Under the pieces are notes generated by a model. The model saw only the letters and a program-made list of their open reading frames with translations, did not search any database and had not been told where the DNA came from. A stretch of DNA of 64,000 bases from Rhodothermia bacterium (lineage in GTDB: Bacteria > Bacteroidota > Rhodothermia > Rhodothermales > UBA2364), in the NCBI GenBank assembly GCA_017303715.1, contig JAFLBZ010000015.1, positions 1 through 64,000 of the forward strand. The letters are read 5' to 3'. Position numbers and translations under genes: made by a program. Positions within the stretch are counted from its first letter, which is position 1. The number at the start of each line of letters is the position of its first letter. This document shows positions 1-64,000 of this stretch, in pieces.

Positions 1-3000
1 TTGGAACGCATCCGTACCATTGGCTGCACCATTCCAACCTCCAGTTTTGGTCGCTTTTAGGCTTGCGCCACCATCGGGCAGATTTTCAAAGCGGAACCCG
101 CCATCGGTACCCGAAACGGCATTCAGCGCGGTGGCTCCAGTTGGGGTTAATGAAACCGACATTCCAACAAGTGGTGTTGCAGCAGCATTGGCATAGAGGG
201 TTTTACCTGCTACCGACGCTTTTGAGAGGGTAACCTGACCAGCGGTATAGCCGACATCCATTTTATTGCCCTCTTTGTCTGCAATTTCGCTTTGGGAAGC
301 GTCCACCGAGATATTTCCTGTTCCTCCGTTATAGGTAAAGACCAAGTCACATAGTTTACCATTTTCAATATTGATTGGACTATTTCCACCTGTTCCGTCA
401 AACCAAATAAGGGTTAAGACACCATTCACCGCATTCGCTGTAAACGTAACCCCTGTAGGGGCATTTGTAACCGAGCTAAAGGCAAGAACGGCAGGATCGA
501 ACCCAACTTTTAGGGTAATAGCACCCACATTCGCAAATTTTGATACCGCAACAGGCACATTAACCGGCTGTCCTACGCGGGCGTTTGCATTACCGATAAC
601 CAAAGAAGCAGTATTGGATGTGGTTCCAGCCGCTTGCTCTACTGTAATGGTTGTAGGGCTACCTGTTGCCCCTGTCAAAGTCACGGTTACTGCTCCGGAA
701 CGCAAAGCTCCAGTATTGGCGGCGGCCTGTGTTACAACCTGTGTTGCCGAACAGGTAGTAATGGTTAGCCATGTGGCATTAGAGGTACACGTAGGGGTAT
801 TGGCGCTGTTGGTAATACTCACCACAAAGGTAGAAGCCCCGCCCCCAGCAGCCACTGTTTGTTGGGCTGGTGTGACGGAGAGGGTAGATGTTTGGACAGC
901 AATTTCCACCTTGGAAGCAAACACTTCAGTTATCCCTTTATACACCACATAAACATTCCCATTTTTCAAAAGTAAAGTTGGCGCTCTTTGTACTCCATCA
1001 TAAGGTGTATTTGAGTTTAGATTTTTTTCATAGCCAACTTTCCATTCGTTGCCTGATTGATATAGTACCTTTAGCTGTGTAGAGTTTTGCAGGGCAACTA
1101 TTGGTATATCATTATCAGTTAGCATTATACTAGCACGGCGACCAACACCTTCCAATGTAGTTATTTGTGAAAACGACCAAACACCATTTGAATGCTTTGC
1201 AATCTTTATGGCCGCACCGTCGCTATATACCACATATAGTTCACCCGTTTTCGAGTGAGCAGCACCGCCAAACTCAATGTTGTTCCCAGAAATGATGTCA
1301 TTGGAAGTAGCTGTAACAGAAGCCCCTGAGCCATTGACTACTAAATGTGCAAGTCCTTTTACAGGCAAGTTTCGAGATCCAAAAAGATGGATTTTCTCAT
1401 CGCTCTCCCGAATAACCTGTAGATAGCCAATATAGTTACTGTAATCGGTTATCCTAAAACCTTCCCACGAGCTATCGCTCGCCTTACGGAAAGACGCCAC
1501 GAAATATCCAGCATGAGCAAAAGAGTGAATTATTGGCACTCCGTTTGACAAGAATTCAATTCTGGGCCAAGCTCCGTAATTAGAATTTGAAAACACCTCA
1601 CTTTGAGAAATTGAAGAACCATCCCATATAGTATATGGCATCCGAAAACCATAGTTATCCCCTGTTGGTGCTTGATAAATCAATGCAAGTTTACCACCAT
1701 CAGGAGTGATTTTTAAGTCAGTATGATCAGCAGAAGAAGCCGTTGACTGGGGTTCAATTTCCTTTAAAAGCCCTGACTCATTCACGAGATGTAGCTTTGT
1801 CCATTCTGTTGCATCCGGATATCCAGCTACTGTATTTGCTGTTGGATCCAAGGCAGCTATAAAAGTAATCTTGTTATTAAACAAAACTGCATTTGAAATA
1901 CTTTGCAATCCATTTCGAGCATAAATAACATCTGAATTTGAAGATAATACGGAGATGTCAAAACCCATACTCACCGTTCCTCCTTTTCCATCATTGGCGG
2001 TAATTGTGATGGTAGATGTTCCTGCTGCAATAGGTGTAACGGTAAGTGTTGTACCCGAAACAGTAGTGGTTGCAATACTCGTATTAGACGAGGTTGCGGT
2101 AAACGTTAATACATCATTATCAGCGTCGGTAAAAACAACCGGTGAAGCCGTAAGGTTTCGGCTGAATGTTTGACCTCCAGCCGTTAAAGATTGGTTTGTA
2201 ATGGTATTGGCAACGACTGGAGGCTGGTTAGATGGTGCTGAAACTGTAAGCAACACTGATACAGTTTTATTGCTGACGCCCGTAGCTCCAATGGTTATTG
2301 TTCCACTATAAGTGCCAGCCACCAATCCAGACGTATTGATAGAAGCCGTAACCGTGCCACCATTTGTACCTGATGTTTGTGAAAGCGTAAGCCAACTTGC
2401 ATCATCCGTTGCTGTCCATGAAAGGGTACCACTACCTGTATTTGTAATACTAAACGTTTGTGTTGCTGGATTTACCCCAACCTGAGCAGCAAATGTAAGG
2501 GATGACGGGTTTAAGCCGATCTCTGGTAAGGCGGTAGCTTGCGGCGTAAATTTAAGTTGACCAAATGTAAAACTTCCAAATGTGCCAGCACTGAGCGTTA
2601 CCGTATTGCTTGTTCTCAAATCGGTGGTTGTGGTGCCAACCGTAAAAGTAGCCGAAGCGGTATGGGTCTGAAAAAGGCTATTGTTCCAAGTTAAGGTGAT
2701 ATTCCCTGCTGGAAAGCCTTGTGCATCTTCATTAAAGCGAAAATTAACTTTGTATATTTTTTCTTCAATTATAGCACTTCTAATGTCGGTATAGTATTCA
2801 TTCCCACTCGCGCCCATGCTGGCATAAAAACCCGAAGGGGGTGCAGGTGGTGCAATTACATCAATTCCCACATCGGCGTTATTGCTTGCACTGGTATTTA
2901 CACCAACGGTCAGAACCTGAGAAGTGGCTTCATTGGATACCGTAATGGGAATGCTAAAGTTTTGTGCCTGGGTACTTAAGGGTAAAAAGAAGCCAAGCAC

Positions 3001-3024
3001 CCAGAAAAATATACGGGTGTTCAT
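1..3024 (-). CDS. Exported BACON/cohesin-like multidomain surface protein (3' end outside window)
   Basis: The reading frame is open from an ATG at 3024 to the left edge, 1008 codons, with the C-terminus missing. Residues 1-21 form a Sec signal peptide ending STQAQ. By eye the order is: a strand-rich N-terminal domain; a BACON/Ig-like domain (about 169-265, SWLTLSQTSGT); a cadherin-like domain (about 268-358, FTDADNDVLTFTATSS); a long beta-propeller-like region (about 360-710); a second BACON-like domain (about 712-800); a cohesin-type domain (about 802-930); and a carboxypeptidase-regulatory or dockerin-like segment ending NGTDAF at the edge. Such architectures are typical of large T9SS-exported adhesins or glycan-binding proteins, and a T9SS tail is expected beyond the window. 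It is the last visible gene of a minus-strand operon, 30 bp after the M23/SLH gene. No enzymatic motif was seen. The family call is firm, the function unknown. Confidence 0.8.
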   Translation of the reverse strand, partial: MNTRIFFWVLGFFLPLSTQAQNFSIPITVSNEATSQVLTVGVNTSASNNADVGIDVIAPPAPPSGFYASMGASGNEYYTDIRSAIIEEKIYKVNFRFNEDAQGFPAGNITLTWNNSLFQTHTASATFTVGTTTTDLRTSNTVTLSAGTFGSFTFGQLKFTPQATALPEIGLNPSSLTFAAQVGVNPATQTFSITNTGSGTLSWTATDDASWLTLSQTSGTNGGTVTASINTSGLVAGTYSGTITIGATGVSNKTVSVLLTVSAPSNQPPVVANTITNQSLTAGGQTFSRNLTASPVVFTDADNDVLTFTATSSNTSIATTTVSGTTLTVTPIAAGTSTITITANDGKGGTVSMGFDISVLSSNSDVIYARNGLQSISNAVLFNNKITFIAALDPTANTVAGYPDATEWTKLHLVNESGLLKEIEPQSTASSADHTDLKITPDGGKLALIYQAPTGDNYGFRMPYTIWDGSSISQSEVFSNSNYGAWPRIEFLSNGVPIIHSFAHAGYFVASFRKASDSSWEGFRITDYSNYIGYLQVIRESDEKIHLFGSRNLPVKGLAHLVVNGSGASVTATSNDIISGNNIEFGGAAHSKTGELYVVYSDGAAIKIAKHSNGVWSFSQITTLEGVGRRASIMLTDNDIPIVALQNSTQLKVLYQSGNEWKVGYEKNLNSNTPYDGVQRAPTLLLKNGNVYVVYKGITEVFASKVEIAVQTSTLSVTPAQQTVAAGGGASTFVVSITNSANTPTCTSNATWLTITTCSATQVVTQAAANTGALRSGAVTVTLTGATGSPTTITVEQAAGTTSNTASLVIGNANARVGQPVNVPVAVSKFANVGAITLKVGFDPAVLAFSSVTNAPTGVTFTANAVNGVLTLIWFDGTGGNSPINIENGKLCDLVFTYNGGTGNISVDASQSEIADKEGNKMDVGYTAGQVTLSKASVAGKTLYANAAATPLVGMSVSLTPTGATALNAVSGTDGGFRFENLPDGGASLKATKTGGWNGAANGTDAFQ

Positions 3025-3054
3025 CGTATTGAATTGTTTAGGTGTTAAGTTATT

Positions 3055-6000
3055 TTATCGGATACGGGTGATTTTTTTGGTGAGTCGTTGGTGTGCCACC
3101 TCAATCTCAAAGATGTAAACGCCAGTTGCAACAGGCAAGCCAGATTGGGTATTCCCATCCCAAAGATGCCGATAATACCCTGCTTTGTGCGGGCCAAGCT
3201 GCCAAGACCGAATCTGTCGTCCTAAGTTGTCGAAAACCCTCATTTTTACGGAAACCGCATCCGTTGCCAGCCCATATTGAATCTCTGTATGGTGGGTAAA
3301 TGGATTCGGAAAGTTTTGGCTGAGGGCCAGTGATTGAGGTAGGTCATGATAGGTTTCCAATAGACGTACATGTTCCCCCATTGGAAGACTGATTGTTTTT
3401 CCTATCCATAAAGGTTTTTGTACTCCATTGGCTAATTGTAGGCTATACCGCCCCTTGGTAGGCAGTCGCTGAAGCGTTACTTGTATTTCTTGTGGTGCAC
3501 TCAGACGAATCATCGTTTCTGGTGTCGCTTCTTGCACATACCGATTGTTGCCAAATCGAACGTCTAAGCCATTAGCATAAGGCGCAACTGGGGGCATCGA
3601 GAAGGATTCTGGATCAACACCTTGGGGTAAGTCTCCTCCAAAGTAGAGTGCTTTCTCATATCCTTCGGATGTACGAAACGTTAATACGCCAAAGGAGGAT
3701 AAATCTGGTGTAAAGGTTTGTTCCGTTTTACCGAGTACTGTATTGCCGCAAGCAAGGGTCATGCTCCCCGCAGTTGTTGCTTTAATCCAATATGCCTTTC
3801 CAGCTTCTACTTGTGAAACCACATTATATACGCCATTATATTGATTCAAAGTATTGGCAATAAGAATGCCTGCATCAACCTGCGCAGCGCTTATAGGTAA
3901 ACTACAATTTGGGGGCGAAATCATGTTCCAGCCTGCTTCGAGTGTAATTGTACATGTATTGACGGGCGTTCCAGAAATATTGGCAGTAGCCGCTCCAGAG
4001 GACTTCATCCAATAGGCTTTACAAGGCTCCAAAACAGATTTGGGTACATATTGCCCACCTTCACGTGCGTTTAAGGTGTTTGGTATAGCTGTGCTGAAAA
4101 GATTGGTAGGACTGGGGTTGGCAACCGACAAGGGAACGGATACCAAGTTCCAGTCTGAACGTAAGTTTATATTTGTGCTGGGAATGCTATGCTCTACCAC
4201 ATTGATAACAAAACTAGTTTCTACTGAGTTAATGCCATCGTAGGCACCAATTTTCTTGGTCTCTATTCCAACCTGATTTGGATAAATGACCAATACATTA
4301 TCAAACAAAGTTGTTTCTACATTTTGACCAAACGACGATTCCCACATACTCAAGTTATCTCCGTCTGCATCGTTAAATACACCCATTTTATTCAAGTCAA
4401 GCACGATCGGTGTTCCTGTTAATGCGAGTGTTTGGTTCGGGATTATTGTTTTGACCGTCGGTGCATTATTGGGCTGTGTACCTGCTTGCTTAAACACAAT
4501 ATCTTTGGTTGTGCTTTCTACAGCAATACGTAACGTACAAGTTCTATCCGTACTTGCTGTATTTTGACCATTTGTTTTGAAAAATATCCTATCACCGTTT
4601 TTACCCTCTTGTCCGCCCGTGAACTCAAGCCAATTTCCATTACAGTTAATGAAAGAAGCACTATAATTTGAAGCACTCCCTAAAATCATCACTTGGGCAT
4701 CATTCGTAACGCCTACTTGATTTCGGAATTTAGTTTGGATCAGTCTGGGGATTGTGATACTAATACTTTGGGTTGTTTCCGTAGAAAATTCTCCAGGAAC
4801 TTCTCCTAAATTTATCCGTGTGCTACCTTGTGGATAAACACCTGACACAGTCCAAAAAAACTTTACTCCTTTTGGTAAGTTATACAACTTTATAGAGTTT
4901 GTAGGCACCTTTAAATGCCAAAGAAAAATATTATCAGTCTCTACTGAAGCCATATAGAGCATTAAGACATAATGCGTAGCCGTAGGAACAGCCGACCAAG
5001 AAAGTGTAGGTTCAACCGATACATTACTTTGTCCAACACTTGGGGTTATGATGGTTGGTGGATTATACCGAGCATTGAAGTTGCGAATAAGGCTCACGGT
5101 TGGATCAAGAATTCGTATATTTGTCCAATCATCAAATTGGTAGTCCGCTTTTGAGGCTTGTAGGGTATAAGTTCCATTCACTAAACCTGTAATCACAAAA
5201 TCTCCACTTGCGTTGCTTTGAACCGCAGGAATCGTAGAGTCTTTCAATTTTAAGGTTACCCCTTCTATAACAGTTGTGCTATTTCCTAATGTTACCTTAC
5301 CTGAAATGGTGTAGCCATTAGCAGGAGTAGTTATAAATGATTTTAAATTAGGTGCAGATGGGAGGCTATATGCCAAACCTGTTGCGCCTTGTGTTACAAG
5401 CCTGAAATAATAGGTAGTAGCTGGAACTAATGATGTAATGTCTGCTGTAACCGTTTGTGCCTTTATAGATTCAGTGGGCGAAATACTTACAGTAGGCGTT
5501 CTACTGGTTAAATTGCTTGCACTTGTACCATATTCGAACCAATAAGCTGTAAAAGGCGAATCAGGAGCATTAGACCAATCTGCCTTTAGTGTAGCCGTTG
5601 TTGCCGTAACATTGGCTGTTGATGTTGCATACGTTATGGGCGCACGTGGAAGAAACTGAAAACTATTGTTATGCGTACAGGTGCTTAAACTTTGTCCGTT
5701 CGGTAATGAAGGCTGAAAATTGGCTCGTACACACCAATTAAAGACTTTATTGTACAAAGGATAAAGATTAGGGCTGCTTACTGCAACATCATAAAAGGTA
5801 TCTGTTGTAGAACCCCACTCGCCATAAGATGTTGGGTTATTAGGGTCGCCAACATACCATTTCACGAAATAACGTACTGTTGTGCCTGCTGGTGCTGTTA
5901 CAGGACTCCATCGTAATGTGGGTTTGTAAGGTATATCTTTTGCGCCATTGGCAGGGGATAAGATCACAGGTTCGGGGACGATGGATTTATCTTTGGGTTT

Positions 6001-8583
6001 GGCAGTAAAATCTTCTTGCATGCTTTCGCCACCAATGATCTGAAAATACTTACTATACTTCCCATTAGAGTTTAGGATAAACAGATAATCGGGGTGCTCG
6101 TCATAAGATGCATTGCCTGTACTTAAATCCCAAGAACCTGTTTGAGCGTCTATCCTGTAATGCCCACCTGCATCTGTTATAGTTGTTAATTTTCGAGTAC
6201 CACCAAATTCACTAAGCCTTATTATTGCGCCAGAAACTGGGTTTCCTTGCTCGTCTTTTACATACCCCCAAACAGAAGGTGGCATTATTACGCCTTTGCC
6301 TGTTAATGAAACAATCAGTGGGTTCAGTGTCCCTGTCGCATTATGCGAGATTGTCAATTTGCCTGTAAATTCTATTGATGAAGCCCATGCTTTAAACTCA
6401 AGTTGGATCGTTTGACTTGCATTTGCAGCAAGGCTAAAAGGCATAGAAGTTTGTCCTCCCACAAACGCAAATCCTGTACCTGTAACATTCATTGTACCTG
6501 ATAGTGCAAGATTACTCTCATTCGTTAAAGTTACAGAACGTTGGGCAACCGAATTAGGGTTTATACGTGTAAGGCTTGATATATTCACTTCTCCAAAATC
6601 CAGAAAATCTGTGGAAATAGCCAACTTACTTGCAGGTTGAACCGTAATGCTAAAGAAATGCTCTTGCACCAATCCACCTTCAGTCATGACATGATGGTAC
6701 AAGTTCACAACTTTGGGAGTTGATACTGTTGGAGCTAAGAAATCAACTTTTTGGTAACGTGGCGAATCCGTTCTATCCAATAATAACCCATCGTCAGCAG
6801 TCCAATAATGCATGGCATTAGGCACATCCTGATCAAATCCAATCCACCAAGTTTCTCCCGACCTCATGGTTCCCAAGTCTTGAACCTCTTTGCCTTGGGC
6901 GTTTATTGTCTGATTTGGAGGCAGCCCATACTCATTTTCTGTTCCCTCGTATTTGTCTCCGATAATTGAGTAGTTAGAAATATCGGTACTCGAACTAGTT
7001 TTAGATAACGCTTCGCCACCATTAGACATAAAAGTATAAACATTCCAAAATGCCTTTGCCATTTCATATCGGGTAACAGGCTTTGTAAGATCGCAAGATG
7101 AGACCCCTTCGCAACCTGTAAAGGCGGGCTCAACAGTTTCGGTTGTGGAGTTTGCCACGACAACATACATTTGGTTTAAATACTCAACATAGTTTTGCAG
7201 ATCCCCTAAAAATGGTTTGCTAATCTTGATACGTTTACGTGGTGGTCTCGATGTACCAAGTTTAAGCCCTTCTACCAGCATTTTAGCAAATTCTCCCCTT
7301 GTAATAGCCGCATCAGGTCTAAAGTAAGGTGCAGGGAGAATTGCGCCTTCGTTTCGTAGTGCCTGTATATGAGGGAAAAAAGGATGGTCTGTGGTTACAT
7401 CTGCAAAACGCCCATTTGTCACAGAGGTTAATAATGTCAAAGTCGTATTGTTGTACAAACCATGCTTGAGTTTCAGATCATAAATCAGCTTTGCAACTTG
7501 ACCTCTGGTAACAGGCGTTGAAGTACTTTTGCTGAATACACCACCTCCAATTCCTTTAAACAATCCTCCTTTTGTTCCTTGAATAACATAATTATTAGCC
7601 CACACACTTTTATCAACATCCGAGTAAGTGCCAGAACCAAAATAGATTTTTCCTGCAATGCTTTGGCTCGTGCCATTTACCAAATTTACCGACATAGTTA
7701 CAGGCAATTCGGTATCTGAACTAAATTGATTTTTAGGAATGGTACAGTCAAAATACCAATAACGCCCACCTATTCTGGGTATGGAACTACTATTACAACC
7801 CGAAACTGCCGTACTGTTTATTTTGAAATTACTTATCGAAGACGGCGTTGATTGTTGATCCAAATCCAAAGAAAACATAAATCTCACAGAACGATCAACG
7901 CTATTGCTTCCTGCCAAAATAGGTTGCCCGAAATTTAGGTTGTATCCAGGGTTGTAAGGTACACGGGGAATTATAATAGTATTTTTTGATACATATTTAT
8001 TATTTTCTTCCTTATAAACAGCAAAGTGCAAATGATCCTTTTGGTCTTCTAAACCTCTATATAAACCTGTATATGATATTTTCCCAATTAAATCACCCGC
8101 TTTTACAACACCATTGTTCGCTGTTTTTGAAATAATAGAAGTCATGTGTAGATAGCCGCTATACCAAACATGACCATTTATTTCAGTATGTTTTATTAAT
8201 AATTGCCCCATAGTATCCCCTCCCCATCCAGAAGTTGAAATAACAACACCATCTGCTACTGCATAAACATTCAAACCTTTATCAGCCTTATTCGCCAAAT
8301 TAATATCCCACGCAAATGTATCATCTGCATCATAAATTCCTCCATCAGATACATGTGTAAAAAGTATATTTTGAGGCTGGCAAAATGTCCAATACCCTAT
8401 AGTATGGTTGCAAGCACCTTTATCATCCCCTGAAGTTATTAGGTCACGGTGATTTATATCTTTTACGATTAATTTCCCTTCGACTGGCGACATAACTGCT
8501 TGCGGCACTTGTGCAACTACATAAGGCGACACCACTACCAGTATAAGTAGTAGCAAGTTGAATATTTTGTACGTTAAGGTCAT
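3055..8583 (-). CDS. M23-like/SLH/fibronectin-type multidomain T9SS surface protein
   Basis: This 1842-residue protein has a signal peptide (1-24). An M23/LytM-like peptidase domain lies at about 75-210: the second zinc motif HLH is present, but the His four residues before the Asp of HxxxD is Thr (TFAWD), so catalysis is doubtful. SLH-type repeats follow (about 350-520), then a choice-of-anchor/ASH-like domain (650-760), carboxypeptidase-regulatory domains (about 770-825 and 1085-1158), fibronectin-like domains (868-1078, 1174-1265), a BACON-like domain (1274-1368) and a cadherin-like domain (1371-1464). The C-terminal cassette of about 370 residues (1471-1842) ends in a T9SS sorting domain (FPNPFT ... 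KKITRIR) and is homologous to the one in the next upstream gene. The start ATG is preceded by AGGAGG six bases upstream. A role in envelope attachment or peptidoglycan binding is inferred from M23 plus SLH. Confidence 0.85.
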   Translation of the reverse strand: MTLTYKIFNLLLLILVVVSPYVVAQVPQAVMSPVEGKLIVKDINHRDLITSGDDKGACNHTIGYWTFCQPQNILFTHVSDGGIYDADDTFAWDINLANKADKGLNVYAVADGVVISTSGWGGDTMGQLLIKHTEINGHVWYSGYLHMTSIISKTANNGVVKAGDLIGKISYTGLYRGLEDQKDHLHFAVYKEENNKYVSKNTIIIPRVPYNPGYNLNFGQPILAGSNSVDRSVRFMFSLDLDQQSTPSSISNFKINSTAVSGCNSSSIPRIGGRYWYFDCTIPKNQFSSDTELPVTMSVNLVNGTSQSIAGKIYFGSGTYSDVDKSVWANNYVIQGTKGGLFKGIGGGVFSKSTSTPVTRGQVAKLIYDLKLKHGLYNNTTLTLLTSVTNGRFADVTTDHPFFPHIQALRNEGAILPAPYFRPDAAITRGEFAKMLVEGLKLGTSRPPRKRIKISKPFLGDLQNYVEYLNQMYVVVANSTTETVEPAFTGCEGVSSCDLTKPVTRYEMAKAFWNVYTFMSNGGEALSKTSSSTDISNYSIIGDKYEGTENEYGLPPNQTINAQGKEVQDLGTMRSGETWWIGFDQDVPNAMHYWTADDGLLLDRTDSPRYQKVDFLAPTVSTPKVVNLYHHVMTEGGLVQEHFFSITVQPASKLAISTDFLDFGEVNISSLTRINPNSVAQRSVTLTNESNLALSGTMNVTGTGFAFVGGQTSMPFSLAANASQTIQLEFKAWASSIEFTGKLTISHNATGTLNPLIVSLTGKGVIMPPSVWGYVKDEQGNPVSGAIIRLSEFGGTRKLTTITDAGGHYRIDAQTGSWDLSTGNASYDEHPDYLFILNSNGKYSKYFQIIGGESMQEDFTAKPKDKSIVPEPVILSPANGAKDIPYKPTLRWSPVTAPAGTTVRYFVKWYVGDPNNPTSYGEWGSTTDTFYDVAVSSPNLYPLYNKVFNWCVRANFQPSLPNGQSLSTCTHNNSFQFLPRAPITYATSTANVTATTATLKADWSNAPDSPFTAYWFEYGTSASNLTSRTPTVSISPTESIKAQTVTADITSLVPATTYYFRLVTQGATGLAYSLPSAPNLKSFITTPANGYTISGKVTLGNSTTVIEGVTLKLKDSTIPAVQSNASGDFVITGLVNGTYTLQASKADYQFDDWTNIRILDPTVSLIRNFNARYNPPTIITPSVGQSNVSVEPTLSWSAVPTATHYVLMLYMASVETDNIFLWHLKVPTNSIKLYNLPKGVKFFWTVSGVYPQGSTRINLGEVPGEFSTETTQSISITIPRLIQTKFRNQVGVTNDAQVMILGSASNYSASFINCNGNWLEFTGGQEGKNGDRIFFKTNGQNTASTDRTCTLRIAVESTTKDIVFKQAGTQPNNAPTVKTIIPNQTLALTGTPIVLDLNKMGVFNDADGDNLSMWESSFGQNVETTLFDNVLVIYPNQVGIETKKIGAYDGINSVETSFVINVVEHSIPSTNINLRSDWNLVSVPLSVANPSPTNLFSTAIPNTLNAREGGQYVPKSVLEPCKAYWMKSSGAATANISGTPVNTCTITLEAGWNMISPPNCSLPISAAQVDAGILIANTLNQYNGVYNVVSQVEAGKAYWIKATTAGSMTLACGNTVLGKTEQTFTPDLSSFGVLTFRTSEGYEKALYFGGDLPQGVDPESFSMPPVAPYANGLDVRFGNNRYVQEATPETMIRLSAPQEIQVTLQRLPTKGRYSLQLANGVQKPLWIGKTISLPMGEHVRLLETYHDLPQSLALSQNFPNPFTHHTEIQYGLATDAVSVKMRVFDNLGRQIRSWQLGPHKAGYYRHLWDGNTQSGLPVATGVYIFEIEVAHQRLTKKITRIR

Positions 8584-8615
8584 GATGGCCTCCTGAGGTA
8601 AAACACAAGTTTATT

Positions 8616-9935
8616 TTATCGGATACGGGTAAGGCGTTGCGTGAGGCGTTGTGCTCCTGCTTCTAATTCAAAAATATAGGTTCCAGAGGCTACGGGTTGT
8701 CCCGACTGACTCGTACCATCCCATTGTAATTGATAGTAGCCCGCCTCTTGGTTGCCCATGCTCCATTCCCGAACAATCCGCCCTAAACTGTCATAAACCC
8801 GCATCTTGACAGAAGCCACGTCTTCGGGTAAACCGTATTTAATCTCGGTGGAATAGGTAAATGGGTTTGGATAGTTAGAACTAAGGCTAAAGGTTTGCGG
8901 AAGTTCTTTGCTTACCTCGACCAAACGCACATTTTGCCCCAATGGAATGGTGTAGGTTGCGCCGAGTTTCAGGATTTGTCGTTCTCCATTTGCGAAGAGC
9001 AAGGTATATCTGCCTTTACGGGGCAAACGTTTAAGGCTTACCCGCACTTCTGTATCGGCATTTAGCTGAATGAAGGCTTCAGGGCTGGCTTCTTGTATAT
9101 ACCGATCCGTGCCAAACCGCACATCGAAGCTCGATGCGATTGGAGCGATGGGGGGCAACGAAAATGCTTCAAGGTTTGTCCCTGTGGGTAAATTTGCCCC
9201 AAAGTAGAGCGTTTTTTCAAAGCCCTTGGCGGTGGAGAAAGACAATGCCCCAAAATCAGAGAGATCGGCGGTTATGCTTTCTTCCGTTTTGTTTAAAGCA
9301 CTGTTGCCACAGGTAAGCGTAAGGTTTTCTGCTGCGGTGGCTTTGATCCAATAGGCTTTTCCTGCCTCCAATTGAGTGGCGGAAATGTATGAGCCGTTAT
9401 ACTGATACAGCGTATTGGTAAGAATTACACCTGCGGCAACCTGTGCTGCACTAAGCGCAATCGTACAGTTGGGAGCCGCAATCATGTTCCACCCTACCGT
9501 TAAGGTGTATGTACACGAGGTTGAAGGCGTACCTGATGCCGAAGCTGTGCTACTGCCCGATGACTTGACCCAATACCCTTTGCAGGTTTCTAAAACCGAT
9601 TTGGGTACATAGCCGCTCCCTTCATAAGCGTTTAGCGTATTGGCAAGCGCCGTAGGAAAGACGGTTGTAGGTGCAGCATTGGTAACCACGACAGGCAAGG
9701 AAACCATGTTCCAACCCGTAGCCAAGCTATATGCCACCGTTGCAGCACTACTGCCGCCCGTAATGGTCATAGATTTACGGTTGCCATTGGCATCGTAGGT
9801 GTAGGTAATGGTTTTGCCTGAAGGATAAACCACTTTCTCTAAACGATTTTGCGCATCGTAGGTATAGGTGGTGCTTTGGGCAAAGAGGCAAAACGGAAAG
9901 AATGCCCAAAGAAGGAATGTAATTATATGGTTCAT
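8616..9935 (-). CDS. Mini-RHS protein: signal peptide, two YD repeats and T9SS tail
   Basis: This 439-residue protein has a signal peptide (1-19, ending LFAQ), directly followed by only two RHS/YD repeats (YTYDAQNRLEKVVYPSG, YTYDANGNRKSM). A cassette of about 370 residues then starts at GWNMVSLP and ends in a T9SS sorting domain (YPNPFTYSTEIKYGL ... QRLTRIR). The whole cassette matches the C-terminus of the 3055-8583 protein. The ATG lies 13 bp after the stop of the full-length RHS gene, with an AAAGGTG ribosome site, so the two are probably co-transcribed. A normal RHS protein has dozens of repeats. This looks like the detached or remodelled C-terminal end of another RHS protein that has its own secretion signal. 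It could alternatively be a genuine small surface protein. Function unknown. Confidence 0.8.
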   Translation of the reverse strand: MNHIITFLLWAFFPFCLFAQSTTYTYDAQNRLEKVVYPSGKTITYTYDANGNRKSMTITGGSSAATVAYSLATGWNMVSLPVVVTNAAPTTVFPTALANTLNAYEGSGYVPKSVLETCKGYWVKSSGSSTASASGTPSTSCTYTLTVGWNMIAAPNCTIALSAAQVAAGVILTNTLYQYNGSYISATQLEAGKAYWIKATAAENLTLTCGNSALNKTEESITADLSDFGALSFSTAKGFEKTLYFGANLPTGTNLEAFSLPPIAPIASSFDVRFGTDRYIQEASPEAFIQLNADTEVRVSLKRLPRKGRYTLLFANGERQILKLGATYTIPLGQNVRLVEVSKELPQTFSLSSNYPNPFTYSTEIKYGLPEDVASVKMRVYDSLGRIVREWSMGNQEAGYYQLQWDGTSQSGQPVASGTYIFELEAGAQRLTQRLTRIR

Positions 9936-9948
9936 GATTCACCTTTGT

Positions 9949-12900
9949 TTATTTAGGGATTTTGTAGACAATTCCATTCTTTATCAGATAATCCTTTAGT
10001 CCACTTTCGACTCCCCAAGTATGGATTTTTTGCTTAACAATATCCGGTACATAAGAATCAATTTCTTTAACTTTTTCGTCTATAGCATCTTTGCCAGTTA
10101 AGGTGTAATAAAGAGGCATAAGACCATTTTTTATTTTATTTGCTGTTGATATAGGTCCAGCAATTTTGCCTATAATCTTAGCAGAGGCAATAATCTTTAA
10201 TTTTCCTTTTTTCAAAACAGAAAGCGACTTATAGCCTTTTGCATATCTGTAACTATCTATTGCGCTATGCTCTAGCGGAGAAAGAGGTATAATGTTGTAT
10301 GATGAGTTAATGATTTTCTTAGAAATATATTTATCATATCTTTGGGGAATGATATGATGTAATTCAACTTTACCTTTAAGATTAGGATTTGCTTTATAAA
10401 AATTATGTTTGAATGAACCAAAAGAACTAGTTTCTAACCCATCAGGGTCAATGCCCATAATTGGGTTATTGTCTGCGTAGGGATAAAGGTTGGCGTGCCA
10501 GATGGGGTCTTCGCTTAAGAATCTGCCGTTGTTGGCATTATAGTAGCGGTTGCGCATATAGTGCATGTTATTGCCTTCGTATTGTACACCTTCTTTCCCT
10601 ACATACAAGAAGGGTTGGCTATCGTTGGCGGGTTCTTGGCGTTGGGCTACTTCTCCAAAGGGTCCATATTGGTACTTGTGGGTCAAGGCGGCATTGGCAT
10701 CGCTTAGGGCAATTACAGAGCCTCTATAATCGCCGTGGTAATAATGGGTGGTTGTGCCATCGGCTTTAATACGGGCAATCAGTCCTAAGCCGTGTATATA
10801 GTAGGCTTTGGGGCTGTTGTTGGCATCGGTTTCCATGAGTACATCGCCAATCCCTAGAATATCCACCACGTATTTAGTTAGAACCCCATTATCTGTTTTG
10901 CTACGGCGTATTTTTAAGCCATCGTAGGTGTGTTGGGCGTTTAAGCCGTTTCCACTTATGCTTAGCGGCATGTCTTTATCGTCGTAGCTCACTTGTAAGC
11001 TACCATCTTGGGTCATTGCGCCATTGTTGTTGTGGTTCACCGTTGCCCCATTTAGGTTACTCATTACATTGTTGGTATAAGTCGCCGTTTGGGTTAGGTT
11101 GGTCAAAGGTGGTTCAGCGCCCAAAGGTTCATTGGCAGTTACGCTGGTATGTTGCCCTAATTTGTCTAAGCCAAAGGTGTAGGTCGCAATGGCGGGGCTG
11201 CCCGGTTTAGCAATGCTTATGCCCGTATTTTGTCCTGCCGTATTGTAGCTATAGGTGGTTACAACGCCATTGGGCAAGGTTTCTGTTTTCAGCCTGCCAT
11301 CTCGGTAATAGGTGTAGGTCGTGGTTTTATTATTCCAATCTGTTACTGTTTTAAGCCAGTTATTCCGGTAATAGGTATATCTTACGATTTTATTGCCGGG
11401 ATAGGTTATGGTTAAGACGTTGCCGTTGTTATCGTAGGTGTAACCAACGGTTTGCCCATCATAGCTTACGCTTGTGGGACGTTTTTGGGCATCGTAGCCT
11501 ATGGTAATGCTTTTCCCGTCTTTGGTAATGCTTTGTAACGTACCATCTGCATTGTAGCCATTTGTGGCATAGCCATCGCTTATGGGTCTGCCTTCGGTAT
11601 CGTATTCGTAAGTAAAGGTTTTTCCATTTGGACTGGTATAGGTTTTCAGTACGCCGTCTAAGAACGTCCACGAACGGGTTTTACCATTAAAAATTTGCTC
11701 TCGTAGGCGGTCTAAAGCATCGTAGTTTAAGGTTGTCGTTTGTTGGAGTGGGTCTTTAATCCAGCGTAGATTATCGTTTTTATCATAGCCAAATGTTGTG
11801 GCAGCGCCCCCAAATTCTTCTCGCTCTACATTGTCGTTTGGGTCATAGCTTCGGTTTAATGCCTGCCCCAAAGGATTGGTAAACTTATTGGGTCGGCTGG
11901 CTCCGTCATAATCGGTGCGACTGCTAATGCCTTCGGGGAGTGTAACGGTTTCTACATTTCCGTATTGGTTGTAGGTTAAAGCGGTGGTAATGCCTTCTGG
12001 GTTTGTAATGTTTTGGGGCAATCCGTTCGGGAAATAAGTCGTAATGGTTGCATTGCCTTCTGCATCGGTAACCTTTTCAGGATTAAAACGGGCATCATAC
12101 GTAATCGTAGTTGTATTGCCGTTGGGGTCTATAATTTCACGTGGAAACACCTCATCTTGATAGACAATCGTAGCCGTTAATCCGTTCCAACTGCTGGTTG
12201 TAGGATTTCCCTTGCTGTTATAGCCTACGGTTGTTGTACCATCACGAGAATCGGTAATGGTCGTCGGCAGCGTTTTATCGGTCGCATGGTTATATGCCAG
12301 CCCTACATTGTGTCCATTGGGTCCTGCATAATTCTTTAGGCTGTTGTTCTTGAAATATTCGGTGGTATAGGTGGTGGTTTTTCCATCTACTTTTTCCGTA
12401 ACCGTAGATTTCAAGAAGGTTGTCGGATCATTGTATTGTGGTTGGAGATTGATGGTGGTGGTTTCTCCATTCGAGGCAATGCTTTTTGCCTTTCTGTTCA
12501 AGTCATATTCGGTATTAATGACATTGCCTTCGGGCAACTTCACCGATTTTAGCAAATAGCTCTCTAAGCCTTGTCCATATCCGTAAGTTGTTACATTGGA
12601 TTTCGCATCTGTAAAGGTTTCTAATTGCCCTGTAGCCGCATTGTATCCAATGTTCACTTGGCGGTTTACGGGGTCTGTAACCCGAATCAGTTTATTGTTT
12701 TGGTAGCTAAACGTTAATTTTCTACCCGAAGGCACAACCACTTCGCTCAATAAACGGAGTTGTACGGTTCTGCCCCCAATGGTTTTACTAATAGGAGTAC
12801 TGCTGTAATTAAAGGTCAGCGTATTGTTGTTGCGGTCTCTAATACTGCTAATCCAAAAAGGATTTGTTCCCCCATCAAGTCGTTGGAAGGTATAAACGGT

Positions 12901-15717
12901 TTTATCTTGTGCAGTCAAAGTAGCTGTTGTACCATTTACAGCCAATTGGTCATAAATGCCCTCGGTTTCGGATTGTAAGGTACTGGTTTTGTAGCTATTC
13001 ATGGCAACACCGCCCCAGTTTACAACATAACGGTCATCTGCATTAGAATTTGCCTCATCGCCAAGACTATGCCCGATGTATGCCATGTAATTATGCGACC
13101 AGCCTTTGCCAAGCGGTTCAAATAGCGTCCATTCTTCGGGCAATTCGGTAGAAGACGAATTATATTCCATATCAAACGACAAAGCAAAACCAATATCAGG
13201 GATATTAAACGCCGATTTTGCGTAAGTGCTAAAATTACCCAACGCCAAATCTGGCGCACTGTGCATGGTTTTAGGCGTGATATTATTGGGGACAAAATAA
13301 TTGCTGATATTGTTCAAATCCGCAGTCGTTGGTTTCGTAACAGTTGTACTTTCTATCATGCGTTTTAGCACAATAAAGGCATCTCCACGCATCATATTGC
13401 TATTCGGTTCAAAGTTACCATTGTTGCCCTGAACAAATCCTAAAGTCTTTGCCCTATCAATGTATCGCACCATATCTGTTGTAAGGGGTACATCGTTAAA
13501 TGGAGGTGTGCTAACGCTTGCAGAAGGTGCAATACGCCAGCCCTCTAAAAGCACTTTTAGCGCATATTGACGTGGGATATTTGCAACAGGATAAAAATGT
13601 GTCCTATTTCGGGTAAAAGGCGAAATACCGTCTCCGTACTCTAAATACAACAAGGCTTTGGCGTACCGATGGTAGCCTGTGGTAGCATCTTGTAAGTCTG
13701 TATATGGAGAAGGGAAGTTATCGGTCGGAGAGGCAGCGGTTAAACTCCCCCAAAGCCCTACATATAGTATTTTCGCCAAGTCTTGCCGAACAATGGGTTG
13801 GTTGGCTTGAATGGTGGAACCACTTACAGGACAGGCTACGATGTTTCTTTGAATCAAGAACAAAGCAGCTTCTTTCCAAGGCGCATTTGCACCATTGGCA
13901 AAAAGCGGATCGTTGTCTATGGTGGCACAAATGGAAGTAGGCTCTTGAATCGTAATGCTGACTGGATTGACGAAAGCGGCTTGGGGCAAATTAACAAATC
14001 CAGTTGTGCCTGTTTTCTCGTAGTCTAATCTAAGTTTGTAAGCCCCAGCCGCAGAAGTGATAGTTGTTTTGGTAAAAGCAAGCGTTTGACTAGCGCCAGC
14101 ACCCAAATTCACCGTATCCCAGCCGTTTCCTATGTCGTGAACTATATTAATGGGAGTATTACTCGCATCTAAAAGGGCAAGTCGCACTTTGCCGCTCCAA
14201 GCCGTATTCCCCGGATTTCTGATTTGCACACTGTAATTCCACCCTTGCCCTCTAAGCAATGGATTTGGGCTAATGCTCATAGCACCTGCCATCTCAAGAT
14301 TGCTCGTGGCAGGCGAATTTACAGTCAGAGGCTTGTAAATATTTTCTTGAAACCAAGCCCCATTGATTTGCCATCGAGCTTGTAAAGTAAAATCTCCCGA
14401 AGTTGAGAATGCTCTTGCTTTTCTAAATGTATAAGAAGTATTAGGGCTGATATTGACGTTTTGGTCATGAATATAGTCATCCACTCGAACATTATCCTTG
14501 ATAATAGCTACGGTAACATTAGAAACATTACCCGTTATATTGCCCGTATTTTGGATAGCAAAATCTACAGTTACTTCTTGACCTTGAGTAGCAGAATTAG
14601 GTGAAATTACTAAACCTCTTGCAAGAGAAATATTTGCTGCAGCTGGTGCAACATAGATAGACCAAGTCCCCGTTGTTGCAGTTGCACCGCCCGTTTGTGT
14701 AACTCGATAGCGATAAGAATAAGTTCCGCTTAAATCAAATTGATTACTCACTCCAAAGGTATTTGGAAAGTCAGCAGGTATTTCTGACATAGGAAGTGTT
14801 GAAGACGAGCCATTGGGTCTGGTAAAATCCACAAATACTTGATAAGGCACACCAGTAATTCCGCCAGAAACAGTCGCAAAAAAGGTATGTTTTGTTACAT
14901 TTTGTATAGCCCCAGAATTAGGCGATGCTTGACCGCCATTGATACTAAGGGGAGGTGCCGAAATTGTAAGCGTTCTAAATTGCTTTTCACCAGTCCACCC
15001 GTTACTTGTTTGCCACCTTGCTTCTAAGGAGAATGTCCCTGTAGTTGAAAAGGTTCTTGTTCGGCTATAGGTATAGCTTCCACCTGCAGCAATGGTCTGA
15101 TTATCAATAGGGTCATATTCAGCTACCAAAATGTCATCTTTAATAATTGCAACGGTCATTCTAAGAATAGTGCCTGCTGCATTTCCCGTATTTCTAAGTG
15201 TAAAACTTGCCGTTACATTTTGCCCTGTATTGGCAGATGTTGGGCTTACACTTAAAGCAGTTTGTAGGGAAATATTTGGAGATAGCGTTGTAGCGGTAAC
15301 CGTAAAAGGTCCAACAGAAAAGTTTGGATAATCTAAACCATAGTTTTTAATATAATAACTTCTTGAACCAGAGGTAAAAGATAGGGAATAGCGTCCTGTA
15401 ACAACCGAGATTCCATTATAAGGAACAGATTGTACTTGCGCCGTATCCCAAAGGGACATGGTGCCAGATGCAAATGCCACAGCAGAGGCGTTGCTACATA
15501 CACTTGCGCTAGACATTTTCCGCACTTCATAAGAAAGGGTAGAGCCTGAAATGAACATATCCACCTTAAGCCGCACAACCGTTCCAGCAACATTGTACGT
15601 ATTACACAATGAGCTGGTATTCAGGGAGTAAGCAGTCGATTGCGCCTTAACCGCTGGAATGGCAAGCCCCACGCATAAAACAACAAGACAAAGCCGAGAG
15701 ATAAGAAAACGTTTCAT
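9949..15717 (-). CDS. RHS/YD-repeat polymorphic toxin-like protein with HNH-type C-terminal tip
   Basis: I use the ATG at 15717 because it begins a clean signal peptide (MKRFLISRLCLVVLCVG, ending VKAQ); an in-frame ATG 17 codons upstream adds non-signal sequence. Over 1922 residues the order is: an N-terminal strand-rich region; CARDB-like domains (about 148-255, 361-470, 472-590); SLH-type repeats (about 596-791); a DUF6531-like segment (about 842-880, GKGWSHNY); RHS/YD repeats (about 919-1606); and an RHS core with YYHGDYRGSV, RYYNANNGRFLSEDP and the cleavage-type motif DPDGL near 1760. The last 160 residues are a variable tip with LHHIIPQ and NIIPLSPLEH, the spacing of an HNH/Endo-VII-type nuclease. 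No T9SS tail is present and no small immunity gene follows; the next gene is the mini-RHS. Nuclease action is inferred from motifs. Confidence 0.85.
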   Translation of the reverse strand: MKRFLISRLCLVVLCVGLAIPAVKAQSTAYSLNTSSLCNTYNVAGTVVRLKVDMFISGSTLSYEVRKMSSASVCSNASAVAFASGTMSLWDTAQVQSVPYNGISVVTGRYSLSFTSGSRSYYIKNYGLDYPNFSVGPFTVTATTLSPNISLQTALSVSPTSANTGQNVTASFTLRNTGNAAGTILRMTVAIIKDDILVAEYDPIDNQTIAAGGSYTYSRTRTFSTTGTFSLEARWQTSNGWTGEKQFRTLTISAPPLSINGGQASPNSGAIQNVTKHTFFATVSGGITGVPYQVFVDFTRPNGSSSTLPMSEIPADFPNTFGVSNQFDLSGTYSYRYRVTQTGGATATTGTWSIYVAPAAANISLARGLVISPNSATQGQEVTVDFAIQNTGNITGNVSNVTVAIIKDNVRVDDYIHDQNVNISPNTSYTFRKARAFSTSGDFTLQARWQINGAWFQENIYKPLTVNSPATSNLEMAGAMSISPNPLLRGQGWNYSVQIRNPGNTAWSGKVRLALLDASNTPINIVHDIGNGWDTVNLGAGASQTLAFTKTTITSAAGAYKLRLDYEKTGTTGFVNLPQAAFVNPVSITIQEPTSICATIDNDPLFANGANAPWKEAALFLIQRNIVACPVSGSTIQANQPIVRQDLAKILYVGLWGSLTAASPTDNFPSPYTDLQDATTGYHRYAKALLYLEYGDGISPFTRNRTHFYPVANIPRQYALKVLLEGWRIAPSASVSTPPFNDVPLTTDMVRYIDRAKTLGFVQGNNGNFEPNSNMMRGDAFIVLKRMIESTTVTKPTTADLNNISNYFVPNNITPKTMHSAPDLALGNFSTYAKSAFNIPDIGFALSFDMEYNSSSTELPEEWTLFEPLGKGWSHNYMAYIGHSLGDEANSNADDRYVVNWGGVAMNSYKTSTLQSETEGIYDQLAVNGTTATLTAQDKTVYTFQRLDGGTNPFWISSIRDRNNNTLTFNYSSTPISKTIGGRTVQLRLLSEVVVPSGRKLTFSYQNNKLIRVTDPVNRQVNIGYNAATGQLETFTDAKSNVTTYGYGQGLESYLLKSVKLPEGNVINTEYDLNRKAKSIASNGETTTINLQPQYNDPTTFLKSTVTEKVDGKTTTYTTEYFKNNSLKNYAGPNGHNVGLAYNHATDKTLPTTITDSRDGTTTVGYNSKGNPTTSSWNGLTATIVYQDEVFPREIIDPNGNTTTITYDARFNPEKVTDAEGNATITTYFPNGLPQNITNPEGITTALTYNQYGNVETVTLPEGISSRTDYDGASRPNKFTNPLGQALNRSYDPNDNVEREEFGGAATTFGYDKNDNLRWIKDPLQQTTTLNYDALDRLREQIFNGKTRSWTFLDGVLKTYTSPNGKTFTYEYDTEGRPISDGYATNGYNADGTLQSITKDGKSITIGYDAQKRPTSVSYDGQTVGYTYDNNGNVLTITYPGNKIVRYTYYRNNWLKTVTDWNNKTTTYTYYRDGRLKTETLPNGVVTTYSYNTAGQNTGISIAKPGSPAIATYTFGLDKLGQHTSVTANEPLGAEPPLTNLTQTATYTNNVMSNLNGATVNHNNNGAMTQDGSLQVSYDDKDMPLSISGNGLNAQHTYDGLKIRRSKTDNGVLTKYVVDILGIGDVLMETDANNSPKAYYIHGLGLIARIKADGTTTHYYHGDYRGSVIALSDANAALTHKYQYGPFGEVAQRQEPANDSQPFLYVGKEGVQYEGNNMHYMRNRYYNANNGRFLSEDPIWHANLYPYADNNPIMGIDPDGLETSSFGSFKHNFYKANPNLKGKVELHHIIPQRYDKYISKKIINSSYNIIPLSPLEHSAIDSYRYAKGYKSLSVLKKGKLKIIASAKIIGKIAGPISTANKIKNGLMPLYYTLTGKDAIDEKVKEIDSYVPDIVKQKIHTWGVESGLKDYLIKNGIVYKIPK

Positions 15718-16305
15718 ATGTATCATTATGGTATTTATCACAAAAACAACGTGTATAGAGTTTACCAAGCATCAGCCACCAGTAGGTTGTTTATTGGGTA
15801 TCAAAACAACACAATAGAAACTGAGGTCGCTTGCTGTGAATTCGGGAGGCTCATCGCAAAAAGCGAAGTAGCAAAAGGAAGGCTTCATTAACAAGAGTAG
15901 CAAGTAGAAACTATATGTAATTCAACAACAAGTCAACCCATTAAGACCTGTTGCCGCATCTTTGTCGCAGTTTGCCGCATCTTTGTCGCAGTTTGGCGCA
16001 TCCGTGTCGCACTTTGGCGCATCTTTGGCGCATCTTTGGCGCATCCGTGTCGCACTTTGGCGCATCCGTGTCGCACTTTGGCGCATCCGTGTCGCAAGTA
16101 TTTTCGTCTTTTTGAACCCTAAAAAGTGGGCATTCCTTATAGGTCTCAACCTTCCACTTCACAATCTTAACCTTACATATATAAATTATCGAACCCCGTT
16201 TAGAAAACCCCTCACCTAAATTGGTGAACATTACCCCTATACGGGAGAACAGTCTTTTCACTTCCGCTTTGGCGAAGGGGGTATAAAGCAGTATTTTGGA
16301 ATTTT
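15718..16305. other. Intergenic region with a 21-bp minisatellite
   Basis: This gap separates two divergently transcribed units: the RHS operon (minus) and the membrane protein at 16306 (plus). The only recognisable structure is the tandem repeat at about 15952-16096. The rest is AT-rich, and I could not define a promoter in it with any confidence. Confidence 0.6.
15952..16096. repeat. 21-bp tandem repeat (minisatellite), about 6-7 units
   Basis: Units of the type GGCGCATCCGTGTCGCACTTT follow each other, alternating with the variants GCCGCATCTTTGTCGCAGTTT and shortened GGCGCATCTTT units in the middle. The period is a multiple of three, so all frames remain open and give heptapeptide repeats (for example CDTDAPK on the minus strand). 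No signal peptide or recognisable protein surrounds it, so I treat it as non-coding DNA. There are no spacers, so it is not a CRISPR array. Confidence 0.85.
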
Positions 16306-17202
16306 ATGGAATTGACGTTCATGCACATGGTACTTCGTCCCTTTACCGAAGGTCTTACACGGGCTTTACGGCAGCCCAAACTCATTCTTTTGTTATGGCT
16401 TACGGGCTTGTTGGTTGCCGCCTTGCTCACCCTTCCAGCCACCTTTGCTATAGATGCGGTTGCGCTGGTATTGCCACAGGGCGAACCAGATGTTTTGAAC
16501 AATCCGGCACATCAAACGGTTTTCTGGGAACTACTCATTCGGGAGCGTGCCGCTTTTGGCAAGGTATTCTTTAGCCTATTGTGGATTCTGCCGTTGGTTT
16601 GGCTGTGGAAAGTGGCTTATGGTGTTGGGCTGTACCATGCCTTCCAAGGTGAGGGATCGGGCAGCTTTCGGGAAGGTGTGGCACGGTATTGGACGAAGGG
16701 TTTGGCGTTGTCTTGGCGCTTTGTCTTGCTTTCAGGCGTTGTGCAAGTGGCCTTGTTGATCTTCTTTATTTTACTAGGATTTGCTATGCCCAACGAACGT
16801 ACTCTTTTTTGGCTTTTTGCTGTGATCTGGCCGACATTGGCCCTCTCGGTGTATTCGGTAATAGCACTTTGTCATGACTACGGACGTGCGACATTGGTCT
16901 TCAATGCATCCACGCCTAAAGATGCCTTCCGCTTGGGACTCCACTTCCCTTTCCAGCATGGCGACGCAAGTAAACTCTTTCTCGTTTGGTTTGGCATCAC
17001 CTTGGTCTTGGGCGTTTTGCCAAATGCCTTAGAACTATTTGGCGGCTTTTCGGGGCCAATATCTTCTTGGATAGGGCTTGCCGCAACACAAATATTGCTC
17101 TTCCTTCGGGCGGGAGCCATCGTTGCATGGCATGGCTCCAACATGGTATTCTACGAAGCCAGCCAATTCTATACAGCACCTTTGCACAAAGACAGTCAAT
17201 AG
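16306..17202 (+). CDS. Multi-pass integral membrane protein, unknown function
   Basis: This 298-residue protein has about six hydrophobic segments (near 27-50, 85-105, 140-163, 168-190, 225-245, 255-275) separated by short basic loops. I see no catalytic motif. The arrangement resembles the general class of bacterial DUF-type inner-membrane proteins with paired helices, but I do not recognise a family. ATG codons at 16306, 16321 and 16327 could all serve as start; I keep the first. It stands alone on the plus strand between the minisatellite and a REP-like intergenic region. Confidence 0.75.
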   Translation: MELTFMHMVLRPFTEGLTRALRQPKLILLLWLTGLLVAALLTLPATFAIDAVALVLPQGEPDVLNNPAHQTVFWELLIRERAAFGKVFFSLLWILPLVWLWKVAYGVGLYHAFQGEGSGSFREGVARYWTKGLALSWRFVLLSGVVQVALLIFFILLGFAMPNERTLFWLFAVIWPTLALSVYSVIALCHDYGRATLVFNASTPKDAFRLGLHFPFQHGDASKLFLVWFGITLVLGVLPNALELFGGFSGPISSWIGLAATQILLFLRAGAIVAWHGSNMVFYEASQFYTAPLHKDSQ

Positions 17203-17644
17203 ATAAACGATTGTTTTCTACAAAATATGAGTCACGGGTTCTAAGTTGTTATTATAAAACGATTTGACTTATTTTCAAGGGCTAAAGTTTAAATTGATGG
17301 CCACCGCAGAAAACCCCACATGGGGTTAATATAATGCCGGATTGCAGGTGGCAACGCCGTTCGTCTGAATAGAGACGTAAAGCAAGTAAGAACAATAATT
17401 AACGAAACAGTAACGTCGTCGGTTAGGGCGGAGGTATCAAGCAAGAACTACGCGCATAATCCGATATTAACGCCATCCTTTAGGGCGGAGGTGTAGGCTC
17501 CGAATAGCATTGGGCTTTAGCCCTGAGCGATGGTAAAAGGTGAATGCAGTGTGATGGAAATGGATTTCTATGAAGGTGTCACCCCGATGGGGCTAACGTG
17601 TGTATTCGCATCTTGTTGGAAACAGCAGTCTAAATCTTTGTTTT
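17203..17644. other. Intergenic region holding REP-like repeat copy A and extra hairpins
   Basis: No credible gene is seen. About 17300-17481 holds copy A of the dispersed repeat. Beyond it are further short palindromes of the same style, GGGCTTTAGCCC at about 17513-17524 and CACCCCGATGGGGCTAA near 17579, typical of REP-like sequence in this group of bacteria. Confidence 0.65.
17300..17481 (-). repeat. REP-like dispersed repeat, copy A
   Basis: The reverse complement of this stretch aligns with 26262-26452 along nearly its whole length, roughly three quarters identical by eye. The match includes an unbroken 26-base identity (17358-17383 against 26357-26382) and a common end with a hairpin AACCCCA-TGGGGTT followed by TTCTGC. 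No open frame is conserved between the copies, so it is a non-coding repeat. Confidence 0.75.
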
Positions 17645-18181
17645 TTATGAAAGTGTATTCATTGCACGATCATACGTTTCGTCAAAGATAAGGGCAAGTT
17701 TTTGATGTGCATCCCTACAGCCTTCTACGACTCGCCGCGCCCACTCCAAATAGGTAAGTTGACGTTCTCTGGCCCATCCAGCAGGCGGATGGTCAGTAAT
17801 ATCGCGGAGGTTACAAATTTTATCGGCCATTTTTAGGCACTTCGCACGCTTGGAACGGTTTGGCGCATGTGCTACCTGAAGTGCTTTTCGGGCATCTTTG
17901 GACAGCGATTTATCATCAGTCAGTTCGGCTACCAGATCAGCGACTGCTACGCCAAAGTGCATCACCAACTCATCGTAGGTGGTTTGGGTATCCTCGATGG
18001 TGTCATGCAAAAGGGCGGCGGCCAGCAACACCTCATCCTCAAGCCCCGCTTCTACGGAAAGGACTTCTGCAACAGAAATAGGATGATTGATATAAGGCGA
18101 TGCGGCTGCATCCTTGCGGCGTTGATGGCGGTGTTTTTCAGCGGCAAAAGACAACGCACGAATGAACAAGACGTATCCCAT
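17645..18181 (-). CDS. HD-domain protein, MESH1/SpoT-type (p)ppGpp hydrolase-like
   Basis: This 178-residue protein starts at ATG 18181; a TTG four codons upstream is possible but unnecessary. It is a single HD domain: AAEKHRHQRRKD near the N-terminus, the metal-binding His in PYINHP (about 32), the HD pair in LLHDTIEDT (about 60), and a downstream metal Asp in KMADKICNLRDI (about 120). This is the signature of the stand-alone hydrolase half of RelA/SpoT proteins, which break down (p)ppGpp or related nucleotides using Mn2+. No synthetase or TGS domain is present. The gene follows plsC on the same strand after 116 bp, so the two may be co-transcribed. The family is well supported; the substrate is inferred. 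Confidence 0.88.
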   Translation of the reverse strand: MGYVLFIRALSFAAEKHRHQRRKDAAASPYINHPISVAEVLSVEAGLEDEVLLAAALLHDTIEDTQTTYDELVMHFGVAVADLVAELTDDKSLSKDARKALQVAHAPNRSKRAKCLKMADKICNLRDITDHPPAGWARERQLTYLEWARRVVEGCRDAHQKLALIFDETYDRAMNTLS

Positions 18182-18297
18182 AGATTTTGGCAAGAATTAA
18201 AGAGAGCCGAAAAAAACACCGTTTTGTAAAACCAAACAGTTGTGTAGAAGGGTAAAACGTTTGTACAAAATAAGATGCATCTTTGCGCTGAACAAAT

Positions 18298-19056
18298 TTA
18301 TTCGGCCTGTCTAACCACGTGTTGTGCCCCCTCCACCTCTGCACGGATTTGATCCTCAGCCATTTTAGCCACTTCTTCGGGGGTTTTTCCTTTTGGCTCG
18401 ATCGAGGTAAGGGTTTTCCAAGAAAGGCGTTGGAAGCTACGGAATGGGAACGATTTATAGCTGTCCAATTTCCCGGTTCCATCAATCGCTACAGGAACCA
18501 CCAAGGCACTTGGCGCTTTTTTCATCAGGGCGCCCAAACCTCCGGCAGAGAACCTTTTCATCCCCTTCAAAGAGCGCGTCCCTTCGGGGAAAATACAAGC
18601 GGAAAACTTCGTTTCTTCGATCATTTTTGCAAGCCGGACGATTTCGCCAATCGCTTGTCGGGAGTCTTTTCGATCAATAAGGGCCGCACCGCTTTTGTTC
18701 AGGTTATAAGAAATGCTTGGAATGCCCTTTGCAAGTTCAATTTTAGAGACAAAAACGGGATAATTGGTACGTAAATACCAAATCATGCCAATGATGTCGA
18801 ACATGCTTTGGTGATTGGCCACAAAAATGATAGGCCGATCGGTTGGTATCGGTTCTTGACGGTCAAAAGACAGACGCGTTCCGAGAAGGTATAAGCCATG
18901 CAAGAGAAAAAAATTGAGACCATGCACCACACGCTGTTGCGCTTGTCGTCCAAAACCATGAAAAGCAATCATTTGCAAAGGATGAAAAAGGAGCAACATG
19001 AGCAAGAACCAAAGCCCATAGAGAATGCTCAAGGGGTAATCAAGCAAGCGTTTCAT
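18298..19056 (-). CDS. plsC: 1-acyl-sn-glycerol-3-phosphate acyltransferase
   Basis: This 252-residue inner-membrane enzyme transfers an acyl chain to lysophosphatidic acid to give phosphatidic acid, the central phospholipid precursor. An N-terminal hydrophobic anchor (about 5-28) and a second hydrophobic stretch (about 45-60) precede the acyltransferase fold. The catalytic NHQSMFD box (H-x4-D) is near 82-88 and the substrate-binding FPEGTRS box near 153-159. The chosen start is ATG 19056; a TTG one codon upstream is the only alternative. Length and motifs are normal for the family. Confidence 0.92.
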   Translation of the reverse strand: MKRLLDYPLSILYGLWFLLMLLLFHPLQMIAFHGFGRQAQQRVVHGLNFFLLHGLYLLGTRLSFDRQEPIPTDRPIIFVANHQSMFDIIGMIWYLRTNYPVFVSKIELAKGIPSISYNLNKSGAALIDRKDSRQAIGEIVRLAKMIEETKFSACIFPEGTRSLKGMKRFSAGGLGALMKKAPSALVVPVAIDGTGKLDSYKSFPFRSFQRLSWKTLTSIEPKGKTPEEVAKMAEDQIRAEVEGAQHVVRQAE

Positions 19057-19207
19057 CAAAATTGCGATCTTTGGGAAAGTAGGAAAACGACAAGAAAATA
19101 CAACAATTCCGGCAAGGTACGTGCGAACATCCCATAAATCCGCGCCGTAACTTCGGCAAGTGTTTCATACACGCCTTCTAATTCATGATGAAAATGTTAC
19201 CTATTTG

Positions 19208-19240
19208 TTAAGGAAGCGTTATTAATAGCATAATCTTTGT
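19208..19240 (+). promoter_or_regulatory. Weak promoter-like element upstream of the DUF2490 gene
   Basis: TTG at about 19208 and TAATCTTTG at about 19231-19239 resemble the Bacteroidota TTG / TAnnTTTG promoter, but with one extra base in the -7 box and a longer than usual spacer. It lies about 30 bp before the ATG of the DUF2490-VTC-DUF4956 cluster. Tentative. Confidence 0.3.
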
Positions 19241-19268
19241 TCCCCCATTATGGCTTAATCGAATAGAC

Positions 19269-19937
19269 ATGAAGTTTCTTATCAAGACGTTTCCGGACTG
19301 GCGTTACTGGCCATCCCTTCTTTTTTTGCTTGTTTGGACACAACCCGCCTTGTTGTTTGCCCAAGTAGATGATGCGCAGATTTGGTTAAGCACGTCCTTT
19401 GAACAGGGAGTCGGAAAGCGTTCGAGCGTTGAGGTGGAATATGAGGCCCGTTTTGGTGAACAAGCCAGCATGTTAGACGCGCATTACTTTAGTGGTTCCT
19501 ATGCTTTTTCGCTGAAAAACGGCTTAGGGGCAAGCATGGATATTCGGTCTAAAAAAGGCACTGACGAAACAACCCTCCGTTATGGCTTGCGGTTAAACGC
19601 TAAAAAAAGGGTGCGCAATGTCCGGTACAAACTGTCTTCTGCAGTGCTATACGAGTCCTTTGTGCGGCCAGAAGACACGCCTGCCGAGTGGACACTCCGG
19701 CCAGATTTGGAGATAAAATGGTACACTGGGCCTGTGCGTTGGACAACCGAGATAGAACCGCTTTGGATATTGGATGGTTCATTCACGAAAAAGAGGGTGC
19801 GCTGGAAGTCTGGATTTGAGTTTATGGTTACAAAATCCTTGGCTTTCGAGACGTTTTATCTTGCACAATGGCGCTACAAAAAAAATGACACCCCATACAC
19901 GCACATTGGTGGCATCGGACTTAAGTTTGAACGATGA
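19269..19937 (+). CDS. DUF2490-family outer-membrane beta-barrel protein
   Basis: This 222-residue protein has a signal peptide (about 1-32, ending ALLFAQ). Alternating amphipathic beta strands with aromatic ends follow (for example SVEVEYEARFG, VRYKLSSAVLYES, WRYKKNDTPYTHIGGIGLKF), ending in a C-terminal Phe-rich strand typical of an outer-membrane barrel. The overall pattern is that of DUF2490, an uncharacterised family from this group of bacteria. It is directly followed, with overlap, by a VTC-domain gene and then a DUF4956 gene, a conserved neighbourhood linked to polyphosphate-type metabolism. Its own role is unknown. Confidence 0.75.
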   Translation: MKFLIKTFPDWRYWPSLLFLLVWTQPALLFAQVDDAQIWLSTSFEQGVGKRSSVEVEYEARFGEQASMLDAHYFSGSYAFSLKNGLGASMDIRSKKGTDETTLRYGLRLNAKKRVRNVRYKLSSAVLYESFVRPEDTPAEWTLRPDLEIKWYTGPVRWTTEIEPLWILDGSFTKKRVRWKSGFEFMVTKSLAFETFYLAQWRYKKNDTPYTHIGGIGLKFER

Positions 19938-20685
19938 CCACGCCGCCGTTTTATCGGCCTTAACAAGCTATGCGCCCATTGGTTTGCGGGAATTGGACGC
20001 CGTTTCCCTTCAAAAAAGAATGGACACAAAATTTTTGGTCTCTTTCGCAGATTTAGGGGCCATTTTACGGGACATCCGAAGCGAGTATGCTATTCTTGAG
20101 CTGGAGCGCCACCGCAACTTCCCTTATATATCGTGTTATTACGATACGCCAGATTTCATGTTCTACCACCATCATCACAATGGCCGACCGAATCGCTTGA
20201 AAATTCGGTTGCGGAATTATGTATTGTCTAATCTCTTTTATTTTGAAGTTAAACAAAAAAGATATGGCCTTAGGACAGAAAAAGTACGCTTAAAAAGGCC
20301 CAACTTTTCAACCAATCTTTTCCCAAATGAAGCAGCGTTGGTTTCTGAAAAATACCATTTAGACGATCAAATTCATCCGCAGTTAACCACAACATTTAAC
20401 CGCTTCACGCTTGCTGGGCTTCGACATGAAGAGCGCATAACCATAGATACCGATTTAATTTTTGACCGCAATGGCCATAAAATACACTTGGACAATGTGG
20501 TTATTATTGAGGTTAAACAGCCACGAAGTAGCCTTCAATCACCCATTAGACAAGCGCTACGCCGACTGGGAGCTACGCCCCAGCCGTTTTCCAAATATGC
20601 TATCGGGATGGCATTTACCTCACCGGAGCTTAAAAAAAATGCCTTTAAACCCATATTCCTAAACTTGAAACACTTTAACCCTTGA
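19927..20685 (+). CDS. VTC-domain polyphosphate polymerase-like protein
   Basis: This 252-residue cytosolic domain has the VTC/CYTH tunnel fold of yeast Vtc4, which makes polyphosphate from nucleotide. Seen are the start of the domain (LRELDAVSLQKRMDTKF), basic strand motifs lining the tunnel (RLKIRLRNY, EVKQKR, KVRLKR), and later strand motifs (ERITIDTDLIF, VIIEVKQPRS, FSKYAIGMA). The first in-frame ATG at 19774 would give about 50 residues read from inside the DUF2490 gene that do not look like protein. An internal ATG (MDTKF) would cut into the domain. A TTG at 19927, 11 bp before the upstream stop, gives the expected family N-terminus, so I choose it. Function is inferred from the family; not every bacterial VTC protein has been tested. 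Confidence 0.78.
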   Translation: MNDDHAAVLSALTSYAPIGLRELDAVSLQKRMDTKFLVSFADLGAILRDIRSEYAILELERHRNFPYISCYYDTPDFMFYHHHHNGRPNRLKIRLRNYVLSNLFYFEVKQKRYGLRTEKVRLKRPNFSTNLFPNEAALVSEKYHLDDQIHPQLTTTFNRFTLAGLRHEERITIDTDLIFDRNGHKIHLDNVVIIEVKQPRSSLQSPIRQALRRLGATPQPFSKYAIGMAFTSPELKKNAFKPIFLNLKHFNP

Positions 20686-20697
20686 AACACGTTAAAC

Positions 20698-21327
20698 ATG
20701 GAAGACCTGTTTAGACTCCACACTGCCGACATCCCTGTTTTTGTTTTTCGGGCAATCATGAATGCGTTATCCATCTTCATTATTGTACGATTAATTTATT
20801 ATCCAAGGCACAAAAATAATGATTTTGTTTTCACCTTCTTTTTGTTTAATGCGGCTAATTTCATTATTTGTCTATTTCTAAGTACTTCAAAATTTGAAAT
20901 GGGATTTGCCTTTGGTTTATTCGCCATTTTTTCCATCATTCGTTATCGGACGGTTACGGTTCATATACGCGAAATGGGATATTTCTTCATTGCTGTTGCT
21001 TTGGCGATGATGAATGCTTTGGCAACGCCAGATTTGTTATTGATTTTGGGAAATTTGTTGTTGCTGGGCTTGGTATGGGCTTTGGATCGTCAAAAAAACC
21101 TTGTTCACGAAAGTCATCAGGAAATTTTATACGAGCGAATAGACCTCATTTCTCCCGAAAAACGTCCTGAACTTATTGCGGATTTAAAAGCAAGAACGGG
21201 GATCAACTTCCACCGAGTGGATATTGAACGTGTGGACTTCTTTCGCGATACGGTCCGCTTACGCGCTCATTATTTTACCCATCACGCCGAAGGAACACGA
21301 GACCACGTACTTGATGATGATGACTAA
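20698..21327 (+). CDS. DUF4956 membrane protein
   Basis: This 209-residue protein has four hydrophobic segments in its first 130 residues (about 12-33, 43-62, 70-85, 95-125) and a soluble C-terminal domain of about 80 residues (YERIDLISPEKRPELIADLKARTG ... VRLRAHYF). This is the DUF4956 layout. The gene starts 12 bp after the VTC gene and is the usual partner of VTC-domain proteins in bacteria, so it probably forms a membrane anchor or export partner for the polymer made by the VTC protein. That role is inferred from neighbourhood only. Confidence 0.82.
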   Translation: MEDLFRLHTADIPVFVFRAIMNALSIFIIVRLIYYPRHKNNDFVFTFFLFNAANFIICLFLSTSKFEMGFAFGLFAIFSIIRYRTVTVHIREMGYFFIAVALAMMNALATPDLLLILGNLLLLGLVWALDRQKNLVHESHQEILYERIDLISPEKRPELIADLKARTGINFHRVDIERVDFFRDTVRLRAHYFTHHAEGTRDHVLDDDD

Positions 21328-21447
21328 AGTAAAAACACTTCTTTCAAATTTTTGCGATCCACCGTTTCTAAAGGTTATTTCGGTCTAACTTCTGCTGTAT
21401 CTTTAAGCGTACAACAGCCTTTTCGGTTCATAACAGCAGGAGGGAAC

Positions 21448-22095
21448 ATGAACCTTTCCGAAATTAGATTAGATGCGATTCAGGTGCGGGTTTTGGCCTC
21501 GCTCATCGAAAAAGCCAGAACCACACCGCAGAACTACCCCCTAAGTTTGAATGCTTTGATGGCGGCCTGCAACCAAAAGACAAGCCGTAACCCCGTTTTG
21601 CAGTTGGATGAACGCACCATATATGCCGCTTTAGAAGTGCTACAACAAAAGCGTTTGGCTCAGTTAGACTCGGCCTCCGGACGGGTGAGCAAATACCGCC
21701 AAAGTTTGAACCGGGTGATTGATTTAGACCCACAAGAGCTTTGTATTTTGGCGGTTTTGATGCTACGTGGCGAGCAAACGCTAGGTGAGATCAAAGGCAA
21801 TGCAGCCGCTATGTACCACTTCGAGTCCTTAGAGCAAACAGAAAAGGCCCTTAACCGACTTATAGCGCGGGAAGAACCCTTGGTAGTTACACTGCCCAAG
21901 CGCCCCGGACGAAAGGAGGCGCGGTATTTGCACCTTATGGCCGGTATGCCAGACCTTTCCGAGTATGAACATGCAGAAAATGATGCTGCCCCAATTGTGT
22001 CGGGAATGGATGTCAGTAGGATCGAAAAACTTGAAGCAGAGGTGGCGGAACTCCGCACCGAACTCAATGAGCTAAAGGCCGCATTGGGTTTATAA
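21448..22095 (+). CDS. YceH/DUF480 family protein
   Basis: The AGGAGG ribosome site at 21439-21444, four bases from the ATG at 21448, decides the start; an upstream in-frame codon adds 32 residues without family similarity. The 215-residue protein consists of two winged-helix-like DUF480 domains (about 5-85, with [32 protein letters not shown] and SRNPV; and about 90-170, with [21 protein letters not shown]) followed by a C-terminal coiled coil (about 190-215). The family is widespread and poorly understood; it may be regulatory or DNA-binding. It precedes trpB by 26 bp on the same strand. Confidence 0.88.
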
Positions 22096-22121
22096 TTCGC
22101 AAACCCACAACCAACCCAAAC

Positions 22122-23318
22122 ATGAACATGCCAAACACCTATACCGCACCTGATGTTTCTGGCCATTTTGGTCGTTTTGGGGGCGCTTTTGTTCCTGAAA
22201 TCTTATATCCCGTCTTGGAGGAGCTGAAACTGGCTTATGCAGCGGCTCAGAACGATCCTGCATTCGTATCACTTTACCAATCGTTGTTAGAAACCTATGT
22301 AGGGCGGCCTACGGCGCTCACCTTTGCCCCCCGTCTATCCAAAAAATTAGGCGGGCCACGCATTTATCTAAAACGCGAAGACCTTTGCCATACGGGAGCA
22401 CATAAAATTAACAATGCCATAGGGCAAATTTTACTGGCAAGACGTATGGGCAAAACCCGCATCATCGCCGAAACAGGTGCGGGACAACATGGCGTGGCTA
22501 CGGCCACCGTTTGCGCTAAATTTGGCATGACGTGTGTGGTCTATATGGGTGCGGAAGACATTGAACGCCAGAACCTAAACGTCCAGCGGATGCGACTTTT
22601 GGGCGCAGAGGTACGTCCGGCAACTTCCGGCAGCCAGACCCTGAAAGATGCAACCAACGAGGCCATCCGAGACTGGGTGAGCAATCCGAACGATACGTTT
22701 TACATCATTGGGTCGGTGGTAGGCCCTCATCCTTACCCGATGATGGTTCGCGACTTCCATCGGGTGATTGGCGAGGAAACCCGAAAGCAGTTGCTTGCAG
22801 CGGAGAACCGCGAAACGCCGGATGCACTTGTGGCCTGTGTGGGCGGCGGCTCTAATGCGATGGGCCTCTTTTATCCGTTTATCAACGAACCCAATGTGCG
22901 GATTTTTGGTGCGGAAGCAGCGGGTGAAGGCTTAGAAGGCCGAACAGCTGCTACCCTAACCCTCGGCGAGCCGGGTGTTCTTCATGGAGCCATGAGCCTA
23001 TTGCTCCAAGACGATCAAGGGCAAGTGGAATTGGCACATTCCATTTCGGCTGGATTGGATTATCCGGGCGTAGGACCAGAACATGCCTACCTCAAAGACT
23101 TAGGACGGGTTCAGTATCACCCCATTACCGATGCCGAGGCCATAGAGGGCGTAAAATGCTTGGCCGAATCCGAAGGAATTATTCCGGCATTGGAGACGGC
23201 ACATGCGGTTGCTCTCCTACCTAAAATTGCAGACACGATGACGCCCGATGAAGTGGTCGTGCTTTGCTGCTCTGGGCGCGGTGACAAAGACATGGGGACG
23301 ATTTCTCGTTATCTATAA
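22122..23318 (+). CDS. trpB: Tryptophan synthase beta chain
   Basis: This 398-residue PLP enzyme joins indole and serine to give tryptophan. The N-terminal signature [13 protein letters not shown], the PLP lysine in HTGAHKINN (about 91), the phosphate-binding loop GGGSNAMG (about 240) and the serine-binding segment ETGAGQHG are all intact, and length is normal. ATG at 22122 or, two codons later, 22128 could be used. No trpA or other trp gene is adjacent, so it is a stand-alone copy; it may still pair with a TrpA encoded elsewhere. Confidence 0.95.
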
Positions 23319-23467
23319 CGCCCTTTTCTATTGAAGGCGATCTATTTTCCCTCTACAGAACCCAAATTTATTTCTTGAGAGGACTTTGCCGCGCTACGCA
23401 CAACGTAGGTTGCGGGAACTCTATTTAACCACATCAGAGCAAAATCTAAATAGAAATCCGTCTTAGA

Positions 23468-23520
23468 ATTAACCCCATACTTCAGCGTAGGGTTTTGTGC
23501 TACGCCCCCAATCGGCGGCT
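23468..23520 (+). repeat. REP-like dispersed repeat, partial copy C
   Basis: The stretch ATTAACCCCATACTTCAGCG followed by TAGGGTTTTGTGC matches the hairpin end of copy B (ATTAACCTCATGCTTTAGCG, then TGGGGTTTTCTGC) at 26409-26443. Only this terminal hairpin part is recognisable here, in the 274-bp gap between trpB and the DoxX gene. Confidence 0.55.
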
Positions 23521-23592
23521 TTTTTTCCTTTTTTGTCCGTATATTATCACCCAAACAAACCCCTCTTTCTTAAACCAAACCTCACCTAAAAG

Positions 23593-24024
23593 ATGATGGC
23601 GTTTTTTGAAAAAATCCAGCCTTTTGGCTATGCGTTTTCTCGTTTTGCATTAGGCATCATGATGATGCTTCATGGCTGGCCCAAGATTTCGGGCGGTATA
23701 GAAAAGTGGACTTCGCTTGGTGGTGCGATGGAAAACTTTGGTATCGCTTTTTTTCCAGTTTTTTGGGGATTTATGGGCGCATTGGCCGAGTTTCTGGGCG
23801 GACTTTTGGTGGCCGTTGGCTTAGGCACACGGTATGCGGCTGCTTTTGTGGTGGCAACGATGGGCGTGGCTGCGATGGCCCACCTTGGCGATGGCGAACC
23901 CTTTATGGAAGCCTCTCATGCCATCGAAACAGGGCTGGGCTTCCTGATGATTTTATTTGTGGGTGGTGGAACCTATAGCTTAGACCGCATTTTCTTTAAA
24001 ACCAACGACAAGCCCATCCGCTGA
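23593..24024 (+). CDS. DoxX family membrane protein
   Basis: This 143-residue protein has four transmembrane helices (about 10-30, 50-72, 76-97, 105-125) and the DoxX pattern: FSRFALGIMMMLHGWPKI in helix 1, GALAEFLGGLLVAVGLGTR between helices 2 and 3, and EASHAIETGLGFLMI near the end. DoxX-like proteins are small quinol-linked or oxidative-stress-related membrane proteins of mostly unknown role. Start could be either of two consecutive ATG codons. The dipeptidase gene follows after 17 bp. Confidence 0.88.
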   Translation: MMAFFEKIQPFGYAFSRFALGIMMMLHGWPKISGGIEKWTSLGGAMENFGIAFFPVFWGFMGALAEFLGGLLVAVGLGTRYAAAFVVATMGVAAMAHLGDGEPFMEASHAIETGLGFLMILFVGGGTYSLDRIFFKTNDKPIR

Positions 24025-24041
24025 CGTTTATACCACTTGAT

Positions 24042-25352
24042 ATGACACGCTTCCTTTTATTGCTCTTTGTGCTTAGCCTTCCGACGAGTTATGCCCAAAC
24101 ACCGTGGCGTTCCAAACGCAATACACTTAAGACCACCACAGCCACGGTAGAGCCTCCCACAACCCTATTTGCAGACGGCGGAAAAATAGCGATGCCCCGA
24201 AAGCAACAGGCCGAACTTATCCGCCAAGACCCGCTCTGGAAAAAAGCCCTTGCCTTGCATTTTGATGCTTTGGTGATGGATGGTCACATAGACGTCCCTA
24301 CCCTCATTGTCTCCGACCCGTCTTATCAGTTCCGGAAACGCCACAAAACACCTCCCCATGTGGACTTACCCCGCATGTATGAAGGTGGATTAGATGCAGC
24401 ATTTTTTTCCATTTACGTAGGGGCAGAATACCCCGAAGGCCGAGAATCCATTAATCGCGCCAAAGAAGAAATTTTCTTTCTCCGGCAGCAATTGGAAGGC
24501 TTGGAAGACTCGGTACACATTGCGACTTCGGTTGCTGATGTACGCAACATCACACAAGCAGGCAAAAAAGCCATTCTGATGGGGATAGAAGGCGGACATG
24601 CCATTGCACAAGCAGACCTTGGTGTTCTCCAAAACTTCTACACGTCCGGTATTCGCTACGTCACCCTAAGCCACGTCAATACAAATTCGTTCGCAGATGC
24701 CTCGCAGTCACCTCCAAAATGGGGTGGACTGAACGAGGCCGGAAGGAGTCTTGTGCGGGAAATGAACCGTCTGGGGATTCTCGTGGACATTTCGCACGTT
24801 GCAGATTCCACTTTTTGGGATGCGCTGGCCGTCTCTGAAGCACCCATGATCGCCTCGCACTCTTCGGCGCGGGCGCTTACCGAAAACGTCCGAAATATGA
24901 GCGACGATATGATCCGTGCGCTTGCACAAAAAGGCGGTGTGGTGATGGTGAACTTTATGGAAAGTGTGGTGAACACACAAATGAACAAGGCTGTGATGGA
25001 CGAAGTCTATGCCCGCTTGAGAAACGAATACAACAACAATTATTATATGATGTGGCAGGTAATCTCGATGGTACAACGTGAAAAAGGACTCCGACCGGGC
25101 AATTTAGAGGATCTTATTGCACACCTGATTCATGTTGCACGCATTGCTGGCGTGGATCATGTGGGATTGGGTTCTGATTTTGACGGTGCAACCATGCCGG
25201 ACGGCCTCGAAGATGTAACAAAACTGCCCTATATCACTTATAAATTGCTTAAAGCAGGCTTCTCCGAGACGGACATTCGCAAAATACTCGGCGGGAATAG
25301 CCTCCGCGTATTGGCCGAGGCCGAGCGTGTAGCCGCAACGATGAAGCTGTAA
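24042..25352 (+). CDS. Exported M19 family (renal-type) dipeptidase
   Basis: This 436-residue zinc hydrolase cleaves dipeptides, probably in the periplasm. It has a signal peptide (1-18, ending TSYAQ). Metal-binding motifs in order are DGHIDVP (His/Asp, about 80), EGGHAI (bridging Glu, about 187), LSHVNTNSF and VDISHVADSTFW (metal His residues), SHSSARAL, and the C-terminal DHVGLGSDFDG (about 370). All expected ligands are present and the length fits the family. A conserved unknown gene (DUF6624-like) follows 30 bp downstream. Confidence 0.92.
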   Translation: MTRFLLLLFVLSLPTSYAQTPWRSKRNTLKTTTATVEPPTTLFADGGKIAMPRKQQAELIRQDPLWKKALALHFDALVMDGHIDVPTLIVSDPSYQFRKRHKTPPHVDLPRMYEGGLDAAFFSIYVGAEYPEGRESINRAKEEIFFLRQQLEGLEDSVHIATSVADVRNITQAGKKAILMGIEGGHAIAQADLGVLQNFYTSGIRYVTLSHVNTNSFADASQSPPKWGGLNEAGRSLVREMNRLGILVDISHVADSTFWDALAVSEAPMIASHSSARALTENVRNMSDDMIRALAQKGGVVMVNFMESVVNTQMNKAVMDEVYARLRNEYNNNYYMMWQVISMVQREKGLRPGNLEDLIAHLIHVARIAGVDHVGLGSDFDGATMPDGLEDVTKLPYITYKLLKAGFSETDIRKILGGNSLRVLAEAERVAATMKL

Positions 25353-25382
25353 CATCGCGAAGGAACGTAGCCCCACCTTCCG

Positions 25383-26012
25383 ATGAGCGACGAAAAACCA
25401 CACAAACGCTTGAATACCCACACTAAAAAAATCCTACAGCTAAAGAAGGCCGATGACACCCTCCGCCAAATATTGCTAGAGGAAGGCGTGTTATTTGATG
25501 GCTATCACCCCAGAATGGAGGAATTACACCTCAAAAATGCCGAAGATCTGGGCGCCATTATGGACAAGATTGGGTATCCTACACCCGCAAAAGTGGGACA
25601 AGAAGCCAGTGATGCGGCATGGCTCATTATACAACATGCCATAAGCAAACCGGAATTTATGCGGGCTTGTGCGGTGCTATTGGAAAAAGCCGTCCAACAA
25701 GGCCAAGTTGCTCCCACTACATGGGCTTATTTGACCGATCGCATTGCCGTTTTGGAGGGACGTTTGCAATTGTTTGGGACACAATTCGACTGGGATGTGC
25801 ATTTGGAATTAAATCCTCTCCCATATGATGACCTTGAGGCGGTGAACAAACGCCGTGCAGACATAGGTCTGAATACCCTTGAAGCGCAAACAATGCTCAT
25901 GCGAGAACGGGCCAAGGCAGAGCAAAACAATCCCCCCAACATGGCGACCCGGAATGCAACTTACGAGGCTTGGCGGAAACGTGTAGGCTGGGCGGAGGCA
26001 CAGATCCGTTAA
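25383..26012 (+). CDS. DUF6624-like conserved protein
   Basis: This 209-residue soluble protein has no signal peptide. The middle holds the pattern of the DUF6624 group: AWLIIQHAISKPEFMRACAV, then a short spacer, AYLTDRIAVLEGRLQLFGTQ and a C-terminal stretch listing positions in a predicted helix (AVNKRRADIGL). This family occurs widely as a single domain with unknown function. The assignment rests on memory of the pattern. It probably shares a transcript with the dipeptidase upstream. Confidence 0.6.
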   Translation: MSDEKPHKRLNTHTKKILQLKKADDTLRQILLEEGVLFDGYHPRMEELHLKNAEDLGAIMDKIGYPTPAKVGQEASDAAWLIIQHAISKPEFMRACAVLLEKAVQQGQVAPTTWAYLTDRIAVLEGRLQLFGTQFDWDVHLELNPLPYDDLEAVNKRRADIGLNTLEAQTMLMRERAKAEQNNPPNMATRNATYEAWRKRVGWAEAQIR

Positions 26013-26190
26013 CTAAACATGCACTCCAGTATTTAAATGATTGTTATTAAAAGAATTAAATGCTTTAAATTGGCCTAATTTATCCCCTATACATTTCGGA
26101 AAAGGCTTCAGACAGGCCCAAACACCGTGCAAAACCTCCAATTGCACAAACTCGTGAATTCCATCGGAACAAGGATGCCTTCGACTTAGC

Positions 26191-26219
26191 TAACAAAGCC
26201 AACGGGCTTGGCTTTGTTA
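26191..26219. repeat. Perfect 12-bp inverted repeat hairpin
   Basis: TAACAAAGCCAA and TTGGCTTTGTTA flank a 5-base loop. There is no T tract after it, and it lies about 180 bp past the DUF6624-like gene. It may be a terminator-like or REP-like structure. Confidence 0.6.
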
Positions 26220-26261
26220 AGCCCAATTTATTCTATGGGTTGCGCTCATCTCAGTCATGTG

Positions 26262-26452
26262 AAGGATGGCGTTAATATCGCATGATGCGTAGTTTATGCT
26301 TGAGGCTGCCGCGCTAACGGAAGGCGTTCCTGTTTCATTAATCATTGTTTTTGCGTGCTTTACGTCTCTATTCAGACGAACGACGTTGCCCCATACATTC
26401 TGGTATTACATTAACCTCATGCTTTAGCGTGGGGTTTTCTGCAACCGCCACC
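26262..26452 (+). repeat. REP-like dispersed repeat, copy B
   Basis: This is the longest copy of the family, in opposite orientation to copy A at 17300-17481. It begins AAGGATGGCGTTAATATCG, contains the shared 26-base block at 26357-26382, and ends with a hairpin (AACCTCATGCTTTAGCGTGGGGTT) followed by TTCTGC. Confidence 0.75.
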
Positions 26453-26794
26453 ACAAGCGGCTTTAGTCATGAGGCGCGGGCAATAACACGATTTAGGGGT
26501 TGCGCAAAAGCCGTTCTAAAGAAAAAATAAGCGATAACACTTTTTACAACCCCTTTGCTGTTAGCTCGGAAATGGTTTTCAATTAAGATGCCGTCTCTAC
26601 GGGGCAAAATATTGTCCAATAGTCTTAGTAGTTGTGCAAGATTTGCCCTTCCATAGCTTGATTGACCCGAAACTCAGCTTGCAAAAGCTGTTTTATGCTT
26701 GTGCGATGGTTTAAATCTTGGGAGTGCCCCCAAAACAAGGTTGCAAAAGTTTAGAAAAAGGAAGAAGATTATATGGTGTGGTGTATAGACACAA

Positions 26795-26822
26795 AAAAAG
26801 CGTTCCATATCGAACGCTTTTT
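26795..26822. terminator. Rho-independent terminator of the desaturase gene
   Basis: The 11-bp stem AAAAAGCGTTC / GAACGCTTTTT has a 6-base loop and A/T tracts on both sides, so it can act in either direction. It lies 28 bp past the stop of the minus-strand desaturase gene. Confidence 0.85.
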
Positions 26823-26849
26823 GATGGGCTATTGTTTTTCGCAAGCCGT

Positions 26850-27968
26850 TCAATTTACATAAACCGCTTGATCTGGTAGTTCTACGACTGGATTTTGGCC
26901 AAATTTGACGAGGGTGCGATAATGCGAGCCAACGGCTATAGCAAACGTATCATGTTCGTGGTAAGGAACCCCATATTTTTTAGCGACCTCCTTCACAATT
27001 GGGCTGATGTTGGGATAATGCACACTACAAACTTTTGGGAAAAGGTGGTGTTCAATTTGGTAATTCAACCCACCAATATACCACGAAAGTAGTTTATTGC
27101 GTCGCGCAAAGTTCGAGGTGGTTTCCATTTCGTGTACCAACCAATGATTGTGGATAAGGCCGGTATCATCATATTCAGGATGGTCGGTTTCTTCAACAAC
27201 ATGCGCCAACTGAAAAACCACGCCCAAGATAAGCCCCGCAGTAAGATGAGCCGTTAGAAAGCCAATCAAAAACTGCCACCATGTGATGTCGAGGATCATC
27301 AGTGGCAAGACAATTTGGTAAGCTACGGTCACGGTTTTCATAATCCACAGCGTTGCCCATTCTTTCATAGGGTGTTTTTTATTCACATAAGGCCCTAATT
27401 TTTTGGCGAAAAAGTATTTAAAATCCTTGATGACCAACCAAAAAACCGTTGCAAACGAATATGCTGGAAAGGCCAAAATATGCTGAAAACGGTGGATGGT
27501 TTTATGTGGCGTATGGGGAGAGAGACGAACAAATGCGGCAACCTCCAAGTCCTCATCATGGCCATGAACATTGGTATAGGTGTGGTGGATGACGTTGTGG
27601 GTAATTTTCCACATATAGCCATTGGCGCCTAGCAAATCGAACGTTAGCCCTAATATCCAATTTAAGCGTTCATTGGAGGAATACGCGCCATGAAGCGCAT
27701 CGTGCGAGATGGAGAACCCTATACCGGCCATAGATATGCCAAGAAGAACACAAAGCCCCCACATTTGCCAAACACTGAACCCTCCAAAAAGGATCAACAG
27801 ATAACATGAAACGAAAACACCCAAAATGATGATGGTCTTCATAACCATTTCTATATTTGCGTGTTTCGAAAGGTTGTTTTGCTCGAAGTACTCACTTACC
27901 CGTTGTTTGACCTCTATGGTAAAGGCGCGGGCGAGTGTGTTATCGAAGCGAACTTTGACTTTTGCCAT
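26850..27968 (-). CDS. Membrane fatty-acid (acyl-lipid/acyl-CoA) desaturase
   Basis: This 372-residue di-iron membrane enzyme of the FADS-like class introduces a double bond into fatty-acyl chains. All three histidine boxes are present: HDALHG (about 89), HNVIHHTYTN (about 124-133) and the QIEHHLFP box (about 311). Hydrophobic pairs lie near 45-85, 180-235 and 220-255. The QxxHH third box places it in the front-end/linoleoyl-type group rather than the delta-9 group. There is no cytochrome b5 domain. The gene stands alone with its own terminator. Regiospecificity cannot be read from the sequence. Confidence 0.9.
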   Translation of the reverse strand: MAKVKVRFDNTLARAFTIEVKQRVSEYFEQNNLSKHANIEMVMKTIIILGVFVSCYLLILFGGFSVWQMWGLCVLLGISMAGIGFSISHDALHGAYSSNERLNWILGLTFDLLGANGYMWKITHNVIHHTYTNVHGHDEDLEVAAFVRLSPHTPHKTIHRFQHILAFPAYSFATVFWLVIKDFKYFFAKKLGPYVNKKHPMKEWATLWIMKTVTVAYQIVLPLMILDITWWQFLIGFLTAHLTAGLILGVVFQLAHVVEETDHPEYDDTGLIHNHWLVHEMETTSNFARRNKLLSWYIGGLNYQIEHHLFPKVCSVHYPNISPIVKEVAKKYGVPYHEHDTFAIAVGSHYRTLVKFGQNPVVELPDQAVYVN

Positions 27969-28051
27969 AAGGTTAGCAGGTTAACTATGAAACGATAAAA
28001 CAACACATTAGCCATTTTTTTAAAAAAAACCTAATAAGGATTTGGCAAATT

Positions 28052-30256
28052 TTATTCACCCCAAAGATTATTTCGTTTAATGGCGATAGAAGACCACGTA
28101 TTTTGGCGTGTTGCGACCCGAACGATGTAAGGGCCTTGCGGTAAATGGGGAACTTCGATCGCGATTTGTCGTGACGCAGCGGTGGCTTCCCATGCTTGCG
28201 AAAACACTTCTCGGCCTAAAAGGTCAAAAACCTGAACGTTTACGGGCGAAATTATTGCGTTTTGGAGGTCTATCGTAAAACGATCTGTGATGGGGTTTGG
28301 AAAAATGGTGATATTGGGCACGACCGTAGTAGGAGCCTCGTTGGTTACGTTAGGCTTAACGGGCACAAAGAGGGGCATTGCCGCAATAAATCCGCCATTC
28401 TCCGAGCCAAAAACCATTCTTCTCGGAAGGAAGGTTTGAGGGGATACGGTTATAGACGTTGGCGCGATGTGTCGAAGGTTGAACGTTTCCTGTCTTATAC
28501 CGCGAAAGGGCTTGCTGAAGGCGTCCTTTTCTTGCGGCTGCCAACTGGCCTCTGCGTTTTCCGGTGCAATGTTTCTATACACCCACACGCCGTCCCGCTC
28601 ACTGCCTACCATCAGGTAAGCAGGCCATGCGCCCTTGTTGCTGCGGCTAAAATGTATAAATGCTGGCTTGCTAAATCCTTTTACGTTAAGTCCTAAATAG
28701 TTTTCGGTCTCTTTTATAAAATTTGGCGCTTTAGACGTACCTACATTATTATAGCGTACCAAGTCTCCGGCGGCATTGCCCACCAAGAGGTCTAAGTCCC
28801 CATCGTCGTCTAAATCTGCAAGGGCTGGTGCGCTGTTTGTTCCTACAAAAATACTTGCGTAAGTACGGCTAATTTCTTTAAACCCATCGGGTTCGTCATT
28901 TTGGTAGTAGCGAATCCGGCCATTTTGCATTCCGAGTAACAAATCCTCGTCTCCGTCGCCATCCAAATCTCCGAATGCAGGAGCCAAGTTATAAGCACCC
29001 TCTATCTTCAAGAAATGCGAATCTTTAAGGCGATATTCGGGGGTGTTTTGTAATTCTGTGGCCTCAAAAAGCGTCAAACGTCCAAAATTAGGCGATCCCA
29101 CTTGGTCTTCGTTCCCAACCACCAAATCTAAATCACCATCACGGTCAACATCAAAAAATGCGGGGACGCTCTTTTTTCCGACATCTGGCACATAAAGATA
29201 CCGTTTGGTTTGAAGGGTATAAACAGGCTTTGCCTTGCTTCCGGTATTGCGATAAAAATAAAGGTTCTGGATGGCATCGCCTTGTAGATCCATACAAAAA
29301 CCACCTTGAACCGCCACAAACATATCTTCATCTCCGTCTAAGTCTTCGTCGCCAAAAACGGCTACATTAAAACCAGACGTTTGTAGGCCAAGCCCCGGAA
29401 TGATAAAGGCGGGGTATTGTTGCTCGGTTTTCGGGAATGCGAACGCGGATTCTGTGCAGGTTCCGGTGTTTTCAAGTTGGAGCAAACCAGCGATGAAAGT
29501 ATCTGTCCAGAGGATATCGGGTTTTTCGTCACCATTTAGATCGTGGAAGGAAATGGTTGCCGCGCCATGTCGCCCAGACTTTGTGAGGGCCGCCCCACCG
29601 CAATAGGTTCCGAGAAGCGAGACACCGGCAAACACATCGGAACGGCGGGTAAACTTGGGCAATCCGTCATCCCAGCGCCCCACTTGCTCGTAAAAGGTGA
29701 TGGTTCCAGATTGGTTTGTGGTGAAGTAATCGCGGTCGTTGTCGCAGTCTATGTCTGTAAATTGAGGGATTGAACCAACTTCAGAAAAAACCGGTTTGCC
29801 ATCCGTATCCAACAAGATTTCCGTTTTTTGGTTTGTGTTAAACTGGTTGTTGACCCTGCTAAATTCCCAGACTTGTATATCATTATAGCCATTGGCGGCA
29901 AACAAAAAGAACACGTCTTTGGCTTCGGGCCAGATTTGAAACCAATTTCCAGAAACCACCTCCGGAAAGGCGTTCAGTTGTTCTAAGACCAAGCCCTCGA
30001 TAGGGTCATTCCGAAAAAACAAGAGTTGATCGGGCTGGTTTTGCAAAAAAAGGTCTGGACGTGCATCTCCCGTCACGTCTATCCACTGCAACAATGGCGT
30101 ATGAAGCCCACCAACAGGCCAAGAACGATAGGAAATGCCCGCTGCGTCTGTGACGTGCATTGGTTCCGCCAAAAAATTCTGGGCCAGTAAGTGACCAGAC
30201 GAGACGCCGAGCCAACATAAAACAACAAATATCCGGAAGAAAATGGTGCGCCGCAT
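28052..30256 (-). CDS. FG-GAP/VCBS-repeat T9SS-sorted surface protein
   Basis: The ATG at 30256 begins a good signal peptide (MRRTIFFRIFVVLCWLG, ending LLAQ); codons upstream add a non-signal extension. The 734-residue protein carries at least seven FG-GAP-type calcium-binding motifs of the form DxDxDGxxDL (for example DVTGDARPDLFL, DLNGDEKPDILW, DVDRDGDLDLVVG, DLDGDGDEDLLLG, DLDDDGDLDLLVG), consistent with an integrin-like beta-propeller. The last 80 residues are a T9SS type-A sorting domain (ITIFPNPITDRFTIDL ... VFDLLGREVF). It is expected to be displayed on the cell surface. Ligand unknown. Confidence 0.88.
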   Translation of the reverse strand: MRRTIFFRIFVVLCWLGVSSGHLLAQNFLAEPMHVTDAAGISYRSWPVGGLHTPLLQWIDVTGDARPDLFLQNQPDQLLFFRNDPIEGLVLEQLNAFPEVVSGNWFQIWPEAKDVFFLFAANGYNDIQVWEFSRVNNQFNTNQKTEILLDTDGKPVFSEVGSIPQFTDIDCDNDRDYFTTNQSGTITFYEQVGRWDDGLPKFTRRSDVFAGVSLLGTYCGGAALTKSGRHGAATISFHDLNGDEKPDILWTDTFIAGLLQLENTGTCTESAFAFPKTEQQYPAFIIPGLGLQTSGFNVAVFGDEDLDGDEDMFVAVQGGFCMDLQGDAIQNLYFYRNTGSKAKPVYTLQTKRYLYVPDVGKKSVPAFFDVDRDGDLDLVVGNEDQVGSPNFGRLTLFEATELQNTPEYRLKDSHFLKIEGAYNLAPAFGDLDGDGDEDLLLGMQNGRIRYYQNDEPDGFKEISRTYASIFVGTNSAPALADLDDDGDLDLLVGNAAGDLVRYNNVGTSKAPNFIKETENYLGLNVKGFSKPAFIHFSRSNKGAWPAYLMVGSERDGVWVYRNIAPENAEASWQPQEKDAFSKPFRGIRQETFNLRHIAPTSITVSPQTFLPRRMVFGSENGGFIAAMPLFVPVKPNVTNEAPTTVVPNITIFPNPITDRFTIDLQNAIISPVNVQVFDLLGREVFSQAWEATAASRQIAIEVPHLPQGPYIVRVATRQNTWSSIAIKRNNLWGE

Positions 30257-30449
30257 CCCATTTTGGTTTTGGTTTATCAGAAATGTACAACCCGATACTA
30301 AAAGCCGCAAGAAGGCCAAGAAGAAGAACATGGTTTTGGGGGTTTAAAAAGCGATTCCTATAAAGTTCTTCATCCCATAGCACAATCGTATTTCGTATAT
30401 TAATAAGCTAACCAAAATCTAAAGAACCCCCCAAACCACAGCCCAATTT

Positions 30450-33113
30450 ATGGCAGACGAATTGAACGAAAACGACCTCCCTTCCGACGAAAGCCAAGAC
30501 GCCAGCACCCCTCGTATTGTCCCGATCAATATAGAAGAAGAGATGAAAGCGGCCTACATTGACTATTCAATGTCGGTGATTGTAAGCCGCGCTTTGCCCG
30601 ATGTGCGGGACGGTCTGAAGCCCGTACACCGTCGGGTGTTGTATGGGATGGACGAGCTTAGCATGGGCGCAGGGAAGGCTTACAAAAAAAGCGCACGTAT
30701 TGTTGGGGATGTTTTGGGTAAATATCACCCGCATGGCGACTCTGCGGTCTATCAGACGATGGTGCGGATGGCGCAAGATTTTGCAATGCGTTACCCATTG
30801 GTGGATGGCCAAGGGAATTTTGGCTCGATTGATGGCGACTCGGCTGCGGCCATGCGCTATACCGAAGTCCGAATGACGCGCCTTGCCGAGGAAATGCTTC
30901 GCGATTTGGGGAAGGAAACGGTGGACTTTGTGCCCAACTTCGATGGTTCCTTGGATGAGCCGGAGGTCTTGCCTGCTGCCATACCCAATCTGCTCCTCAA
31001 TGGTTCATCGGGGATTGCCGTCGGGATGGCTACCAATATCCCACCCCATAATTTGGGCGAATTGGTGGATGGTATTATAGCCTTTATCGAGGACAACGAG
31101 ATCACCATCCCAGAACTCATGAAATTCATTCCCGCACCCGATTTCCCAACGGGGGCCATTATCTATGGTACGACTGGGGTGAAAGAAGCCTATCTCACTG
31201 GGCGCGGACGGGTGGTGGTACGGGCCAAAATGCACGAAGAGACCATACACGGACGCTCGGCATTGGTGGTTTCGGAAATACCGTATCAGGTGCTGAAATC
31301 GGGGATTATTGAGAAAATTGCACAATTGGTACGGGATAAACGCATCGAAGGCATCCATGATTTGCGGGACGAATCAGACCGAGAAGGGATGCGCATTGTG
31401 ATTGAACTGAAAAAAGATGCCATTCCGATGGTGATCCAAAATCAGTTGTATAAATTTACGCCGCTCCAATCCACTTTTGGCGTCAATACGGTTGCCTTGG
31501 TTAAGGGCAGGCCGCGCACCTTAAACCTTAAAGAGTGCCTCCAATATTATGTAGAACATCGTCACGAGGTGGTGACACGACGCACGGAATATGAACTACG
31601 CAAGGCCGAGGCTCGTGCCCATATTTTGGAAGGTTTACGGATTGCTTTGGATTTTTTGGATGCGGTGATCTCCATTATCCGGCACTCCCCTACGGTGGAC
31701 GAAGCCCAGCAGAATTTAATGGCAGGCCGTTTCCCCGAAAAACTTACGCCGGAGGATCGCGCCATTCTCGGCTTGCCCACCCACAACGAGTCTTTGTTTA
31801 CCCTTTCTGACCTTCAAGCCAAGGCGATTTTGGAGTTACGGCTTCAACGTCTTACAGGTTTAGAACGCCAGAAAATAGAGGACGAATACCGGGCATTGAT
31901 TCAGGAAATTGAGCGTTTGCGCGCCATTTTGGCCTCCGAGGCGTTGCGAATGGCCATCATTAAACAGGAATTAATTGAGATCCGAGAAAAATACGCCGAT
32001 CCGCGCCGTACACAAATAGATCACTCCGGCGGCGAAGACTTTATCATGGAAGACTTGATTGAGGATGTGACGACGGTGGTCACCATGACGCACCAAGGGT
32101 TGATTAAGCGTACCTCGGCCTCAGAATATAAAGCCCAAGGACGTGGTGGAAAGGGCTTAAAAGGTGCTGGAACTCGTGATGAGGATTATATCGAACAGCT
32201 TTTTGTGTGTGGAACGCACGATTGGTTGTTGTTCTTTACGGATTTTGGAAAGTGCTACTGGCTACGGGTTTATGAAATTCCAGAAGGCTCACGTACCGCC
32301 AAAGGAAGATCCATCCGGAACCTCATTCAGATAGACCAAGAAGACAAGGTACGCGCGGTGCTTGCGGTGAATAAAGCCGATTTTGCGAGTGCGGAGTTTA
32401 AAAACTCACATTTTATCTTCTCGGTTACAAAAAACGGGACGGTCAAGAAAACGCCACTGATGGATTATAGCCGACCGCGTGCCGATGGCATCCGTGCACA
32501 AAACATCGAAGAGGGCGACCAACTCTTGGACGTGCGTATGACGGATGGCAAAACCGATATTATTTTGGCGTCCTCTGCCGGATATGCTGTCCGATTCGAG
32601 GAACACCGTGTGCGACCTATGGGCCGAATTGCAACGGGGGTTCGCGGTATTTCCTTGGCCGAGGGCGAGGTGGTGGTGGGCCTCATTGCCGTAACCGACC
32701 CCAATATGATGATTCTTACCGTCAGTGCAAATGGTTACGGGAAACGTAGCTCGGTGGAAGAATACCGGCTAACCAATCGCGGTGGAAAAGGGGTGACGAC
32801 GCTAAAGGCGACTGAACGCACGGGGCCATTGGTGGCTGTCCGGGGGGTAACCGATGAAGATGATTTGGTGATTGCCACCACCAATGGCTTGCTCATTCGG
32901 ATTTCCGCCGGAACCATTCGCGAAACAGGCCGTGCTGCTGGTGGAGTAAAATTGCTTACACTGAATGACAATGACGCCATTGCAGATGTGTCCCGTGTGG
33001 TGAAGGAAGAAGAAGAAAATGGGAATGGAGGGGCAAATGACGTAGAAAACGGGGCTTCCGAGGAAAGCCCTCAAGCGCCCGTCGAGGGGATGAACACCAC
33101 TGAAGAAGCATAA
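30450..33113 (+). CDS. gyrA: DNA gyrase subunit A
   Basis: This 887-residue protein is the breakage-reunion subunit of gyrase. Present are the winged-helix region ([20 protein letters not shown]), the quinolone pocket ([19 protein letters not shown]), the catalytic Arg-Tyr in AAMRYTE (about 135), and in the C-terminal beta-pinwheel the GyrA box (QGRGGKG, about 565), which marks gyrase rather than topoisomerase IV. In the quinolone pocket the residue matching E. coli Asp87 is Gln (codon CAG), while the Ser at 83 is kept. The acidic C-terminal tail is normal. A strong bidirectional terminator follows. Confidence 0.96.
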
Positions 33114-33135
33114 TATTTTGCACATAAGTTACTAA

Positions 33136-33180
33136 ATAACAAGCGGTTGCCACAAAATATAAGAGGCAACCGCTTGTTAT
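33136..33180. terminator. Bidirectional rho-independent terminator between gyrA and trxB
   Basis: There are perfect 16-base arms (ATAACAAGCGGTTGCC at 33136-33151, GGCAACCGCTTGTTAT at 33165-33180) and a 13-base A-rich loop. It lies between two converging genes, so it can end both transcripts. Confidence 0.9.
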
Positions 33181-33207
33181 TCTCACCTATTTGTACCGAT
33201 GTTAGCG

Positions 33208-34164
33208 CTATGCGTTGTTCTCGGCCAACCAGCGTTCCACATCAATAGCGGCCATACAACCCGTTCCGGCAGCCGTAATTGCCTGACGATATACGTGGTC
33301 TTGGGCATCGCCACAAGCAAATACGCCGGGAATATTGGTTGCGGTATTGCCAGATCCAGTTTTCAGATAACCTGTGGCATCCATTTCCAACTGCCCCTTG
33401 AACACCTCCGTATTTGGTTTATGCCCAATAGCGACGAAGAGTCCTGTAACGGGCAAGGTACTGGTTTCGCTCGTTTGCACATTTTTCAGCGCAAGCCCCG
33501 TGACCTCATTTTCACCCAAGACATCTTCCACAACCGTGTTCCAGATCACCTGAATTTTGGGATTTTCCAAAACCCGTTGTTGCATGATTTTGGAGGCGCG
33601 GAAGCTATCGCGACGGTGAATGAGATATACCTTAGCCGCATGACGGGTGAGGTATTGAGCCTCCTCCATTGCAGTATCTCCGCCGCCCACAATGGCAATT
33701 TCTTGGTTTTTGAAGAAAGCACCGTCACAAGTAGCACATGCCGAGACCCCATATCCACGTAGGCGCAACTCGTTTTCTAAGCCCAAATACATGGCCGAAG
33801 CGCCCGTCGAGACAATAACGGTCTCGGCTAAAAACGGCACTTCCTCGTCCACCACCAATTTGAAAGGCCGCGCCGAAAAGTCCACCTCGGTGACCATGCC
33901 CCAACGCAGGTCTGCCCCAAAGCGTGTTGCCTGATCGCGAAACCGTTGCATCATGTCTGGCCCCATAATTCCTTCAGGAAAACCGGGGAAGTTCTCTACA
34001 TCGGTGGTGGTCATAAGCTGGCCTCCCGGCTCTGGGCCTTCAAAAACAACAGGGCTTAGGTTGGCACGGGCTGCATACAACGCCGCCGTCAATCCGGCAG
34101 GCCCCGTACCAATAATGGCCACATTTAGACGTTCGGCAGCCTCAAAATTTAATTCGTTGATCAT
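33208..34164 (-). CDS. trxB: Thioredoxin reductase
   Basis: This 318-residue flavoenzyme moves electrons from NADPH to thioredoxin. The FAD dinucleotide motif GTGPAGLTAALYAAR (about 17-31), the redox-active CATC in SACATCDGAFF (about 145), the NADPH motif GGGDTAMEEA (about 160) and the C-terminal FAD motif GVFACGDAQDHVYRQ (about 280) are all intact. It is the last gene of a minus-strand set in the order arsR-like, trxA, trxB, 52 bp after trxA. Confidence 0.95.
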   Translation of the reverse strand: MINELNFEAAERLNVAIIGTGPAGLTAALYAARANLSPVVFEGPEPGGQLMTTTDVENFPGFPEGIMGPDMMQRFRDQATRFGADLRWGMVTEVDFSARPFKLVVDEEVPFLAETVIVSTGASAMYLGLENELRLRGYGVSACATCDGAFFKNQEIAIVGGGDTAMEEAQYLTRHAAKVYLIHRRDSFRASKIMQQRVLENPKIQVIWNTVVEDVLGENEVTGLALKNVQTSETSTLPVTGLFVAIGHKPNTEVFKGQLEMDATGYLKTGSGNTATNIPGVFACGDAQDHVYRQAITAAGTGCMAAIDVERWLAENNA

Positions 34165-34216
34165 TGTGTTCTTTCAAAAAGGAACCCGAAGGCATCCAAG
34201 CCTTAATAAAGGTTGT

Positions 34217-34555
34217 TTAAGCGGCAGAAGCGGCATTTTCGATGACTTTATCAAGGTGTGCGGCCAACTTTTTCTTTGGAACCGCACCAATCACTTGATC
34301 CACCACTCGGCCCTTGTGAAAAATAAGGAGTGTGGGGATAGAACGGATGCCAAACTGTCCGGAAACATATTGGTTCTCGTCCACATTCAGTTTTACCACT
34401 TTCGCCTTGCCTTCATACTCATTGGCCAATTGTTCCACAGCCGGAGCAATCATTAGACAAGGGCCGCACCAAGCTGCCCAAAAGTCCACCAAAACGGGGA
34501 CATCGCTTTCTAAAACTTCGGTTTTGAAGGTTTTGTCGGTTACTGCAAGTGCCAT
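34217..34555 (-). CDS. trxA: Thioredoxin
   Basis: This 112-residue thioredoxin fold has the active site WCGPC (about 30-34), the conserved DFWAAW before it, and the cis-proline segment [10 protein letters not shown] (about 72). Length is normal for TrxA. It lies between the ArsR-like regulator (13 bp upstream) and trxB (52 bp downstream), which suggests that the pair is regulated together. Confidence 0.95.
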
Positions 34556-34568
34556 TTTATTATTAGAT

Positions 34569-34931
34569 TTAGGTTAATGATTCATGAAGATGACTTGTGG
34601 AAATGGGGACGGTCAGCGGTTCTACGTAGCGGAGTTTGGCGAACATTTGCTCGAAAGCGGTTTTCATTTGCTCCCAAACCTCCAGATTAATGCAATAACA
34701 CACAGAGGTTCCTTCCGTTTTCCCATACACAAGGCCAATTTGCCGCATCTCTTTCAGGTGTGCCGAGATGGTGGGTTGTGCAAGCGGAAGATCAAACTTC
34801 CCGCAGTTGGTTGCACCCCGTTCCATCAGTTGCTCTAAGATCGCAATACGGGCGGGATGTGCCAGTATGCGGGAAAAGGCCGCAAGTTCGTTCTGTGTTT
34901 TGTTAAAAGCCTCTGTATTGATTGCACCCAT
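34569..34931 (-). CDS. ArsR/SmtB-family transcriptional regulator
   Basis: This 120-residue protein has a winged-helix domain. I chose ATG 34931 because it starts the domain; the longer frame to 35216 reads through a promoter-like stretch. Residues [21 protein letters not shown] and [21 protein letters not shown] form the DNA-binding helices, followed by an aromatic-rich dimer helix. Cysteines occur at about 44 (TNCGKFD) and in VCYCIN (about 81-83). These could respond to metal, thiol or disulfide stress, fitting its place ahead of trxA-trxB. That role is inferred. The distance to trxA is 13 bp. Confidence 0.85.
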
Positions 34932-34942
34932 TTCTTTTATTG

Positions 34943-34970
34943 TTATATCGAAATATACAAATATATAGAT
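34943..34970 (-). promoter_or_regulatory. Candidate promoter/operator of the arsR-trxA-trxB operon
   Basis: On the minus strand an exact TATATTTG (TAnnTTTG -7 box) lies at 34958-34965 within AT-rich imperfect repeats (TATATCGAAATATA and TATATAGATA). This is a likely place for the ArsR-like protein to bind its own promoter. No well-spaced -33 TTG was found. Confidence 0.4.
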
Positions 34971-35019
34971 AAAAAAGCAACACCACGATTGTGAAATACA
35001 AATGACGATACCGAGGTGT

Positions 35020-36036
35020 TTACAACAAGCCCTCTTCGCCTTCTTCGCCTCTACGGGATTTTTTGGGTGTTTGAGGCGATGTGGCGTTATTGGTGGGCGC
35101 TGGAGAAATCGTTGATGGGCCTGATGGTGGTGTAGTGCCTCTGGAAAGTTGGCCAATTTCGGGGGCAAGTAGCGGCAACTGTGTTGGCGAAAGCCTAAAG
35201 ACATCTTTGTTGCCATCTATGGTACCCAGAATCTCGTTGGCCGTTTCTTTGAAGACCAATTCCCGTGTGAGTCCTGCCGTTGTTTTGATGCGAAGGATAT
35301 GGGTGCCTTCTGCTTTTAGCGCTGCCGGTTGTACACCATGCACAAAGGCTTCGGCTTTTACTGCCCCAAAGCGCCGCAACCATTTAACCGTACTCAGGGT
35401 ATCGGCTGTTGTACCAATGCCGTTTAGGATTAATTGCCACTGGCCGTTGGTGTTTGCAACCTCATATTTCTCATCGGGCTTGACGACGGAAATACGCTCG
35501 ATGGTAGCAATAGGGAGTCTTAAAACGGTGGTAGAGCGCCATTCCTCAAGGGCTGTATTGGTCGAGACATTGCCTCTAACTTGCAGGACGTTGGGGTCGT
35601 TGCCCATCCGCATAAAAAAAGACGCACCTTCGGCAGTGGTATTGCCTAAGATGAGGGTCCGGGTATTTTTGCCCATCGTAAGCACAATGGTGCGTGCAGC
35701 GGCTTCCACGCCATAGGTTTTGTACCGATCTGGCGTATTGGCAACAACATGTTCTGGTTTCAAGGCAACCAATTGACCAAGCAAGCGAGCGATGGCCACC
35801 GAATCTGCCGGACTATGCTGCGGATGTGTAATATGCCAGCCTTCGGCGCCTTTGAGCAATTTGAGGGTGTCTTGATTGGCCACACGAATTTCGATGGCGT
35901 CAATCTCTTCGGTTTTTATGCTCCAGTTCGGGAGTTTAACGGTTGACTCTAAGCCACCAAAAATACCTGCGAAATAACCCATAACCAATACGCCCGCCAA
36001 AACTGCGGTGAGTAGGAGAACCTGCCCTTGCTTCAT
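35020..36036 (-). CDS. DUF4340 domain protein, membrane-anchored
   Basis: This 338-residue protein has a single N-terminal membrane helix (about 7-28) and no cleavage site, so it is probably anchored facing the periplasm. The DUF4340 pattern is seen from about 60: DTLKLLKGAEGWHITHP, PADSVAIARLLGQLV, YGVEAAARTIVLTMG, TLILGN and SFFMRMGN. The last 30 residues are basic and acidic low-complexity (SRRGEEGEEG). In other bacteria DUF4340 genes often sit near ABC-type gliding genes; none is visible here. Its function is unknown. It ends 88 bp before the arsR-like gene. Confidence 0.85.
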   Translation of the reverse strand: MKQGQVLLLTAVLAGVLVMGYFAGIFGGLESTVKLPNWSIKTEEIDAIEIRVANQDTLKLLKGAEGWHITHPQHSPADSVAIARLLGQLVALKPEHVVANTPDRYKTYGVEAAARTIVLTMGKNTRTLILGNTTAEGASFFMRMGNDPNVLQVRGNVSTNTALEEWRSTTVLRLPIATIERISVVKPDEKYEVANTNGQWQLILNGIGTTADTLSTVKWLRRFGAVKAEAFVHGVQPAALKAEGTHILRIKTTAGLTRELVFKETANEILGTIDGNKDVFRLSPTQLPLLAPEIGQLSRGTTPPSGPSTISPAPTNNATSPQTPKKSRRGEEGEEGLL

Positions 36037-36598
36037 GTTTTTTGCTTTTTAAACGAAGATGTTACCATAAGAAAATATACGGCATCCGGTTTAGGATCAA
36101 ACAGTCTTAAACGCAAAATAACCGATTGGGGCAAAAAACAATTATTTGCCTACGGTCTCCTATTTTTGATCCTGTAGTCAACAACTTATTGGCTTCGTGG
36201 TGCTTCCACGGGGAAAGCAAACCTTGTTATTAGAACGTACCACACAGGATTTTGACCTGCACTTCAAACATCCTATTTGATTAAAGCATGATGTAGGTTA
36301 TTTTTATAAGGTGATTTTCTTATGGCAGAAGAGGTCTGCGATCTTGTTGTAGCGCAACACACATCTGCATTTTTATAGACCCAACTTCTGCACTGTTCTT
36401 TGGATTTACTGACGAAAACCAATATCTGCGTAAGTGCAGTGATGTGAAAGGAAGGGATAAAATAAGATTTTTTTAGAAACAGGGCATTGATATTTACCAT
36501 TACGGCACGATTGTAATTAGGAATGCAGCCAGATAAGTATTATCTTAATCTTCTCATCACCTCTAATTGTTTTTTTACATGTCTTAAATTAATTGTTT
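36037..36598. other. Intergenic region between divergent DUF4340 and BNR genes
   Basis: The region is AT-rich, with the candidate promoter of the DUF4340 gene at its left end (36072-36100). A small open frame at 36273-36500 (minus) has no protein-like character and was not annotated. No repeat or terminator was recognised. Confidence 0.5.
36072..36100 (-). promoter_or_regulatory. Candidate Bacteroidota-type promoter of the DUF4340 gene
   Basis: On the minus strand TTG (36098-36100) and TATATTTT (36072-36079, one mismatch to TAnnTTTG) are separated by 18 bp, near the usual spacing, and lie 36 bp upstream of the ATG. Confidence 0.4.
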
Positions 36599-39500
36599 AT
36601 GCAGAAGCAATATGCTACCAGTACGTTGAAGTGGTTATTATTAGGTCTAATAGGTGTAATTGCCATTTCTGTTTTTGTATTTCAGCCAGATAACCCCGCA
36701 ACCTTGCCAGATTTTGAGCAGTTGGAAATGGGCGAAGATGGTGCGGGCCGAGCAGAATTCGACCGGATTCGCTTTCAAGATCCGAAAACCAAACAAATCC
36801 CCGAAGGCATAAGGACAAGAGAGTTACGGTTTATTCAAGATTTGCCTATACGGCTCGAAGGGGCTGCACTGAACAAAACCAGTGCAGATGTCCTTTCTTG
36901 GACACAAAGAGGCCCGTACAACGTGGGTGGAAGAACCAGAGCCGTATTATATGATGTGAGTGACGCAACCTATAATACCCTGATTGCAGGAAGCCCGACA
37001 GGAGGCGTGTGGCGCACGACAAATGGGGGGGACTCTTGGAGCCGCAGTACCCTCAATCCTTTGGCAGGTTTTTATGAACTACATAACGTAACAGCCCTGA
37101 CCCAAGATACGCGGAGCGGTAAGACGGCTACGTGGTATTTCGCAGGAGGAGAACATGGGGTTTCTCATGGAGTTAATGGTTATTTTACTTTGCTTGGAGA
37201 AGGAGTATGGAAATCCACCGATAGTGGGGTTTCTTGGACGCAGTTAAATGCGAGTATTGGCAGCACGCCCTCGCCTCAATCTTGGAATTCTCGATTTGAT
37301 TATGTATGGGACTTGGCTATAGACCCTTCCAATACCTCACAAGATGAGATTTATGCGGCTTGCGCCTCCGATTTGATTGTGCGCTCGACCAATGGTGGTA
37401 CCTCTTGGTCTATAGTATTAGGCACTTATGCTTCTTCATCTCGTTATACAGATGTCGCTGTGAGCAGCACGGGAAGGGTTTATGCAACTTTTGGGAACGC
37501 TTCAGGAAGTGCCTCCACCAAGGGCATCTTTACTTCTTCTTCTGGCGATTCTGGCTCTTTCACCGATATTACCCCTGCCGCACTCACAGGAAACTATAGA
37601 AGGATTGAGATCGCCATCTCTCCCTCCAATGAGGACATCGTGTATTTTCTGGCCAATACACCTAGTGCAGGAACGCGTGATCATATGCTCTTTAAATATC
37701 AACTTTCTACCAATACATGGACGGATTTATCTGAAAACATTCCTAATTATGGTTCTTTTCAGAATGGTATTTTTAGTTCGCAGGGCAGTTACGATTTGTT
37801 GGTCAAGGTTAATCCAAGCAATGAAAACCAAATCTATATTGGCGGAACGAGTTTATACCGTTTAACTTTTTCGCCTCCTGCCACAGCCGCTACCGCATCT
37901 GTACAAATTGGGGGCTATAGCAATTCCGGAGATAACTGGAGTGGGGTTACGGGTGAAATTGACCAACACGCGGATCAACATGCTTTAACCTTCCGCCCCG
38001 GTAGTAGCACCACTGCCGTATCGGGGCATGACGGCGGGATTAGTTTTACCAACGATATTACGGCAAGCACGGTTGTATGGGATAACCAAAACAATGGCTA
38101 CAATACTACCCAGTTTTATGCGGCAGCCGTGGCGCCAAATATGTCCGGTGATAATGTGCTGGTAGGAGGTATGCAGGACAATGGTTCCTGGTTTGTAAAT
38201 TCGTCATCACCAACTGCAAATTGGGTTGATCAATTAGGTGGAGATGGTTCATTTGCCGCGATATCCGACAATAAAGGTTATTATTACTTCTCTTGGCAGA
38301 ACGGGACTATTTACCGTTTCCGATTGGATAGCGCTGGCGGGTTTTTAGGGTTTAGAAGGGTAGACCCTTTAGGGGCTTCTGGTTATAAGTTTATCAATCC
38401 CTTTATCTTAGACCCCACCAATACGTCTCGCATGTATTTGGCAGGAGGCACGACCATTTGGCGCAATAGCAATTTAGAAGATGCTGCCATTACCGAAGGA
38501 AGTAATAGCGAGCTTGTAACCAATTGGACCCAGCTTTCTGGCACGAATGTGAGTGGGGGATCCATTTCGGCGGTCTCGGCTTCAACATCGCCTGCAAACC
38601 ATGTGTTTTACGGAACCATAGGAGGGCGTATCTACCGCTTAGACGGTGCAGATGCAGCAACCGCAGCCAGCGTGCCAGTCGAGATTACAGGTAGTGGGAT
38701 GGCTGGTAGCAATAAATACACCTCTTCCATTGCCGTTGATCCCACGGATGCCAATAAAGTCTTGGTCACTTATTCTAATTATAGCATAATTAGTGTCTAT
38801 TATACCACAAATGCACTTTCTGCAACCCCTACATGGGCCAACGTAAGTGGCAACATCGAGCAAAATGCAGATGGCAGCGGGAATGGACCTGCAGTGCTTT
38901 GGGGGACGATCATGCCCTATCAAGGAGGGACATTGTATGCACTTGGTACAAGTACGGGCTTGTATTTTTCTACAAGTGTGAATGGGAGTACCACTTGGAC
39001 GCGAGAGGCCGGCGTTGGTATTATGCCCGTCAGTATGGTTGTTTCGCGTATGAAAGATGCCAACCTTTTTGTTGCGACCTTTGGAAATGGTATGTTTCAA
39101 GGAACGGGCCTGACCGCGCTGCCCATTCAGGTGGCGGGTTTTATAGCCACTCAGGAACAGGATAATGCCATTTTGGAGTGGCGAGCCTTCAGCCAGTCCA
39201 ATATAGATGCTTTTGTCCTTGAACACGCTTTCGGGGGGGATACACCGTTTAGAGAAGCCTTCACCATTAGCCCAGAAAACAAAGACGCGCCAGAAAATGC
39301 GTATCGGAGGACTATCCCTAATTTACTGCCGGGGCATCATCGCTTTCGACTTAAGCAAGTGAGCACAGACGGACGAATTTATTACACGGACGAAGTTGGG
39401 TTAAATGTTGCTTTGGCCAATAAATTCTTGCTCAGTGAGGCGTATCCTAATCCCTTTAATCCACAAACAAAGTTTCATTTTGCTACGGCAACATCACAAC

Positions 39501-39685
39501 GGGTTACGGTCAAAGTCTTTAATGCCCTCGGTAAGCAAGTGGCTACACTGTATCAAGGAACGGTTCCGGCAAATGAAACCCAGTTTATTACGTTTGAGGG
39601 AAATGGCTTGGCCAGCGGCTTATATTTGGTGCAGGTTTTGGGACAAAATTTCTCAGCTGTACGCCGTATGAACTTGGTAAAATAG
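36599..39685 (+). CDS. BNR/sortilin-type beta-propeller protein with T9SS sorting domain
   Basis: The ATG at 36599 is preferred over a TTG two codons upstream. The protein has 1028 residues. It begins with a hydrophobic helix (about 10-32) that is either a signal peptide or an anchor. BNR/Asp-box motifs follow (TTNGGDSWSRS, STDSGVSWTQL, STNGGTSWSIV), characteristic of sialidase- or Vps10-like propellers, with WVDQLGGDGSF and GMQDNGSW later. The C-terminus is a T9SS type-A domain (EAYPNPFNPQTKFHF ... VFNALGKQVATL, ending RRMNLVK). I do not see the catalytic set of a sialidase, so the enzyme activity is open. Probable surface glycan- or protein-binding protein. Confidence 0.85.
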   Translation: MQKQYATSTLKWLLLGLIGVIAISVFVFQPDNPATLPDFEQLEMGEDGAGRAEFDRIRFQDPKTKQIPEGIRTRELRFIQDLPIRLEGAALNKTSADVLSWTQRGPYNVGGRTRAVLYDVSDATYNTLIAGSPTGGVWRTTNGGDSWSRSTLNPLAGFYELHNVTALTQDTRSGKTATWYFAGGEHGVSHGVNGYFTLLGEGVWKSTDSGVSWTQLNASIGSTPSPQSWNSRFDYVWDLAIDPSNTSQDEIYAACASDLIVRSTNGGTSWSIVLGTYASSSRYTDVAVSSTGRVYATFGNASGSASTKGIFTSSSGDSGSFTDITPAALTGNYRRIEIAISPSNEDIVYFLANTPSAGTRDHMLFKYQLSTNTWTDLSENIPNYGSFQNGIFSSQGSYDLLVKVNPSNENQIYIGGTSLYRLTFSPPATAATASVQIGGYSNSGDNWSGVTGEIDQHADQHALTFRPGSSTTAVSGHDGGISFTNDITASTVVWDNQNNGYNTTQFYAAAVAPNMSGDNVLVGGMQDNGSWFVNSSSPTANWVDQLGGDGSFAAISDNKGYYYFSWQNGTIYRFRLDSAGGFLGFRRVDPLGASGYKFINPFILDPTNTSRMYLAGGTTIWRNSNLEDAAITEGSNSELVTNWTQLSGTNVSGGSISAVSASTSPANHVFYGTIGGRIYRLDGADAATAASVPVEITGSGMAGSNKYTSSIAVDPTDANKVLVTYSNYSIISVYYTTNALSATPTWANVSGNIEQNADGSGNGPAVLWGTIMPYQGGTLYALGTSTGLYFSTSVNGSTTWTREAGVGIMPVSMVVSRMKDANLFVATFGNGMFQGTGLTALPIQVAGFIATQEQDNAILEWRAFSQSNIDAFVLEHAFGGDTPFREAFTISPENKDAPENAYRRTIPNLLPGHHRFRLKQVSTDGRIYYTDEVGLNVALANKFLLSEAYPNPFNPQTKFHFATATSQRVTVKVFNALGKQVATLYQGTVPANETQFITFEGNGLASGLYLVQVLGQNFSAVRRMNLVK

Positions 39686-39732
39686 TTTTTTGGCAAACAA
39701 AGTCTTGGCATGTCATTTGTAATGTTTTTTTT

Positions 39733-39740
39733 TACTTTTG
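39733..39740 (+). promoter_or_regulatory. TAnnTTTG -7 box before the small-peptide gene
   Basis: TACTTTTG matches the Bacteroidota -7 consensus exactly and lies 45 bp before the ATG at 39786. Upstream TTG triplets at 39705 and 39717 are not at the ideal spacing, so the promoter call is tentative. Confidence 0.4.
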
Positions 39741-39785
39741 ACGCCCCGAAAACGTCAAAACAGCCACACACAAACAAAAAATGCC

Positions 39786-40016
39786 ATGAAAAACCTCCAA
39801 GACTTTGCCCCTTTTGTGATAGATGCCAAGACCGAGGCCAATATTACAGGCGGCACTTATAAAATGCGCAAAAGGACGTTCGTTAGACCAGAAGCAAGTT
39901 CACTCATAAAAAGGAAAATTCATGTTTATGAAGAAGGCTCCCTTGATGGTGGTTTGCCGATTGAGTACCCGCTCTATATCCCAACCGATCCGTTTACACC
40001 GCCTAAACTCCCCTAA
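39786..40016 (+). CDS. Small peptide with double-glycine leader (natural-product-precursor-like)
   Basis: This 76-residue peptide is translated from ATG 39786. The first 23 residues (MKNLQDFAPFVIDAKTEANI, then TGG) have the pattern of GG-type leaders on Bacteroidota natural-product or bacteriocin-like precursors. They end with a Gly-Gly pair where a peptidase-containing ABC transporter would cut. The remaining 53 residues are basic, then proline-rich (PTDPFTPPKLP), with no cysteine, so they are not a typical lanthipeptide core. The gene has its own -7 box and a strong terminator. No transporter or modifying enzyme is nearby, so this would be an orphan precursor. Function is inferred from the leader alone. 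Confidence 0.65.
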   Translation: MKNLQDFAPFVIDAKTEANITGGTYKMRKRTFVRPEASSLIKRKIHVYEEGSLDGGLPIEYPLYIPTDPFTPPKLP

Positions 40017-40040
40017 GATCCATTCGTGAGGGTGAAATTT

Positions 40041-40075
40041 AATGGGTTATGGTGACCAAACCATAACCCATTTTT
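40041..40075 (+). terminator. Rho-independent terminator of the small-peptide gene
   Basis: A 13-bp stem (AATGGGTTATGGT / ACCATAACCCATT, loop GACCAA) is followed directly by TTTTT, 24 bp after the peptide stop. Confidence 0.9.
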
Positions 40076-40178
40076 CATCTGTGGAGAACACCTTATCCTC
40101 CATAAACTTGAGTGTTAAACCTGATTCATAAATATACTAAGAGGAAAAGCCGCCGGGTTCCGGTATTGCTTGGCAATT

Positions 40179-41195
40179 TCAAACGTGCTTGTTAAGATAA
40201 TTTTGGATGCCTGCTTGGATGTTTTTTGTGAAGTCCTGGCGGTCTGGAGATTTGTTTAAAAACGTATTTACCGGATAAAAGTGGGCTTGTTGGTAACTAT
40301 CGGCGAAAAGTTCAAAGCGCTGACGGGCAATAAAGTTCGACATGGCGGGGCGATTGCGGTGTTTACGTAGGGCTTCAATATCAATCGTGGCATTGGCCAC
40401 CATGCTTTCGCCATAGCCTGCTTCGCACAAGACCAATCCTTCGTTGTTAATGATTTTTGAAAGACCGTCTGTGCTGGCAAATGGGATGTCTATGCCCGCA
40501 ATACCTGCCGAATTTGCAGAAACGACGTAGGCCATATTTTCGATGGCGCGGGCGAGTTTAGCCACCCCTTTTTGGGTCATTTGCGGGCTTCCAACTTCGG
40601 ATGTGGCGTGTAGAAACACTTCAGCGCCACGCATCATCAAACAGCGTGCAATTTCGGGGTATAAAATTTCTTCGCTGGCAATACAAGCCAAATTGCCAAT
40701 CTCGGTTTTAGCAACGGGAAATACGCCGTCCAAACCATAAATTTCTACATAGCGATCCCAGACATCATGCGGCGTTGGCGCAAACATGCTATTTAAGCGG
40801 CGATAGCGTAAGACCATCTCGCCGGTTGGGGCAAAAACAAAACTTGCTTGGAAGTATAATGCTGGAAAATGCGGGTCTAATTCATACGCATTTCCACTTA
40901 GAAAGATATTTTGTTGTTTGGCAATTTCGGCTAAGGCGGCATATTCAGGGCCTTGTACGTGAAAACAAGCTTTTTCTTGCCAAAGCGGGAAACTTTCGCC
41001 CATGGGAAAGCCCGTCGCAAAATATTCGGGCAAGACCACCAAGCGTAAATCGGGGCCAATAAAGCGTTTGCTTGCCGCAATCTGTTGTTCAATTTTGGCA
41101 ATATTGTTCAAAACTTGTTGCCGTGCATCTTGGGGTGCAAGCGCATTAACTGCATGGCAAGTTGTTTGAAGGGCAAGGGCTTTATACGGCTCCAT
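40179..41195 (-). CDS. Nitrilase/CN-hydrolase-fold protein with altered catalytic triad
   Basis: The ATG at 41195 is preferred over a GTG 12 codons upstream inside the MarR gene. The 338-residue protein follows the carbon-nitrogen hydrolase pattern: the general-base Glu in LVVLPEYFATG (about 55), the Lys-region segment VLRYRRLNSMF (about 131), the Cys-region segment GNLACIASEEILYPEIAR (about 172-184), and the late segment ENMAYVVSANSAG. Aligning on the conserved YPE, the residue six before Pro, normally the nucleophilic Cys, is Ser, and the usual Lys is Arg. A nearby Cys is three residues too early. The protein may therefore be a changed or inactive member. It is the last gene of the long minus operon, 11 bp after marR. 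An amide substrate is expected from context only. Confidence 0.82.
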   Translation of the reverse strand: MEPYKALALQTTCHAVNALAPQDARQQVLNNIAKIEQQIAASKRFIGPDLRLVVLPEYFATGFPMGESFPLWQEKACFHVQGPEYAALAEIAKQQNIFLSGNAYELDPHFPALYFQASFVFAPTGEMVLRYRRLNSMFAPTPHDVWDRYVEIYGLDGVFPVAKTEIGNLACIASEEILYPEIARCLMMRGAEVFLHATSEVGSPQMTQKGVAKLARAIENMAYVVSANSAGIAGIDIPFASTDGLSKIINNEGLVLCEAGYGESMVANATIDIEALRKHRNRPAMSNFIARQRFELFADSYQQAHFYPVNTFLNKSPDRQDFTKNIQAGIQNYLNKHV

Positions 41196-41206
41196 TCTCA
41201 AATTCT

Positions 41207-41680
41207 TTATGCACTCAAACGGCGGAGGCACGTTTCTATTAAGGCTAAAAAGACCTGCCGTTCATCTGTGCTTAGGTCTTCAAATAATTGTTCGTTGAGC
41301 ATTTTCCGCATTGGTTGAAGGGATTCCAACAGTTTAACCCCTTCCGGTGAGAGGGCAAGACGTTTGCGGCGGCGGTCTTCTGTGTCCTCGATCTGAACTG
41401 CCAAGCCTTTGTCTAACAAAGTTGCGATGAGGTTGGTGACATTCGGACGAGAGACGTTAAGGGCGCGGGTGATCTCGGCAGCAAGAATTTTTTTATCGTG
41501 TTGTTCACTCTCAAAAAAAGGTAGATTGGGGTCTTTTGCCAAATAAAGCATAATCAGCCATTGCTGGGTTGTAATGCCCAAGCCCTGACTAATCTGGTCT
41601 CGGCGGCGCTTTAAAGCATCTCCAAGTGCAATAAGGTGAAGGATTATAGACTCCTCCAAGCGTTTTTCAATCATGGACAT
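41207..41680 (-). CDS. MarR-family transcriptional regulator
   Basis: This 157-residue winged-helix protein has a dimerisation N-terminus (IEKRLEESIILHLIALGDAL), a recognition helix region (AAEITRALNVSRPNVTNLIATLLDKGLAVQ) and wing (IEDTEDRRRKRLALSPEGVKLLE). The last part has the DxRxxxxxLT-type pattern of the family. It is encoded within the catabolic operon between the second NodB gene (51 bp) and the nitrilase-like gene (11 bp). MarR proteins usually bind 16-20 bp palindromes and release them on binding a small ligand. The operator candidates at 54504-54533 are its likely targets (inference). Confidence 0.88.
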   Translation of the reverse strand: MSMIEKRLEESIILHLIALGDALKRRRDQISQGLGITTQQWLIMLYLAKDPNLPFFESEQHDKKILAAEITRALNVSRPNVTNLIATLLDKGLAVQIEDTEDRRRKRLALSPEGVKLLESLQPMRKMLNEQLFEDLSTDERQVFLALIETCLRRLSA

Positions 41681-41712
41681 TTACGGTTACGGGTGGAAAA
41701 GACGGCGTATGA

Positions 41713-41725
41713 TTGATTGTTTCAA
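41713..41725. promoter_or_regulatory. Short palindrome upstream of marR
   Basis: TTGATTGTTTCAA has TTGA/TCAA arms with a 5-base centre, 33 bp before the marR ATG. It may be an autoregulatory site, but it is short and only resembles the sites at 54504-54533. Confidence 0.25.
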
Positions 41726-41731
41726 AAGAAT

Positions 41732-42646
41732 TTAGGGCAATAAGCGCCCAATTCCCGTACCCGTGAGATTTATGTAGCCATTTTTAGATGAAATATGCTT
41801 TAGGATTGTTTCTACGGCATGAACTCGGAAGGGCAATCCACTGATATAGGGCGTTAGTAGCAGGCTAAACACCCGTGCGCCGTGGGTTCCCGCTTCTTCA
41901 TAGAGTGCATCAAACTGATCTAAGACTTGGGTGACAAAGCTTTCTTCGGTTTGGTGATAGTCTATTAAGATACGATGATCCGATATTTCTTGCGAGAGCG
42001 GTAAGGCAACCAATTTCCCACCTTGCGTCTTCATCCAATAAGGCAAGTCATCATTTGCCCAATCGCAAATAAATGTACAACCGGCGGCGGCAACCAAGTG
42101 CGGAGTCTCGAACGATTCTGAAAAGGCGGGAGAAAGCCAACCGTTTACCGCCTGACCAGAACGGCTTCTAAGGATTTCTAAGCTTTCGGTAATGTATTGT
42201 TTTTCAACTTCCAGATCCATACCGCCATAATGCAGTGCGTCCATATCTACGCCATGCGCCACAATTTCGTGTCCTGCTTTTACCACTTCGTCCAATAAAA
42301 TCGGATATTTTTCTGCCAATACCGAATTCATGGCGAAATTGGCTTTAAACCCATATTTATCAAGCACTTTCATTAAACGAAAAACGCCAACCCGATTGCC
42401 ATAATCGCGGGTGGTATAGTGCCGAAAATCGGGGTAGGGCGTAACCATGCTGCCGGGTGCTTTAAAAGGCTTGCCCGATGGATTGAGCGGAAAAAACGTC
42501 AGCGGGATGGTTAGCATAACAGCCACACGCGCATTGTTGGGCAAGGTGAGTGGTGGCCGCTCGAAAAGATTCGACCACGCATACCAGTCGTGATCCATCC
42601 GATGTCCGCGCTTGGGATATTGAAGAAAAATCTCGTCTAAAGGCAT
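41732..42646 (-). CDS. NodB/PuuE-like amidohydrolase, copy 2
   Basis: This 304-residue polysaccharide-deacetylase-fold protein has the layout of PuuE allantoinase, which opens a cyclic amide, rather than a chitin deacetylase. The seen pattern is TTRDYGNRVGVFRLMKVLDKYG (about 78-99), metal-His loop AGHEIVAHGVDMDALHYGG (about 126-144) and GWLSPAFSES (about 171). No signal peptide is present, so it acts in the cytoplasm. The start lies 3 bp after its paralogue's stop. Tandem copies suggest two ring substrates or a hetero-oligomer. Together with HyuA/HyuB and the isochorismatase-like enzyme it suggests cyclic amide/imide breakdown. Substrate unknown. Confidence 0.85.
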   Translation of the reverse strand: MPLDEIFLQYPKRGHRMDHDWYAWSNLFERPPLTLPNNARVAVMLTIPLTFFPLNPSGKPFKAPGSMVTPYPDFRHYTTRDYGNRVGVFRLMKVLDKYGFKANFAMNSVLAEKYPILLDEVVKAGHEIVAHGVDMDALHYGGMDLEVEKQYITESLEILRSRSGQAVNGWLSPAFSESFETPHLVAAAGCTFICDWANDDLPYWMKTQGGKLVALPLSQEISDHRILIDYHQTEESFVTQVLDQFDALYEEAGTHGARVFSLLLTPYISGLPFRVHAVETILKHISSKNGYINLTGTGIGRLLP

Positions 42647-42649
42647 GGT

Positions 42650-43555
42650 CTAAATAGGTTCAGGGTTCCAAGAAGCAAAGGTGTCGTAATAATGCTCGAA
42701 GTAATAATCGGCGATTTCGCGGGCGGTTGTAACCCAAACATCTGAATGATTTGTGATGTATTGGAGCGCTTCTTCAAAGGGCTTAATACGGTGCGGATGC
42801 CCTACCAAAAACGCATGTAAAGGGATACACATCACCGTTCCGCTTTCTTCGCCCTCGGCATAGAGTTGATCGAATTGCTTTTTCAGCACATCGCCATAAT
42901 GACGCGGCGACATCAAATAGGAGTTATAACAAATGACATCGTTCACTTCTAAGGAATACGGCATGGAAATCAGCTGCCCCTTTTTTACGCGGATCGGTTG
43001 TGGTTGATCGTCTTGGAAAAGATCGCAGGTGTAGCGAATGCCATATTCGGCGATGAGGTCGAAGGTGCGCTCCGTGTGCGTGAGGGCTGGCGCAAGCCAA
43101 CCGGCAATGGCCTGTCCGGTGGCTTCTTTAACCGTATGCAAGGCATCTTCGATGATGCGCCGTTCTTGGGCTTCGTCCATACCATAGCAATACCGTGTGT
43201 TGTAGATGCCATGCGAGAAAAACTCCCAATTTCGCTCGTTGCAGGCTTGAATGATTTCGGGATGGTGTTGGCACATCGCCACCGAGAGCGAAACACTGCC
43301 TCGCACGTTGTACTTATCCATCGCCTCCATCATACGATAATGCCCAACGCGGTTGCCATAGTCGCGGGCGGCATAGCCTACAATATCGGGATTTGGTCTG
43401 CCCCAAGGTGTTCGATATGGATTTTTTGGCGGATCAAACTCGTAAAACTCGATATTTGGCGCAACCCAGAATGCGATTTTGGCTCCATTTTTCCATCGGA
43501 TCTTGGGACGGTTTTTATACGGCCAATAGGGGTATAATTCAGGGTCTCGCATCAT
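42650..43555 (-). CDS. NodB/PuuE-like amidohydrolase, copy 1
   Basis: This 301-residue protein is a paralogue of the next gene. It has AARDYGNRVGHYRMMEAMDKYN (about 71-92), the metal-His loop WEFFSHGIYNTRYCYGMD (about 120-137) and GWLAPALTHT (about 163). It is most like PuuE-type cyclic-amide hydrolases, with no signal peptide. Start and stop are coupled: its ATG overlaps the stop of the isochorismatase-like gene by 4 bp (ATGA), and the second NodB gene follows 3 bp after its own stop. The family is well supported, the precise reaction is not. Confidence 0.85.
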   Translation of the reverse strand: MMRDPELYPYWPYKNRPKIRWKNGAKIAFWVAPNIEFYEFDPPKNPYRTPWGRPNPDIVGYAARDYGNRVGHYRMMEAMDKYNVRGSVSLSVAMCQHHPEIIQACNERNWEFFSHGIYNTRYCYGMDEAQERRIIEDALHTVKEATGQAIAGWLAPALTHTERTFDLIAEYGIRYTCDLFQDDQPQPIRVKKGQLISMPYSLEVNDVICYNSYLMSPRHYGDVLKKQFDQLYAEGEESGTVMCIPLHAFLVGHPHRIKPFEEALQYITNHSDVWVTTAREIADYYFEHYYDTFASWNPEPI

Positions 43556-44220
43556 AAGACATTCGGGTTATTCAGGTAATCTAGTACTTCTTGGTAAGAA
43601 ACCACGTCTGCATATTTTAACAGCAGATCGGTCAAATTGGCAAAATGGAAACTTTCGTGTTTATCGGCAACACATTCTTCGGGAACAATGGTGCGATAAC
43701 CTCGGGAGAGTGCATCTACAGCAGCCGCTCGTACACAGCCCGAAGTCGAGCCGCCTGTTAAAATAACGGTATCCACCCGATGCCAAACCAAGAGCGATTG
43801 CAGCGGCGTTTCAAAAAAAGGTGAGGGCATCCGTTTGCAATACACCACATCTGAAGGAAACACCTCCAAACGGTCGTCAAACTCGGCGCGGCGGCTGCCA
43901 AACTTGATGTTTTGGAGCGAATCGGGCGTATCGGTGCGGGTTCCCCAAACCCCTGCATCTTCTCCCGAATCCATATACGCCACGTAGGTAAAGACCACGG
44001 GCAAAGACTTTGCCCGTGCCAAGCGGTTAATTTCGTTGATGTATTGAATTTGGTTGGGATCGGTTTCGTAAGCCGTTTTGAATTCATCGGTTTTGGTGTA
44101 GGCTTTTTGCAAGTCAATATTGACTATGGCGGCCTTTCGCCCAAAACCAAACTTGGCGCGTGTTGGGTTTGCCTTTATTTCGTAATACAGTTCACGCGCT
44201 GTCTTGTTAGATCGCTCCAT
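43552..44220 (-). CDS. Isochorismatase-family cysteine hydrolase (maleamate-amidase-like)
   Basis: The 222-residue form from ATG 44220 is used, since the frame further upstream overlaps the SnoaL gene. The catalytic triad is visible: Asp in VNIDLQKAY (about 33), Lys in YCKRMPSPFFET (about 132) and Cys in GSTSGCVRAAAVDAL (about 168). This is the pattern of N-carbamoylsarcosine amidohydrolase, nicotinamidase and maleamate amidohydrolase (NicF). It would hydrolyse a linear amide such as the one left after imide-ring opening. It is placed directly before the two NodB genes with a 4-bp overlap. Substrate choice is inferred from context. Confidence 0.87.
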   Translation of the reverse strand: MERSNKTARELYYEIKANPTRAKFGFGRKAAIVNIDLQKAYTKTDEFKTAYETDPNQIQYINEINRLARAKSLPVVFTYVAYMDSGEDAGVWGTRTDTPDSLQNIKFGSRRAEFDDRLEVFPSDVVYCKRMPSPFFETPLQSLLVWHRVDTVILTGGSTSGCVRAAAVDALSRGYRTIVPEECVADKHESFHFANLTDLLLKYADVVSYQEVLDYLNNPNVL

Positions 44221-44233
44221 GTTTTTTAGTGAT

Positions 44234-44647
44234 TTAAGCGGGTTTAAGCCAATCGCCAATACCGTAAGGGTCTGCCAAAGCCCCCGAAACATGTTCATGT
44301 CGGATTTTCCACGCGCCTTCGTGTTTCACCAAGACAAAACTTGCCCTGAAGGTGTTTTCAAAAACGCGCCCTTGGATATCCACGTTTAAGCGAATAATGC
44401 CAGCCACCCAGCCCATTTCGGTAGTTTCTTGACTGAACGGCCCTTCTAACCACGCTATGCTTTTTAAGGAAATGGCGGAGGCGCAGAAATCCATCCAGCC
44501 TTTTTGGATTTTCGTAAAACCGATGGTCGTCAGACGAGGGCCTTCCAAAATGATGTAAGTTTCTTCGGAAGGATCGTATTTAGCCAGAATTTCAGGCAAG
44601 TTTTTTTCGATAATTGCCTGATAATGCTCATTTACGGCTTGGATCAT
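44234..44647 (-). CDS. SnoaL/NTF2-like small protein
   Basis: This 137-residue single-domain protein has the NTF2-like cone fold pattern: an N-terminal helix pair (MIQAVNEHYQAIIEKNLPEIL), a strand with EETYIILEGPRLTTIGFTKI, and a C-terminal sheet ending in SFVLVKHEGAWKIRHEHVS. SnoaL-like proteins range from cyclases and isomerases to binding proteins. It is tightly packed in the operon (3 bp from the gene before, 13 bp from the gene after). Its reaction is unknown. Confidence 0.75.
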   Translation of the reverse strand: MIQAVNEHYQAIIEKNLPEILAKYDPSEETYIILEGPRLTTIGFTKIQKGWMDFCASAISLKSIAWLEGPFSQETTEMGWVAGIIRLNVDIQGRVFENTFRASFVLVKHEGAWKIRHEHVSGALADPYGIGDWLKPA

Positions 44648-44650
44648 TTT

Positions 44651-45004
44651 TTACATCTCGTTGATTTCGTCGGCAATTTGGTCCATCGGCTTGTTGTTTT
44701 CGGGTTGCGCAATGGCCTCCAATTCTTGTTGGACGATGCGTAAGATGCGTGCGCTGTATCGGGCGTGCCAAAGCTGACGGGCTTCGGCGGCTTCTTCGTC
44801 GGGCGAGTAGGCTTCGATTTCTTCACGAGAGACCAAGCCTTTTTCGGCCAAAATCCGTTCGAGCGTATCGAGGCGTTCACGTGCCACAGCCAATTCCATT
44901 CCCACAGCCATCGTAATATTTAACACACGTTCAACGGCGGGATCGTCAAAAAAGTAAGGGCGTGCCCCTTTCGACTTGTTATTTGCCACTAAAATATCGT
45001 TCAT
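44651..45004 (-). CDS. Small helical protein of unknown function
   Basis: This 117-residue acidic protein is helix-rich: PYFFDDPAVERVLNITMAVGM, then AVARERLDTLERILAEKGLVS, then ARQLWHARYSARILRIVQQE, with no signal peptide or known motif. I do not recognise it. It sits 18 bp after the methyltransferase gene and 3 bp before the SnoaL-like gene, so it is clearly part of the operon. Confidence 0.7.
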   Translation of the reverse strand: MNDILVANNKSKGARPYFFDDPAVERVLNITMAVGMELAVARERLDTLERILAEKGLVSREEIEAYSPDEEAAEARQLWHARYSARILRIVQQELEAIAQPENNKPMDQIADEINEM

Positions 45005-45022
45005 AGTGCTACTCCGTTTAGG

Positions 45023-46219
45023 TTAGGATTGCGGTTTCCAGCCGCCAAATACATTCCAGATCGGGCTTCTGCCATAGTCTTCTTGGACGTTTGCATCTTT
45101 CTTTTTCTCGTCCAAATCATTAATGGCTTTGACTCCGACTTGCATAAACTCGGAGCGTGGGACGCCAGCTACTTCCATTAGGTCTTCTGGTTGTAGGTCG
45201 TGCATATGCCCCCAATAAGGCTCGGCGTTATAATACGCATCCCAATCGCGCATGAATTGCTCGTAATAGCTCATTTCGGGGGTGTATTGCGGCTGCTCGA
45301 TGTGGAGGTTTAGCCCACCCGGAGCCAAAACACGGTTGATTTCGCCAAAGATGCGGTGGATGGCCTTCCCGCCGGTTTCATGGAGGAACATGGTCGTCTG
45401 TACCCAATCGAAGCTTGCATCTGTAAATTCTGCCATATTCTCGGCATCTACTTGCATGAAGGTTACATTTTTAACCCCCAAAGTATTGGCACGCGCCGCA
45501 CCATAGCGCAACATCGGCGCACCAGCATCTATTGCAATGATCTCGGCATTGGGATACATTTCGGCGATGGGGAGCACATTATGCCCTAAGCCACAACCAA
45601 TATCCAGAATACGTTTGGGCTGAAAATCGGGATAGGTTTCCTTTACCCAATAAGCTATAGCTTTGCCCCCACCATCTGTTAAACGGCCCAACATGCCGCC
45701 AGTGGTAACAAACAAGCCGGTATCGTAGTTTCCGGCATTGGCAACATCGCCTTCCATGTACTCGGTGTGATAGCTACCGGGCATCAGGTGGTTATCCACA
45801 TGGCGGAGATAGGCCGGAACCTGAAAATCGGGTTTCAGCACCAAGTTTTTGCCATCTCCAATCCATTTTTGCGCTTTTTTGGCGAGGTCTTCCGCCTGAC
45901 GCATGACCACCGATCGGCCTGCTTGTTGGCGCATCTCCATCGTACAACGCCGGAGCGCTGCCCACGTTTGGTACATTGGGTCTTGGCTCATGGCGGCTTG
46001 TACCTCGTGCCGATCTTGGAAGGTGCGTCCGTTTTCCTGCACAAAGTTCGGCTCAACACGGTTGTCGTAGGCAATTTTGTTGCCGGGGGCAATGACCGTC
46101 GAGATAAAACGGTTCAGGTTTGTCAAGAAGTTGTAACGCGCGCGTTCGTCATGGTCAAACTCTGGCATCATCTCATGCTTTTGGAGTTTGGTGAACACAG
46201 GAGGAATTTGATAGCTCAT
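45023..46219 (-). CDS. Class I SAM-dependent methyltransferase with N-terminal extension
   Basis: This 398-residue protein has a Rossmann methyltransferase domain at about 195-330: motif I RILDIGCGLGHNVLPIAEMYP, then IIAIDAG (motif II), VDAENMAEFTDASFDWVQTT and RVLAPGGLNLHIEQP. The first 190 residues are helical (VIAPGNKIAYDNRVEPNF, MEMRQQAGRSVVMRQAEDL) and unlike simple methyltransferases, so a specialised substrate domain is likely. It lies between hyuB (34 bp) and the small helical protein. The substrate is unknown. Confidence 0.85.
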   Translation of the reverse strand: MSYQIPPVFTKLQKHEMMPEFDHDERARYNFLTNLNRFISTVIAPGNKIAYDNRVEPNFVQENGRTFQDRHEVQAAMSQDPMYQTWAALRRCTMEMRQQAGRSVVMRQAEDLAKKAQKWIGDGKNLVLKPDFQVPAYLRHVDNHLMPGSYHTEYMEGDVANAGNYDTGLFVTTGGMLGRLTDGGGKAIAYWVKETYPDFQPKRILDIGCGLGHNVLPIAEMYPNAEIIAIDAGAPMLRYGAARANTLGVKNVTFMQVDAENMAEFTDASFDWVQTTMFLHETGGKAIHRIFGEINRVLAPGGLNLHIEQPQYTPEMSYYEQFMRDWDAYYNAEPYWGHMHDLQPEDLMEVAGVPRSEFMQVGVKAINDLDEKKKDANVQEDYGRSPIWNVFGGWKPQS

Positions 46220-46253
46220 CTTTTACAAGTTTAAGTTATTACAAAATAATGAC

Positions 46254-47837
46254 TTACATTTTTTCATCACCATATCCACCGCCACCCGGCAATTCCATCA
46301 CCAATTCCTCGTTGGGCATGAGTTTGTCGTGTCCTTTGGGCGGCGTAAAACGTCTTTTGCCGTCGGGTGTGCGAATAAAGAGCTTGCCTTTTCGTCCTTG
46401 TTGGCCACCAAAAAGTCCGTAAGCTTGGCTATTGACTTTTTCGGTTACATTGCTGATCTGGATGGGTGTTGTGCCTATGTTGCGGTAGGCGAAACGTTGT
46501 CCGGCACCGCCGTTAAATTTGCCACGACCGCCACTATTGGGGATCAGGCTTTTTTCGGTAACCAAGACGGGCGCATCGTGTTCAAATACTTCGATGGGAA
46601 CGTTGGCAACATTGGTTGGATAGCACAATGTTGGGCTACCATCTTGCCCATTTCGTCCACCATAACCACCTGCCAAGAACAAGTACTCGACGAATTCTGT
46701 ACCGTCGTTTCGTTTTCCACTTAGCACCATTACCCAAACGGCTGCGCCACAATCGGCTTGGACTTTGTCGGGAACGGCTTGGCTTAGGGCTAACATAATG
46801 GGCGCATACAAGAGATTGCCCGTTACATTGCGTGCGCCAAGCGGGGCTGGTTTTTGGGCATTGAGCAAACAACCTTTGGGCGCAGAAACATGAATTGGAC
46901 GAAAACTGCCCTCATTGTTCGGGACTTCAGGGCTAAAAACGCATTTTATTGGATAGGCAGTATATGCAAAAACATAGTTCAACACGGCATTGATCGCCAA
47001 ACGATGGACGGGCGAAGTACCCGTATAATCTACCCACACTTCATCGTCTTGAATGGTCAGGGCACACTGAAAAGTAACGGGTTCATTCATCCCATCTCCA
47101 TCAGCCGAATATGTGGCATGATACGTGCCGTTGGGGGCTTGTCGAATGGCATCGCGCATCGCTTTTTCACTTGCGGCAATGACTTGCGCCCCCAATTGGT
47201 CTATTTCGGTTAATTGGTTTTCGTGCATCAAGCGATGTAAAGCCCGAATGCCTTGATCGTTGGCAGCAACCTGCGCTAAAATATCGCCCAAGGTTTGGCG
47301 TGCCGCTCGGACATTGGTCTCGACAAACCGGAAAACCGTCTCATTTTTCACCCCGCCGTCATACAATTTAATGGGCGGAATGTACAAGCCTTCTTCGTAA
47401 AAATCTTTTGCACCCGCGCCCCAAAGCGCGCCACCAATGTCTGGGCTATGGGCAATACAACCAATAAATCCGATCAACCGACCGTCAAAAAAAATGGGGG
47501 AAACAATGCCAATATCGGGCTTGTGTCCCGCACAAAGCCAAGGATCGTTGGTAATAACCACATCGCCTTCGCGCCAGGTCTCAAAAGGAAAATGATCTTT
47601 GAGCAAGGCTTTGACCAAAAACGGTAATACACCCAAAAAGGAGGGCACACTAACACTACTTTGCGCCAACGATTGTCCTTTCGTATCCATCAAAACCACC
47701 GCAAAATCGGCGCTTTCGCGTGTTACTGAGGAGAAAGCCGTGCGTTGCAAGGTCGTTCCGGCTTCGTCCACAATGGAAATCAGCCGAGACCAGAGAATAC
47801 TCAGTTCTATCGCACTAAATTGCTGTACCGTGTTCAT
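46254..47837 (-). CDS. Hydantoinase B/oxoprolinase family subunit
   Basis: The 527-residue form starts at ATG 47837, two bases after the HyuA stop; the TTG further upstream would overlap HyuA. The family pattern includes FSSVTRESADFAVVLMDTKG (about 35-54), VVITNDPWLCAGHKPDI (about 100), PVTFQCALTIQDDEVWVDYTG (about 250) and the C-terminal NGGAGQRFAYRN with ELPGGGGYGDEKM. Together with HyuA it would form an ATP-dependent enzyme opening a lactam or hydantoin-type ring, or a related carboxylase. No third subunit such as an acetone-carboxylase gamma is nearby. Confidence 0.9.
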   Translation of the reverse strand: MNTVQQFSAIELSILWSRLISIVDEAGTTLQRTAFSSVTRESADFAVVLMDTKGQSLAQSSVSVPSFLGVLPFLVKALLKDHFPFETWREGDVVITNDPWLCAGHKPDIGIVSPIFFDGRLIGFIGCIAHSPDIGGALWGAGAKDFYEEGLYIPPIKLYDGGVKNETVFRFVETNVRAARQTLGDILAQVAANDQGIRALHRLMHENQLTEIDQLGAQVIAASEKAMRDAIRQAPNGTYHATYSADGDGMNEPVTFQCALTIQDDEVWVDYTGTSPVHRLAINAVLNYVFAYTAYPIKCVFSPEVPNNEGSFRPIHVSAPKGCLLNAQKPAPLGARNVTGNLLYAPIMLALSQAVPDKVQADCGAAVWVMVLSGKRNDGTEFVEYLFLAGGYGGRNGQDGSPTLCYPTNVANVPIEVFEHDAPVLVTEKSLIPNSGGRGKFNGGAGQRFAYRNIGTTPIQISNVTEKVNSQAYGLFGGQQGRKGKLFIRTPDGKRRFTPPKGHDKLMPNEELVMELPGGGGYGDEKM

Positions 47838-47839
47838 AC

Positions 47840-49927
47840 TTATTCGTGCATTTGGATGATGATATTTTTGAAGGCATCTACCCAAGCGGTACTCTTTTTG
47901 CCCACAACCGTTGTGCTTTCAAACTCTTCGATAATACAAGGGCCTTCAAAACGCTGCTCTATGGGGATTTGGTAGCGATCATATACAGGCGTTTCTTCGT
48001 AGCGTTCTCCCCAAAACACCTTGCGATACCCTTTCAAGAGTACCGATGACGCAGCAATTACTTTTTGCTCTGGCTGAACGGTTGGCTTTGGTGCGCTCAC
48101 CAAAACGCGCCATGTAACCGTTTCGATGGGAATATGATCGAGGCTACGTCCATAACGGAGCTGATATTCGGCTTGGAAATTTTGCTCAATCAATGGAATG
48201 GAAGCGTCATTCAAGGTGGCAAAAGGAAGCGAAACGGCAATTTCATGCCCTTGCCCTGAATATCGCATCTCTAAGGTCAGCTTGGTTTCTGCAAGTTCGG
48301 TTGGAACGCCCGCCGCGGCCAAGAAGGCTAAGCCTTTCTGCTGCATCGTCACCAGCATCCGATTGGCTTTATCCCAATCCAATCTCGATAAACGCGCCAC
48401 ATAACTGCTGATTTCTTCGGTCGCGATTGGGCTAACCAAAAACCCCAAAGCACTCAACACGCCTGCACCTGACGGTACAAACAAGGCGGGTGCATTCATC
48501 AAACGAGCGACATGGAACGCATGAACAGGGCCAGCTCCACCAAACGCCATCATCGAAAAATGACGCGGATCTAAACCTTTTTCGAGAATATGAACCCGTG
48601 CCGCATTGGCCATATTTTCGTTCACAATCCGATGGATCCCCCATGCCGCTTCTTCAATGGAAATGCCCAGTGGCTCTGCAATTTTCTCCCGAATAGCGGC
48701 AATCGCCAAGTCTTTTCGCAAGGTCATCGTGCCACCAAGAAAGTAGTGTTCGTTTAAATAACCCAAGACCAAATCGGCATCGGTAACGGTTGGATTTTTG
48801 CCGCCGCGATTGTAGCAAGCTGGGCCGGGTGTAGAGGCCGCACTTTCCGGCCCTACCCTTAGCAATCCCAACGCATTTACATGAGCGATACTTCCGCCAC
48901 CTGCTCCAATTTCGATGAGGTCAATAACGGGGATACGGACGGGCAAGCCGCTCCCTTTTTTGAACCGTTTTTCCCGTGCCGCCTCAAAATGATGGGTAAT
49001 TTCGGGCTGGCCATTGCGGATGATAGAGGCTTTTGCGGTCGTTCCACCCATGTCAAAGGCCACCAAATCGGCATGTTCTTGCTTTACGACTTGGCCTAAT
49101 TGCCCTGAAAAAAATACGGTGGCCATTGCACCACCAGCGGGACCACTCTCTAAAAGTTGAACGGGATTTTTACGCGCCCCTTCTAAGGTGGTAAGCCGTC
49201 CTGCCGAATCCATAATGTGGATCAGCCCCAAAAAACCAAGTGCTTGGAGTTTGCTGTTCAGCGTGCGAAGATACTCTTCGGTAAGGGGCTGCACATATGC
49301 GTTCATCGCCGTTGCGGAAGTACGTTCGTACTCCCGAATTTCGGGCATGGTTTCGCTACTAAGCGAATAGGTGAGTTGCGGAAACTGCTCGCGGATCAGG
49401 CTGCCTACCACCTGCTCATGTATAGGATTGGTGTAGGCATGGAGAAAAGAAACCGCGACACTTTGCACGCCTTGCTTTTGGAGCTTAGACAAGACCGCTA
49501 CAACCTCCTCCTGCCGAATCCCTTCTAGTACTCGCCCATCTTTATCTATGCGCTCCTGAATCCCTTTGCGAAGCGGCTTTGGGATCAAAGGTTGTGGCAT
49601 GGTAATTTGAATGTCATAGATATCGTATCGCATTTCGCGCCCAATTTCTAAAACATCTTCAAACCCTTTGGTTGTGAGCAACGCCGTTTTAGCGCCCTTC
49701 CGCTCAATAACAGCATTGGTTACCAAGGTCGTTCCATGGACGATGGTCTGCACTTCTTCTAAGGCAATGCCTGCATTTTGAACGATTTGTCGCACCCCAT
49801 TCAAAATCCCAACCGAAGGATCGGGATATGTAGTCAGGGTTTTGGCAAAGACCATACGTCCCGTGGTCGCTTCCAGCAAGACCAAATCGGTAAATGTCCC
49901 GCCAATGTCTATTCCAAGTTTCATCAT
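47840..49927 (-). CDS. Hydantoinase A/oxoprolinase family subunit
   Basis: This 695-residue ASKHA-fold ATPase has the N-terminal phosphate motif KLGIDIGGTFTDLVLLE (about 3-19), VHGTTLVTNAVIERKGAKTAL (about 63-83), a second domain with DMGGTTAKASII (about 288) and FGGAGPVHAFHVA (about 446). The start ATG overlaps the SDR stop (TGATG); a second ATG follows at once. With HyuB it makes the two-subunit form of 5-oxoprolinase or N-methylhydantoinase-type enzymes, which couple ATP use to opening of a cyclic amide. The real ring is not known. Confidence 0.92.
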   Translation of the reverse strand: MMKLGIDIGGTFTDLVLLEATTGRMVFAKTLTTYPDPSVGILNGVRQIVQNAGIALEEVQTIVHGTTLVTNAVIERKGAKTALLTTKGFEDVLEIGREMRYDIYDIQITMPQPLIPKPLRKGIQERIDKDGRVLEGIRQEEVVAVLSKLQKQGVQSVAVSFLHAYTNPIHEQVVGSLIREQFPQLTYSLSSETMPEIREYERTSATAMNAYVQPLTEEYLRTLNSKLQALGFLGLIHIMDSAGRLTTLEGARKNPVQLLESGPAGGAMATVFFSGQLGQVVKQEHADLVAFDMGGTTAKASIIRNGQPEITHHFEAAREKRFKKGSGLPVRIPVIDLIEIGAGGGSIAHVNALGLLRVGPESAASTPGPACYNRGGKNPTVTDADLVLGYLNEHYFLGGTMTLRKDLAIAAIREKIAEPLGISIEEAAWGIHRIVNENMANAARVHILEKGLDPRHFSMMAFGGAGPVHAFHVARLMNAPALFVPSGAGVLSALGFLVSPIATEEISSYVARLSRLDWDKANRMLVTMQQKGLAFLAAAGVPTELAETKLTLEMRYSGQGHEIAVSLPFATLNDASIPLIEQNFQAEYQLRYGRSLDHIPIETVTWRVLVSAPKPTVQPEQKVIAASSVLLKGYRKVFWGERYEETPVYDRYQIPIEQRFEGPCIIEEFESTTVVGKKSTAWVDAFKNIIIQMHE

Positions 49928-50760
49928 CAATGATATTCTTCCCCGCCGCTCACATTCATGGCCTCGCCGGTAATGTAAGCGGCTTGTTCAGAGGCTAAAA
50001 AGGCGACAGCCTTGGCAATATCTTCCACCCATCCGGTTCTGCCCAACGGGTTTCGGTCACGAATCCCTTGCAGATAGGTTTCGTAATCCAATCCCAACTT
50101 TTCGCTAAAAAACTGATTTTGCCAGTGCCCTAAGCCAGTGGTAATATGATTGGGGCAAACCGCATTGACCCTAATTTTGTGCTTTCCCAACTCCACCGCA
50201 TTCGAGCGGGTTAATCCCACCAATCCATGCTTGGAAGCAGTATAGGCCGCCGCAAACGGAAAGCCAGATTTGGCGGCTTGGCTGGCAATATTGATGATGC
50301 TTCCGCCGCTTTCTTGTTGCATCATTTGCTTTGCGGCGTGTTTGCTACACAAAAAGGCTCCTTTCAGATTGACCTCTAAGACCGCATCCCAACTACTTTC
50401 TTTGAATTCGGTAAAGGGTTCCATGAGGTAGCCCACGCCTGCATTATTGACCAAAATATCCACGCGCCCAAACGCCGCTACCGTCTTTGCCACCATCTCC
50501 GAGACAGAGGCTTCGCTCCGGACATCGCAGGACAGGGCAAGGGCTTGCACCCCTAATTGCCGAGCAGCTTCTGCAATGGCTTCCATTTCGATCGTTGCGC
50601 CAATATGTTCGGCAGCAAACTCGACGCCTTTGGGTGCGCCAAGATCACTCACGACTACATGGCATCCTTCGGCAGCGAGGCGTAAGACGATTGCTTCACC
50701 AATGCCTTTGGCGCGACCGCTTCCGGTTACAATGGCGGTTTTTCCTTGTAATTGATACAT
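49927..50760 (-). CDS. Short-chain dehydrogenase/reductase
   Basis: This 277-residue protein is a classical SDR with the nucleotide-binding motif TGSGRAKGIGEA (about 11-22), NNAGVGYL (about 104-111), the catalytic Ser in IINIASQAAKSG and the pair YTASKHG (Y at about 173), and a C-terminal VSGGEEY. It oxidises or reduces an alcohol or ketone with NAD(P)(H). It is translationally coupled to HyuA. The substrate is unknown but is presumably a pathway intermediate. Confidence 0.92.
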   Translation of the reverse strand: MYQLQGKTAIVTGSGRAKGIGEAIVLRLAAEGCHVVVSDLGAPKGVEFAAEHIGATIEMEAIAEAARQLGVQALALSCDVRSEASVSEMVAKTVAAFGRVDILVNNAGVGYLMEPFTEFKESSWDAVLEVNLKGAFLCSKHAAKQMMQQESGGSIINIASQAAKSGFPFAAAYTASKHGLVGLTRSNAVELGKHKIRVNAVCPNHITTGLGHWQNQFFSEKLGLDYETYLQGIRDRNPLGRTGWVEDIAKAVAFLASEQAAYITGEAMNVSGGEEYH

Positions 50761-50775
50761 TTTTTCCTCCGATGC

Positions 50776-51096
50776 TTATCCCGCAAAGGCATCTGCCATT
50801 ATAAAAACGGGGTTTTCGGCAAAGGCTTGGAATTGCCCCGCCACCCGCTGCATCGTTTCGGTGCCCAATTCTCCAAAGAGGCCGTCTAAATCGGCTACTT
50901 CGATCACTTCAACATAACGATAAGGTGCAGGAGCTTCACTGCCCAACACGCCCGACGTGCGAAAGACTTTGAACGATTCGACAGCGTTTAAACGCACCAC
51001 TGTTGGCACATCTATTTCTTGGGCAAACTGTTCGTATTCTGCTTCGGAAACGCCTTCTTTTAGATTGAACAGTACAATCAAGGTGGTTTTTTTCAT
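50776..51096 (-). CDS. HapK/REDY-like small dimeric alpha-beta barrel protein
   Basis: This 106-residue protein has the ferredoxin-like dimeric alpha-beta barrel pattern: TTLIVLFNLKEGVSEAEYEQF, then VESFKVFRTSG, YRYVEVIEVADLDGL and ENPVFIMADAF. It resembles the REDY-like protein HapK encoded in the Hahella prodigiosin cluster, a tripyrrole pathway, but the HapK reaction is unknown. Many members of this fold bind or oxidise aromatic rings. It is packed between the HpcH aldolase (24 bp) and the SDR (15 bp). The family call rests on memory. Confidence 0.65.
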   Translation of the reverse strand: MKKTTLIVLFNLKEGVSEAEYEQFAQEIDVPTVVRLNAVESFKVFRTSGVLGSEAPAPYRYVEVIEVADLDGLFGELGTETMQRVAGQFQAFAENPVFIMADAFAG

Positions 51097-51120
51097 ATTG
51101 GTTTTCAGGCTAATGAGGTT

Positions 51121-51882
51121 TTAGGCGATACGGGCTTGGATAAATGATTTTGCAGCCGTCGAAAGAAGTCCTTGCACGGAGTTTAATAAAATCGTTGCGC
51201 CTTTATCTATAAGACCTTGGGCCTGATCGGCAGTTCCGGCCACCGTTCCAATGATTTTACCCGCACCTTTCACCACTTCAAAGATTTCCGTGATCACCGC
51301 ATTTACTTCCGGATGGGCTGGGCCATCATAAAAGCCCATAGACATTGCCAAATCTCGTGGCCCTATGATAAAGCCATCTACACCCGCCACATTCACCATA
51401 TCGCGGAGGTTTTTAACGGCTTCGAGGTCTTCGATTTGAGGTAAAACCAAGGTTTGTGTATTTGCATACGACACGTATTCGGCTTGTGGCATTTTCATCA
51501 TATAACCTGCTGAACGCACGGGACCTAAGCCCCGTTTGCCCAAAGGTGGATATTTGACGGCAGCCACCACTTTTTCGACATCGGCAACGGTCGAGCAGCC
51601 GGGCATCATAATGCCCATCACGCCCGCGTCCATGTATTGCAAAATGAGCGCCATGTTTAAATCACCCACCCGTGCCAAAGGTGTGCAACCACCGAGTTCG
51701 CACGCACGCACCAAATTGGTTATATCGCTTACACTGATCGCCCCGTGTTCGCCGTCTATCATATAAAAATCCAAACCCGATAAGCCCATGTATTCACAAA
51801 TCGTGGGATCGGTAGTGGGCGAAATCACCCCAAAGCAAGGTTTTCGCGCCAAAAGTCGCGTTTTGAGCACATTTTCTTTCAT
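51121..51882 (-). CDS. HpcH/HpaI-family aldolase
   Basis: This 253-residue TIM-barrel class II aldolase has YMIDGEHGAISVSDI (about 40-54), LARVGDLNMALILQYMDAGVMGIMMPG (about 73-99), the metal-binding Glu in LPQIEDLEAV and the metal Asp in GFIIGPRDLAMSMG. It would cleave a 4-hydroxy-2-oxo acid or a related citramalyl-type compound to pyruvate and an aldehyde or acid. It lies 6 bp after the LeuD-like gene and likely acts after hydration. The exact substrate is inferred. Confidence 0.9.
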   Translation of the reverse strand: MKENVLKTRLLARKPCFGVISPTTDPTICEYMGLSGLDFYMIDGEHGAISVSDITNLVRACELGGCTPLARVGDLNMALILQYMDAGVMGIMMPGCSTVADVEKVVAAVKYPPLGKRGLGPVRSAGYMMKMPQAEYVSYANTQTLVLPQIEDLEAVKNLRDMVNVAGVDGFIIGPRDLAMSMGFYDGPAHPEVNAVITEIFEVVKGAGKIIGTVAGTADQAQGLIDKGATILLNSVQGLLSTAAKSFIQARIA

Positions 51883-51888
51883 CTGCGT

Positions 51889-52425
51889 TTAGTTCAATTC
51901 GTGAATAGAGCCATCAGCAATTTTATTGCGGACAAAGTTCATCAACCCGCCTTCGGCAGCGACTTCGGCAACAAAAGGCGCAACCGGTACAGAGTAAAAG
52001 ACTTCGCCCGTGCGTAGGTTCTGAACCGTACCCTCGTCTGTGTCCCAAACCAACTCATCTCCGGTCTGACAACCTTTCGCAATGTTTTTGGAAGTGATAA
52101 AGGGCAGTCCATAATTGATGGCATTGCGAAATTGCAAGCGCGAAAAGCTATCGGCAAAGACCGCTTGAATACCTGCGCCCATCAACCCCGCTACAACGTG
52201 TTCAATGCTTTTGCCGCCGCCTGCAAAGTTGTGTGCGGCGACGATAAAGGTATAACCACCTTCGATAAATCCGTTTTCGCGGTTAAATTCAGGGGCAACG
52301 CCCGCCATCACCCATTTTGCATTTTCGGCTTTGTCAATCGGGGCAGTCCAAAAACGTTGAACGATAATGTCATACGCCATCACATAATCGGAGGCGACCC
52401 AACACTTTCCAGAAATTTTAGCCAT
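51889..52425 (-). CDS. Divergent LeuD/aconitase swivel-domain protein
   Basis: The 178-residue form from ATG 52425 is used; the frame further up overlaps the LeuC-like gene. It has the swivel-domain core (FADSFSRLQFRNAINYGLPFIT) that places it in the LeuD/dehydratase small-subunit class, and it follows a LeuC-like gene by 19 bp. However the canonical substrate loop NxGCGSSRExA is replaced by NFAGGGKSIEHV, and the early DxIDTDxIIP segment by ASDYVMAYDIIVQ. The catalytic Ser-Ser-Arg set is therefore not conserved. The protein probably acts on an unusual substrate, or has another role with its LeuC partner. Confidence 0.8.
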   Translation of the reverse strand: MAKISGKCWVASDYVMAYDIIVQRFWTAPIDKAENAKWVMAGVAPEFNRENGFIEGGYTFIVAAHNFAGGGKSIEHVVAGLMGAGIQAVFADSFSRLQFRNAINYGLPFITSKNIAKGCQTGDELVWDTDEGTVQNLRTGEVFYSVPVAPFVAEVAAEGGLMNFVRNKIADGSIHELN

Positions 52426-52444
52426 ATTCGTAGGATTCAAAAGG

Positions 52445-53710
52445 TTAATAGGAGCCGGTTTCGCGTGGATCAGTAATTTCTCCCCGAATGGCAGAGGCTG
52501 CAACAACCGCCGGACTGGTCAAATAAATCTGGGCATTTTTGCTGCCCATACGCCCTTTCATATTCCGGTTTCCCGCACTCAACACGATGTCGCCATCACC
52601 CGCGACGCCCGTATGAATACCAGCACAAGCCGCACAACTTGGCGTATCAACGGCTGCGCCGGCCTCGACCAAGGTTTGTAGATAACCGCGTTTCATGGCT
52701 TCGAGGTAAACCGTTTGGCTTGCCGGAACAACAATCATATTTACATCCCGATGGATTTGTTTGCCTTTCAAAATCTCGGCCATGACCGCAAAATCTTCTA
52801 CTCGTCCGTTGGTGCAAGTCCCTACAAAGGCTTTGTTGAACTTCCGTCCCACCACTTTTTCGACCGGAACGGTGTCGTCTAATTTGTCTGGTAAGGCAAC
52901 CGTTGGCCCAACATTGGTAACATCTACCTCATAAATTGCATCGTATTGGGCATCGGGATCGCTGGCGATCATCTCCCAATCGCCTTTTGCGACTTCTTTT
53001 AAATAGGCTTCGGTGGTTTGATCGGGCGCAATAATGCCATTTTTTGCCCCTAAATCCACCGTCATATTACACAAGGTCATGCGCCCGGCCATGTCTAAGG
53101 CTTCGATAGCTTCGCCTGTAAACTCAAGTGTTTTATAAATCAAATGCCCATTCCAGTGCATCATGCCCATAATGTGCAGGCTCAAATCTTTGGCCATAAC
53201 ATAAGGTTGCCATTGCCCTTTAATGACAAACTTAACCGACTCTGGGACGCGGAGCCAGCACTTGCCCGTAGCCATTGCCACAGCAGCATCGGTTACGCCT
53301 ATCGCATTGCCCAACGCCCCAACCGCGCCGTAGGTATTCGCATGGGAATCCGTCCCAATAGACACTTTTCCGGGTAAAACATGGCCTTGCTCCACCATGA
53401 TCTGATGGGCGATTCCCTGCCGACCCAGATCATAGAAGTAGGTGATATCATGCGCCTTTACGATGTCTCGCCAACGGTTCAGCAAGGTCGCAAAATGCTC
53501 AGTGGGCGGCGGAACCAAATGATCGCTTACACAAATCACCCGATCTTTGTCGAAGACCTCGTTTAAGCCCAACGAACGAAATTGTTTAAAGCATTGCTCG
53601 CCAAGGTAGTCCATCGTCATGATGCTATGTACATCCACCCACACCAATTGGCCGGGAACGACTTTATCCCGCCCACTATTGCGGGCCATTATTTTTTCGG
53701 TAATTGTCAT
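52445..53710 (-). CDS. LeuC/aconitase-type hydratase large subunit, copy 1
   Basis: This 421-residue protein has the [4Fe-4S] cysteines in place (GTCTNGRVEDF near 300, PSCAACAGIHTG near 361-364), with IGTDSHANTYGAVGALGNAIGVTDAAVAMATGK (about 118-150) and SAGNRNMKGRMG near the end. It would hydrate or dehydrate a maleate-like acid, as in isopropylmalate isomerase, dimethylmaleate hydratase (DmdA) or citraconate hydratase. No leuA or leuB is near, so leucine synthesis is unlikely. It is 87 bp downstream of the DUF3598 gene. Confidence 0.88.
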   Translation of the reverse strand: MTITEKIMARNSGRDKVVPGQLVWVDVHSIMTMDYLGEQCFKQFRSLGLNEVFDKDRVICVSDHLVPPPTEHFATLLNRWRDIVKAHDITYFYDLGRQGIAHQIMVEQGHVLPGKVSIGTDSHANTYGAVGALGNAIGVTDAAVAMATGKCWLRVPESVKFVIKGQWQPYVMAKDLSLHIMGMMHWNGHLIYKTLEFTGEAIEALDMAGRMTLCNMTVDLGAKNGIIAPDQTTEAYLKEVAKGDWEMIASDPDAQYDAIYEVDVTNVGPTVALPDKLDDTVPVEKVVGRKFNKAFVGTCTNGRVEDFAVMAEILKGKQIHRDVNMIVVPASQTVYLEAMKRGYLQTLVEAGAAVDTPSCAACAGIHTGVAGDGDIVLSAGNRNMKGRMGSKNAQIYLTSPAVVAASAIRGEITDPRETGSY

Positions 53711-53797
53711 GGAATCAGCAGAATAGAATTACAAAAAGCAATAACCCCGCCGGATCTGTAAGTCTGGAAAAGGGGTAAATCTGGCAGGCCGATAGGG

Positions 53798-54307
53798 TTA
53801 ATGGTCGCTACGAGAAGGGCCATTGGTACGTAGGCTCGGCAAATCAACCCAAAACTGTGGGTCAATCTCTTCTTGCGTTGCCACACGCCGCTCTTCGATC
53901 ATCGTGATGCCTTGGAACGTATCGTTTTCCGTCCATCGCCAATTCCGCACACGGTGTGTTCCATCTCCGATGAGATCAATCATTTCATACAGTTTGGATC
54001 CCGGACGGTTTAGATACGTCCAAATAAGACAAACACTGTCTTTGGTTTCCCAAGAATAACCGTTGATGCGTGGACTATCAAAGAGGAGTACGCCCTCCTC
54101 ATTAAAATGGCAAATGCCAAAGTCGTGGCACTCTTGGTGCCCATCCGCCCAAAAGTATTGATTCACCTGATGATAAGCTCCGTCTTCGGTTATCTTAATG
54201 GTGAGGCGGCTTTTCCATTCATCCGTTTTTTCGCCTTGTGCATTGATGCGGATGTAGGAGCCTTCCCAGATGCCCGTATGCTGTGGAAAAAGTCTTAACG
54301 CTGTCAT
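53798..54307 (-). CDS. DUF3598-like lipocalin-type protein
   Basis: This 169-residue soluble protein has the pattern TGIWEGSYIRINAQGEKTDEW, then a conserved region with NQYFWADGHQECHDFGICHF, INGYSWETKDSVCLIWTYLN and VRNWRWTENDTFQGITMIEERR. It matches my memory of the DUF3598 family, a lipocalin-like fold that includes or resembles CpcS/CpcT-type bilin lyases in cyanobacteria, though other members occur in non-photosynthetic bacteria. It is the first gene of the minus operon. No catalytic role can be read, and a binding role is likely. Confidence 0.6.
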   Translation of the reverse strand: MTALRLFPQHTGIWEGSYIRINAQGEKTDEWKSRLTIKITEDGAYHQVNQYFWADGHQECHDFGICHFNEEGVLLFDSPRINGYSWETKDSVCLIWTYLNRPGSKLYEMIDLIGDGTHRVRNWRWTENDTFQGITMIEERRVATQEEIDPQFWVDLPSLRTNGPSRSDH

Positions 54308-54500
54308 AACTTTTTTGGAATATTAAAGAGGTAGGAGAATTTGTATGAATGGGGTAAGGAAGTTTTATTTTTTTAAAGACGGTGTACCTTGAACCGACCA
54401 TCGCTTGAAAACGCTTCCAAAAGATTGGTATGGAAACACAAACTACACACTGCTTTCAAGAAACAACCTTCATTTTTTCATGTGAAAATTGTTCTTAGCA

Positions 54501-54532
54501 CAAAGTTAATAATTAACTACATTAATAATCAA
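54501..54532 (-). promoter_or_regulatory. Promoter of the minus catabolic operon
   Basis: On the minus strand, TTG (54530-54532) and TAACTTTG (54501-54508, exact TAnnTTTG) are separated by 21 bp. It fits the Bacteroidota promoter form and lies about 190 bp upstream of the DUF3598 ATG. Both boxes are overlapped by the palindromes listed next. Confidence 0.55.
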
Positions 54533-54533
54533 C
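54504..54533. promoter_or_regulatory. Two palindromic operator-like sites in the divergent promoter region
   Basis: AGTTAATAATTAACT (54504-54518, perfect 7-bp arms around one base) and the related ATTAATAATCAAC (54521-54533) lie 16 bp apart, covering the -7 and -33 boxes of the minus promoter. Their length and AT-rich palindromic form fit a MarR-type dimer site, so repression by the MarR at 41207 is likely (inference). Confidence 0.5.
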
Positions 54534-54574
54534 TAAATTTACATTTATTCTTTAAGCCTTAAAATTTCTTTACC

Positions 54575-55852
54575 ATGCAAATTTCCAAGCTAAAAGAGTT
54601 TCGCTATGGCTGGCCTGTGGTTTTCTCTTCTGCCATTGGGATAGGTTTGGGGATGTCCCCCTTACCCATCTACACCCTCGGCGTTTTTGCAGTCCCGCTT
54701 GCCCAAACCTTTGGATGGCGAATGGACCAAATCATGCTCGCAATGCCCGTTTTTACGCTGGGTGCATTGGTCATGAGTCCTATTATTGGGCTTACGGCAG
54801 ATAAGGCGGGTGTTCGGAAGACGATCATGGTTTCGCAAATCGCCTTTGGGCTTACGTTTATGGCCTTTGCGCTAACAGGTGGTAGCCTTTTGTTGTACTT
54901 CTTGCTGTGGGGATTGCTATCGGTGACGGGTGCGGGGACGCTACCCATGACTTGGACTCGTGCGGTGAACAACTGGTTTCAGAAAAACCGCGGCTTGGCC
55001 TTGGGCTTGGCTTTGGTTGGAACGGGCATCTTGGGGAGCCTCACGAAACTTTGGGCGGGCTTTCTCGTGGGCCAATTTGGATGGCAAATGGCCTATGTTG
55101 GCGTAGGTCTGTTGCCCATTGTGGTGGCCCTCCCTATTACTTGGCTTTTTTTCAGAGACACAACGGATCCTAAAGTGGCCCATAAAGTGGCCGAACTGAA
55201 GCACGAGAAGCGCTCAACTCCAGCCCAGCCTTCACCCTCTGAGGCATTGGGCGATTTGGGCGGCTTGTCCCTCGGCGAGGCGGTTAAGGAATGGCGTTTT
55301 TGGCTCTTGGGGCTTTGTTTTATACTCATCTCGTTTGCCGTAGGTGGCCAGATTCCCAACTTAGAAAAACTATTAAGTACCAAAGGTTTTGATACGACCA
55401 CGGCAATTATGTTGGCCAGCTATTTAGGCTATGCAGTGGTGGTTGGCCGACTGGTGGGAGGCTACTTATTGGATCGGTTTTGGGCGCCTGCTGTAGCTGC
55501 CATCATGCTCAGTTTACCCGCCTTGGGGTGCTATTTGTTCATGCAAGCCACCATGAGCTATGGCATGGCTACGCTTGGCGTAATCATCTTGGGCTTGGCT
55601 GCTGGCGTTGAATACGACTTTATGGCGTACCTCGTTACCAAGTATTTTGGCATGAAGAATTATTCAGCCATTTACGGTGCTTTGTACAGTTTCTTTGCAC
55701 TTGGCGCTGGTTTTGGGCCTTATTTCTTTGGCCTCTCTTTCACCCAAAACGGTGATTACAATACGATACTCGGATACTCGGCACTAGCCTTCCTTATTGG
55801 TGCGCTGCCCTTGGTATTTCTTGGCAAGTACCGCACCTTCTCGGCAGCATAA
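54575..55852 (+). CDS. MFS transporter, oxalate/formate-antiporter-like
   Basis: This 425-residue protein has about 12 transmembrane helices. The family-specific loop between helices 2 and 3 is SPIIGLTADKAGVRKTIM (about 67-84). A charged central loop (about 205-235, KHEKRSTPAQPSPSEALG) separates the two six-helix halves. It resembles the OFA-type subfamily that exports or exchanges small carboxylates. It is the first gene of the plus operon, opposite the promoter of the minus operon. The expected cargo is a carboxylic acid from the pathway or the substrate itself. Confidence 0.85.
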   Translation: MQISKLKEFRYGWPVVFSSAIGIGLGMSPLPIYTLGVFAVPLAQTFGWRMDQIMLAMPVFTLGALVMSPIIGLTADKAGVRKTIMVSQIAFGLTFMAFALTGGSLLLYFLLWGLLSVTGAGTLPMTWTRAVNNWFQKNRGLALGLALVGTGILGSLTKLWAGFLVGQFGWQMAYVGVGLLPIVVALPITWLFFRDTTDPKVAHKVAELKHEKRSTPAQPSPSEALGDLGGLSLGEAVKEWRFWLLGLCFILISFAVGGQIPNLEKLLSTKGFDTTTAIMLASYLGYAVVVGRLVGGYLLDRFWAPAVAAIMLSLPALGCYLFMQATMSYGMATLGVIILGLAAGVEYDFMAYLVTKYFGMKNYSAIYGALYSFFALGAGFGPYFFGLSFTQNGDYNTILGYSALAFLIGALPLVFLGKYRTFSAA

Positions 55853-55930
55853 ATGCCCTCATATCGCAAATAAAACCTTTTTTAGCCTTTAACCCCGTTC
55901 AGGCTTTGCTTCACCTAAACCCCAAACACA

Positions 55931-58627
55931 ATGAATCTTAAACTTTTCGGAAAAGTCTTGCTTCTGCGGACGACTTTACTCATGCTTGTATGCCTCCTTT
56001 TCGGTACACAAGCATATGCGCAACACCGCGTACAAGGGCGGGTCAGCACTAAAAACGGCGAACCCATCGTGGGTGCGGTGGTCAAGGAAAAGGGTCTTAA
56101 CAATGGCGTTACGACGGATAAGAACGGAAGTTACCAAATCCAAACCAGATCGGGCAATGGCACTTTGGTCTTTAGCTTTGTGGGGCTGCGAACCATCGAA
56201 GAGGCCATCTCTGGTCGTAACACAATTAATGCGACCATGGAGGACGACGTCACCAACCTATCCGACGTTGTTGTCACGGCAAGCCTTTCTGAAATCCGAA
56301 AATTAGAAACGCCCGCTTCTGTGGAAGCAGTGGACATTCGCCGCTTGGAGTCCCTTAAGCCGGAAGCATATAACGAAGCCCTCCAGAACCTTCCCGGCGT
56401 TATGGTCAATCAAAACCAAGGACGACGCAACAACATCCGTTTACGTGGCTTTCCGGATGGCACACCTTTGGGTGGGATGGCTTATACCGCTGTACTCTTG
56501 GATGGGATTCCGGCGCTCGGAACACCTGCCAAACTTCCAGAAAATGGCTTTGGTTTTGACACCAATATCGAGCGGGTCGAGTTGGTCAAAGGCTCGGCAG
56601 CCACCTTGTTTGGACGCGGCGCGGCGGCAGGGGTCGTCAATATGATTACCCGTACCGGAGGCGAAAAAATGAGCGGCTCGGTACGCCTTACCAATTACAA
56701 TGACCTCTTGGATAAAGGCGGCTTTAATTACCGCTTGGACTACAACCTCAATGGCCCCATTTCCAAGCAACTTCGCTACAATGTAGGCGGTTGGCTCCTA
56801 AACGACTCAGGGTTTAGAAACACAGGGTATAACGATGAGGGGATGCAAGTCCGAGGTAATTTAGACTATTTATTCGCCGAAAACCGTGGTAGCGTCCGCT
56901 TTTATGCACAATATGCCGACTTTAACTTCCAGAACCTTACGGACGTTGCCGTGAATGCGGAAACCTTAAAACTGGCGGACGGGTGGAAAAATACCGACAC
57001 CTATAACTTCCCCTTTGCAAGTGAGGTCAATTACCGCATCCGCGTCCGCAATGCCGCCAACCCCGCTACCCAAGTTTCCTTATTGGATGAAAGCGGTAAA
57101 GAAATTACCCGCAACTTTGACGAGGCACTTGCGGGAGGATCCTATGCTCAAGGCTACCATGCTGGTACACGCCTACGCTTGACGGTGGGCGCTGGTATCA
57201 ACATCGAAAACCACTTGCGGGTACAAAAAATGGGAACGGGCGTCCGGTATGCCTTTGCGCTCCCCAGTTTCTACAATACAAACTTGGTTTCTCGCTTGCT
57301 GTTGGATGGGGATAGTGATGACGACGAGTTGATCAACGACTTCAAAATCAACAAGACCCTCGAAGGCCGTAACTCTCGCCACAAAGTATCGGGCGGATTT
57401 TATTATTCCACGATCAATCTTTTACCCACTACTTATAGCCTTGTTTACGGCAGTAATACCAACCCAAGTGACCTCAAACTCCTCAGTTTTATCACCGGCT
57501 TGCCCATTGCGAAAGATGCTACGGGCAAATATCCCGTTCAAAATGGCGGCATTACCCGTCGTGGTGATTATACCGAAGCTGTAACGGCATTCTCTCTTGG
57601 CGACGAAATGAAGATCGGGGACAACTTAAATGTATTGATGGGTTTCCGTTATGACAGGCTAGAGATAGACATGTCCGAAACCAAATTCCCCGCAGACCAA
57701 GCCCTTACCCGCCAAGAGAAATTCAGAGATTGGTCGGCAACGGTGGCCGCAAACTACCAACTTTCTACAACCTCCGCGCTGTATGGTAACCTGAACCGTA
57801 CCTTCCGTATGCCCGACTACTCGGCCTTTACGTCTTTGGAATGGACCAGTGCCACCAATAAAACACTGTTGCGCGTACCGAATGGTATCGAAAAGAACGA
57901 AATTATCTACAACACCGAATTGGGTTACCGCAATGCCTTTGGTGATCTGAGCTTGGATGCCGCCTTTTTCTATACCCAGATCAACAACCGCTTAGCGGCG
58001 ATTTTTGAGAATGGCATTTTGCAATCCAAGCCGCTGGGGAGCAACCGCATCATGGGGGGCGAAATCAGCTTAAACTACCGCCCACAATCCCTTCGTGGTT
58101 TGAACTTGGGAACCTCACTCACCTACCAAGATGCCATTTTTACGGACTTTAAAATCTCGACGACCGCAGACCCTACAAAAGACCTTTTCGGCAATACACT
58201 TATCAAAGAGTCGGCAACGGTCTTTACACTCGATCTACAGAACAAGTCTTTACCGGGTGTACCAAGCCTCATGGCCAATGTTTTAGCAGAATACAACCAC
58301 AAGTATTTTGGTGTTGATGTGGGCTACAACCTCATTGGCAAAAGCTATCAGGATGCGACCAATATCCTCGAACTTCCTGCACTCACCAACATCAATGCGG
58401 GCGTTCATGCCAAAATTCCAGTAGGCAAAACCATCATCCGTATTGGCACACAAGCCAAAAACCTCACCAACGAACAAGCCTTGGTCAACATCGCGGGCGT
58501 TTCGGATAACGACACGATTTTGCGCCGCAAACAAGGCAGCACCGCTTCTGGCGTAACGGGCACACTCGCGCATGGCTACGTACAATTACCACGCCGCGTT
58601 TTATTCTACGCCACATATACGTTCTAA
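55931..58627 (+). CDS. TonB-dependent outer-membrane receptor
   Basis: This 898-residue protein has a signal peptide (about 1-31, ending AYAQ), then a carboxypeptidase-regulatory-like domain (VQGRVSTKNGEPIVGAVVKE, about 34-53; DKNGSYQI), a plug domain (NLSDVVVTASLSEIR, LQNLPGVMVNQNQG, NIRLRGFPDG, ERVELVKGSAATLFGRGAAAG) and a 22-strand-type barrel ending ...RRVLFYATYTF. No SusD-like partner follows, so it is a single receptor rather than a classical polysaccharide SusCD pair. It is expected to import a larger ligand, plausibly the substrate of the catabolic island. Confidence 0.92.
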   Translation: MNLKLFGKVLLLRTTLLMLVCLLFGTQAYAQHRVQGRVSTKNGEPIVGAVVKEKGLNNGVTTDKNGSYQIQTRSGNGTLVFSFVGLRTIEEAISGRNTINATMEDDVTNLSDVVVTASLSEIRKLETPASVEAVDIRRLESLKPEAYNEALQNLPGVMVNQNQGRRNNIRLRGFPDGTPLGGMAYTAVLLDGIPALGTPAKLPENGFGFDTNIERVELVKGSAATLFGRGAAAGVVNMITRTGGEKMSGSVRLTNYNDLLDKGGFNYRLDYNLNGPISKQLRYNVGGWLLNDSGFRNTGYNDEGMQVRGNLDYLFAENRGSVRFYAQYADFNFQNLTDVAVNAETLKLADGWKNTDTYNFPFASEVNYRIRVRNAANPATQVSLLDESGKEITRNFDEALAGGSYAQGYHAGTRLRLTVGAGINIENHLRVQKMGTGVRYAFALPSFYNTNLVSRLLLDGDSDDDELINDFKINKTLEGRNSRHKVSGGFYYSTINLLPTTYSLVYGSNTNPSDLKLLSFITGLPIAKDATGKYPVQNGGITRRGDYTEAVTAFSLGDEMKIGDNLNVLMGFRYDRLEIDMSETKFPADQALTRQEKFRDWSATVAANYQLSTTSALYGNLNRTFRMPDYSAFTSLEWTSATNKTLLRVPNGIEKNEIIYNTELGYRNAFGDLSLDAAFFYTQINNRLAAIFENGILQSKPLGSNRIMGGEISLNYRPQSLRGLNLGTSLTYQDAIFTDFKISTTADPTKDLFGNTLIKESATVFTLDLQNKSLPGVPSLMANVLAEYNHKYFGVDVGYNLIGKSYQDATNILELPALTNINAGVHAKIPVGKTIIRIGTQAKNLTNEQALVNIAGVSDNDTILRRKQGSTASGVTGTLAHGYVQLPRRVLFYATYTF

Positions 58628-58651
58628 AACCAGCTTCTTTGTCTTAATTTT

Positions 58652-58690
58652 GGGGTGAACGGTGAACGCGAGACGGTTCACCCCTTTTGT
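58652..58690 (+). terminator. Terminator-like hairpin after the TonB receptor
   Basis: GGGGTGAAC (58652-58660) pairs with GTTCACCCC (58676-58684), followed by TTTTGTTTTT. It would end or attenuate transcripts within the plus operon before the DUF1838 gene. Confidence 0.75.
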
Positions 58691-58713
58691 TTTTCACTTT
58701 TTTGTCTGAACTT

Positions 58714-59616
58714 ATGAAAACCTTCAAAGGCATACGGTACTGGCTACACCTTGGCTTATTCGCTGCTATTTCGTTGCTTTCGGCCTGTAGCAGCGCTCCC
58801 AAAATGGCAACAACAACGCATAAACCGCTTGATCTGTCTAAGCCCGAAGACAATATGACCGCCTTTCTGAAAATGCGTATTTCTACCGTCGAAAATGAAG
58901 AGGTTTATTTTTTTGCTTCGGGTAAAATTTATTCTTTTGTTCCGGGCGAACGCGACCGCCCCTTGTTTGATTTTGAAATGTATAATGTAGGCAAGATTCA
59001 AAAGATAGAAGGCGGTTACCAAATGCTTACTCGCGAAGTGGGTTTTTATAAAGATTTAAAAACGGGGCAATATCTCGCTTCTTGGGAAAATCCTTGGACG
59101 AATAAGACCGAAAACGTAATTCATGTTTGGAATGATCCTGTCAATCAGAAGTTTCAATTGGAAGGGCGTGGCGGAAAATGGGGCATTCCTTATACCGAAA
59201 TGGGCGACCGCGTCGTGATGAATACCGATATTTTCTTGAACTATCCCTCTCCGATAACCGTTGCGGAATATCCAGAAAACGCCGCTGCCGACACCTATGA
59301 AGCTGCCGAGCTATTTCAATTTTTTGCGCGAAAAGCAGACTTAGACAATCCCGCCATTACCAATGCCTTTACCGAAGTTTCGTGGACGCGCATCGGGCCT
59401 TGGCTCCCTTGGATGGGCATGGGGCAAAGGCAGGGCGGCTTGGTGTATCAGACCAGAGGCTACAAAGTAAAATCTTGGGAAGAACTACCCAAGCAAATGC
59501 AGGATTTTGTGATGAACAACTATCCCGAATTTAAACACGCCCCCGATACCGCAGTAGGCAGCAACGAAACCAGTTGGACGTATTTCAAAAAACGCAAAAC
59601 AGCCCAAAAAAACTAA
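58714..59616 (+). CDS. DUF1838-family lipoprotein
   Basis: The ATG at 58714 begins a lipoprotein signal (LLSACSS, Cys at about 28). The 300-residue protein has the DUF1838 pattern: EDNMTAFLKMRISTVENEEV, ASGKIYSFVPGERDRPLFDF, MLTREVGFYKDLKTGQYLASWENPW, VSWTRIGPWLPWMGMGQRQGG, and the C-terminal MQDFVMNNYPEFKHAP. DUF1838 proteins are exported with unknown role and often lie near TonB receptors. The lipid anchor would place it in the outer membrane or periplasm, next to the receptor. Function unknown. Confidence 0.75.
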   Translation: MKTFKGIRYWLHLGLFAAISLLSACSSAPKMATTTHKPLDLSKPEDNMTAFLKMRISTVENEEVYFFASGKIYSFVPGERDRPLFDFEMYNVGKIQKIEGGYQMLTREVGFYKDLKTGQYLASWENPWTNKTENVIHVWNDPVNQKFQLEGRGGKWGIPYTEMGDRVVMNTDIFLNYPSPITVAEYPENAAADTYEAAELFQFFARKADLDNPAITNAFTEVSWTRIGPWLPWMGMGQRQGGLVYQTRGYKVKSWEELPKQMQDFVMNNYPEFKHAPDTAVGSNETSWTYFKKRKTAQKN

Positions 59617-59618
59617 GC

Positions 59619-60524
59619 GTGGCAACAAAGATTATTCTGGAAGAACAAGGCTTACGGGATGGTTTACAGACGATTCCCACCATCGTGCCTACCGAAGTGA
59701 AACTTGCTTGGCTGGATCGTTTGGTGAAAGCAGGCGTACAGCGTATCCAAGTGGCCTCCTTTGTTCATCCACGCATTGTACCACAAATGGCAGATGCCGC
59801 CGCGCTCTTTGCCCATCTGCGCGACCGTTCCGACGTGGTTTTGAGCGCCTTAGTTCTTAACCAAAAAGGCGTGGAACGTGCCACCGAAGTAGGTGTTCGC
59901 CATTTAGCCATCTCCCTTTCTGCGAGTGAAACGCACAGCCTGAAAAATACCCGCATGAATTTGGAAACGGCGAAAACGGACTTCCGCGCCAATGTACGGT
60001 TTGCCCGTCAACACCAAATCACCGTTCGGGCAGGTATTCAGTGCGCCTTTGGATGTCGTTACGAAGGGCGCATCGCCACGCAACAGGTTCTCGACTTGGT
60101 TAAGCACCATTTGGATACTGGAGCAGATGAACTTGCACTGGCGGATAGTACGGGCATGGCAAACCCACGCCAACTCAGGGAGATGATGCAAAGCGTGCTT
60201 GAACTCGTCGGTGTTGTACCAGTTTCGCTGCACTTACACAATACCGAGAACAAAGGCTTGGCGAATGTATATGCCGGAATCGAGGCGGGTGTTCGCCAGT
60301 TTGATACGGCTTTTGGTGGCTTAGGCGGATGTCCTTTCATCCAAAACGCTACGGGTAATATCGCCACAGAGGATACTGTCCACTTACTCCATCAAATGGG
60401 CTATGAAACAGGGATTGACCTCCCAAAAATCGCAACCCTTGGTCAAGAAATTGCGCAATTTTTAGGGACGCCACTACCAGGCGCTTTGTATAAACTCCTG
60501 CAAGAACCAATTCAGGTTTGCTAA
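59619..60524 (+). CDS. HMG-CoA-lyase-like enzyme
   Basis: Start is GTG 59619, two bases after the DUF1838 stop; the frame to 59574 would only overlap the upstream gene. The 301-residue protein is a DRE-TIM metallolyase: EEQGLRDGLQT (about 7-17), RIQVASFVHP (about 44), AGIQCAFGCRYEG (about 141), SLHLHNTENKGLANVYAG (about 202-219) and the mobile-loop Cys in GGLGGCPF (about 238). Normal HMG-CoA lyases cleave HMG-CoA to acetyl-CoA and acetoacetate. In this operon it may cleave a related 3-hydroxy-3-methyl acyl-CoA. No CoA ligase is seen here. Confidence 0.88.
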   Translation: MATKIILEEQGLRDGLQTIPTIVPTEVKLAWLDRLVKAGVQRIQVASFVHPRIVPQMADAAALFAHLRDRSDVVLSALVLNQKGVERATEVGVRHLAISLSASETHSLKNTRMNLETAKTDFRANVRFARQHQITVRAGIQCAFGCRYEGRIATQQVLDLVKHHLDTGADELALADSTGMANPRQLREMMQSVLELVGVVPVSLHLHNTENKGLANVYAGIEAGVRQFDTAFGGLGGCPFIQNATGNIATEDTVHLLHQMGYETGIDLPKIATLGQEIAQFLGTPLPGALYKLLQEPIQVC

Positions 60525-60539
60525 CCAACCCAATGAGCT

Positions 60540-61757
60540 ATGCTGACAACAGCCGAAAAAATACTAAGCCAAAAAGCGGGAAAAACCGTTCGCGCCGGCG
60601 AATTGGTGGTGGTTCCAGTGGATGGCGTGATGGCAACCGATACCACCGCGCCGAGTGCCTTAAAAGCCTTTGAAAAAATGGGTGGGAGCAAAGTGTGGTA
60701 TCCCGACCGCTGCGCTTTGGTGATAGACCACGCCGCCCCTGCTCCGAATGAACGCATCGCCAATTTGCACCAATTCATGCGCGACTTTGCCCAAGCACAA
60801 GACATTCGCTTGTTTGAGATTGGTGAAGGCATTTGCCACCAAGTTATGGTAGAACAGCGGTATGTGCGTCCGGGTCATCTCTTCATTGGTGCAGATAGCC
60901 ACACCCCAACGTATGGCGCACTCAACGCATTTGCCTGCGGCGTAGGTTCAACAGATTTGGCGGCGGTCATGCTGACCGGCAAAATCTGGCTCAAAGTGCC
61001 GCAAACCATTCGGGTACAATGTCATGGCAAACTGCCAGAGAACGTGAGTGCCAAAGATTTAGTTTTATACCTGACGGGTAAAATTGGCATTTCGGGCGCA
61101 ACCTACCAAGCCATCGAATTTGAGGGTTCTGCATTTGAGGAGATGAGCCTTGCTTCTCGTATGGCGGTTGCCAACATGATGGCCGAAATGGGGGCAAAAA
61201 CAGGTTTTATTCACCCAAAAGGTTTAAGTTTGCCATATCATTTTGAGGCAGTTTATCCCGATGAAGGTGCAAATTATGCCGCCACTTACACATTTGACGT
61301 TTCCAACCTAAAACCACAAATTGCCGCACCTGAATCGCCCGATAATGTAGGCGATCTCGCAGCACATTTGGGAAAACCAATCCAATACGGCTTTATTGGT
61401 ACTTGTGGGAATGGTCGCTTAGAGGATTTACACGCCGCTGCCGCTGTTTTATCGGGGAAGCGCATTGCCAATGGCGTGCGTTTGGTTATCGCACCCGCTT
61501 CGCGCGCTGTTTTGTTGGAAGCCATTCAAGATGGAACGGCCCACACCTTGATTGCCGCAGGCGCAACGTTTATCACGCCCGGCTGCGGCCCTTGTGTCGG
61601 TAGCCATGAAGGTGTTCCGGCGGATGGCGAAACGGTGATCTCCAGCGCGAACCGCAATTTCAAAGGACGCATGGGCAATCCTCGTGCCCAAATTTACTTG
61701 GCTGCTCCGGCAACTGTCGCCGCTTCAGTCTTACACGGATACATTGCAAACCCTTGA
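60540..61757 (+). CDS. LeuC/aconitase-type hydratase large subunit, copy 2
   Basis: This 405-residue protein has the [4Fe-4S] cysteines GTCGNGRLEDLHAA (about 288) and TPGCGPCVGSHEG (about 347-350), with IGADSHTPTYGALNAFACGVGSTDLAAVMLTGK (about 117-149) and SSANRNFKGRMGNPRAQIYLAAP near the end. It belongs to the same class as copy 1 but is distinct. Its small subunit is encoded after the second MFS gene (62981-63478), with normal catalytic residues, so the pair should be active. The substrate is unknown. Confidence 0.9.
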   Translation: MLTTAEKILSQKAGKTVRAGELVVVPVDGVMATDTTAPSALKAFEKMGGSKVWYPDRCALVIDHAAPAPNERIANLHQFMRDFAQAQDIRLFEIGEGICHQVMVEQRYVRPGHLFIGADSHTPTYGALNAFACGVGSTDLAAVMLTGKIWLKVPQTIRVQCHGKLPENVSAKDLVLYLTGKIGISGATYQAIEFEGSAFEEMSLASRMAVANMMAEMGAKTGFIHPKGLSLPYHFEAVYPDEGANYAATYTFDVSNLKPQIAAPESPDNVGDLAAHLGKPIQYGFIGTCGNGRLEDLHAAAAVLSGKRIANGVRLVIAPASRAVLLEAIQDGTAHTLIAAGATFITPGCGPCVGSHEGVPADGETVISSANRNFKGRMGNPRAQIYLAAPATVAASVLHGYIANP

Positions 61758-61761
61758 AACA

Positions 61762-62994
61762 ATGGAGCTTAGCCCCAAACCCATCCGCCAAAGTGCTGTG
61801 GTTTTAGCCATTGTCGCATCCGCACTTGGCTTTTTTGTGGACTTATACGACATCATTATTGTAAGTGTCGTGCGCCGCGCAAGCCTTTTGTCGGTTGGTG
61901 TACCCGAAACGGAGTTATTGGAGAAAGGCGTCCTTCTGCTCAATGTACAGATGGCCGGAATGTTATTGGGCGGTTTTCTTTGGGGCATCTTGGGCGATAA
62001 ACGCGGGCGGCTTTCCGTACTTTTCGGTTCCATCCTCTTGTACTCGGCGGCGACCTTGGCCAATGCTTTTGCACCAAACTTTGAATGCTTCTTGGCCTTA
62101 CGCTTTTTGGCCGGAATTGGCTTGGCCGGTGAATTGGGGGCCGGAATCACCTTGGTGGCGGAGCAAATGCCGCCGGAAAAACGGGGATTAGGCCCTGCCA
62201 TCATTGGATCGTGTGGGATGCTGGGCGCAATCTTCGGGGCTTATATCGGTGGGCATTATTCATGGCAATTCACCTATCAGCTGGGCGGAATCATGGGCTT
62301 TGCCTTGCTCATTTTGCGACTCGGCGTTTTAGAAAGCGGGCTTTACGAAGGCTTAAAAGAAAAAACCACCACAAGGGGCAATTTGTCCATCCTTTTCAAA
62401 AATCCTTACCACCTCAAACGCTATACGGCGGTGATTTTAATGGGCTTTCCGGGCTGGTTTGTCAATGGAATAGTGATGACCTTCACACCCGAAATCGCCA
62501 AAAGCATGGGTATGACCGAGCTTCCGAGCGTTGCCACCGTATTTAGTGTGTTTTTCATCGGGTTTACATTTGGCGACTTTTCTTGTGGCTTGGTCAGTCA
62601 ATGGCTCAAGAGCCGTAAAAAAGCCATATTGCTTTACCTCTCCACGTTTACCGTTTTAATGGTTGTGTACTTCATTTTCGGCTCGCGTTCCGTCACCATC
62701 TACTACAGCATCTTTCTCTTGATGGGCATTAGCGTGGGCTACACCATCGTTTTGCTTACAAATGCGGCTGAAATGTTTGGAACAAATATCCGTTCTACCG
62801 TAACCACGTCCTCGCTAAACTTGTTACGGGCTTCGGTTATTCCGCAATCGCTGTTGTTTTCGGTATTAGTCCCTTCCTTGGGAGCGGTTACTGCCGCCTT
62901 GATTACCGGCATCGGCGCTTTAGCCGTTGCGTTTTATGGTTACACCCAATTAGAAGAGACCTTCCATAAACCATTGGATTATGTTGATGAATAA
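61762..62994 (+). CDS. MFS transporter, metabolite:H+ symporter-like
   Basis: The ATG at 61762, four bases after the LeuC stop, is preferred to the longer frame from 61684. The 410-residue protein has about 12 transmembrane helices, with the family loop WGILGDKRGRLSVLF (helix 2-3) and RFLAGIGLAGELGAGITLVAEQMPPEKRG (helix 4-5) typical of sugar or aromatic-acid symporters. It lies between LeuC and LeuD copy 2. It probably imports or exports an acid intermediate. Confidence 0.88.
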   Translation: MELSPKPIRQSAVVLAIVASALGFFVDLYDIIIVSVVRRASLLSVGVPETELLEKGVLLLNVQMAGMLLGGFLWGILGDKRGRLSVLFGSILLYSAATLANAFAPNFECFLALRFLAGIGLAGELGAGITLVAEQMPPEKRGLGPAIIGSCGMLGAIFGAYIGGHYSWQFTYQLGGIMGFALLILRLGVLESGLYEGLKEKTTTRGNLSILFKNPYHLKRYTAVILMGFPGWFVNGIVMTFTPEIAKSMGMTELPSVATVFSVFFIGFTFGDFSCGLVSQWLKSRKKAILLYLSTFTVLMVVYFIFGSRSVTIYYSIFLLMGISVGYTIVLLTNAAEMFGTNIRSTVTTSSLNLLRASVIPQSLLFSVLVPSLGAVTAALITGIGALAVAFYGYTQLEETFHKPLDYVDE

Positions 62995-63478
62995 CCTTTC
63001 GGGATCTGCCCATGTCTATGGCGATCATATTGACACCGACCGCATTATTCCGGGCAAATACACCAAAACCTTAGACGTGCAGTCCTTAGCCGACCATGTT
63101 CTGGAGGACTTAGACCCCAGTTTTCGCGAAAAACTACAAGTTGGCGATGTCTTGGTCGCAGGAGAAAATTTTGGTTGCGGCTCTTCGCGAGAACAAGCCC
63201 CCGTTGCCCTCCAAACGGCTGGCGTCTCCTTCATTATTGCTCGCTACTTTGCCCGCATTTTTTTTCGCAATGCCATCAATATCGGCTTGCCTGTTATGGA
63301 AATTCCCGATCACGACATTGCAACTGGAGACCGTTTAGAAGCTGATTTAAAACAAGGGCTTGTGCGAAACATCACAACCGGCAAAACCTACCAAGCAACA
63401 CCACTCCCCGAAGTGATGTTCAATATTTTATCGGAAGGCGGCTTAGTGCAGTATCTCCAAAAACACGGCTCCTATTAA
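62981..63478 (+). CDS. LeuD/aconitase-type hydratase small subunit, copy 2
   Basis: This 165-residue protein has the canonical swivel motifs GDHIDTDRIIPGKYTKTLD (about 14-32), GENFGCGSSREQAPVALQ (about 61-78) and YFARIFFRNAINIGLPVME (about 88-106). The start overlaps the MFS stop by 14 bp (or 8 bp from the second ATG). It should pair with the LeuC copy 2. The intact GCGSSRE loop contrasts with copy 1. It is separated from its large subunit by a transporter gene, an uncommon order. Confidence 0.92.
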   Translation: MLMNNLSGSAHVYGDHIDTDRIIPGKYTKTLDVQSLADHVLEDLDPSFREKLQVGDVLVAGENFGCGSSREQAPVALQTAGVSFIIARYFARIFFRNAINIGLPVMEIPDHDIATGDRLEADLKQGLVRNITTGKTYQATPLPEVMFNILSEGGLVQYLQKHGSY

Positions 63479-63490
63479 ACCCCATAAAAC

Positions 63491-64000
63491 ATGAAAAAAA
63501 AACTCTTAGGCTTGACATTTTTGCTTTTTGCAGGCCCTATTCAAGCCCAAAACCTAAACGCCGATTGGCAACTGCTTAACACCTTGTTTACGGGCGAGTT
63601 CAACAATTTCCAGCAGGTTTGGCAGGAAAAAGAAGATGGCATTGTAGATTCTTTGGTACACGAACACATCCATTCCATTTTTAAGCCTGTCTCCATTCCT
63701 GCGCTTGGGGAAAACGTCTTTTTTGTAAAGCAATATATGAATGGCGATCCAAGTAAAATCTATCGGATGCGGGTGTACCAATTTGTGCCAGACCCTGCCG
63801 AAAAAGCCATCCGTTTAGACATTTATTCCTTCAAAGACCCCACAGATGAGGCACGGTTCAAACTCGCCGACGAAGACCCGAACATGCTCACCCAACTTTC
63901 CCCAGTTCATTTTAGCACTGTTCCTGGGTGTAGCGTCTATTGGCAAAAACAATCCGATGACGAGTTTATTGGTACAATGAAACCCCGTGCCTGTAATTTT
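63491..64000 (+). CDS. Exported CpcT/CpeT-like (bilin-lyase family) protein, partial
   Basis: Reading from ATG 63491 there are 170 codons, open to the right edge. A signal peptide (MKKKLLGLTFLLFAGPIQAQ) shows export. The mature part follows the CpcT/CpeT (DUF1001) pattern: LLNTLFTGEFNNFQQVW, VFFVKQYMNGDPSKIYRMRVYQF, IDLDIYSF-like strand LDIYSFKDPTDEARF, and the C-terminal VPGCSVYWQK ... FIGTMKPRACNF. In cyanobacteria CpcT attaches bilin chromophores to phycobiliproteins. Here the host is not a cyanobacterium, so a bilin-binding role is inferred only from the fold. The gene continues beyond the window. Confidence 0.75.
   Translation, partial: MKKKLLGLTFLLFAGPIQAQNLNADWQLLNTLFTGEFNNFQQVWQEKEDGIVDSLVHEHIHSIFKPVSIPALGENVFFVKQYMNGDPSKIYRMRVYQFVPDPAEKAIRLDIYSFKDPTDEARFKLADEDPNMLTQLSPVHFSTVPGCSVYWQKQSDDEFIGTMKPRACNF

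Follow-up and report, generated by a model that had tools for sequence, protein, structure and literature searches.

An exported two-domain CpeT protein and its conserved gene cluster suggest that some non-photosynthetic bacteria import bilin pigments and feed on them

The window, by which we mean the whole stretch of 64,000 nucleotides that was analysed (bases 1-64000 of a contig of 92.9 kb, from a genome of 4.35 Mb), ends within a gene of the CpcT/CpeT family. Its last 510 bases (63491-64000, plus strand) are the 5' part of this gene, which is open to the window end. The complete gene continues on the plus strand to position 64474 of the contig and encodes 327 amino acids. The operon that contains it has these genes within the window:

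54575-55852, plus: MFS transporter, first gene of the operon (Pfam search)
55931-58627, plus: TonB-dependent outer-membrane receptor with a CarboxypepD_reg-like domain (Pfam search)
58714-59616, plus: DUF1838 lipoprotein, predicted calycin-like barrel (PF08894, 1.5e-75; co-occurrence)
59619-60524, plus: HMG-CoA-lyase-like protein, candidate citramalyl-CoA-type lyase (PF00682; NF004283, 292.9 bits, cut-off 246; GTG start chosen)
60540-61757, plus: large subunit of an aconitase/isopropylmalate/homoaconitate-family hydratase (PF00330; NF001614, 524 bits, and TIGR01343, 514 bits, both above cut-off)
61763-62994, plus: MFS transporter (PF07690, 1.1e-31; ATG start inside a longer ORF, 61684-62994)
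62981-63478, plus: LeuD/DmdB-type small subunit of an aconitase-family hydratase (PF00694; TIGR02087, 198.9 bits, cut-off 108.95)
63491-64000 (contig end 64474), plus: long-form exported CpeT, with signal peptide (residues 1-20), CpeT barrel (30-218), and a second all-beta domain (about 222-327)

On the opposite strand is a second operon:

53798-54307, minus: DUF3598_N protein, first gene of the operon (PF12204, 2.3e-8)
52445-53710, minus: second LeuC/HacA-type large subunit (profile searches)
51889-52506, minus: second LeuD-type small subunit (weak against curated models)
51121-51882, minus: HpcH/HpaI-type aldolase/lyase (PF03328)
50776-51096, minus: HapK (REDY)-like small protein (PF11639, 6.2e-11)
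49927-50760, minus: short-chain dehydrogenase (profile search)
47840-49930, minus: HydA/oxoprolinase subunit (caprolactamase alpha is the nearest curated model, with a score below its cut-off)
46254-47885, minus: HydB/oxoprolinase subunit (profile search)
45023-46219, minus: SAM methyltransferase, conserved in the cluster (profile search and neighbourhood comparison)
44651-45004, minus: 117-aa protein without a Pfam match, conserved in the cluster (neighbourhood comparison)
44234-44647, minus: SnoaL-like protein, conserved in the cluster (neighbourhood comparison)
43552-44298, minus: isochorismatase-fold amidohydrolase (among solved structures, its relatives are N-carbamoylsarcosine amidohydrolases and the maleamate amidases 4l07/4l08 and 3ot4/3uao)
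42650-43555, minus: PuuE-like polysaccharide-deacetylase-fold amidohydrolase, candidate cyclic imidase (profile search; PMC9304392)
41732-42646, minus: second PuuE-like amidohydrolase (profile search)
41207-41680, minus: MarR regulator, conserved in the cluster (profile search)
40179-41231, minus: carbon-nitrogen hydrolase (nitrilase/amidase), conserved in the cluster (profile search)

A preliminary description of the window placed the CpeT gene at the end of its operon, but four more genes follow on the same strand: a family III CoA-transferase, an exported VOC-like protein (so labelled from its appearance and from one sub-threshold Pfam match in the L048 homologue), a divergent CpeT relative, and an aldehyde dehydrogenase. 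The same description put the gene in an uptake setting with a TonB receptor and an exported DUF1838 lipoprotein, and Pfam searches confirmed both. It was also right that a DUF3598 protein opens the opposite operon. It suggested that this protein may share a lipocalin-like fold with CpeT; a relationship in sequence found no support in profile comparison, where hhalign against the CpeT alignment gave a probability of 0.6 over 15 columns. What was missed earlier, namely the second domain of CpeT, the remaining operon, and a conserved catabolic pathway, is most of what is of interest here.

The assignment to the CpeT family is confirmed. The part of the ORF within the window matches Pfam PF06206 (CpeT) at 8.9e-23 and 81.5 bits (cut-off 21), and the full-length protein matches it over residues 30-218 at 8.3e-31 and 107.7 bits (same cut-off), which places it in the family. 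We looked for a better family and none emerged. The nearest solved sequence is the phycocyanobilin lyase CpcT (4e-6 with the single sequence and 1.8e-14 with a profile). This is the only CpeT in the genome that exceeds the PF06206 cut-off; the divergent relative three genes downstream (L002:6928-7500) is missed by Pfam and was recognized by profile comparison with CpeT (probability 84.6, E = 7e-6).

Once the rest of the gene was obtained, the CpcT/CpeT fold that had been proposed from the 5' part held up in a predicted structure. An AlphaFold2 model built on 25 homologues has a pLDDT of 92.5, and Foldseek matches it to CpcT at 7e-12. Residues 20-221 of the model superimpose on CpcT (4o4o) with Z = 22.2 and an rmsd of 2.5 Å over 185 aligned residues, and on the complex of CpcT with phycocyanobilin (4o4s) with Z = 22.1 and an rmsd of 2.5 Å over 185 residues. 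Next come the plant protein CRL (6lix, Z = 19.4) and a cyanophage CpeT (5hi8, Z = 16.4), and the first chain from beyond the family has Z = 8.8. As modelled, the protein shares the barrel of CpcT, with which it is 23% identical across the barrel; the fold by itself says nothing about a ligand. Despite the common family and barrel, CpcT is a cytoplasmic, single-domain protein that serves phycobiliproteins, whereas the long CpeT is exported, has two domains, and is encoded by a genome without phycobiliproteins. It differs from a T-type phycobiliprotein lyase in two ways: its cell has no phycobiliprotein to serve as substrate and, judging from a signal peptide identified by eye in the protein and in its homologues, its location is not cytoplasmic. 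The phage CpeT and CRL have the same fold (and the phage protein also shares the GEFDN motif), but neither has the second domain, and their cellular settings differ.

This second region (about residues 222-327) is predicted to be all beta, with eight strands, and it is conserved across the long form, with H253, G256, Y271, E274, K288, W304, G313, and N315 invariant. In fold searches with the full model, no match covered it. The invariant residues of the two domains together (H57, H61, W151, H253, Y271, E274, K288, W304, and N315) exceed what a plain binder would need, and CpcT itself is a lyase, so the long CpeT might be an enzyme rather than a carrier: a bilin isomerase, a hydratase, or a protein that reverses the lyase reaction and so releases bilins attached to phycobiliprotein peptides. 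Pairs of SusC/SusD type that adjoin CpeT at some loci, as read from the sequence, would suit the import of chromopeptides. On the other hand, detachment by such an arrangement of domains has no known catalytic precedent, and we consider an enzymatic role quite unlikely.

The preliminary description also held that the protein is exported and implied that this would be unusual for a CpeT outside of cyanobacteria. The first claim stands: residues 1-20 look like a signal peptide (MKKKLLGLTFLLFAGPIQAQ), and the long-form homologues likewise begin with what look like export or lipoprotein signals (all signal peptides were judged by eye rather than with a predictor). The second does not. CpeT is present in 22 of 296 genomes that we sampled across the phylum, mostly as a short form of about 204-230 amino acids, and nearly all of the short forms have N-termini that look exported or lipidated (again by eye). 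Because exported short CpeT is common in the phylum, export alone is not new. The short exported proteins of Bacteroidota share the family and the export but not the second domain, and catabolic genes accompany them at 0 of 16 loci. In contrast, the novelty lies in the long form, which mostly occurs within one conserved, apparently undescribed catabolic cluster. The protein belongs to the CpeT family, but its architecture and its conserved context are both new.

We scanned 84,980 species genomes for the long form and found 25 loci. Most are from Bacteroidota (Cytophagales, Chitinophagales, Saprospiraceae, Flavobacteriaceae, and Runella), and the others are from two Kapabacteria, two Acidobacteria, and one gammaproteobacterium. 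Among viral contigs, phages, and plasmids, we found no long-form relative. In a tree, the long form is separate from the short form with support of 84/89; two of the short rows (L024 and L025) are in the wrong frame, and the split does not depend on them. There is also a second, shorter CpeT relative of 250-265 amino acids at L033:11948-12700 (minus strand) and at L034-L036. It keeps both the N-terminal motif and the C-terminal domain but seems to lack a large central part of the CpeT barrel.

The cluster comprises lactam/imide hydrolases, a half-amidase, two LeuCD-type hydratases, a CoA-transferase, an HMG-CoA-lyase-like enzyme, the TonB receptor, and the exported DUF1838 protein. At the level of families, genes of the imidase/lactamase, half-amidase, hydratase, CoA-transferase, and lyase types are found together across the window and the adjoining contig. 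Scored only with protein queries from the window side, at least three of these families are present at 15 of the 24 long-CpeT loci outside the genus, while none is present at any of the 16 short-CpeT loci (p = 4e-5, which overstates the independence of the loci because four of them are from closely related Flavobacteriaceae). The other 9 of the 24 have fewer than three cluster genes near CpeT. The cluster extends to the gammaproteobacterium (L048), where the long CpeT is accompanied by LeuC, the HMG-CoA-lyase-like protein, the CoA-transferase, the VOC-like protein, and the aldehyde dehydrogenase, with about 30-54% identity.

DUF1838 follows the long form closely. It exceeds its cut-off in just 4 of the 296 phylum genomes, and these are exactly the ones with the long CpeT (three are congeners); it is absent from the 292 genomes that lack the long form. 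Across the wider scan, DUF1838 is present in 22 of the 25 genomes with the long form (including on the acidobacterial contig of L046), the exceptions being two Runella and one MAG from Chitinophagales. The two Runella loci have neither the cluster nor DUF1838, and their CpeT is in other surroundings. Near the short form, DUF1838 was found at 0 of 16 loci. Could the long CpeT simply be a general exported homologue that adjoins the cluster by chance? Exported-looking CpeT proteins are, after all, common in the phylum and are mostly away from the cluster. However, the two forms are split in the tree, the cluster is kept with the long form in several phyla, and the co-occurrence with DUF1838 is nearly without exception. 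These results already contradict a chance association, which we view as very improbable.

We also considered whether DUF1838 is a sequence relative of CpeT and rejected this, as profile comparison gave no support. Its predicted model has middling matches to calycin barrels: CpeS (4tq2, Z = 8.5), a DUF3598 protein (2o62, Z = 8.3), and nitrobindins (Z of about 8). This likeness is suggestive only. At six loci (L027, L030, L031, L037, L039, and L040), a large TonB/SusC-like receptor and a SusD-like lipoprotein, as they appear from their sequences, adjoin the long CpeT and replace the window's type of TonB receptor. The catabolic genes are absent nearby at the first four of these.

A link to bilins comes from locus L046 (Vicinamibacterales), where the long CpeT gene and a flavoenzyme gene on the opposite strand are 42 bp apart. 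The flavoenzyme scores 769.7 bits against NCBI's long-form model of bilirubin reductase (NF045599, cut-off 750) and just misses the separate N-terminal model (422.2 vs. 425). It has the HGDR motif that defines BilR, and the D and R of this motif are required for the reduction of bilirubin (PMC10769871). A protein in the other acidobacterial genome, on its own contig, is 78% identical to this enzyme and also has the HGDR motif. The neighbouring flavoenzyme at L047, which is acidobacterial as well, was a candidate that we rejected: it lacks HGDR and falls below the BilR cut-off. Bilirubin reductase adjoins the long CpeT at L046 only, and no protein exceeds its cut-off in the window's genome or in any of the 296 phylum genomes. 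So we rejected BilR as a general component of the cluster and view it as an informative neighbour instead of a constant part. The bilirubin reductase of L046 makes a periplasmic role with bilins, as first suggested for the window's protein, the best reading that the sequences offer.

The bilirubin-reductase-type gene (L046:10936-12864, minus strand) is followed by one for a Tat-exported FAD amine-oxidase-like protein (L046:12866-14314, minus strand), and this Pfam family also has a Tat-type exported member next to the long CpeT in the two Kapabacteria (L039 and L040). The L046 contig also encodes two more proteins of the Old Yellow Enzyme type (L085:3186-5168 and L084:13524-15599); the former is below the bilirubin reductase cut-off and adjoins a VOC-like protein.

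The window's own genome contains no phycobilisome protein (PF00502) across its full length and no heme oxygenase of PF01126. Hence both the substrate of a lyase and the PF01126 route to bilins are absent. The TonB receptor and the exported proteins suggest that any bilin in use would be acquired externally. We lean towards the view that the long CpeT is probably a periplasmic bilin-binding protein, part of a system that would break down linear tetrapyrroles (either bilins or peptides and fragments that bear them) taken from the surroundings. Here we infer the substrate, as well as every reaction step below and any role for the second CpeT domain.

Oxidative cleavage of bilins yields substituted maleimides and lactams, such as hematinic acid and methyl-vinyl- or methyl-ethylmaleimide. 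We propose that the TonB receptor would carry the pigment across the outer membrane. Partnered by the DUF1838 lipoprotein, the long CpeT would hold this pigment in its CpcT-type barrel and hand it to periplasmic enzymes that oxidise or cleave it (perhaps the VOC-like protein, or the Tat-exported FAD oxidase in some relatives). We assigned no enzyme of the cluster to the splitting of the tetrapyrrole. The MFS transporters would then import the resulting one- or two-ring lactams and substituted maleimides, and in the cytoplasm their rings would be opened by HydAB, PuuE-like, or dihydropyrimidinase-like hydrolases. Some PuuE-type proteins are cyclic imidases (PMC9304392), and the dihydropyrimidinase-like proteins are found in L039, L046, and L048. 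That the family of the ring-opening hydrolase differs by lineage is expected if the opening of a cyclic amide or imide is the constant. After this, the isochorismatase-like amidase would release ammonia, the LeuCD-type hydratases (of the homoaconitase branch) would hydrate the substituted methylmaleate, and the CoA-transferase together with an HMG-CoA-lyase-like or HpcH/CitE-like enzyme would split the product into pyruvate and an acyl-CoA. For example, by our own chemical reasoning, hydrolysed hematinic acid would be 3-methyl homoaconitate, which would give pyruvate and glutaryl-CoA. Against the curated models, the hydantoinase and the CoA-transferase scored below cut-off, as did the hydratases in their equivalog matches, and none of the cluster's enzymes has a characterised close relative that acts on a bilin or a maleimide.

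The enzymes indicate the hydrolysis of a cyclic amide or imide and the hydration of a methylmaleate, which does not fix the parent compound. The main rival to the bilin reading is therefore that the cluster degrades some other lactam or imide natural product with methylmaleate-type intermediates (e.g., a prodiginine-like or other pyrrole compound) and that the CpeT barrel was re-used as its periplasmic binder. The cluster does include a HapK/REDY-like protein, from a family named from prodigiosin clusters, and calycin barrels bind many hydrophobic ligands. Nevertheless, a bilirubin reductase adjoins the long CpeT in L046, the fold is by far nearest to the bilin lyases, and the same operon has a second, divergent relative of CpeT. 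We regard a different parent compound as unlikely, though less so than an enzymatic role for CpeT.

Bilins are open-chain relatives of heme, and the turnover of heme, chlorophyll, and phycobilins is vast. In the gut, bacteria use BilR to reduce bilirubin, but in the open-access literature that we searched we found no gene set described for breaking bilins down completely. If bilins are indeed the substrate, then the cluster gives the genes, the order of the steps, and substrates that can be tested (hematinic acid, methyl-ethyl- and methyl-vinylmaleimide, biliverdin, and phycocyanobilin), and it would place DUF1838 in a context and explain the presence of some CpeT homologues in non-photosynthetic bacteria. 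More broadly, we tentatively suggest, as a plausible idea that falls somewhat short of probable, that a widespread undescribed pathway fully mineralises the bilins of dead phototrophs or of heme turnover via maleimides and methylmaleates to pyruvate and acyl-CoA, with exported CpcT-fold proteins and other calycin-like barrels as the handlers.

Parts of the proposed pathway resemble known systems. BilR and BilV (PMC10769871, PMC13252198) are also used by bacteria to handle external bilins, and a BilR-type enzyme is present at one long-CpeT locus. However, BilR and BilV reduce bilirubin to urobilinogen, and the published system does not include CpeT, while the gene set here points to ring opening and full catabolism. 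The cyclic imide step of nicotinate catabolism (HxnM and HxnN; PMC9304392) likewise pairs a PuuE-related imidase with an amidase, and the citramalate CoA-transferase and citramalyl-CoA lyase (PMC8307300) likewise pair a CoA-transferase with a CoA-ester lyase, but the substrates differ in both cases. Unlike either of these systems, the cluster adds LeuCD-type hydratases, TonB uptake, and CpeT. Finally, the 117-aa protein (44651-45004) and the methyltransferase (45023-46219) are superfluous to the proposed pathway, and they accompany the cluster in L032, L042, and L050.
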